Source of the DNA: a virus
DNA length: 30,174 nt
Virus record (IMG/VR): IMGVR_UViG_3300001450_000022
Coordinates: 54,591 to 84,764 of that record
Direction: 5' to 3' (one strand)
The first letter of the stretch is position 1, and every line of letters starts with the position of its first letter. Below the pieces are notes generated by a model. The model worked only from the letters and a program-made list of their open reading frames with translations, was not told where the DNA came from and did not search any database. The position numbers and the translations under genes are program-made. Shown here piece by piece: positions 1 through 30,174 of the stretch.

Positions 1-654
1 GTGGTGGTTCAAGCTAGACTTGGATCAGAAAGAGTTCCTGGTAAAATGATTAGGCCATTTGCCGAAACAACCTTGGTTGACTTGCTTTTTGAAAAACTAA
101 AAAAATCAAAAGTAATAAGCAACGAAGATATATATTTTTCCGCTTACGAAGAAGAATTAAAACAAATAGGAAACAAACACGGAATCAAAATATTTGATAG
201 ATCCGAAAAATCAGCGATGTCTGAAGGCCAACCTTTGTCTGAGATATACGAATGGTACAATAAACTTCCTTACAAATATGTAGTTTTAGTTAGCGCCTGC
301 AATCCTCTTTTAAAGATCGAAACAATTGACTCTTTTATTGAATCTTACATTAAGTCAAAAAAAGATGGTGGTTTTGCGGTTTTCGAAAAAAAGACTTATT
401 ACTGGGATAAGAAGCTTAATCCTATAACAGACTGGCAAGGATCAACCATAATGAACACAAAGTATGTTGAGCCAGTTTATGAAGCAGCTCACTGCTTATA
501 TGCAAGTCGTATGGATTGGATAGGTGAAGGTCTATGGATGGATAATAAGTCCCCAGCAGAGCCAGAACTATTTGTTATGGATGAATTAGAAGCTTTTGAT
601 ATAGATTACGAATGGCAGTTTAAAATCGCAGAATTACTTTATAATAATTTATGA
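1..654 (+). CDS. Cytidylyltransferase (NeuA/SpsF-like), 5' end cut by window
   Basis: Probable CMP-sugar synthetase that transfers CMP from CTP to an acidic sugar such as a nonulosonate. The visible N-terminus is VVVQARLGSERVPGK, the nucleotide-binding signature of this family (QARxGSxRLPGK in SpsF-type proteins). The C-terminal part has FDIDYEWQFKIAELL, matching the FDIDTxxDfxxAE ending of CMP-N-acetylneuraminate synthetases. The frame is open from base 1. GTG at base 1 could be a start, but the family usually has a few more residues before the first beta strand, so the gene probably begins upstream of the window. Its stop overlaps the next start by ATGA, so it is translationally coupled to the HAD phosphatase and GDP-mannose dehydratase genes. 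The family call is good; the exact sugar is unknown. Confidence 0.75.
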   Translation: MVVQARLGSERVPGKMIRPFAETTLVDLLFEKLKKSKVISNEDIYFSAYEEELKQIGNKHGIKIFDRSEKSAMSEGQPLSEIYEWYNKLPYKYVVLVSACNPLLKIETIDSFIESYIKSKKDGGFAVFEKKTYYWDKKLNPITDWQGSTIMNTKYVEPVYEAAHCLYASRMDWIGEGLWMDNKSPAEPELFVMDELEAFDIDYEWQFKIAELLYNNL

Positions 655-944
655 TAGTTTACGTTGATATAGATCATACAATTTTCGATACAAATGGCAT
701 GGATTACGAAAGCTCACTACCAATGAATGACAGGATCGAAAAAATCAACAAACTTTATGACGAAGGCCACACAGTTATTTACTGGACAGCTCGAGGAACT
801 AAAAGCAAAATTGATTATTACGATTTGACAAAAAACCAATTAGACAAATATGGAGTAAAATACCACGAACTTAAATTGAAAAAACCAGTCTATGATTTAT
901 TTATAGATGATAAAAACATTAACTCAGAAGAATATTTTAAATGA
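651..944 (+). CDS. Small capless HAD-family phosphatase
   Basis: A 97-residue HAD-fold hydrolase with little more than the Rossmann core. Motif I is DIDHT at residues 6-10 (nucleophile Asp6, acid/base Asp8). Motif II is the Thr in YWTARG near residue 46. The motif III/IV region is KKPVYDLFIDDKN near the C-terminus, with the paired metal-binding aspartates. Short HADs with the DIDxT...TARG...KPxYDxxIDDK pattern are common in surface-polysaccharide clusters, where they are thought to dephosphorylate sugar phosphates. It overlaps its upstream neighbour by ATGA and the dehydratase by 4 nt, so it sits inside a sugar-nucleotide operon. A nucleotide or DNA 3'-phosphatase role is possible but less likely from context. 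Confidence 0.8.
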   Translation: MIVYVDIDHTIFDTNGMDYESSLPMNDRIEKINKLYDEGHTVIYWTARGTKSKIDYYDLTKNQLDKYGVKYHELKLKKPVYDLFIDDKNINSEEYFK

Positions 945-1984
945 AAAAAGTAATTGTAACAGGAGTAACAGGTCAAGTCGGTTCTTATATGGCCGAGTTT
1001 TTATTAAAACATAAAGATGTAAAAGTTTATGGCGCTATCAGAAGATTAAGCGTCCCTAACCACAAACATATAGAAAAAATAAAAATGAATCCAGATTTTG
1101 AGCTTATTGAAATGGATCTGGGAGACGAACACAGCATCAATACCTGTATAGAAGAAATTAAACCCGATTACTTTATTAATTTCGCGGCTAATTCATTTGT
1201 TGGTTTAAGTTGGAAAATGCCAGTAAATCATTTTCAAAATAATACAATGGGTGTCTTACATCAATTAGAGGCTATTAGAAAGCATTGTCCAAAATGTCGT
1301 TACTATAACGCTGGCTCCTCTGAGGAGTTTGGTGATGTCGCTTATAGCCCACAAGACCTAAATCATCCGTCAAGACCAAGAAGTCCATACGGAGCCTCTA
1401 AAGTCTCGGCCAGGCAGATTGTGAAGGTATGGCGTGATTCTTATGATTTATTTGCTATCCAAGGATACCTATTTAATCACGAATCAGAAAGAAGAGGGGA
1501 AGAGTTTGTTACAAGAAAGATTACAATGAATGTAGCTAAAATTAAAAAAGCTTTAGATAAAGGTGAAAAACCAAAAGTATTTGAATTGGGCAACATAGAC
1601 TCTCAAAGAGACTGGAGTCATGCCGAAGATTTTGTTAGAGCTGTTTGGTTAATGTTGATCGCTAAAAAACCTAAAGATTATTTATTAGCTTCTGGTGAAA
1701 CTCATTCAGTGAGAGAGTTTGTTGAGAAAGCTTTTGAATACGCTGGAATCAAAACTCGCTGGCATGAAGAAGAAAACCCCTTGCACACTAAATTAATGCA
1801 CCCAGAAACTGGTAGTATTTTAATGAAGATTAACAAAGCTTTCTACCGCCCAGCAGAAGTTGAGTTATTGCTTGGTGACCCAAGCGAAGCGAAAAAAGAT
1901 TTGCACTGGGAAAATAGTGTTGACTTTTCTTTATTAGTTCGTAGGATGGTTAATCATGACATCGAAGAAATTAACGCCACATAG
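941..1984 (+). CDS. gmd: GDP-mannose 4,6-dehydratase
   Basis: Short-chain dehydrogenase/reductase that converts GDP-mannose to GDP-4-keto-6-deoxymannose, the precursor of GDP-fucose, GDP-rhamnose and GDP-perosamine. The NAD(P)-binding glycine motif TGVTGQVGS is at residues 7-15, the catalytic segment AGSSEEFG at about 124-131, and the YxxxK pair is Tyr150/Lys154. NHESERRGEEFVTRKI and GNIDSQRDWSHAEDFV are near-verbatim signatures of bacterial Gmd. The 347-residue length is normal and no catalytic residue is missing, so the enzyme is probably active. Its start overlaps the HAD gene by 4 nt, and its last 29 nt overlap the next small gene. No epimerase/reductase that would finish GDP-fucose is in the window; the host or the unseen upstream region may supply it. 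Confidence 0.92.
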   Translation: MKKVIVTGVTGQVGSYMAEFLLKHKDVKVYGAIRRLSVPNHKHIEKIKMNPDFELIEMDLGDEHSINTCIEEIKPDYFINFAANSFVGLSWKMPVNHFQNNTMGVLHQLEAIRKHCPKCRYYNAGSSEEFGDVAYSPQDLNHPSRPRSPYGASKVSARQIVKVWRDSYDLFAIQGYLFNHESERRGEEFVTRKITMNVAKIKKALDKGEKPKVFELGNIDSQRDWSHAEDFVRAVWLMLIAKKPKDYLLASGETHSVREFVEKAFEYAGIKTRWHEEENPLHTKLMHPETGSILMKINKAFYRPAEVELLLGDPSEAKKDLHWENSVDFSLLVRRMVNHDIEEINAT

Positions 1985-2312
1985 GAGAAAGCAACTAATT
2001 ATTGAAAGATTAGTTGAAGTGCCCAAACTACAAAAAAAGTTTTTTTGGGCGGCTCAAATGAAAATGCTTAAAAATTTAGAGGAAAGATATTCTTTAGATT
2101 TCTTAGAAATTGTTACTTTTCCTAAAAAATATGATAGCCTGGCATACCTAGTGTCAGAGGCATTAAAAGAAACTATGGATAAAAAATGGAGAAATTTTAA
2201 CTTTAAAGTTGACTTTTCAAAATACACCGTATATGATATATCTGAAAAATGTGGTAAAGATTACGAGTCCATATATAACAAACCCAAAAATACAAAAGAT
2301 TTATTTAAATGA
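1956..2312 (+). CDS. Hypothetical protein, 118 aa
   Basis: I do not recognise this protein. It is basic and rich in Lys, Phe and Tyr. A helical N-terminal half (MTSKKLTPHRRKQLIIERL...) contains an aromatic patch KKFFWAAQ. It has no signal peptide or membrane segment and no Cys motif. It starts inside the end of gmd (29-nt overlap) and overlaps the RecA-like gene by 4 nt (ATGA), so it is probably co-translated with the recombinase and may work with it. Near its start there is an inverted repeat GCCCAAA/TTTGGGC (2021-2027 and 2044-2050) enclosing A7 and T7 runs. This looks incidental. Confidence 0.6.
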   Translation: MTSKKLTPHRRKQLIIERLVEVPKLQKKFFWAAQMKMLKNLEERYSLDFLEIVTFPKKYDSLAYLVSEALKETMDKKWRNFNFKVDFSKYTVYDISEKCGKDYESIYNKPKNTKDLFK

Positions 2313-3421
2313 GTGATACAGATTCAGAAATACTAGAAAAGTTTCTTAAAGCTAAGAAAGACGACCATTATAACTTTGAGAAATCAGTTGATTATAAAGC
2401 GTCAAGCGGTTCATTACAGCTTGATTTAAACCTAAACGGTGGATTTGGCCCAGGCCTCCACAGATTTGTTGGCATGAACGAAGGTGGCAAAACAAGCGCC
2501 GCTTTGGAAGTTATGAAAAATATGCTTAACACCCAAAATGATGCAAAAGGCTTTTACATTAAAGCGGAAGGACGCCTTTCAAACGAAATGGTAGCTAGAT
2601 CTGGTATTAAGTTTGTATACGATGCAAAAGAATGGGTAACAGGTACTTGCTTCGTATTTGAAAGCAATATATATGAGGTTGTAGTTGATGCAATCAAAAC
2701 AATGGTAGAGCAAAACGAAGAGGAACACAAATATTGCTTCATCTTAGACTCTGTAGATGGTTTAATTTCTAAACAAGATATAGACAAATCCTTTTATGAT
2801 TCCAATAAAGTCGCTGGTGGCGCAGTCATCGCAGCTAACTTTATGAAGAGAATGTCCATATCTCTTGCAAAAAGGGGCCATATGGCCATTTTCATTAGCC
2901 AAGTAAGGGCAGACATCAAACTAGACCCATACACGAAGGCTCCGATACGTCAGACGTCAGCAACGGGCGGTAATGCTTTATTGCACTTTGCTAATTACAT
3001 TATAGAGTTTGAACCAAGGTTTAAATCAGACTTAATACTACAAAATGCGTCAATTAAACAGCCAGATCCCAAAACTAACCCCATTATCGGTCATTGGGCA
3101 AAAGCCACAATCAAAAAATCACCTAACGAAAAAACTAATAACACGATTGCCTACCCAATTAGATACGGCAGAACTGGTGGAAAATCAGTTTGGGTCGAAA
3201 AAGAACTAGTGGATTTATTGTATATGTGGGAGTTTGTTACAAAAAAAGGCGCTTGGATAACAATTGAAGAAGAATTTCGCGAATTAGTGGAGGAATCCGC
3301 TCCAGATCTACCAGAAAAGATACAGGGAGAAGCTAATCTATTTAAATTAATCGAAGAAAACGAAGCTCTTTGCAGTTTCTTAATCGATTATTTCAAAAAA
3401 AATATAGCAGAACTAGTGTAA
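2309..3421 (+). CDS. recA: RecA/UvsX-like recombinase
   Basis: ATP-dependent strand-exchange protein of the RecA superfamily, expected to coat ssDNA for homologous recombination and recombination-dependent replication. The order of elements matches RecA. SGSLQLDLNLNGGFGPG leads into a Walker A GMNEGGKTS (residues 55-63). The putative catalytic Glu lies in KAEGR (about 87), Walker B is FILDS (144-148), SQVR (197-200) corresponds to the sensor strand, and ATGGNALLHFANYIIEF corresponds to the L2/following helix of RecA. The C-terminal 100 residues diverge. The length (370 aa) is that of cellular RecA. It sits 4 nt inside the preceding small gene and is followed by a weak hairpin. UvsX-type and RecA-type assignments cannot be separated by eye. 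Confidence 0.85.
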   Translation: MSDTDSEILEKFLKAKKDDHYNFEKSVDYKASSGSLQLDLNLNGGFGPGLHRFVGMNEGGKTSAALEVMKNMLNTQNDAKGFYIKAEGRLSNEMVARSGIKFVYDAKEWVTGTCFVFESNIYEVVVDAIKTMVEQNEEEHKYCFILDSVDGLISKQDIDKSFYDSNKVAGGAVIAANFMKRMSISLAKRGHMAIFISQVRADIKLDPYTKAPIRQTSATGGNALLHFANYIIEFEPRFKSDLILQNASIKQPDPKTNPIIGHWAKATIKKSPNEKTNNTIAYPIRYGRTGGKSVWVEKELVDLLYMWEFVTKKGAWITIEEEFRELVEESAPDLPEKIQGEANLFKLIEENEALCSFLIDYFKKNIAELV

Positions 3422-3431
3422 TGTTATGAAG

Positions 3432-3452
3432 CCCTCAGTAGGGGTTATTTTT
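3432..3452 (+). terminator. Weak terminator-like hairpin after the recA-like gene
   Basis: CCCT-CAGT-AGGG forms a 4-bp stem with a 4-nt loop, followed by GTTATTTTT. The stem is short, so termination would be partial at best. It lies in the 36-nt gap between the recombinase and the secreted protein gene and may mark the upstream edge of that gene's transcription unit. The same T-rich stretch holds TATTTT at -12 to -7 relative to the next ATG. Confidence 0.35.
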
Positions 3453-3457
3453 AAGTT

Positions 3458-4168
3458 ATGGAAATACTAAAGAAAAACAAAATTAAAGTGGGACTTGTTG
3501 TCGCGGTAATCGCGGCTTTCTTCCTTTTTGGAAACAAAGCGGAAGCACAAGACCTCACTGAAACGGTAAAGTCATGGGATATTGACGTTCAAGTAGGTAA
3601 CTACGAAAAACGTATTGACGGAGGACTTTACGGAGCGCAAGATGCAGACTATGTGAAAGCATCTTCTGAATTAGGAGTAATTGGTGGATTATCACTAATT
3701 GGTTCTGTTGAGCACGTTAACGCTGATGTTGAAGAGTTATATGGTACTATTGGTACTAATCTATCAACATTCATTGGTGATGTAGCTACAGAATTATACA
3801 TTACTTCTATTGATGATGTAAATGCTTACGAGGTAGTAAGTTCTTACGATGTAAGCTTATTTGGCATTGATTCCGTTGTTTCATACACAATGGAAGAAAA
3901 TGGTGCATCTACAGCAGACATTGCAGTAGGAACAGACTTAGACGTCACAGAGCATTTTGCATTTTCTGTTGGAGTAGAATATGGTCAATCATTTGAATAT
4001 GATGTAGATTATACTTATACTTTAGCCACAATTGGTGTTCAAACAACTTTAGATCACCTTACAGTGTATGCTAATTTAAATTATCTAAACAATGATTTAA
4101 ACACAGCTCAAGGCACTGACGGAGAGTGGAAATCCACTACCGACTTTGGGGTAGCCCTCAATTTCTAA
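3458..4168 (+). CDS. Secreted, probable outer-membrane beta-barrel protein
   Basis: A 236-residue protein with a textbook Sec signal: basic start (KKNKIK), hydrophobic core VGLVVAVIAAFFLF, and an AEA|Q cleavage site after residue 30. The mature part is acidic. Alternating polar/hydrophobic segments are separated by Asp/Asn/Gly turns, and it ends DFGVALNF, with a terminal Phe as in outer-membrane proteins inserted by BAM. This fits a small barrel of perhaps 8-10 strands; no specific family is recognised. It is bracketed by a weak and a strong terminator inside the replication region, an arrangement typical of morons. Its first 100 nt look richer in G+C than neighbouring genes. A role in altering the host surface, receptor masking or superinfection exclusion is inference. 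A periplasmic beta-sheet protein is the alternative. Confidence 0.7.
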   Translation: MEILKKNKIKVGLVVAVIAAFFLFGNKAEAQDLTETVKSWDIDVQVGNYEKRIDGGLYGAQDADYVKASSELGVIGGLSLIGSVEHVNADVEELYGTIGTNLSTFIGDVATELYITSIDDVNAYEVVSSYDVSLFGIDSVVSYTMEENGASTADIAVGTDLDVTEHFAFSVGVEYGQSFEYDVDYTYTLATIGVQTTLDHLTVYANLNYLNNDLNTAQGTDGEWKSTTDFGVALNF

Positions 4169-4181
4169 TGTTAACCTAAAG

Positions 4182-4210
4182 AGCCCTCACATCTGTGGGG
4201 GCTTTTTTTT
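4182..4210 (+). terminator. Strong rho-independent terminator
   Basis: AGCCCTCAC-ATCT-GTGGGGGCT forms a 9-bp stem (one T-G wobble) with a 4-nt loop, and T8 runs from the last stem base. It follows the secreted-protein gene by 13 nt. The T-run abuts the ATG of the next gene at 4211, leaving no room for a promoter in between. Confidence 0.88.
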
Positions 4211-4612
4211 ATGAAATTTATAACTTTATACGGCAAAGAAAAACCTATTAGAAACCCTCATAGGTATAAAATTAAATGGAATGGCAAATGCCGTAGTAAA
4301 TTCCAAAAAAACGTTAGGTCTTATTTATACAAGCATTGGCGCTATGACGCTGTATACGAGGAGTTTAAGGTTGCGGGCACACAACTTAGCTTAGACTTCT
4401 ATAATCACACTAAAAAGATCGCTATAGAAGTTCAAGGTGCCCAACATCTTAAATTTGTTAAGCATTTTCACAAAACTAGGGCTAATTTTGTACGCCAAAT
4501 AAGAAGAGACGACAAAAAAATGGATTTTTGCGAGTTAAATGATATTGAATTAATCCAAATTTATCCAGATGACGAATTGTCTGAAGAATATTTTGAAAAG
4601 ATTTTAGGTTAA
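4211..4612 (+). CDS. PD-(D/E)XK-like endonuclease, possible junction resolvase
   Basis: A 133-residue protein with a compact PD-(D/E)XK core: Glu50/Glu51 in VYEEF, Asp62 in LSLDFYN, then IAIEVQGAQH with Glu73-x-Gln75. Gln replaces the usual catalytic Lys, as tolerated in several nuclease branches. It is preceded by a basic helix (KCRSKFQKNVRSYLYKHW) and followed by FVRQIRRDDKKMDFCELNDIELIQIY, the usual helix-strand ending. The layout resembles T7 endonuclease I and very-short-patch-type nucleases. In a phage replication cluster a Holliday-junction or branched-DNA role is plausible. The start codon immediately follows a terminator T-run, so expression needs read-through or a start further in. 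The fold is fairly sure, the role is not. Confidence 0.6.
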   Translation: MKFITLYGKEKPIRNPHRYKIKWNGKCRSKFQKNVRSYLYKHWRYDAVYEEFKVAGTQLSLDFYNHTKKIAIEVQGAQHLKFVKHFHKTRANFVRQIRRDDKKMDFCELNDIELIQIYPDDELSEEYFEKILG

Positions 4613-4626
4613 GTGTAAATACAGAT

Positions 4627-4866
4627 ATGAGCAAACCAAAATTTAAAAGATTTGATGTGCCACAAAAAGTATTAGACCAATTATATGAATTGACTGGAGG
4701 GTCTGGAGCTTATAAAGGCTTTATAATAGCCTATTCTTCAGAAAAAGGAGAACCGATAGTCCATACAAAATGCGACAGTCAAGTTACAGAGTACGGTTTG
4801 CATAAAGCTTTAGAGTCTTACATATCGGATTACGATCAGTCTACATTCCCATTAGAGGAAGAATAA
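4627..4866 (+). CDS. Hypothetical protein, 79 aa
   Basis: An unrecognised small acidic protein with no signal peptide or membrane segment. It has a basic N-terminus (MSKPKFKRFDVPQK), a short Gly-rich segment (TGGSGAYKGF) and an acidic tail ending EEE. It lies 14 nt after the nuclease gene and 47 nt before the helicase gene. A loose TTGAAA (4593-4598) and GTAAAT (4615-4620), 16 nt apart, would put a transcript start at the ATG, but in such AT-rich DNA this may be chance. Confidence 0.5.
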   Translation: MSKPKFKRFDVPQKVLDQLYELTGGSGAYKGFIIAYSSEKGEPIVHTKCDSQVTEYGLHKALESYISDYDQSTFPLEEE

Positions 4867-4876
4867 AAGAAAATAC

Positions 4877-4913
4877 TTGACTTTTAACTATTATCCCACA
4901 CTATGGGGTATAC
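4877..4913 (+). promoter_or_regulatory. Candidate promoter with dyad operator before helicase gene
   Basis: TTGACT at 4877-4882 matches a -35 box. TAT(GGG) at 4902-4907 lies at -12 to -7 from the ATG, with a 19-nt spacer; this is a poor -10. A dyad TATCCCA-N5-TGGGGTA (4892-4898 and 4904-4910, one wobble if read as RNA) covers the presumed -10. The layout is like that before 8454: TTGAC, then a dyad, then AC-ATG. It may be a repressible promoter or, in RNA, a hairpin at the start codon. Confidence 0.45.
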
Positions 4914-6431
4914 ATGATTTATAGTTACGAAATTGAAAAGCAGGTTTTAGCGGCCTTTTTGCAAAAACCAAAGATATTTATTAATTATCTAAATGTCTTA
5001 AATCAGAAAGACTTCTACGATAAAAACTCATTGTTACATAAAACTTTGTTTCTAATCTTAAGCAAGTCTTTGGAAAAGAACGAAAACATTGATGATGTGA
5101 TTATTGTTCAAAGGATTCAAGATCTTGGGATTAAGTTCGAGGAAGATATAAACATCCTAGATTATGTTAGGTCTTTATCAATGAGGAAAATACATTCCGA
5201 CGACAAGATAGAAAGCTCTATAAAAGAGCTTAAAAAACTAAGCGTTAGAAGAGAAATATCTGCTACTGGTCAAAAAATCACAGAGCAAATGAAATCATTG
5301 AATACGGACGTGCCATATTTAGAAATAATTGAATTAGCAGACAAAACTTATAATGATCAGATTAATCTTTTTGAAGTGGGGGATGATGTCCCACAAAATA
5401 TTTATGACGAGATGGAGAGTTTCATCGAAGACAGAGGTAACAACCCAGTTGAAGAATTTGGCATGTTTGGCCCTCATGAAAAAATTAATGACATATATGG
5501 CTCTCTTCTTAGGCCAGGCAACATAACTGTTATAGTGGCTCGCTCTGGTGTTGGTAAAACACAATTTTGCATGGACTATGCAACAAAAGTTGCGTTAAAA
5601 TACGATGTGCCTGTATTACATTTTGATAATGGAGAGATGAGCAAAGAAGAGTTGATTATTAGACAGTGCGCGGCAATATCGGGAGTAGCTTCCCATCTAT
5701 TAGAAAGCGGCAAATGGAGACAAGCTGGAGATGACGTTGTAAAGAAAGTGCGTTCTGTTTGGTCTAAAATAAGTAAACTTAAATTTTATTATTATAATGT
5801 CGGGGGAATGGATGTAGATTCAATGATCAACACTCTTAAAAGATTTTACTTTTCACAAGTCGGTCGCGGCAACAAGATGATTTTCTCTTTTGATTATATT
5901 AAAACATCTTCAGATGGAATAAGTGGAAACAAAAACGAGTGGCAGTTGGTTGGTGAAATGGTAGATAAGTTTAAAAAATGTATTCAAAAAGAAATACTAG
6001 AAGATGGCGCTCCAGTTATACCAATGATAACGTCTGTTCAATCAAATCGTAGTGGCATCACAACAAACAGAAATGCGCAAAACATTGTTGACGATGAATC
6101 TATCGTTTCTTTATCAGATAGAATCACCCAATTCTGTTCTCATATGTTTATCTTGCGTCAAAAAACTACAGATGAGATTGCTGACGATGGATCTTCCTTT
6201 GGTACTCATAAATTAATAAACGTAAAGTCTAGACATTTAGGTAAAGATATTGCAGGTGCAGTTGAACCAGTTCAAGTAGACGATAATTTACGAAAGAATT
6301 TTATCAACTTGCATTTTAAAAACTTCAACATCACTGAATGCGGAGACTTAAGAGATATCGTCTCTTTTAGAAACTCTGGCGGAGATTTAATTAACACACA
6401 ATCAGATTTGCCTTCTTTTGATGACCTATAA
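4914..6431 (+). CDS. dnaB: Replicative DnaB-like helicase
   Basis: Hexameric 5'-3' helicase that unwinds the phage fork and recruits primase. The N-terminal domain (residues 1-110) has the DnaB_N pattern (YEIEKQVLAAFL...FYD...H). The RecA-like motor follows: Walker A ARSGVGKTQ (209-217, Lys215), the DnaB-type catalytic Glu in NGEMS (241), Walker B MIFSFDYIK (322-330) and motif H4 SVQSNRSG (374-381). At 505 residues it is slightly longer than bacterial DnaB, with a C-terminal tail after the motor. The first gene after a candidate regulated promoter, it overlaps the primase gene by 11 nt, as expected for co-expressed helicase and primase. No inserted intein is visible. Confidence 0.9.
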   Translation: MIYSYEIEKQVLAAFLQKPKIFINYLNVLNQKDFYDKNSLLHKTLFLILSKSLEKNENIDDVIIVQRIQDLGIKFEEDINILDYVRSLSMRKIHSDDKIESSIKELKKLSVRREISATGQKITEQMKSLNTDVPYLEIIELADKTYNDQINLFEVGDDVPQNIYDEMESFIEDRGNNPVEEFGMFGPHEKINDIYGSLLRPGNITVIVARSGVGKTQFCMDYATKVALKYDVPVLHFDNGEMSKEELIIRQCAAISGVASHLLESGKWRQAGDDVVKKVRSVWSKISKLKFYYYNVGGMDVDSMINTLKRFYFSQVGRGNKMIFSFDYIKTSSDGISGNKNEWQLVGEMVDKFKKCIQKEILEDGAPVIPMITSVQSNRSGITTNRNAQNIVDDESIVSLSDRITQFCSHMFILRQKTTDEIADDGSSFGTHKLINVKSRHLGKDIAGAVEPVQVDDNLRKNFINLHFKNFNITECGDLRDIVSFRNSGGDLINTQSDLPSFDDL

Positions 6432-7446
6432 GGATACATTAGAAAAATTGGGATACCAATTACAAGATTGTGGTTCTCATTGGAGAACTAGAGCTGTATA
6501 TAGAAGTGGAAAAAACAAAACCGCTATTATAATATATAAAGACTCTGGAGTTTGGAAAGATTTTGGTTTAGACGATCAAGCTAAACCTTTTTCAGCTTTG
6601 GTTAGAGAAACATTAAAAACTGATAATCCAAAAGTTCTTGCAGAATATTTAAATTCTTTGCCACAAGAGGTTAATAGTGAACCTAAAATAGAAAAAATAG
6701 AAATGGAAAAAATATACCCCGAATCTTATTTGGATAAATTATTGCCAATTAGAAATTTCTATGAAAAAAAGAATATATCTAGCGATACTCAGAAAAAGTT
6801 TAAATGTGGGTACGCAGGTAGTGGTAAAATGTACCGCAGGATGGTTTTCCCAATTTACAATTTAAACGGCCAAATACACGGCTTTTCTGGACGTACAGTG
6901 TTAGAGGGAGATGGCATACCCAAATGGAAACACATGGGAAGAAAAACAGATTGGATATTTCCAAATCACCTTATAGAAACAGACAAAGAAGTTATTATAG
7001 TAGAAAGTATAGGCGACTGTTTAGCTTTACATGAAGCTGGCTTTCATAATGTATTAGTGGCTTTCGGTTTAGACGCATCTTCTAAGCTCATCTCTTTTAT
7101 AAATAGTTTTAATCTAGAGCGTGTCATTATATCAATGAACAACGACCAAGAGAAACAAATGAACTCTGGTGGCCAAGCTACCATTAAAACTGCAGCAAAA
7201 TTAGCTCAAATATACGATTTAAATCAAATATGCATTAATCCGCCCCTCATGAATGATTTCGGCGACATGTTGGAATCAAATTCTTCTAATATTAATATCT
7301 TCTCAGATTGGTATAAGAGAAAATGTAAGTGGAATTTGGGAGACAAAAAAACCCAAGATTGGATAGTTAATCAAATTAAGACAAACAAGGTTCTGCTCAA
7401 GAACGGTAATTGTAAAAAACTTTTAAAAATTTTAGATGGAAGTTAA
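6421..7446 (+). CDS. DnaG-type primase with TOPRIM domain
   Basis: Primes DNA synthesis with the adjacent helicase. The middle has the DnaG RNA-polymerase subdomain sequence RRMVFPIYNLNGQIHGFSGRTV. The TOPRIM domain follows from about residue 190: VIIVESIGDCLALHEAGF carries the catalytic Glu. The second TOPRIM motif, normally DxD, reads SMNNDQE (about 238-244), so Asn takes the first Asp position. The N-terminal 60 residues resemble the zinc-binding domain in pattern (VWKDFGL...FSALV) but have no zinc Cys set. A longer frame opens with TTG at 6418; ATG at 6421 is preferred and overlaps dnaB by 11 nt. Primase identity is fairly secure; activity depends on whether the Asn variant works. Confidence 0.82.
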   Translation: MTYKDTLEKLGYQLQDCGSHWRTRAVYRSGKNKTAIIIYKDSGVWKDFGLDDQAKPFSALVRETLKTDNPKVLAEYLNSLPQEVNSEPKIEKIEMEKIYPESYLDKLLPIRNFYEKKNISSDTQKKFKCGYAGSGKMYRRMVFPIYNLNGQIHGFSGRTVLEGDGIPKWKHMGRKTDWIFPNHLIETDKEVIIVESIGDCLALHEAGFHNVLVAFGLDASSKLISFINSFNLERVIISMNNDQEKQMNSGGQATIKTAAKLAQIYDLNQICINPPLMNDFGDMLESNSSNINIFSDWYKRKCKWNLGDKKTQDWIVNQIKTNKVLLKNGNCKKLLKILDGS

Positions 7447-8431
7447 ATTATCAGCAAGTCGTATAAAAACAGCTCAATCTTGCAGTTGGTTATATTGGTC
7501 AAAATATAAATTAAAGTTGCCAGAGCGAGGCAATGACGGCGCCAGAAGAGGTACCGTGTGCCATAATGTTTTTGAGCATTTATCTAAACAAAAAACCAAA
7601 AATCAATTTAACAAAATAGTTAAAGCTAAAGATCCGTTTGCATCGAAGGCTGTTGAAGATTTAATTATGTCTGATGCTACTGAACTTGGAGTCACGGACG
7701 AGGATAATATGAACCTTATCAAACAAATGATTCTCAATGGTTTGAGTTGTAATTTTCACGGAGAAGATTTGGGTGTCCCAGATGAAGCTCATGCAGAATT
7801 AGATTTTGATATAGAAAAAAATGGTTACCACATTCGTGGGTTTATTGACCAACTGTTTTTATACAAAGAAAAAAAAATCGCTATCATAAGAGATTACAAA
7901 ACAAGCAAGAAGATGTTTGAGGGTAAAGAAAAAGATGATAACCTTCAAGACTACATGTACTGTTTAGCTGTAAAACATTTATTCCCAGAATATGTAAACA
8001 GAAATGCAGAATTTTTGTTTTTAAAGTTTGATCTAAAGAAAAAAGGCTTAATGAAAATGAAGCCACTAGACGAGGATGATTTAGAAGGCTTTGAAATGCA
8101 GTTAGAAAATATACAAAACTATTTAGAAAATTTTAGCGAGTCTGATGCTAAAAGCAGTTTTGCATATGACAAAGGTTTTCCAGACGATGGAACATTTAGC
8201 GGCAAATTGCAGTGTGGGTTTGCCAAAGAAAAAAATCAACTCAAGAAAGACGGAACAAAAATGTGGCATTGTCCGTTTAAGTTTGATTTTTTTTATGTAG
8301 AAGTGTTAAACCACCTAGGAGAACACATAATGTCATCCTTTCAAGATGATTTTGATAAAAGTATTGTTCCAGAAGGCGGTAGCCATTCAATTAAATATTA
8401 TAAAGGTTGTCCAAAACACTTGACAAATTAA
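7436..8431 (+). CDS. Cas4/RecB-like PD-(D/E)XK nuclease
   Basis: Nuclease of the RecB/Cas4/AddB family, probably processing DNA ends or intermediates during replication and recombination. The N-terminal signature is LSASRIKTAQSCSWLYWSKY followed by RRGTVCHNVFEHL, the family's conserved R-G-x2-H segment. The active site has GFIDQL, then RDYKT with Asp153-x-Lys155, and QDYMY (Gln171, Tyr173) as the QxxxY motif. Cysteines near residue 16 and late in the protein (QCGF, HCPF, GCPK) could bind an iron-sulfur cluster as in Cas4/AddB, but the spacing is not classical. It overlaps the primase gene by 11 nt and ends beside the promoter for the polymerase operon. Confidence 0.78.
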   Translation: MEVKLSASRIKTAQSCSWLYWSKYKLKLPERGNDGARRGTVCHNVFEHLSKQKTKNQFNKIVKAKDPFASKAVEDLIMSDATELGVTDEDNMNLIKQMILNGLSCNFHGEDLGVPDEAHAELDFDIEKNGYHIRGFIDQLFLYKEKKIAIIRDYKTSKKMFEGKEKDDNLQDYMYCLAVKHLFPEYVNRNAEFLFLKFDLKKKGLMKMKPLDEDDLEGFEMQLENIQNYLENFSESDAKSSFAYDKGFPDDGTFSGKLQCGFAKEKNQLKKDGTKMWHCPFKFDFFYVEVLNHLGEHIMSSFQDDFDKSIVPEGGSHSIKYYKGCPKHLTN

Positions 8432-8453
8432 AATTATCACCTATATTGGTGAC
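8420..8453 (+). promoter_or_regulatory. Sigma70-type promoter with dyad operator, polymerase operon
   Basis: TTGACA (8420-8425), a 16-nt spacer, and TATATT (8442-8447) make the best promoter in the window. The -10 hexamer is exactly flanked by a perfect dyad, TCACC (8437-8441) and GGTGA (8448-8452), so a repressor bound there would cover the -10. The -10 lies at -12 to -7 from the ATG at 8454, which predicts transcription starting at or next to the A of the start codon, a leaderless mRNA. Confidence 0.72.
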
Positions 8454-9149
8454 ATGATACCATTCTTTAAAACACATGCATCTATCGGTAAAAGCATTTT
8501 ACGCATAGATGATGTCTACGAACTAACAAAAGACTTTGATGAAGTTTATTTCATTGAAGACAGTATGACAGGCTTTCCAGAAGCGTTTAGGAAATTTGGA
8601 GATAGGTTGCGGTTTGGTTTAAGATTTTCCATGTACAACGAAGATGGAAACCAAGAATCTGAAAGTAAAATGATTGCATTCGCCAATGGAGATGCGGGGG
8701 CAAAAGAATTATATAGGTTATTCACAGAGCAGTCTGACATTAAAATTTCAAAACCTTGGGACTTTACTAAAGAGTTACAGTATATAGTGCCTTTTTACGA
8801 TTCTTTTTTACACAAGAATTTAACGACCTTTTCTAACTGTGTTATTGATTTGCCGTTTGATGTTCCTTTTATGCTTGAGGATAACAATCTACCGTTCGAT
8901 TGTTTAATCGGAGATAAAATATTAAGCTATTGCAAAAACAATCCAAATCAGCATTTTTATGGTAAGTCAATATACTACGAAAACAAAGAAGATGTTTTGG
9001 CTTTTCAGACTTATAAATTAATTTGTAACCGCAGGATAGGTAGAACTTACGATCTATCAAACCCTGGACTAGATCACTTTGGTAGTGATGAATTTTGCTT
9101 TGAATCATGGAAGACTTACTCAGATACAACTTTAAACAGCGCTATATAA
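8454..9149 (+). CDS. Detached PHP domain of DNA polymerase III alpha
   Basis: A stand-alone copy of the N-terminal PHP region of DnaE. Residues 4-14 (FFKTHASIGKS) match the opening PHP strand (H-S-x-Y-S). VYFIEDSMTGFPEAFRKFGDRLRFGLRFSM follows the alternating PHP pattern (T-D-x-x-x-x-G...F...G-I-K-P-I-x-G). Near the C-terminus, NPGLDHFGSDEFCFESW matches the end of the DnaE PHP region (RFxSDEFYLKS). Only one His of the usual metal-binding HxH is present, so PHP catalysis is doubtful and the domain is probably structural. It is first in a repressible operon whose fourth gene is the missing polymerase core. No intein halves are seen at either edge, so the pieces must associate non-covalently. 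It overlaps the exonuclease gene by 43 nt. Confidence 0.72.
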   Translation: MIPFFKTHASIGKSILRIDDVYELTKDFDEVYFIEDSMTGFPEAFRKFGDRLRFGLRFSMYNEDGNQESESKMIAFANGDAGAKELYRLFTEQSDIKISKPWDFTKELQYIVPFYDSFLHKNLTTFSNCVIDLPFDVPFMLEDNNLPFDCLIGDKILSYCKNNPNQHFYGKSIYYENKEDVLAFQTYKLICNRRIGRTYDLSNPGLDHFGSDEFCFESWKTYSDTTLNSAI

Positions 9150-9736
9150 TTTTCGATACCGAAACAGAGGGGTTAAATTTAATCACCTCTAAACCTTGGC
9201 AAATAGCTTGGATTGAGTGTGAAGGCAAAAAGGTTATCAAGAAACATAATCGCTTTATTAAATGGGACGATCTAAACGTTTCACCAGATGCTGCTCGAGT
9301 CACTGGATTCGATAGGGCTTATTACGAATCTGTTGCAGAAGATCCAAAGGTTGTTTGGGCAGATTTTGAAAAAGTTTTGTATGGCAATAATATTATCCTT
9401 GGTCATAATATCCTTGGTTATGATATTTACATCTTGGGTATTTGGGCTAGAAAAATAGGTCAAAGATTAAATCACGAAAACTTTATTGGTCAACTTTTAG
9501 ATACAAATATTTTGGCTAAAGCTATTGCGGAAGATAATAGAAAACCAGAAGATGATCTTCTTGCTTGGCAAATGCGATACTTAAATTTTAGAAGACGCGG
9601 TTTAAAAACAAATCAAAAACATCTATTACAACATTATAATATTGACTTTGACGAAAATAAACTCCATGATGCCTTATACGACATAGAAAAGAACTTTGAT
9701 ATTTTTCAAAAACAAATATGGGAATTAGAAATATGA
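9107..9736 (+). CDS. DnaQ-type 3'-5' exonuclease (epsilon-like)
   Basis: DEDDh proofreading exonuclease. ExoI is FDTETEGL with Asp17 and Glu19. ExoII is GHNILGYD (Asp106). ExoIII is LHDALYDIEKNFDIF with His187 and Asp192. All catalytic residues are present, so it should be active. It sits between the separated PHP and core genes of the polymerase, which suggests it is the proofreading subunit of that enzyme. The first ATG of the frame lies 43 nt inside the PHP gene; no other ATG precedes ExoI. The stop overlaps the next gene by ATGA. Confidence 0.88.
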   Translation: MEDLLRYNFKQRYIIFDTETEGLNLITSKPWQIAWIECEGKKVIKKHNRFIKWDDLNVSPDAARVTGFDRAYYESVAEDPKVVWADFEKVLYGNNIILGHNILGYDIYILGIWARKIGQRLNHENFIGQLLDTNILAKAIAEDNRKPEDDLLAWQMRYLNFRRRGLKTNQKHLLQHYNIDFDENKLHDALYDIEKNFDIFQKQIWELEI

Positions 9737-10935
9737 ATATAGATTTTACATCAAATTTTAACTCAATTATTATTGAAAGACCAGATCGCTTTATGCATTT
9801 AGTTCAGTGGGGTTCATTTGTCCTACCTCGTGAAATGCTCGCAGACATTGAACAAACCAATTTGTTTCAAACTGAAAACCTAAATAATTCTAATCTTACC
9901 TATAAAATTAATGAATCTGGAATCTTAATGTCTAGAGAGGGAGAGGTAGATTGGGCCTCTGAATCGCTTAATGGTGAAATAAAAATAAGCACAATCTCTA
10001 ACAATATTATTATAGAGTTCGAAGCTACTTTTCAAAACGGTTCTTTAGCAAAAGCTAATTGTATCGAAGTTAAAAAAGTAAACATAAACATTAAAGAGCT
10101 ACAAAGAAGACATGAATTTAATTTAAAAGAAGCTCTTTCGTCTCACGAATCAGACAAAGAATCTTTAATTGGAGACCAAAAGAATCAATCGAAAGAACAA
10201 TCTAAGACTTTAAAGGAAATGCAAGATTCCTTAGAATCTGCCACAAACATCTTTAGAGAAAAGTTAGTATCTGCAAAATTAAAATTCGAGGAAGAGCAAA
10301 AACAAATAGAAGAAAAAGTATTTGAAGAAAAACAAAAACTAGCCGAAGAGAAAGAAGAAGCTTTAAAAGAGAAAGACAAAGCTCTAGAAGACCAAAAGCT
10401 AGAATTTGAAAAGCGAAAAAAAAAATATACCGACACTTTATCAAACTCATCGAAATGTATCAAGACGAATGAAGAAAGAATTGGTAAGCTCTCTGACACG
10501 ATAGATCAACTATTGGGAGACATTGAGTTTATAGAAGAAAGAAAAGAGCACTTTAAAAAAGAGTTAGCTAAAGAAAAAGATATCAATTTAAAACTTTTAA
10601 GCGCTCAAAAGGATGATTCTAAATTTAAAGACTTAGAAATAAAATCCTTAAAAGCTAAATTTGAATCAGAAATTAATCAACTAAAAGTATTGGATAAATA
10701 CAAAAGAGATAACGATTTCTCCACAAAAATAGTAGAGAAAAATTCACATCATCAAAAACACATAGAGGAAATTAAAAACAATTTTGAGACAGAGAAGAAC
10801 AACCTAATCAAAAAGTTTGAAATTAAACTTGACAAAGAGAAAGAAAAGTATCATAAGGATACAGATATAGTAACAAAGAAAAAATCTATACTACAAAAAA
10901 TCAAAGATGTCTTTAGCAAATTTAAAATCCTTTAA
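9733..10935 (+). CDS. Long coiled-coil protein in polymerase operon
   Basis: Residues 1-120 look like a beta-rich globular domain. From about 125 to 385 the protein is almost pure charged heptad sequence (for example EEKQKLAEEKEEALKEKDKA), a predicted long coiled coil, ending in a basic tail KKKSILQKIKDVFSKFKIL. There is no SMC-type ATPase motif and no transmembrane segment. ATG at 9733 makes the usual ATGA overlap with the exonuclease; an ATG at 9718 would add five residues. Lying between the exonuclease and the polymerase core, it could be a scaffold joining the split polymerase or linking it to helicase, but no homologue is recognised. Antisense open frames across it are by-products of its skewed codon use. 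Confidence 0.75.
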   Translation: MNIDFTSNFNSIIIERPDRFMHLVQWGSFVLPREMLADIEQTNLFQTENLNNSNLTYKINESGILMSREGEVDWASESLNGEIKISTISNNIIIEFEATFQNGSLAKANCIEVKKVNINIKELQRRHEFNLKEALSSHESDKESLIGDQKNQSKEQSKTLKEMQDSLESATNIFREKLVSAKLKFEEEQKQIEEKVFEEKQKLAEEKEEALKEKDKALEDQKLEFEKRKKKYTDTLSNSSKCIKTNEERIGKLSDTIDQLLGDIEFIEERKEHFKKELAKEKDINLKLLSAQKDDSKFKDLEIKSLKAKFESEINQLKVLDKYKRDNDFSTKIVEKNSHHQKHIEEIKNNFETEKNNLIKKFEIKLDKEKEKYHKDTDIVTKKKSILQKIKDVFSKFKIL

Positions 10936-13483
10936 AACACCTATGCCAGTTGGCGTTAGACTACCAGAAATTGAGGTAGAACAACGCTTTTATGACGAGT
11001 TAAACATATCAAATACCTCGTCTAATTATGACTTGTTGCGTGAATTATGTTTGAAAGGTGTGCAACAAAGAGAAATATATAAGCTCAAGAACAAACAAGA
11101 GTATTACGATCGTGTGAAAATGGAATTAACCGTCTTGCAAGAGCTTGGTTTTATTGATTACATACTTCTAAATTGGGATATTCTTAATTTTTGTCACGAA
11201 AACGACATACCAACTGGCCCAGGTAGAGGCTCTGCCGCAGGTTCTTTGGTATTATATTTATTAAAAGTAACAAATATTGATCCAATTCAGTATAATCTCT
11301 TTTTTGAGCGATTTGTATCTAAGAGCAGAGCTAAAAAGACCATTGTTGACGATATAACGTACCTAGACGGCTCTTTGTTGGCTGACGTGGACAATGACAT
11401 CAGTTACGATAGAAGAGCCGAGGTAATCAAATATATCGAAGATAAGCATAAAGGTAAAACATGTAAAATTTTAACTCTCAACACATTGAGTAGCAAATTG
11501 TGTGTAAAGGAGTGCGGTAAGATCGTAGGGGGTTTTTCAGAGGAAGATGTTAATGATATTAGCGCCTCTATTCCAAAGCAGTTCGGTAAGGTATTTAAGT
11601 TAAATAAAGCTTACGATGAAAGCGAAAAACTTAAAAAGTTTTGTGATGACAACCCAAAAGTATTTAAAATAGCCAGAAAACTAGAAGGATTAAATAAGAA
11701 CACTGGCGTTCACCCATCGGGGATTGCGATTAGTTTCTATAATATCGACGAGGTAATGCCAATGCAAAAAACAAACGATGGCAATTATGTTTCGGGGTAT
11801 GATATGAATGATGTGGCATCTTTGATGGTTAAGTTCGATATTTTAGGTCTAAGAACTTTATCTGTTGTTTATGATACACTTCAGCAATTAGGTAAAAAGG
11901 TAGAAACTATAGATGTCGAATCAACAGATATATATGAAAATTTCAAATTCATTGAGGCACCAAAAGGCCTCTTCCAGATTGAAGCGGACACAAACTTTAA
12001 GGCAGCTAGGAAAATTGCTCCCAGGAACCTTGAAGAACTGTCTGCTGTTGTCGCTATTGCTCGTCCTGGTGCTCTTGATTACTTAGACACGTACGCTAGC
12101 TATGTAAAGACTGGTGTTTTCAGTTCTGTGCATGAGTTCTTTGATGATATACTTTCGTATACTGGCGGGATACCTTTATACCAAGAGCAGTTAATGCAAA
12201 TGGCTGTTAAAGTTGGTTTTACATTAGATGAAGCGGAACAACTAAGAAGGATTGTCGGCAAAAAGAAAGTAGATTTAATGCCAGCTTGGAAAGCTAAGAT
12301 TGAAGAAAAAGTAGAAGAAAAAGATTTACCAAAACAGGTCGGTGACGTTTTATGGAAGGTGGCAGAAGATTCAGCTAATTATTCTTTTAATAAATCACAC
12401 TCAATTAGCTACGCTACATTAGCTGCGATAACAACATACTTGAAATTTAATCATTCCAAAGAGTTCTTTTTATCACTGCTTAAAATGACAAAGCATGAAC
12501 CAGATTCTCATGCAGAAATTTCTTTAATTAGCCAAGAGCTCTGTCTCTTTGATATGAAGCTTTTGCCACCAGATTTATCCAAGTCTGACGTTGAGTTTTC
12601 TATTGAGGATAAAAACATTCGTTATGGAATTAACAGTATAAAAGGTGTTTCTGAAAAAACATTAGAAAACTTAGTTGAGTTTAGAAAATCTGAATTACTG
12701 CAACAAACCAAATATGATGTTTTTGTTTCAGCTAAACAATCTGGTATCAATATTGGTATTGTATCTGGCTTAATACAAGGCGGAATGATGGACTCTTTCT
12801 GTAATTTTGTTGATGGTGTTCCAAACAGATGCCGTCTAGTCTTAGAGGCTCAAGCATTTAACCTTCTGACAGACAGAGAAAAAAGAAACTTTATTAGTTT
12901 AGGCGATAGACTTGATTACGACATTCTTAATTCTATTGCTTACGTTAAAAAAGAAAACTATCCAGGAGATGACTCTAAGCCACTAATGAAAGACTCTAGA
13001 TTTAAAACTTTCAAAAGAGATTACGATAAGTACCGTCAAATTTATGACAAAAATAAAGAGCATTTAGTTTTCGCTAACTGGTACTTTGAACGCAAGTATT
13101 TGGGATATAGTCATTCTAATGAAATTAAAAAAGTTTTTAAAGAGACTAAAAACTTAGTAAACACATTGGAATTAAAGTCCGTTGATCTTAACGACCGTGT
13201 AAAGTTTGTCGGAGTTGTGACAGATTGTGTGTCAAGAAAAAGTAGGGCTGGAAACAAATATATGATGGTCGAAATACAGGATGATTATGGAAAAATTAAA
13301 TTTATGATGGCCAATAACAGAAGATCTGCCGCGCTAGACATTTACTTAGAGAGAGGTGGTAAAAAACCTAAAGAAGGGCAGATTGTATTTATATATGGCA
13401 GTAAGGGTGATGATATAATATTCGGAGAAAAAATAAATATCCTGGACGAAAAAATCTATACAAGATTATCCGAAATAAAATGA
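10907..13483 (+). CDS. dnaE: DNA polymerase III alpha catalytic core without PHP
   Basis: C-family replicative polymerase lacking the N-terminal PHP domain. It begins just before the palm (LPEIEV...LRELCLKGV...YYDRVKMELTVLQELGF). GPGRGSAAGSLV (104-115) is the diagnostic motif. DNDISYDRRAEVI aligns with the catalytic DVDF block, giving Asp162 and Asp164. ARPGALDYLD holds the third aspartate (about Asp394). YSFNKSHSISYA is the fingers motif. A helix-hairpin-helix-like segment (SIKGVSEKTLENL) and a C-terminal OB-fold (about 763-858) follow. About 16 residues are inserted before the catalytic aspartates. At 858 residues it is about 300 shorter than E. coli DnaE, as expected from the missing PHP. 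The start at 10907 lies 29 nt inside the coiled-coil gene; Met13 (10943) is an alternative. Confidence 0.9.
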   Translation: MSLANLKSFKTPMPVGVRLPEIEVEQRFYDELNISNTSSNYDLLRELCLKGVQQREIYKLKNKQEYYDRVKMELTVLQELGFIDYILLNWDILNFCHENDIPTGPGRGSAAGSLVLYLLKVTNIDPIQYNLFFERFVSKSRAKKTIVDDITYLDGSLLADVDNDISYDRRAEVIKYIEDKHKGKTCKILTLNTLSSKLCVKECGKIVGGFSEEDVNDISASIPKQFGKVFKLNKAYDESEKLKKFCDDNPKVFKIARKLEGLNKNTGVHPSGIAISFYNIDEVMPMQKTNDGNYVSGYDMNDVASLMVKFDILGLRTLSVVYDTLQQLGKKVETIDVESTDIYENFKFIEAPKGLFQIEADTNFKAARKIAPRNLEELSAVVAIARPGALDYLDTYASYVKTGVFSSVHEFFDDILSYTGGIPLYQEQLMQMAVKVGFTLDEAEQLRRIVGKKKVDLMPAWKAKIEEKVEEKDLPKQVGDVLWKVAEDSANYSFNKSHSISYATLAAITTYLKFNHSKEFFLSLLKMTKHEPDSHAEISLISQELCLFDMKLLPPDLSKSDVEFSIEDKNIRYGINSIKGVSEKTLENLVEFRKSELLQQTKYDVFVSAKQSGINIGIVSGLIQGGMMDSFCNFVDGVPNRCRLVLEAQAFNLLTDREKRNFISLGDRLDYDILNSIAYVKKENYPGDDSKPLMKDSRFKTFKRDYDKYRQIYDKNKEHLVFANWYFERKYLGYSHSNEIKKVFKETKNLVNTLELKSVDLNDRVKFVGVVTDCVSRKSRAGNKYMMVEIQDDYGKIKFMMANNRRSAALDIYLERGGKKPKEGQIVFIYGSKGDDIIFGEKINILDEKIYTRLSEIK

Positions 13484-14856
13484 GTGATTTTTCAAATTAT
13501 AATTTAACACCTTCGGCTAAAAATGCTTTAGTGCAAGCTCAAGACATAGCGGAGGAGCATGGCCACTTAAAAGTGATAGACGTCCATTTGATTTATTCCG
13601 TGCTTTGTTTGAATCATGCCAATATTGATTTTTGCATGGAGTCTAATGGTCTTTTAAAGGAAGGTTTTTCTGAGTCTATACTTTTAGTATTGGAAAGATA
13701 CAAAGAGCCAAAAAGAAAAAAGAAAATATTTGCTCCAGAAATATTCGACATTTTAGACGAAGCCCAAAAAACAGCAGATAAAAATGAAGATCAATTTATA
13801 GGAGTCGATCATATTTTTATATCTATATTACAAACAAGAAAAGAATTAAGAGCTTTCTTTATAGGTCTTGAAGTTGATGTTATAAAATTATGTGCGTCTC
13901 TTTTATACACAATTAAATACGGAATAGATTACTCCACACCTCCCCCTATTCCAAGCAACAATGTGCAAAATCAACAAAAACCAAAACAAGATATAGGTGA
14001 TTGGTGCGAAAACATGAACAAAACCATCAAAGAACGTGGGACGTTTGAAATTTTTGGTAGAGAAAAAGAAATAAATAGAACTTTCGAAATTCTTTTAAGA
14101 AAAAACAAAAGCAATGTTATTTTAGTTGGAGAAGCTGGTGTTGGCAAAACTGCCATTGTGGAAGGGTTAACTGAAAATATACTACAAAAAAAATGCCCCA
14201 AATTCTTATTAAACAAAAAAATACTTTCTTTAGACATGACTTCTGTTTTAGCTGGCACAATGTATCGTGGTCAAATGGAAGAAAAGGTAAAATCCATAAT
14301 AGATGAAATATCTAGTAGCGATGAATATGTTTTGTTTATTGATGAAATACACACGATTGTCGGAGCAGGAAATTCTGAGGGTGGTTTAGACTTAGCTAAT
14401 AGCTTAAAACCAGTCCTATCTAGAGGTGGATTTGCTTGTATTGGGGCTACAACAAAAGATGAGTACGATAAATACTTTAAAACAGACTCTGCCCTAAATC
14501 GTCGTTTTGAAAAGATAGATGTGTTAGAGCCAAGCAAAGAAGAAACTTTAACTCTAATGAAAAAAGCTAAACTTTCATATGAAAAATTTCACAATATAAA
14601 ATTCACTCCATCAATTATTAAAAAAGTTATTGACTTGTGTTCAGAATATTTACCTACTAAAAAATTCCCAGACAAAGCTTTTGATATTTTAGATGAAGCT
14701 GGGGCAAAAACAAAAATACAAAACATTAAAGAGGAAGAGGGTAAAAGGGTTGAGGCCGACACGATATATGAAATTTTTGCACAAAAACTAAATACAAGTA
14801 TTGACAATGTAAAAACAAATACCAATATAAATGTAGGCAATAAAATAGGTTTTTAA
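13480..14856 (+). CDS. ClpA/ClpC-like ATPase with N-domain and D1 only
   Basis: Residues 1-145 form the double Clp N-domain (LTPSAKNALVQAQDIAEEHGH and the second repeat APEIFDILDEAQKTADKNEDQFIGVDHIF). A linker leads to one AAA+ module: FGREKEI, Walker A GEAGVGKT (217-224), Walker B VLFIDEIH (Asp288, Glu289), IGATTKDEY as sensor 1, NRRF with the arginine finger (about 341) and FPDKAFDILDEAG as the small domain. It stops where the second AAA+ module (D2) of ClpA would begin and has no ClpB-like middle domain. So it keeps substrate/adaptor-binding and ATPase parts but lacks the D2 unfolding and ClpP-docking unit. It overlaps the polymerase gene by 4 nt. It could be a dominant interactor of host Clp, an oligomeric chaperone or a motor recruited to replication. 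The last residues are KIGF. Confidence 0.85.
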   Translation: MSDFSNYNLTPSAKNALVQAQDIAEEHGHLKVIDVHLIYSVLCLNHANIDFCMESNGLLKEGFSESILLVLERYKEPKRKKKIFAPEIFDILDEAQKTADKNEDQFIGVDHIFISILQTRKELRAFFIGLEVDVIKLCASLLYTIKYGIDYSTPPPIPSNNVQNQQKPKQDIGDWCENMNKTIKERGTFEIFGREKEINRTFEILLRKNKSNVILVGEAGVGKTAIVEGLTENILQKKCPKFLLNKKILSLDMTSVLAGTMYRGQMEEKVKSIIDEISSSDEYVLFIDEIHTIVGAGNSEGGLDLANSLKPVLSRGGFACIGATTKDEYDKYFKTDSALNRRFEKIDVLEPSKEETLTLMKKAKLSYEKFHNIKFTPSIIKKVIDLCSEYLPTKKFPDKAFDILDEAGAKTKIQNIKEEEGKRVEADTIYEIFAQKLNTSIDNVKTNTNINVGNKIGF

Positions 14857-14858
14857 TT

Positions 14859-15068
14859 ATGAGAAAAATAAATCGTATAGTAAATACAATGAAAAAAAGC
14901 GGAGGTCGTTTCTTCGGTCTTCGGACAAAAAGTGGAAATAGCTACAACGCTCAATTCGTCAAAGAGACCCCAAAGTATATCGTTATTCACGATAGAAATG
15001 CTGGTTGTCGACGAACATTTGCAAAAGCTAGTTTGACTGGCTTAAAAATGGGTACAGTTAGTATCTAA
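14859..15068 (+). CDS. Small basic protein, 69 aa
   Basis: An unrecognised, strongly basic protein (MRKINRIVNTMKKSGGRFFG...). The pattern GRFFGLRTKSG...YIVIHDRNAGCRRTF suggests a small beta barrel of the KOW/SH3 sort and possible nucleic-acid binding; that is inference. It starts 3 nt after the Clp-like gene and is the last gene before a strong terminator, so it closes the polymerase operon. Confidence 0.6.
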   Translation: MRKINRIVNTMKKSGGRFFGLRTKSGNSYNAQFVKETPKYIVIHDRNAGCRRTFAKASLTGLKMGTVSI

Positions 15069-15073
15069 TTACG

Positions 15074-15099
15074 AAGGTGGTAGAAATACCACCTTTTTT
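15074..15099 (+). terminator. Strong rho-independent terminator ending polymerase operon
   Basis: AAGGTGGTA-GAAA-TACCACCTT forms a perfect 9-bp stem with a GAAA tetraloop and T6 overlapping its 3' edge. It lies 6 nt after the stop of the 69-aa gene. Confidence 0.92.
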
Positions 15100-15102
15100 A
15101 TT

Positions 15103-15108
15103 TATAAT
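15103..15108 (+). promoter_or_regulatory. Consensus -10 box, leaderless start predicted
   Basis: Perfect TATAAT at -12 to -7 from the ATG at 15115, directly after a terminator, so a new transcript must begin here. No good TTGACA is seen at the matching -35 position, which falls in the terminator stem. Confidence 0.5.
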
Positions 15109-15114
15109 ATACTT

Positions 15115-16197
15115 ATGCTTGAAGAAGATTTAAATCCAAATGTAAATTTTTCTGAAATATTGAAAGGGCGTTTAATAACTAGCACTTTTGATTTTACCAT
15201 GAGTGATGTAGAAAAATCTTTTCTAAAGGACATATTCGAGAAAAACCCCAAAATAAAACATGAATTTAAAAAAATAGATTCAATAGAGCTTTTAGACAGA
15301 AATTTCTTTTATGATATTTACAGGTTTAAATGCGAGGGGAAAGGATATTGTTTAAAACTTGGAGACAGACACGACAATTACATATTTAAAAGAGAGTATT
15401 CTTTTTTAGACAAAATCAAAGAAAAAAAAATATCGCCAAGACCCATATTGAATGGAAGGGGTAAAGATTATTCGTACTTAATTACCACCTATGAATTTAG
15501 CGAATCAATAAAACAATTAGGTATATCGTTTTTGATATCTAATATAAAACTTTTTTCTAAGACTTTAAAAGATATTCATGAATCTTCTAAGACGGAATCA
15601 AGCGAAAAAGAAATGTTCATTGATATGTATATTTCAATGGGGGCTTTCAATGAAATTTTAGATCAAAAACAATTAAATGCTTTAAGATCTTTTGGGAATT
15701 TTGAAAAATGTGAGCAGATACTAAAGGGACTAGAAGACACAATAAAGATTCAAGTTCCATCAATGGTAGAGCAGGATCCCTGCATATGCCACATGAACTT
15801 AACGGAATCAAATATACTGTATAGAGGTGGGTTATTTAAATTATGTAATTTTCATAAATCTTTTAATCTTAACCCGCTTTGGGATTTAGCAATGACCTCT
15901 TTAAATCTTGGGTTTAACAGTCACCCCAAATTAGAAGAAAAATTTATTAAGCATTACTCCAAAGAAAACATGCATCATATAAAAAACATCTTACCAGCAT
16001 ATAAAGACGTTTGTTATAAATTAATTTTGTATGAAATTATATGCGTTTACTTTTATAAAATAATCATTACAAAAGAAGATAGATCTCTTGAAAGTTTGTT
16101 CTTTGCGTATGAAACTATTAGGCCATTGATATTAAATGAATTTCCAATGTATACAAAGATATTAGACCCAATGTTCGGCGATTTTAATAAAATTTAA
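15115..16197 (+). CDS. APH/choline-kinase-fold protein, probable pseudokinase
   Basis: The overall pattern is that of aminoglycoside-phosphotransferase-like kinases. GYCLKLGDR carries the N-lobe Lys81, and KREYSFLDKI the helix-C Glu. The catalytic-loop equivalent is CHMNLTESNILY (His226 to Asn233). The second active-site segment is KLCNFHKSFNLNPLWDLA, ending in the family's conserved PLWDLA. In active kinases these read HxDxxxxN and (I)DF/DW. Here both aspartates are Asn (Asn228 and Asn245), so phosphotransfer is unlikely, although the Lys, Glu and metal-binding Asn233 remain. It could bind a nucleotide or small molecule. First gene after the terminator at 15074-15099; its stop overlaps the next start (TAATG). 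No signal peptide. Confidence 0.65.
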   Translation: MLEEDLNPNVNFSEILKGRLITSTFDFTMSDVEKSFLKDIFEKNPKIKHEFKKIDSIELLDRNFFYDIYRFKCEGKGYCLKLGDRHDNYIFKREYSFLDKIKEKKISPRPILNGRGKDYSYLITTYEFSESIKQLGISFLISNIKLFSKTLKDIHESSKTESSEKEMFIDMYISMGAFNEILDQKQLNALRSFGNFEKCEQILKGLEDTIKIQVPSMVEQDPCICHMNLTESNILYRGGLFKLCNFHKSFNLNPLWDLAMTSLNLGFNSHPKLEEKFIKHYSKENMHHIKNILPAYKDVCYKLILYEIICVYFYKIIITKEDRSLESLFFAYETIRPLILNEFPMYTKILDPMFGDFNKI

Positions 16198-16961
16198 TGA
16201 AATTATTTTTTGACCATATTTGTGGTAAACAAGCAGATACTGACTTCATACACACTTTAGTCAGTGCCACAGTAAATAAAGAAGAAGAACAAGAAGCTTT
16301 AGATAACGGCTGGTGCCCATCTAATATATGGTACAAACAAGATACAAATTTTGTTAAACAAAATAAAATCATTTGGTATCAAAGCAGACAAACTCGACTA
16401 GATTTAAGCAAGTACACGGAAACCAAGAACGAAAAAAAAGCTTGGAAAAAAATCGCCAAGGGGAATGTTAAAACAGAAATAACTACTGACCCAGATTTTA
16501 AAAAATTATATAAAATTTATAAAAACTATGTTTGTTATAAAAAATTTTCTTCAGTATTGTCTCAAGAAGAGTTTATTGAAGTTTACGAAAAAGGAAATCA
16601 CGTTTTTTTAATTTATGGAGACGTCGCTTTCAGTGTCGTGCAAAAAGTAGGAAAAAGCTTATTAGCTTATCAATTTTGCTGGGGTTATGAAGATAAAGTA
16701 TTAGGTTTAGGCAGATTTTCTACATATAAAGAAATAAGTTTAGCTAAAGACTTAGGCTTAAAATATTTATATCTTGGGCCAAGTTACGAAAGCCATGGAA
16801 GGTACAAAAGCTCATTTCCAGGATTTGAGTTTTGGACAGGTAGAAAATGGTGCTCTGATGAATCAAAATACTTTGACTTATTGGATCAAGATGAGAAAAT
16901 AATTTCCGTTGAAGATTTAATTGGTTCTTACAATTCATTTTTTGATTCTTTTTCAGTATAA
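16197..16961 (+). CDS. Leucyl/arginyl-tRNA-protein transferase-like GNAT protein
   Basis: The layout follows bacterial Bpt/Ate enzymes, which move Leu or Arg from tRNA to protein N-termini to make N-degrons. ALDNGWCPSNIWYK matches LxxxGFRRSGxxxYKP. QSRQTRLDLSKYTETKNEKK matches the xxRISVxxFxxSRSQKR region. FKKLYKIYKNYVCYKK matches the LYxRYxxxRH helix. LGLGRFSTYKEISLAKDLGLKYLYLGPSYESHGRYKSSFPGFEFWTGRKW matches the C-terminal GNAT segment including LGYxIxxCxxMxYK. The CxxC of cellular Bpt, which sits before the RISV-like segment, is missing, and the MxYK segment reads GRYK. Substrate or specificity may therefore differ. Another GNAT role, such as peptidoglycan Fem-type transfer, is the main alternative. 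Its end overlaps a convergent minus-strand gene by 34 nt. Confidence 0.6.
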   Translation: MKLFFDHICGKQADTDFIHTLVSATVNKEEEQEALDNGWCPSNIWYKQDTNFVKQNKIIWYQSRQTRLDLSKYTETKNEKKAWKKIAKGNVKTEITTDPDFKKLYKIYKNYVCYKKFSSVLSQEEFIEVYEKGNHVFLIYGDVAFSVVQKVGKSLLAYQFCWGYEDKVLGLGRFSTYKEISLAKDLGLKYLYLGPSYESHGRYKSSFPGFEFWTGRKWCSDESKYFDLLDQDEKIISVEDLIGSYNSFFDSFSV

Positions 16962-17584
16962 TCTAAATCCTTAAACTCTGTCATAAAAGAGTTGTCGGTA
17001 TACTTGACTCTCTTATTTTCTACACTGTAAAAATTTTGATCTATTTCGTACCCAGGATTTTTAGTTAAAGGCTCTTCTACCCAAGCGTCATCATGCCATA
17101 CAATTCTATTGTTGGGGTATGCGTAAAAGTTTCCATTTTCCATTTTAAACATATGGGCGCATTTGTGTTCTGGATGTTCAGAAAAATTTGTATCTAAAAT
17201 TGCTTTGTTTTCCCAGCCCCAATCTATTGTAAACATATATTCTCCCCATTCTCTTTTGTTTGAAGGGGTTATAAGGACACCTCTAAGACCTTTAAGTCTA
17301 GACCTCACCCCTACATCAACATAGGGCGAAAAACAGTCCCAGTACATAGCTTCTTCTAATGGTACTGGGTCACACTCTTTCCAACATAGCGCTGTAATCG
17401 GTCTTCTAGTCCAGTTCACTCCATTGTCTAAATAACACTCAAACAATGGCACTCTTTTTTCCATTGATGTAACTGAATGAACATCACACATTGTGTATTC
17501 TTCGTGTCCTTTTTTGTGGTTATATAAATATTCGTTTCTAATGAAACATGTAAATGTTGGTAAGTTGTGAGTTAAATAAGGCAT
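16928..17584 (-). CDS. Hypothetical protein, about 218 aa
   Basis: Not recognised. It is a soluble protein rich in Trp, Tyr and His, with segments such as CWKECDPVPLEEAMYWDCF and ENGNFYAYPNNRIVWHDDAW that look like beta-rich, possibly substrate-binding sequence. No signal peptide. The frame stays open to an ATG at 17647, but that would overlap the start of the divergent gene at 17642. ATG 17584 gives a 218-residue protein and leaves a 57-nt AT-rich divergent promoter region (TATATT and TAATAT lie just upstream). It is the only minus-strand gene inside the plus-strand block, and its 3' end overlaps the transferase-like gene by 34 nt. Confidence 0.65.
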   Translation of the reverse strand: MPYLTHNLPTFTCFIRNEYLYNHKKGHEEYTMCDVHSVTSMEKRVPLFECYLDNGVNWTRRPITALCWKECDPVPLEEAMYWDCFSPYVDVGVRSRLKGLRGVLITPSNKREWGEYMFTIDWGWENKAILDTNFSEHPEHKCAHMFKMENGNFYAYPNNRIVWHDDAWVEEPLTKNPGYEIDQNFYSVENKRVKYTDNSFMTEFKDLDYTEKESKNEL

Positions 17585-17628
17585 ATAAAATATATTAAAT
17601 TTACTATAGAATTTTACACTTTTTGTTA

Positions 17629-17634
17629 TATAAT
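17629..17634 (+). promoter_or_regulatory. Consensus -10 box in divergent intergenic region
   Basis: TATAAT at -13 to -8 from the ATG at 17642, in the 57-nt gap between divergent genes where a promoter is needed. No convincing -35 is seen. A transcript would start within a base or two of the ATG. Confidence 0.45.
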
Positions 17635-17641
17635 AATCCAA

Positions 17642-18109
17642 ATGCAATACAATTTATATAAACCAAACGCCAAATCAACAGGTTGCGCTTTTTCTTTTAA
17701 AATCATCACAAAAGATAAAGAAGGCAATCCATCAAAGCCAACATTTTTAATTCAAGCGATTAAACAAGCCAGTTGGAATTCCAGTAAAAAAACAGGGTCT
17801 TTTAGTGCCAATGCCAAAGATCCAGAAAAAAATATTTATTGCAAAATCAATGAAAACGAAGTTGGCGCAATCATTGACGCTATTGAAAAGTATACAGATT
17901 GGTCAGCGTACCATACTTATAACGATGATAAAACAACAATGTCATTCAAACCGTACACAAAACCAAATGGCGCAGAAGCTTGGTCTTTTGGTGTGATTAA
18001 AAATTCCGCTTTAAAATTCGGCATAGGTATTGAAAAGGGCGAAGCCAGAACTTTTAAAACATTATTGGAATTATATTTAATTACATTATTTAGTTATGAA
18101 TGTTTATGA
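17642..18109 (+). CDS. Possible ssDNA-binding protein (PC4/whirly-like)
   Basis: A 155-residue protein. It has an N-terminal strand pattern GCAFSFKII...FLIQAIKQASW, then a KTGSFSANAKDPEKNIYCKI segment, a helix NENEVGAIIDAIEKYT, and a second strand set (AYHTYNDDKTTMSFKPY...AWSFGVI) ending with LKFGIGIEKGEARTFKTLLELYL. The strand-strand-helix repetition resembles PC4/whirly-type ssDNA-binding proteins. This is based on pattern only, with no diagnostic motif, so the function is tentative. It begins a new plus-strand unit divergent from the 16928 gene, and its stop overlaps the glycosyltransferase start by ATGA (18106-18109). Confidence 0.4.
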   Translation: MQYNLYKPNAKSTGCAFSFKIITKDKEGNPSKPTFLIQAIKQASWNSSKKTGSFSANAKDPEKNIYCKINENEVGAIIDAIEKYTDWSAYHTYNDDKTTMSFKPYTKPNGAEAWSFGVIKNSALKFGIGIEKGEARTFKTLLELYLITLFSYECL

Positions 18110-19791
18110 AAACGATACTTTACCACTCAAATAACTCTAAAGCTTTTACTGGTTTTGGTAAGCATTGTAAAAATATTTTAAAATACCTACAAAAAACTGG
18201 TAAGTATAAAATAGTTGAATTTGCAAACGGCTCCAAATGGAACGACCCATCGAACCAATTCAAACCCTGGGAGTGCAAAGGTAGTTTACCAGACGATCCA
18301 TCAGTTTTACAACAATTAAACAATGACCCAAACCGAGCTCGTGCGGCTGGTTATGGAGGTGAGATGGTAGATGAAGCTATTAAAAAATATAAACCAGATC
18401 TTTATATTGGGGTCGAAGATATATGGGGTTTTGGAGGTTATTGGGACAGACCTTGGTGGAATAATATAAATAATATGATTTGGACTACATTAGATAGTCA
18501 ACCAATTTTGCCTCAAGCCTTAGAAGCTGCACCAAAAACAAAAAACTTTTTTACTTGGGCCTCTTTTGCAGAAAAAGATATGGCTAAAGAAGGTCATGAT
18601 CATGTCAAAACATTGCATGGCACAGTCAACACCCAAGATTTTCATAGATTGTCAGACACTCAAAGATTTCAATTAAGAAATAAATTTGGCATATCCAATG
18701 ATTATATTGTTGGTTTTGTATTTAGAAATCAACTTCGCAAAAGTGTTCCTAACTTATTAGATGGTTTTAAAACTTTTAAAAAAGACTGTAGGAACGCTAA
18801 ATTACTTCTACACACTCATTGGTCAGAAGGTTGGGACATACCAAGATTAATAAAAGAAAAAGGTATAGACAACAAAGATGTGTTGACTACTTATTTCTGC
18901 ACTGCTTGCAATCAATATGAAATCCGTCCATTTACTGGTCAAAAACAAACATGTGGTCATTGTGGAGCAAAGGAAACATTGAACACTACTAATGTTGGCG
19001 CTGGCGTTAGCGAAGAACAACTAAATGAAATCTATAATATGATGGATGTTTACTGTCATCCGTTTACAAGTGGAGGTATGGAAATACCAATCTTTGAAGC
19101 TAAATTAACGGAGCTAATTACTCTAGTAACAAATTATTCATGTGGTGAAGATTCTTGCACTTCTGAAAGCGGAGGACTTCCACTTGAGTGGGCTGAATAC
19201 AGAGAACCTGGTACTCAATTTATTAAAGCTTCCACTTACGCATCTAGCATAGCCAAACAACTAAAAAAAGTTTGGCAAATGAAAAGAGACAAAATAAGAG
19301 AAATCGGCAAGAAAGCTCGAGAATTTACAATTAAAAATTATTCAATAGAATCTGTCGGCAAAAAACTAGAAAATATTATTGATAACATGCCAGATATTGA
19401 ATATGATTATATTTTTGGTGATGATAAAAAAAACAAAGACTTAGAAGAACTATTAGATCCAGGCAGAAGATTGGCCGTTGTCATGCCAGAGTCCGCTGGT
19501 GATGTTTTGTGGATTAATAGTTTGATGGATAATACTAAAAAGCTTTATCCAGATCACGATATTTACGTATTCACTAAACAACATTTTTTTGATTACATTG
19601 AAGACCACCCACATGTTCACAAAGTATTACCTTATGCTCCAGAAATAGATAACTTGCATTTCTTGGAGGGTAAAAGTCTGCACAAAGGATATTTTGAAAT
19701 GGCATTCTTGCCTCACTATGGAACTCAAAGATTTCATAATTACCACCATAATGGATTAGATAAAACTCAATTTGAATTATATGAAAATTAA
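18106..19791 (+). CDS. GT4 glycosyltransferase with zinc ribbon, fused to GT9 N-half
   Basis: Residues 1-420 form a GT-B glycosyltransferase of the GT4 type: YHSNNSKAFTGFGKHCKNIL at the N-terminus, IVGFVFRNQLRKSVPNLLDGF at the start of the nucleotide-sugar domain, and SGGMEIPIFEAK as the E-x7-E-like donor site. A CxxC-x14-CxxC zinc ribbon (Cys265, 268, 283, 286) is inserted in the donor domain. From about residue 454 a new Rossmann domain begins (RRLAVVMPESAGDVLWINSL), which is the N-terminal half of a GT9/heptosyltransferase-like protein. It stops after about 105 residues; the matching C-half is in the gene at 20157. ATG 18106 is chosen for its ATGA overlap; 18100 is possible. It likely builds a phage-directed glycan with the nearby genes. 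Confidence 0.75.
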   Translation: MKTILYHSNNSKAFTGFGKHCKNILKYLQKTGKYKIVEFANGSKWNDPSNQFKPWECKGSLPDDPSVLQQLNNDPNRARAAGYGGEMVDEAIKKYKPDLYIGVEDIWGFGGYWDRPWWNNINNMIWTTLDSQPILPQALEAAPKTKNFFTWASFAEKDMAKEGHDHVKTLHGTVNTQDFHRLSDTQRFQLRNKFGISNDYIVGFVFRNQLRKSVPNLLDGFKTFKKDCRNAKLLLHTHWSEGWDIPRLIKEKGIDNKDVLTTYFCTACNQYEIRPFTGQKQTCGHCGAKETLNTTNVGAGVSEEQLNEIYNMMDVYCHPFTSGGMEIPIFEAKLTELITLVTNYSCGEDSCTSESGGLPLEWAEYREPGTQFIKASTYASSIAKQLKKVWQMKRDKIREIGKKAREFTIKNYSIESVGKKLENIIDNMPDIEYDYIFGDDKKNKDLEELLDPGRRLAVVMPESAGDVLWINSLMDNTKKLYPDHDIYVFTKQHFFDYIEDHPHVHKVLPYAPEIDNLHFLEGKSLHKGYFEMAFLPHYGTQRFHNYHHNGLDKTQFELYEN

Positions 19792-20173
19792 TATACCAGT
19801 TTCTGCAGGAGAATTAGTTGACAAGCTAACCATTCTTGACATAAAGATAGAAAACATTAAAGATAAAAATAAAATTTCTAATATAAAATACGAAAAAACG
19901 CATTTACAACACTTGTACGAACAAAAATGGTATCATAAGTTTGTTGATGTAGAGGCCTTACGCGACGTGCTTTATCAAATTAATAGGGGCTTGTGGGCGA
20001 TAGAAGACGCCATAAGAATAAAAGAAAAAAACAAAGAGTTCGACGAAGAGTTTGTTAAATTAGCTAGAGATGTTTATAAAACTAACGACAAAAGATTCGA
20101 AACAAAAACAAAAATCAATAAACTTACCCAATCAGAAATAGTAGAAGAAAAATCATATGAGTCATATAATTGA
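19781..20173 (+). CDS. DUF6165-like protein, 130 aa
   Basis: The N-terminus MKINIPVSAGELVDKLTILDIKIENI is, from memory, the hallmark of the DUF6165 family, short helical proteins often beside glycosyltransferases. The rest is charged helices with a Trp-rich middle (LWAIEDAIR). The molecular role is unknown. An open frame begins at TTG 19772; ATG 19781 fits the family start and overlaps the previous gene by 11 nt. It sits between the two halves of a GT9 domain, so it may bridge them or have been inserted there. Confidence 0.65.
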   Translation: MKINIPVSAGELVDKLTILDIKIENIKDKNKISNIKYEKTHLQHLYEQKWYHKFVDVEALRDVLYQINRGLWAIEDAIRIKEKNKEFDEEFVKLARDVYKTNDKRFETKTKINKLTQSEIVEEKSYESYN

Positions 20174-21284
20174 AGTTTACGCAAAAGATCTTGGCGTTAA
20201 AGTAGGAAAGCCAACAATAACCGAGCACTTCTACCCAGGATTGCCAGAAAAATATATTACGATACATTCATCCAATAAAATGGTTGCATCGGATTATAAA
20301 TATTGGGACATTGTGCTTTGGCTTGTGGACGATCATTTAAGTAAAAATAATATTAAAACGGTGCAAGTGGGAGGCCCTGACGACAAACCAATAAAAGGGA
20401 TCGATGTAAATCTTATAGGTACCTCATTTAAACAAATGAATTATATCATAAATAATTCTTTAACACATGTCGGTTGTGATAGTTTGCCTGGGCATATAGC
20501 AAGTTCTTATGATATACCATCTGTAATTTTGCATTTTAATCTTTACAAAGAAAACTCAAAACCAATTTGGCATGAAAAAAATACATGCGTAAGCATAGAG
20601 CCAGACTTCAGTGAGAAAAAACCATCTTTTGGTTTAAATTGCTCGCGTATAAATGAAATTAAACCAGAGATTATAGCCCAATCAATTTTAGATCAATTAG
20701 ATATTAAAGAAAAAATAGAATTCAAAACAGTAAGAATTGGGCGAGAGTTTCATAATGAATCAGTAGAAATTGTTCCTAACTTTTTTGGCGAATCCCAATC
20801 ATTATTTCAACAAGCGATTAACTTGCGTGCTGATCTACACTTTGATTTAAATAACATCATTGCTTGGAGTCAGTATTGCTTAGTTAACCTGCATTTAAAC
20901 CAAGAAATATCAGAAGAAGCTCTACATAACTGCGTTAACTTGAAGCAAATTGTTTTTCATTATTCAGAAAAGCACCAAGACCAAGATCTAAACAAATTTT
21001 TTAAAATTTTAAAAAATAAAAAAATCAATCTAATTATTATTTGTGCAGAGCATACGAAAAACATTTCTGAAATTAGATTAAAGTATTTCGACTACGCAGT
21101 TACAGAAATTAAATTTCCTAAAAATGAAGTTAAAGCTTCAAAATACCTTTCTAAAAAAAGCTTTATCACAGACGGTAAATCTTTTACTTCTGAATCTTCT
21201 GCAAAAAGACTTGACAATTCTAATAACTTCGTTTACGATGAAGTTTCATCAAAAGAATTAGAAAGTTTATATTTATATGAGTAG
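20157..21284 (+). CDS. GT9 C-terminal half fused to an unknown domain
   Basis: Residues 1-185 are the C-terminal Rossmann half of a GT9/heptosyltransferase-like enzyme: HIIEVYAKDLGVKVGKP, YITIHSS, VQVGGPDDK, and LTHVGCDSLPGHIASSYDIPSVILHF, which matches VVGNDSGPMHLAAALGVPTVALF. The normal first half is absent here but present at the end of the gene at 18106. Residues 186-375 are an unrecognised mixed alpha/beta region. The ATG lies 17 nt inside the DUF6165-like gene, and the stop overlaps the next start by 8 nt. Together with the upstream genes it could assemble as a split glycosyltransferase. Confidence 0.68.
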   Translation: MSHIIEVYAKDLGVKVGKPTITEHFYPGLPEKYITIHSSNKMVASDYKYWDIVLWLVDDHLSKNNIKTVQVGGPDDKPIKGIDVNLIGTSFKQMNYIINNSLTHVGCDSLPGHIASSYDIPSVILHFNLYKENSKPIWHEKNTCVSIEPDFSEKKPSFGLNCSRINEIKPEIIAQSILDQLDIKEKIEFKTVRIGREFHNESVEIVPNFFGESQSLFQQAINLRADLHFDLNNIIAWSQYCLVNLHLNQEISEEALHNCVNLKQIVFHYSEKHQDQDLNKFFKILKNKKINLIIICAEHTKNISEIRLKYFDYAVTEIKFPKNEVKASKYLSKKSFITDGKSFTSESSAKRLDNSNNFVYDEVSSKELESLYLYE

Positions 21285-22011
21285 TCCAGAAAAATACAAA
21301 AGAAACGAACACGGCTTATTAGAGTCTATAGAATATGTTTTTAACGAAGATGGTTCCGTCAATTGGCGAGCCATGATTCATTCAGATCATTTATATCCAA
21401 ACAAAGATTGGTTTGAGTACAGGAAAATGCCTGTACCAGATTCTGTCGAAGGCTTGAATGACAATCAATTGCTTATTAAAATAAGCGGTATCAAAGAACT
21501 TGCAAGACTTCGCGGTTTCCACAATGTTACATATGATGTAACGGAATCTTCCGATAGCCGTGTAGTTGTTCAGTGCATGGTTAATTGGATTGAAAATTAT
21601 GAAAGCAACGGCACACAAACCTTTGCTTCAATTGCTAACGCTACAACAAATAATACAAATGGTTTTGCAGCTAAATTTTTAGAATGCATAGCTGAGAATC
21701 GTGCCTTTGTTCGTTGTGTTCGCAACTTCCTAAATATTCACATAGTCGGTGCTGATGAGATAGATAGCTCAAAAAACAAAGCGCCTATTGACGTAAGCAC
21801 CCCTAAATCAACTGATATTAGTCCCCAAGGCATCTTAGCTAAGAATCTTATGGACAAGTTAGGGGTAAGCGATTTTGAAGGCTTTAAGGACTGGCTAAGA
21901 GTTCTGTATAAAGACGGGACATATAGCGGAGATGCAGAACAAGTTAAAACTTGGAACGCTTTTAAAGATATACCAGCCAAAGAGTGCCGTAAACTTCTTA
22001 AGTTATTGTAG
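21277..22011 (+). CDS. Possible recombination/annealing protein
   Basis: Unrecognised with certainty. The central region runs QLLIKISGIKELARLRGF, a strand (VVVQCMVNWI), a polar loop (NATTNNTNG), then a basic helix AENRAFVRCVRNFLNI. That order (small strands, then a conserved helix rich in Arg) is reminiscent of Rad52/ERF-type single-strand annealing proteins. A short C-terminal domain (LMDKLGVSDFEGFKDWL...AFKDIPAKECRKLLKLL) looks like a helical ssDNA- or protein-binding tail. It ends the plus-strand block and its 3' end overlaps the tail-tip gene by 14 nt, tail to tail, with no terminator visible. Confidence 0.4.
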   Translation: MSSPEKYKRNEHGLLESIEYVFNEDGSVNWRAMIHSDHLYPNKDWFEYRKMPVPDSVEGLNDNQLLIKISGIKELARLRGFHNVTYDVTESSDSRVVVQCMVNWIENYESNGTQTFASIANATTNNTNGFAAKFLECIAENRAFVRCVRNFLNIHIVGADEIDSSKNKAPIDVSTPKSTDISPQGILAKNLMDKLGVSDFEGFKDWLRVLYKDGTYSGDAEQVKTWNAFKDIPAKECRKLLKLL

Positions 22012-25000
22012 TTTTATAAAAACTGGTATCTACAACATCTTCGTTTTGGATTAAATCGAATCTAAGATCAAAGCCAGTATTCATTTGCCCATAGGTCAAT
22101 CTATTTTGAACCTCAGTAAATGTGTATTGGTTTTGTTTGTGATTCTCTGCAACCATATTATAGTTGTCTCCAGTCTTAGCGTATACATTGACGCTGAAAC
22201 TTAATGTAGATAAGTCTAAATTTCTAGCGTATTCGTCTACGGAATTTATGAAATAAGAGCAATCATTACTTAAAGACTGCCCACTTCCATAACCTGTTCC
22301 ATCGACTCTCACTTGTCCAAAAATAACATCTCCGTCTATTTTTCTAATTAGAGGTTTTATGTATCTTTGAGTTGGCGGTGAGATTGAAAAAGTTTTTGGA
22401 TTACCCATAACAGATTCTGGATTTTTTAAAGCAGCTATATTGATTGAGTAATTGCCGTCCATCAATCCATTAATTCTGAAAGGTGTTCCCGCACCGTCTG
22501 AAGCTTCAGTTGTATCTTTTTGAACTTCTTTTTGAAAATAAGGTGATGATCTATTTGTTTTTAAAACTGTTACCCTATACGAAGTTTCAATTCCATCTCC
22601 AACTGAATTTATATCACCAGTTATGCTGTAAGTTAAATTGTTGTTTTGGAATATTTCAAAATTAAACACTGGTGCAGTCGGTCTATTTATTTCGTGTTTA
22701 GGTATACCTATATTATATGTGTTTTCTTCTAGATCAAAATCTTCATCTTCTATCATGTTGAATTTCCTTCTCTCGTACTGAAGGGCGTCTATGTTAAATA
22801 GGTTATCTTCTTCTGCGCTTATTTTTACTATTTTAAATTCTCCAGTTACTTGATTATTTAATTCTACATTAAAGTACGAACCTACTTGAACTCCAGTAAT
22901 GTCTTTAAAATTAGAATCGCCACTGTTTAAAAAAACTTTTATTCCATTGTTTTCTTTTAATACCCCAGTCAAATAAAACTTAGAAATTTGTTCTGCATCT
23001 GAGTTTTCTATTTCTGATATTGGCAGTCTACCAGTGTACTTATCTTGATCAATTCCAAATACTTGCACTCTATCATAATTAACTACATCGTAAAGAGTAT
23101 GCAATTCTGTTTGTTTTTTGTTGTTGTAGGCGTATAAACCCCCGTTTTGTTCCCCTGTTAATATAGAGCCAGTATTAATTTGGTCTTCTATAATAAAATA
23201 TGGAGGTGTGCTATTAGGTTTACCTGTTTCTATTTCTAAAATTCTTCCGTAATTAATTTCAAAGTTTTTCACTTCGTCATCAATTCTAATGATATCTCCT
23301 GGTTCTAGAAATAAAGCCTCTCTACCAGCTTTAAAATTAACTAATTCTGTCTCTAGTTTATTAGATAACATTATGTATTTACCTAAACGTCTAGCTTGTG
23401 ATTTAGATGTGCATCCAATACCATTAGCTTTATTTGTGACTATACCGTACTGCCTTATTCTTTCTTCGTCTTCTATGTATTCGTACTTAGTAACAAATTG
23501 ATCTTTAGCATCTGAGTATGGGACTTCGACTCTTGTAAATCTAGCAGATGAAGTTATATCTCCATAATTAAAAACTCCATCGAAAACATTTCCATTATTA
23601 AAAATTGCAGCTAACTCTTTAGGCTTATCAGCGTTAAAGGTTAAAGATGCTCCATCCCAAAAAGATATAGCTCTAAATATAGACGCTATGTTTCCTAAAA
23701 TCTCAAAAGCGTTTGCGCTAGCAGTTAGCCTTATATTTGCGGAAAACCTAGGCTCTAAACCTAAACTTGAATCCAGTACACCATCATACAAACCATCACT
23801 ATCGACTGCATCACAAAATCTACCTATTTCATAAAGCTTGAATATATTAACATCTTCTCTGTCATCTAAGTTATTACCCACTCCATAAACTGGATTTATC
23901 ATTAGATCGTATAAGATCCAAGCGGGGTTATCTGTCCAACCTAATTTAAAGGTGCCGTCCCAATCTCCATTGTAAAGAACTTCTTTATTTTTGCCAAATT
24001 CAAAACTAGAATCAGTTTCTACAGTTCCTAAACCATAAGTATTACTAGCAATAATTAACCCAGCATGAGCCCCACCAATTTTATCTTTTAGCGCTGTGCC
24101 CAATCTAATTGTTTGTATTACTGTTCCATCATACCAATTTATTAATTGATTGTTTCTATAAATTTTTAAATCAACAATTTTTGAGTTAGCTGTTATTCTA
24201 GAATTGAAGCCGTTTGTATATGCCCCAATTTGAAAATTGTTTTGATTTCCAGGATCCATGTCATAACTTGTTGTCCAGCCAGTGTCTGTGTTTGAACCTA
24301 TTATTTCTCCCGTTTCAAAATTCCTAACAACAATTAACATATTGTTACCGCCTGTTCTTTTAACTCTTATATCATATATTATTGAGTTTAAGTTTGATTC
24401 ACCTATTTTTACTTTTACATCACCCCCAGTTGGGCTAAAGATAATAATCATAGCATCAGTTGTATTTTCACCCCTTTGTATTAACGCTAATCTATTTGCA
24501 TTGGTTGTACTTGAAGGGTCAAATGTATCATAAACATATTGGCTTCCATCGTCATCGCCACTACCAAAAAAAATTGTTCCAAATTTTACCTTAACTCTAA
24601 CTTCGAAATTGTCATCACCCAAATATATCCTTTTTGAAGCGCGTGCTACATCGCCTAATGTCCATTTATATATATCTCTTTTACCGTAAAGATTAGAATT
24701 ATCAACAAACCTTTTATCACTTCCATCTGTATTTAATGGCTGATAGTTTGACGGTATTAAAACTTTCTTAAGTCTCACATCAAATTCCCTAGATGGTTGG
24801 CTACTAAAAGTTCTTGCATCAAATGTTGATCCAGCGATTGCACTAAATGGATAAATGAAATTCTGTTTAGTGGTTTCCGTAAAATAGCTTATAGATACAT
24901 CCCTTCTTATTAGAGTAGAATCTGTTTCGTGACTTAATTTATTTATTTCTACATATCTATTTACATCTCTCCAAGAATTGCCAGGAAATAAATATTCTCC

Positions 25001-26839
25001 AGTTGCAAGATTAAATTCTGTAACCAAATCATCAGTTAATCCTGGTACACTTACTTGATCTATCTTTAAATTTTTTAATTCCGTATTCTTGGGCAAATCT
25101 TCTAATTCATCTATTGTCGACATATAAGAAGACTGTATTAAAGAAGTGTATTGTTTATTCAGTCTTTCTCTGAATTGGCTCAATGCTATATTTTTAATAT
25201 CATTTCCACCAGAAAGAAGCGCTCCTACAGAACTACCTATTGTGTCATTTCCAATTTCACCAGACTCACTAATATCTCCTTCAAATCCATATTGTATATG
25301 TAGATCTAAAGTCGCAGGTCTTTGAATGCCTGCATCGTCTCCAGCATCAAGAGTGTCAAATAAAGAATCTATTGATATTGATGGATAACACTGATCAACT
25401 TCCATTCTTCTTATAATATGCCTGTAACCATAACTGTCATGCTGTAATGGTTGGCTAGCCATCCAAGCTGAAAAGTCTCCAGCATTTCTGTTATCTGCAT
25501 ATCCCCCCTCTGATCCAGTCGCCCCTGGATCTGTTGCGTTATCATCATTTATTCCAGTAGCCTTACCACCATACTTTAATGGCCCTAGTAAAATCTGTCT
25601 AGCTTGAAAATCTTGACTACCTTGTTGATATCCATCTGTAACTGGTTGTTGCTCTTCTCCATTTCTAAAATCAAAACTAACATTTGAGTAATTGTATTTT
25701 GAATTTAAATCACTTACAAAACCAATCTTTAACTCGGCACCATCTGTTAATCCCTTAACTGGCGATATTTGATTTGTACTAGCTGATTCTAAGGATATGC
25801 CATCATTATCAAAAACGAAAACGTCATGTTCCCCTGTTGTGCCACTTGCTATTGCACTACCTCCACCATTCGTAGGTAAAATTAAATCATCATCATCCTT
25901 TTTAACAAAAAATATACCTGTATTAAAACTTAATTTATTTTCTGTTGTGTCAGAAGCGCCACTCACTGGGTGTATAGTATCTACATCTCCAATATGAAAA
26001 AAGAATGCACCGCCACCTACAAAATCCGTAACCTTAGTTAAATTATTAATTTGTCCAGTTTTTCTTAATTCACGAGTTTGACTCTGATTAAAAACTGGGG
26101 CTATAAAATTAAAATCCTCTGGTACATTTATTGTGTCTCTGTCATTTATTTGTATTTGACGTTTTATTGGTGTGCCAGGTATAGAGTTTCCACTTCCTTG
26201 AAACAATAAATTTTGAAAATCAAAAACTGTCGTTAAATAAGGATTAACGACATCATCTCCCCGATTAGTTGATATTCTTCCAGAAATTGCATTGTGATCA
26301 ACTGGGAGACCTGCATACTGAGAGTCGTTAAATATGCCATTGATGTCATATTCTGCTATACCAAATCTAGCTAAACCAGAATTTTGAGATATGTAATCAA
26401 CCAATTGTGGTTTGTATGCATCTATATCTTCTTTTTTTTTGGTTGCTAGATAAGCATTAGGAGCGGTTGAACTTGCTATTGCACTAGTAAGTCTAGACTT
26501 AATATTATCCAATATTCTGCTAATAGACCCAGTAGTCAACCTATCGACATCTTTAATCTTAGAGAATGGTAGTTTTTGACTATTTGCATTTAAATTTTCT
26601 GGGGCTTTAACTGGAGTCTTGTTTAAATAAAGGGACTCAAACTCGCTTAAGCCTTTAGCGTATTTGCCATTTGGAGTCACTAAACCCTCAATTGGCCCCT
26701 CTCCAAGTAAATCTAGAACAGATAGTGCGGAAGAGGATTGTAAAGCATTTGTTTGTTCTGGTGGCTTAAGCTCCGCTTGACCAATAATATTTGGTTGCGC
26801 CCTTAATTTTTTTTCTAGATATTCCTTGAAGTCCTTCAT
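21998..26839 (-). CDS. gpJ-like tail-tip/host-specificity protein, LamG-bearing copy
   Basis: A 1613-residue homologue of lambda gpJ. Residues 39-53 (LSVLDLLGEGPIEGL) match the gpJ N-terminal VIDAISEGPIEG. VDQCYPSISID matches IDVKQCYPNTALV. NGDWDGTFKLGWTDNPAWILYDLMINPVYGVG matches the gpJ core (GIWDGTFKPAYSNNMAWCLWDMLTHPRYGMG), followed by IGRFCDAV, GLEPRFSANI and TSKSQARRLGKYI. A fibronectin-III-like segment starts near residue 1385. Between about 723 and 953 it has an extra LamG-like lectin domain absent from its paralogue at 27232. It assembles at the tail tip and probably contacts the host receptor. The ATG lies 12 nt after the previous gene, with TATATT at -12. Its 3' end runs 14 nt into the convergent gene. 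Confidence 0.88.
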   Translation of the reverse strand: MKDFKEYLEKKLRAQPNIIGQAELKPPEQTNALQSSSALSVLDLLGEGPIEGLVTPNGKYAKGLSEFESLYLNKTPVKAPENLNANSQKLPFSKIKDVDRLTTGSISRILDNIKSRLTSAIASSTAPNAYLATKKKEDIDAYKPQLVDYISQNSGLARFGIAEYDINGIFNDSQYAGLPVDHNAISGRISTNRGDDVVNPYLTTVFDFQNLLFQGSGNSIPGTPIKRQIQINDRDTINVPEDFNFIAPVFNQSQTRELRKTGQINNLTKVTDFVGGGAFFFHIGDVDTIHPVSGASDTTENKLSFNTGIFFVKKDDDDLILPTNGGGSAIASGTTGEHDVFVFDNDGISLESASTNQISPVKGLTDGAELKIGFVSDLNSKYNYSNVSFDFRNGEEQQPVTDGYQQGSQDFQARQILLGPLKYGGKATGINDDNATDPGATGSEGGYADNRNAGDFSAWMASQPLQHDSYGYRHIIRRMEVDQCYPSISIDSLFDTLDAGDDAGIQRPATLDLHIQYGFEGDISESGEIGNDTIGSSVGALLSGGNDIKNIALSQFRERLNKQYTSLIQSSYMSTIDELEDLPKNTELKNLKIDQVSVPGLTDDLVTEFNLATGEYLFPGNSWRDVNRYVEINKLSHETDSTLIRRDVSISYFTETTKQNFIYPFSAIAGSTFDARTFSSQPSREFDVRLKKVLIPSNYQPLNTDGSDKRFVDNSNLYGKRDIYKWTLGDVARASKRIYLGDDNFEVRVKVKFGTIFFGSGDDDGSQYVYDTFDPSSTTNANRLALIQRGENTTDAMIIIFSPTGGDVKVKIGESNLNSIIYDIRVKRTGGNNMLIVVRNFETGEIIGSNTDTGWTTSYDMDPGNQNNFQIGAYTNGFNSRITANSKIVDLKIYRNNQLINWYDGTVIQTIRLGTALKDKIGGAHAGLIIASNTYGLGTVETDSSFEFGKNKEVLYNGDWDGTFKLGWTDNPAWILYDLMINPVYGVGNNLDDREDVNIFKLYEIGRFCDAVDSDGLYDGVLDSSLGLEPRFSANIRLTASANAFEILGNIASIFRAISFWDGASLTFNADKPKELAAIFNNGNVFDGVFNYGDITSSARFTRVEVPYSDAKDQFVTKYEYIEDEERIRQYGIVTNKANGIGCTSKSQARRLGKYIMLSNKLETELVNFKAGREALFLEPGDIIRIDDEVKNFEINYGRILEIETGKPNSTPPYFIIEDQINTGSILTGEQNGGLYAYNNKKQTELHTLYDVVNYDRVQVFGIDQDKYTGRLPISEIENSDAEQISKFYLTGVLKENNGIKVFLNSGDSNFKDITGVQVGSYFNVELNNQVTGEFKIVKISAEEDNLFNIDALQYERRKFNMIEDEDFDLEENTYNIGIPKHEINRPTAPVFNFEIFQNNNLTYSITGDINSVGDGIETSYRVTVLKTNRSSPYFQKEVQKDTTEASDGAGTPFRINGLMDGNYSINIAALKNPESVMGNPKTFSISPPTQRYIKPLIRKIDGDVIFGQVRVDGTGYGSGQSLSNDCSYFINSVDEYARNLDLSTLSFSVNVYAKTGDNYNMVAENHKQNQYTFTEVQNRLTYGQMNTGFDLRFDLIQNEDVVDTSFYKTTIT
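23978..24672 (-). other. LamG-like lectin domain inserted in tail-tip protein
   Basis: About 231 residues (723-953 of the tail-tip protein) lie between DKRFVDNSNLYGKRDI and NGDWDGTF, where the paralogue goes directly from DKRFIKNANDLGTRVI to DGDWDGAL. The insert has the concanavalin/LamG pattern: NFEVRVKVKFG, LIQRGE, RTGGNNMLIVVRNFETGEIIG, NFQIGAYTNGF and ANSKIVDLKIYRNNQLINW. Such domains usually bind glycans. The fold is judged from pattern only. Confidence 0.62.
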
Positions 26840-26845
26840 GCCTAA

Positions 26846-26851
26846 AATATA
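26846..26851 (-). promoter_or_regulatory. Candidate -10 box before the 1613-aa tail gene
   Basis: On the minus strand TATATT lies exactly at -12 to -7 from the ATG at 26839. No TTGACA-like -35 is present at the expected distance (it reads AGCTAT). It may be an internal tail promoter, or chance in AT-rich DNA. Confidence 0.3.
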
Positions 26852-27232
26852 TTACACTACAAATACGATAGCTTCATCTATTGATTCGTCTTGTTGCTTT
26901 AAAATAACTTTAAAATTAAATTTTTTTAAATTTATTAATTTTTTATTAATAATTGCGCCCATCTCTTTTACTGTTTGAAATGCTTCTTTTTCAGTCTCTA
27001 GATTTTCATTTAACAAATCTATCTGGATCCATAAGTTTGGATACTTTATCCTTTCGTTTTTAAATCTAGTTTCGTTAAATATAGAAAATCCGATGAACAT
27101 TTTATCCTGCATTTTTATTTCAATTTTTTTTGCAGAAATAGAATAACCAGACGGATTACTTTCATTATTTATTTTTGATATAAATACTTTTTCCTTTTGA
27201 GGGGGTAAAATTTTTATTTCTTGATGCAACAT
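26852..27232 (-). CDS. Hypothetical tail-operon protein, 126 aa
   Basis: Unrecognised. It has no signal peptide or membrane segment. Alternating hydrophobic/polar segments (KKIEIKMQDKMFIGFSIF, YPNLWIQIDLL, FNFKVILKQQ, EAIVFVV) suggest a beta-sandwich-like protein with one charged helix (ETEKEAFQTVKEMGAII). Its ATG overlaps the stop of the upstream tail-tip gene by one base (TAATG), and it ends 12 nt before the second tail-tip gene, so it is co-translated with them. A tail assembly factor or small tip component is a guess from position. Confidence 0.6.
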   Translation of the reverse strand: MLHQEIKILPPQKEKVFISKINNESNPSGYSISAKKIEIKMQDKMFIGFSIFNETRFKNERIKYPNLWIQIDLLNENLETEKEAFQTVKEMGAIINKKLINLKKFNFKVILKQQDESIDEAIVFVV

Positions 27233-30174
27233 TATTCTATTGATTTAACAAAAACGTTATGAGTTCCATATATATATAAATTTTTGAACGATACCGTGGT
27301 CACTATAAAACCTCCTGCTGTAGTCGTGCCTTTTAATACTCTTTTTTCTTTTCTTATTCCATTGGGTAACACAACAGTGATTAAATATTTTTCTTCAGTT
27401 CCTAAAGTGTCACCATTGATAGTAAAATTCAAATCAAAATTTCCTACATTATTTTGCGTTTTTGTATGGGAAAAACTAATAGGCTCTGTTATTTGTTTTA
27501 TTTCATTTTCTAAAACACCAATGTTATAAGGGGTCTCTTGAGATAAATTAAAATCCTCATCACCACGTTCGATAAAATTAAATTTTCCGCTATTGTATTG
27601 TGTAGCTTCTATAGAATATAAATTATCTTGTTCTGGCGTTATCTTTAATACTCTATAAGTTTCTTGGGATCTGCTCTTTAAGTTTATATTGATATAAGAA
27701 TCAGTTTTCAACAAACTCATTGTTTGGCCAGATGTGTTTGTTAGATTTAATTTGATTGCATTGTTGCCACTTGATTCTGTAGAAGCTATTTGTATTTTAC
27801 TTATTTGTGGTGCATCAAAAGCATTTAATCTTTGGTTGTTTACTAGCCCGCCTTTTGCAATTTCATTATATAAATCTGCCTGTCCAGTTTGACCACTAGG
27901 TGCGTAAACAAAAGAGTTATTGTCTATGCTGTTTATGTTTATTGTATTTTCTATTGCAATCGTAGAGTCGTTTTCATTAACCTCAAGAATTTTTGCATAA
28001 TCAATTTCAAAGTTTTTCAATTCATCGTTTATACTAATAACTTCGCCCACGTTTAACATTAAGCTCTCAGATCCAGCTTTAAAGCCTACTATTTCCCTTT
28101 CTAGCTTGTTTGAATATAGAATATACCTACCAAGCCTTCTAGCCTGTCCTCTGCTCGTGGTGCCCCTACCATTAACTTTTCTTACTATCTTCCCATCTCT
28201 TCTGATTCCATCTTCATCTTCTAAAGATTCTACTTTTATTCTAAAATCATCCTCTCTATCTTGGAACTGAACCTCTACTACATTAAAGTTTGAGGACTTA
28301 GATACATCTTGATAATCAAACCTTCCGTCAAAAACATTTCCATTGTTGAAAAAAGCGGACACATCAACTGGCCTATCTGAATAAAAGTCTATTGATCCAT
28401 TTGACCAGAAAGGTTTTCCGTTAAATACTGTAGCTATTTGATTTATAATTTCAAATGCGTTATCTGCACTATCAATCAAAATATTACAAGAAAACCTTGG
28501 CTCTAAACCACCAAGACCATCACTTATGCCAACAAAATTTCCATCGTCATTTACTGCGTCACAATAACGTCCTATTTTATATAGATTAAATATATTTATA
28601 TCTTCTAAGTCGTCTAATCTACTGCCTAAACCATATCTGTTATTAATCAAAAGGTCATATAAAATCCAAGCAGGGTTATCCGTCCAAGCTGATTTTAAAG
28701 CTCCATCCCAATCCCCATCATAAATAACCCTTGTTCCTAAATCGTTAGCGTTTTTAATAAATCTTTTGTCGACACCTTCGTTATCTAGTGGCGTGTAATT
28801 AGAAGGCACTAAGACTTTTTTTAATCTAACGTTATATGTTCTATTTGGGATGTCATTAAAAGTTCTTGCGTCTAAACCAACCTTAGCTAAAGCTGAATTT
28901 GGGTAACTAAAACTTGTGTTTAAAATTTCACTTATAGCATACATCTCTATTTCTCTATTTACTTTAGTAGAATCAGTTTCGTAATCTAATTTTCTAACTG
29001 TAACGTATCTTTTATGTTTTTCTGATAAGCTTTTTAAACTTTCATTTGGGAATATTAAATTATCTGCATCGTCTTTTGCGTTTATTAAATCACTATATTT
29101 AGGCAAATCAAAATCATCTGAATTGAACGGATAAGGTTCGAAAGCAATACCTTGTATGTTAATTCTTTTTCTAATTGGTTGGTAAATATGGGACCCAGTT
29201 ACATTCTCAAAACCCATTTCAACCTCTATTGCTGCCGAAGCTCTGTCAGTTTCATTTTTTGGGTTTTTTGCATCATTATACCGTATGTTTTTTGAAAACA
29301 ACGAATGAACTGTTAAAGATACTGAAATTTTATCAATTTCTCTTTTTGTTACAATGTGCGTAGTCGAAGTATCATCTCTACTTAAACTGGCTGGTGATCT
29401 CCAATCAGCAAAATCTATAATTTCTCCAGGAGCTCCAAAGTTATCAAAAGAAGAATCAAAATCGCTCGCATTGGAGTCGCTAGATATACCACTAATATTT
29501 ATGTCGTGACTTGAGAAAGATGGATTATAAACTTCTCCAGTAATTGGAGCTGACCCCAAGGTTTCATTCCCTGCTAAATCGGCATACAGCTCATTACCTG
29601 TATTTGTAACGTCTAAAGTTCCCCCTTGACCACTTTTATACATACCCAATAAATCAACTCCAGTAGGCGCTTCAGCTTCTATACTGTAAGGTCCAAGCAA
29701 AAGATTTGAATAAACAAAAAATGCTCTACTCCCACTTACTATAGGTTTTTGATTCTCTTCTCCCAAAGTTGTTTGTACTTTTATGTTTGTAAAATTAAAA
29801 GTTTCTAATTGCTTTTCTTCTAATTTTATTTGTAAATTTCTGCCAGTTATTTCTCCACTGGGCTGATTAACATTTGGATTTGCCAAATGACTGTATTTAA
29901 TTCTCCCATCAGAATTTGCAGAAAAAACATCATACCCATACTTTATGCCGCTATTCAGTTTCGCTTCCGCAACACCATCGTCATCATCGCTAAAAATCAT
30001 GACCCTTTTCATGTTCCCGTCACTGACTCCAGACATAGCGTGATTGTTTTCCCCCAAGTATACTGGCCACATAAACGCTCCTCTAAATTTAACGAAAGGT
30101 TTTTCAACTAGCTCAACGTTGTGAGGATAAGCAACACTATTACCAGTAATTGTCCATACTTGTCTACGACGGCG
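27232..30174 (-). CDS. gpJ-like tail-tip protein, second copy, 5' end outside window
   Basis: Homologue of lambda gpJ and paralogue of the 1613-aa protein downstream. The frame is open to the window edge: the 34 codons before the ATG at 30072 have no stop and read like protein (VWTITGNSVAYPHNVELVEK and so on). The real start is therefore upstream, and at least 980 residues are visible. Core gpJ segments are present: DGDWDGALKSAWTDNPAWILYDLLINNRYGLG, IGRYCDAVNDDG, GLEPRFSCNI, TSRGQARRLGRYI. In a 60-residue stretch from the GDWDG block, 42 positions are identical to the paralogue. It lacks the LamG insert. Its stop overlaps the 126-aa gene by one base. Expected at the tail tip. Confidence 0.87.
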   Translation of the reverse strand, partial: RRRRQVWTITGNSVAYPHNVELVEKPFVKFRGAFMWPVYLGENNHAMSGVSDGNMKRVMIFSDDDDGVAEAKLNSGIKYGYDVFSANSDGRIKYSHLANPNVNQPSGEITGRNLQIKLEEKQLETFNFTNIKVQTTLGEENQKPIVSGSRAFFVYSNLLLGPYSIEAEAPTGVDLLGMYKSGQGGTLDVTNTGNELYADLAGNETLGSAPITGEVYNPSFSSHDINISGISSDSNASDFDSSFDNFGAPGEIIDFADWRSPASLSRDDTSTTHIVTKREIDKISVSLTVHSLFSKNIRYNDAKNPKNETDRASAAIEVEMGFENVTGSHIYQPIRKRINIQGIAFEPYPFNSDDFDLPKYSDLINAKDDADNLIFPNESLKSLSEKHKRYVTVRKLDYETDSTKVNREIEMYAISEILNTSFSYPNSALAKVGLDARTFNDIPNRTYNVRLKKVLVPSNYTPLDNEGVDKRFIKNANDLGTRVIYDGDWDGALKSAWTDNPAWILYDLLINNRYGLGSRLDDLEDINIFNLYKIGRYCDAVNDDGNFVGISDGLGGLEPRFSCNILIDSADNAFEIINQIATVFNGKPFWSNGSIDFYSDRPVDVSAFFNNGNVFDGRFDYQDVSKSSNFNVVEVQFQDREDDFRIKVESLEDEDGIRRDGKIVRKVNGRGTTSRGQARRLGRYILYSNKLEREIVGFKAGSESLMLNVGEVISINDELKNFEIDYAKILEVNENDSTIAIENTININSIDNNSFVYAPSGQTGQADLYNEIAKGGLVNNQRLNAFDAPQISKIQIASTESSGNNAIKLNLTNTSGQTMSLLKTDSYININLKSRSQETYRVLKITPEQDNLYSIEATQYNSGKFNFIERGDEDFNLSQETPYNIGVLENEIKQITEPISFSHTKTQNNVGNFDLNFTINGDTLGTEEKYLITVVLPNGIRKEKRVLKGTTTAGGFIVTTVSFKNLYIYGTHNVFVKSIE

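Follow-up and report, generated by a model that had tools for sequence, protein, structure and literature searches.

The viral DNA described here quite probably encodes a C-family (DnaE-type) replicase that is made as separate chains, in which a PHP domain acts in trans on the polymerase core. The window, which is the whole analysed stretch of 30,174 nucleotides (positions 54,591 to 84,764 of the 84.8-kb IMG/VR record IMGVR_UViG_3300001450_000022), harbors the genes of a PHP protein, an exonuclease (EXO), a coiled-coil protein and a PHP-less core (POL). The split between PHP domain and core is widespread in the family of the window, and this kind of split is known from the Krampus group of phages. 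The genes concerned, together with three others of the same gene row, are as follows:

4914..6431, + strand, DnaB-type helicase (PF03796, PF00772)
6418..7446, + strand, DnaG-like primase with Toprim (PF08275, Toprim families)
7436..8431, + strand, PD-(D/E)XK nuclease (PF12705, E 3.7e-18)
8454..9149, + strand, PHP: predicted stand-alone DnaE-type PHP domain with degenerate metal motif, 231 aa
9107..9736, + strand, EXO: DEDDh proofreading-type exonuclease, 209 aa (PF00929, phrog_192)
9718..10935, + strand, coiled-coil protein in a variable slot, 405 aa (no Pfam family)
10907..13483, + strand, POL: predicted PHP-less DnaE core with palm, fingers, HhH and OB, 858 aa (Pfam, phrog_405, structure)

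The initial annotation had read the four ORFs from PHP to POL on the same strand with short overlaps, and this layout was borne out: the PHP and EXO genes overlap by 43 nt, EXO and the coiled-coil gene by 19 nt, and the coiled-coil gene and POL by 29 nt, while POL shares a further 4 nt with the next gene (13480). A bacterial-type sliding clamp (PF02768) was not found in the 84.8-kb record, which is possibly incomplete, and the sole match of the clamp-loader profile in the record is a Clp-type ATPase gene.

The PHP protein, the exonuclease and the polymerase core

Taken alone, the 231-aa protein gave no significant Pfam or PDB sequence match, and a tblastn search with it in 50,697 phage records returned nothing useful. 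Its identity was recognised from the family profile and the fold, since single-sequence searches were uninformative. The family alignment A1 comprises 49 PHP proteins including that of the window (93 ORFs were reduced to 50 representatives at 85%; L049, with a short, broken PHP ORF, and partial PHP ORFs were omitted, and L046 was truncated after residue 262). Pfam PHP matches (E <= 1) were obtained for 42 of these members, the best at 1.9e-15, the window's protein being among the seven that gave none, and phrog_405, the phage DnaE family, was matched by 45 of the 49 at E <= 0.1 (best 9e-27). In addition, the A1 profile matches residues 51-252 of Taq DnaE with an E value of 0.001.

The AlphaFold model of the 231-aa product (pLDDT 90.7) matches the PHP domains of DnaE over its whole length, with E. 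coli Pol III residues 6-252 as the best fold match (Z 21.0, rmsd 3.2, 222 residues) and Taq DnaE residues 7-265 at Z 20; its scores range from 17.6 to 21.0 for DnaE and from 16.5 to 17.5 for PolC. By its predicted fold, the product is a complete DnaE-type PHP domain. When the 84.8-kb record was searched with the family profile for a further PHP, the 8454 gene alone was matched. The Pfam PHP profile gave no match in that record, which says little about a second PHP because the 8454 gene itself escapes this profile.

An active PHP site is defined by the metal motif HHDHEH[C/H]DH in PMC12926913. None of the 49 PHP proteins has an HxH near its N terminus. At the alignment positions of Taq D212 and H214, all 49 carry S/T and Y/F/L/K, respectively, with no D and no H, and further metal-ligand positions of the PHP family are also replaced. 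Judged from the alignment, the metal motif is lost in the window family. This loss, together with the invariant DEDDh residues of EXO, fits PMC3666897, where degenerate PHP sites are reported to go together with a separate exonuclease. At the sequence level, PHP is under purifying selection like EXO and POL: of 14 pairs, six could be computed, with dN/dS of 0.050-0.097 that is rough because dS is 0.9-2.1, while seven were saturated and one was identical.

In EXO, PF00929 covers residues 14-200 of 209 (E 1.1e-13). Residues D17, E19, D106, H187 and D192, which we take to be the DEDDh residues by their motif, are invariant in 25 of 25 aligned sequences. The chain stops about 9 residues after the catalytic domain and carries no epsilon-like C-terminal tail, so that the docking of EXO must differ from that in E. 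coli or take place on POL.

Pfam detects palm/NTPase (PF07733, 7.4e-63), finger (PF17657, 6.1e-27) and HhH (PF14579, 2.5e-13) domains in POL, which spans columns 328-1047 of the 1190 in phrog_405. D160, D162, D164 and D311, presumably catalytic on the basis of the Taq alignment, are invariant in all 25 aligned sequences. An OB fold after the HhH is present, residues ~746-850 matching OB folds at Z 11-12 and the Pfam OB family scoring below its cut-off (17.8 of 27 bits). The POL model aligns with Taq DnaE from 284-290 to 1123; with regard to a C-terminal (tau-binding) domain, the chain stops 10 residues past the end of the alignment. Among the other matches of this model, one M. tuberculosis row starts at 298, another at 116 and the E. 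coli rows at 85-97; the early starts (E. coli 85-97, M. tuberculosis 116) are taken as a misplaced, low-confidence N terminus of the POL model. The scores of this model are 27.6-38.5 to DnaE and 20.1-28.3 to PolC, and the chain itself carries no N-terminal PHP domain. As modelled, the 858-aa product is a DnaE core starting near Taq residue 284-290, and the PHP model (Taq 7-265) and the POL model are complementary parts of one DnaE. These ranges agree with the break at the PHP/core border proposed in the initial annotation, and neither of the outcomes that it had named as contrary, a fold other than PHP for the 8454 product or a PHP domain within the 10907 gene, was encountered.

Conservation of the split among relatives

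Separate ORFs in the order PHP, EXO, POL occur in 111 of 115 polymerase clusters, where a cluster was scored if one member shows the order and 12 of the 190 family loci have no polymerase start. The exonuclease gene thus lies between the halves, as had been claimed, and a check for fused versions among the relatives gave 0 in the 115 clusters. Such recurrence of the same arrangement argues that the split is not a matter of chance. Among the four remaining clusters, one record has the PHP gene further upstream, and the three without PHP are contigs of 4.5, 24.5 and 5.0 kb with the gene near the end. With the polymerase as query, 54 loci were obtained, and both PHP and EXO were present in all 47 that had upstream DNA. 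A scan with the polymerase alignment revealed PHP in 74 of 79 new loci from the best 80 of at least 586 confirmed relatives, the exceptions being L147, L185, L192, L198 and L202. Since loci found by the polymerase carry PHP too, the co-occurrence does not stem from having searched with PHP; relatives that are more distant and have PHP fused may lie beyond the best 80 of at least 586.

The distance between the PHP and POL genes reaches ~2.9 kb (L023). PHP ORFs extend beyond the family profile by a median of 2 aa and at most 22 aa (n=178, except L046, whose additional 197 aa are another domain), and POL ORFs start no more than 20 aa ahead of theirs (n=179, except L123, which is a phage gene but not of this family). 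Because neither PHP ORFs at their ends nor POL ORFs at their starts carry an intein-sized extension, there is no sign of trans-splicing at the PHP/core break, which was rejected, and the earlier statement that no intein flanks the break holds.

No isolated phage of the window family was found among the 1329 phage records matching the core, from which the records nearest the window are possibly missing; all 1329 show <60% identity, and the listed rows covering most of the core 22-32%. Relatives used as queries gave no closer isolated phage among the matches listed. Nineteen known-phage regions with a polymerase gene, from the 1329 records, were read for their gene layout, and the PHP/core split was present in two, both of the Krampus group. 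An in-chain PHP was inspected directly in L103-L108, L123, L132 and L134 and was judged by gene length alone in several, e.g. L124, L125, L126, L128, L129 and L130; the family profile matches L105, L127 and L133.

Proposed replicase and competing readings

In the proposed replicase, the PHP domain would be translated as its own protein, separate from the core, and would most likely dock non-covalently on the core at the place that it occupies in cellular Pol III. POL would carry out synthesis and the separately encoded DEDDh EXO proofreading, while PHP, its metal site being lost, would have a structural, stabilising role and contribute to the platform for EXO. Structures were predicted for single chains; that PHP associates physically with POL, that the core depends on PHP and that EXO docks on it are inferred. 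Counting against the proposal are the missing epsilon-like tail of EXO, the separation of PHP and POL genes by up to ~2.9 kb and the lack of a bacterial-type clamp in the possibly incomplete record. Action in trans appears feasible because residues 1-270 of E. coli alpha behave well in isolation and retain complete exonuclease binding (PMC3642679), and because Pol III is stabilised by its PHP domain (PMC3666897). More tentatively, and with slightly less than even confidence, the replicase could be an obligate three-chain enzyme in which PHP is an exchangeable adaptor that sets the amount of polymerase and carries the proofreader, its detachment having happened at least twice in phages.

Alternatively, the free PHP might bind mainly EXO and be recruited to the fork through it, forming no stable part of the polymerase. 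We consider this unlikely. Of 111 clusters, 76 have the PHP gene overlapping the EXO gene or less than 100 nt away from it, and the sufficiency of E. coli alpha 1-270 for exonuclease binding (PMC3642679) would suit such a role; however, EXO lies next to POL about as often (73 of 111), and it lacks the C-terminal tail that is used in E. coli. The strongest partner of PHP in partial gene-distance correlation over 38 loci is POL (0.42), as against -0.10 for EXO. In plain correlation over these loci the primase (0.819) stands slightly above POL (0.805), and distance correlation is regarded as weak evidence, partly against a special tie between PHP and POL.

That PHP has become an independent phosphoesterase or nuclease, no longer working with the polymerase, is given little probability. 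It is a free protein, and other PHP proteins are enzymes, but these non-polymerase proteins match the model at Z 11.9 and lower, and the polymerase PHP domains are nearest by a wide margin (Z 16.5-21). Moreover, the metal motif is gone, including HxH and the other ligand positions, and in 111 of 115 clusters PHP accompanies the polymerase gene.

The initial annotation had envisaged a four-part polymerase held together by the coiled-coil protein, whose gene in the window is placed between those of EXO and POL and overlaps both slightly. This scaffold was rejected and is now highly improbable. Only 5 of 50 cluster representatives, window included, encode a protein homologous to the coiled-coil one (blastp E <= 1e-3) between EXO and POL (the 50 representatives of 82 complete cores alone were inspected); in L005, L009 and L061, near relatives, EXO runs directly into the core gene, with an overlap of 19 nt and no gene in between, and at other loci different ORFs, read by eye, occupy the slot. 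The protein also evolves fast, with dN/dS of 0.46 over 188 aligned residues in the one measured pair, in which the values of EXO and POL are 0.036 and 0.050. By these comparisons, it probably stands outside the polymerase machine. An artefact, be it a frameshift, an assembly error or gene decay, was likewise rejected and deserves almost no credence: a few relatives look broken (POL in two overlapping ORFs in L019, a PHP ORF of 110 aa in L049), but the identical split recurs in 111 of 115 clusters, another gene lies between the halves, and selection is purifying.

A replicase with PHP in trans would bear on a wider question, as PMC3666897 describes strict conservation of the PHP domain across the replicative polymerases of bacteria and regards the role of a catalytically dead PHP as incompletely understood. 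A separate, conserved PHP could be added or omitted in trans, which would permit direct measurement of its effects on stability, synthesis and proofreading. If true, the three-chain replicase would be a natural experiment on the role of a metal-free PHP in a replicase. Meanwhile, a gene family has been identified that Pfam misses in the window.

Comparison with known split and multi-chain polymerases

E. coli Pol III alpha plus epsilon shares with the window the same domains in the same order, with a probably inactive PHP and a separate DEDDh exonuclease. In E. coli, however, PHP lies inside the alpha chain and is bound by the C-terminal tail of epsilon, neither of which applies to the window. 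PolC has in common with the window the order of PHP, exonuclease and polymerase in the DNA, whereas its exonuclease is inserted within the PHP of one chain. The analogy with PolC drawn in the initial annotation fails because the PHP of the window is uninterrupted (E. coli 6-252), and kinship with PolC is not supported, the folds of both PHP and core leaning to DnaE.

Pol III alpha is also encoded by two genes in Cellulophaga phage phi13:1, Mycobacterium phage Fowlmouth and Bacillus phage KLEB27-3, but the break falls within the polymerase there and PHP is kept with the first half (alignment A2; Fowlmouth by Pfam); KLEB27-3 has an HNH gene in the break. Cyanobacterial DnaE is a split-intein polymerase encoded by two genes, and split-intein 'fractured' genes were reportedly described by Dassa et al. 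in 2009. These likewise yield a two-gene polymerase, whereas the PHP/core break of the window has no intein-sized extension.

The closest parallel in kind is provided by the Krampus group, in which NarutoRun encodes PHP in a gene of its own (345 aa, Pfam PHP 3.8e-35), followed after 10 nt by a PHP-less core (767 aa), and the Microbacterium phage MortySmith has the same gene pair. PMC7302621 mentions two Pol III alpha-related genes, where one is typical, in cluster EF phages (AnnaSerena, Krampus); beyond this remark, no paper recognisably on a stand-alone Pol III alpha PHP gene was found in the open-access literature, with subscription papers outside the search. Unlike that of the window, the Krampus-group PHP keeps, as judged by eye, residues of the metal motif and the linker that follows, and no exonuclease lies between PHP and core. 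The core tree has a weak backbone, nine of its inner branches being open or weak and four of its terminal branches long, and only its starred groups were used. In this tree, the NarutoRun core groups with actinophage DnaE having an in-chain PHP (Sadboi, SirHarley), and the window family forms its own 100/100 clade. Because the cores fall in different well-supported groups, the Krampus-group split would most simply have an origin separate from that of the window family, though one old split with later fusions may also account for the pattern. The arrangement, termed unusual in the initial annotation, remains so, but its PHP/core split is already present in isolated Microbacterium phages.

A DnaE encoded as two proteins

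The window is the terminal 30 kb of a virus record of 84,764 bases, which also encodes a large terminase, a ribonucleotide reductase and lambda-J-like tail proteins and is therefore assigned to a tailed phage. The polymerase genes stand in the following row:

4914-6431, plus strand, helicase
6418-7446, plus strand, primase
7436-8431, plus strand, PD-(D/E)XK nuclease
8454-9149, plus strand, PHP protein, 231 aa (PHP)
9107-9736, plus strand, exonuclease (EXO)
9718-10935, plus strand, coiled-coil protein, 405 aa
10907-13483, plus strand, polymerase, 858 aa (POL)
13480-14856, plus strand, Clp-type ATPase, 458 aa

As a single query, PHP gave no significant match in Pfam, PHROG or PDB sequences. Among the 49 members of its family alignment, the window's own included, Pfam PHP was matched by 42 at E <= 1 (best 1.9e-15) and phrog_405, the phage DnaE family, by 45 at E <= 0.1 (best 9e-27). 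The profile of this alignment found Taq DnaE 51-252 at E 0.001 and PolC more weakly, and profile-profile comparison with seven DnaE N-termini reached a probability of 97.6 (E 3e-12, 193 columns). The predicted structure (pLDDT 90.7) retrieved only DnaE and PolC entries as its 23 best rows in Foldseek, and phage DnaE proteins in a viral structure library were also matched. By this model, the 231-aa product is a DnaE-type PHP domain, as initially annotated, and the outcome named beforehand as refuting that annotation, a fold other than PHP, did not occur; the PolC likeness proposed at the same time was not borne out. VIA-align scored Z 21.0 for E. coli DnaE 6-252 and Z 20 for both Taq 7-265 and M. 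tuberculosis 10-278; PolC reached Z 16.5-17.5, and no other PHP protein exceeded Z 11.9. At one related locus (L046:9989-11344), the end of the PHP gene is extended in frame by a further domain of about 190 aa, which resembles Synechococcus phage S-CBS2 gp080 (32%) and has no Pfam family.

POL is the remainder of a DnaE, which carries palm/NTPase, finger and HhH domains (Pfam), covers columns 328-1047 of the 1190 in phrog_405 and retains D160, D162, D164 and D311, invariant in 25/25 aligned cores. In its model (pLDDT 85), residues 11-14 align to Taq 284-290 and the end to Taq 1121-1123; PHP ends at Taq 265, so that about 20 border residues are covered by neither, and as modelled the two proteins together span DnaE as far as its C-terminal domain. 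The core itself lies in two genes at three related loci, L112:11614-14598, L207:3980-6861 and L213:3989-7873, where what look like split-intein halves stand between ...NYSFNK and SHS..., a break very close to the split-intein site of cyanobacterial DnaE. The first core half of L207 matches Pfam Intein_splicing at 3.2e-07 with 30.7 bits, short of the 35.8 cut-off, and a 317-aa NUMOD3 protein separates the core halves in L213.

Elsewhere in the window, the Clp-type ATPase belongs to a branch with 458-502 aa, versus mostly 750-840 aa in the wider family, and its second ATPase half seems to have been lost in that branch. The third gene after it (16197-16961) is ATE_C-like (arginyl-tRNA protein transferase; 27.7 bits, cut-off 25), with homologues in seven of the sources searched, five being the window itself or sequence identical to it, and possibly represents a phage-borne N-degron step. 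Sugar-modification genes (cytidylyltransferase, phosphoheptose isomerase, nucleotide-sugar epimerase and glycosyltransferases, one of which scores under the Pfam cut-off) occupy 1-1984 and 18100-21284, and two lambda-J-like tail proteins are encoded in tandem on the minus strand (21998-26839, 1613 aa; 27232-30174, at least 946 aa).

Extent of the split and the variable EXO-POL slot

The PHP/core split is much wider than one window. In the first two scans, a separate PHP ORF was followed by EXO and POL in 90/90 cases, comprising the window and 89 loci in which the polymerase begins 1.5 kb or more into the stretch. Many of these loci were found with the PHP query, and counts from polymerase queries are fairer: PHP was present in 47/47 such loci with upstream DNA (7 of the 54 were cut off upstream and left out), and a third scan with a polymerase alignment, covering the best 80 of 586 relatives, found PHP in 74 of 79 new loci. 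The pooled scans and eight loci from metagenome-assembled genomes gave 190 loci in 115 clusters at 95% identity. The split first annotated in the window recurs in 111 of these as separate PHP, EXO and POL ORFs in that order, and a fused PHP-POL was found in none of the 115, the third scan being represented by those best 80 relatives. Four clusters had no PHP in the stretch examined; in one of their records the PHP gene turned up at a greater distance upstream, and in the other three, all contigs, the polymerase is close to the end. Spacing was below 100 nt for PHP-EXO in 76, for EXO-POL in 73 and for both in 53 of the 111 clusters. The same three genes occur in contigs that binning assigned to Lokiarchaeota, Woesebacteria, Halobacteriovorax, Verrucomicrobiales, Proteobacteria and Flavobacteriaceae (L109-L116), which probably represent either misbinned virus contigs or proviruses.

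The coiled-coil protein, once suggested to scaffold the polymerase, seems to be cargo carried at a variable site. A homologue was found in 5 of 50 cluster representatives; the slot is empty in some close relatives, with a 19-nt overlap of EXO and POL, and holds shorter homologues in others, while other ORFs occur elsewhere in the slot or between PHP and EXO. Between the window and the related locus L003, its dN/dS was 0.456 (188 aligned residues), versus 0.050 for PHP, 0.036 for EXO and 0.050 for POL. These observations argue against a polymerase part.

Degenerate metal site and proposed role of PHP

HxH near the N terminus was seen in 0/49 PHP proteins. Where Taq has D212 and H214, which we take to be metal ligands, all 49 have S/T and Y/F/L/K in the aligned columns, single positions being uncertain in an alignment of about 10% identity. 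Conservation is highest in the PFYDSF segment and in residues of the C-terminal HFGSDEF motif. PMC12926913 counts a PHP site as active if the motif HHDHEH[C/H]DH is present. The DEDDh residues of EXO are kept in 25/25, and this combination of degenerate PHP site and intact exonuclease is in line with a trend, outlined in PMC3666897, for PHP domains to lose the site where a separate exonuclease exists. Purifying selection on PHP is about as strong as on EXO and POL (PHP dN/dS computable in 6/14 pairs, dS 0.9-2.1), and PHP therefore has a job.

The simplest reading is that PHP would return to its canonical place on the POL core with no covalent link, stabilising the core and helping to seat EXO, an inferred association, the models covering single chains. 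According to PMC3642679, E. coli alpha 1-270 behaves well on its own and binds the exonuclease fully, whereas alpha 1-255 is insoluble. Stabilisation of the whole polymerase by its PHP domain is described in PMC3666897. The phage genes are cut at roughly the same place. EXO is devoid of an epsilon-type tail and must therefore be seated differently than in E. coli. Across 38 loci, the partial correlation of gene distances was 0.42 for PHP-POL versus -0.10 for PHP-EXO; the plain correlations of PHP (primase 0.819, POL 0.805) do not single out POL.

Comparison with other split polymerases

Among 19 known-phage regions read, a PHP gene with a core gene, both annotated as DnaE-like polymerase, was found in two Microbacterium phages:

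L131:1953-5304, NarutoRun, PHP (345 aa) and core (767 aa)
L135:1824-5172, MortySmith, PHP and core (766 aa)

For cluster EF Microbacterium phages, PMC7302621 mentions a pair of Pol III alpha-related genes where a single gene is typical. In a tree of 39 cores, whose backbone is weak, the window family (20 rows) forms one group with support 100/100, and the Microbacterium pair groups (98/94) with the actinophages Sadboi and SirHarley, where PHP lies within the polymerase chain. Two separate splits are the simplest reading, and by eye the cut positions differ by the linker after PHP. Among split phage Pol III alpha genes, the window family represents a new and widespread variant, in which the cut coincides with the border of PHP and the degenerate domain is kept as its own protein, unlike phi13:1, Fowlmouth and KLEB27-3, where the split is located inside the polymerase.
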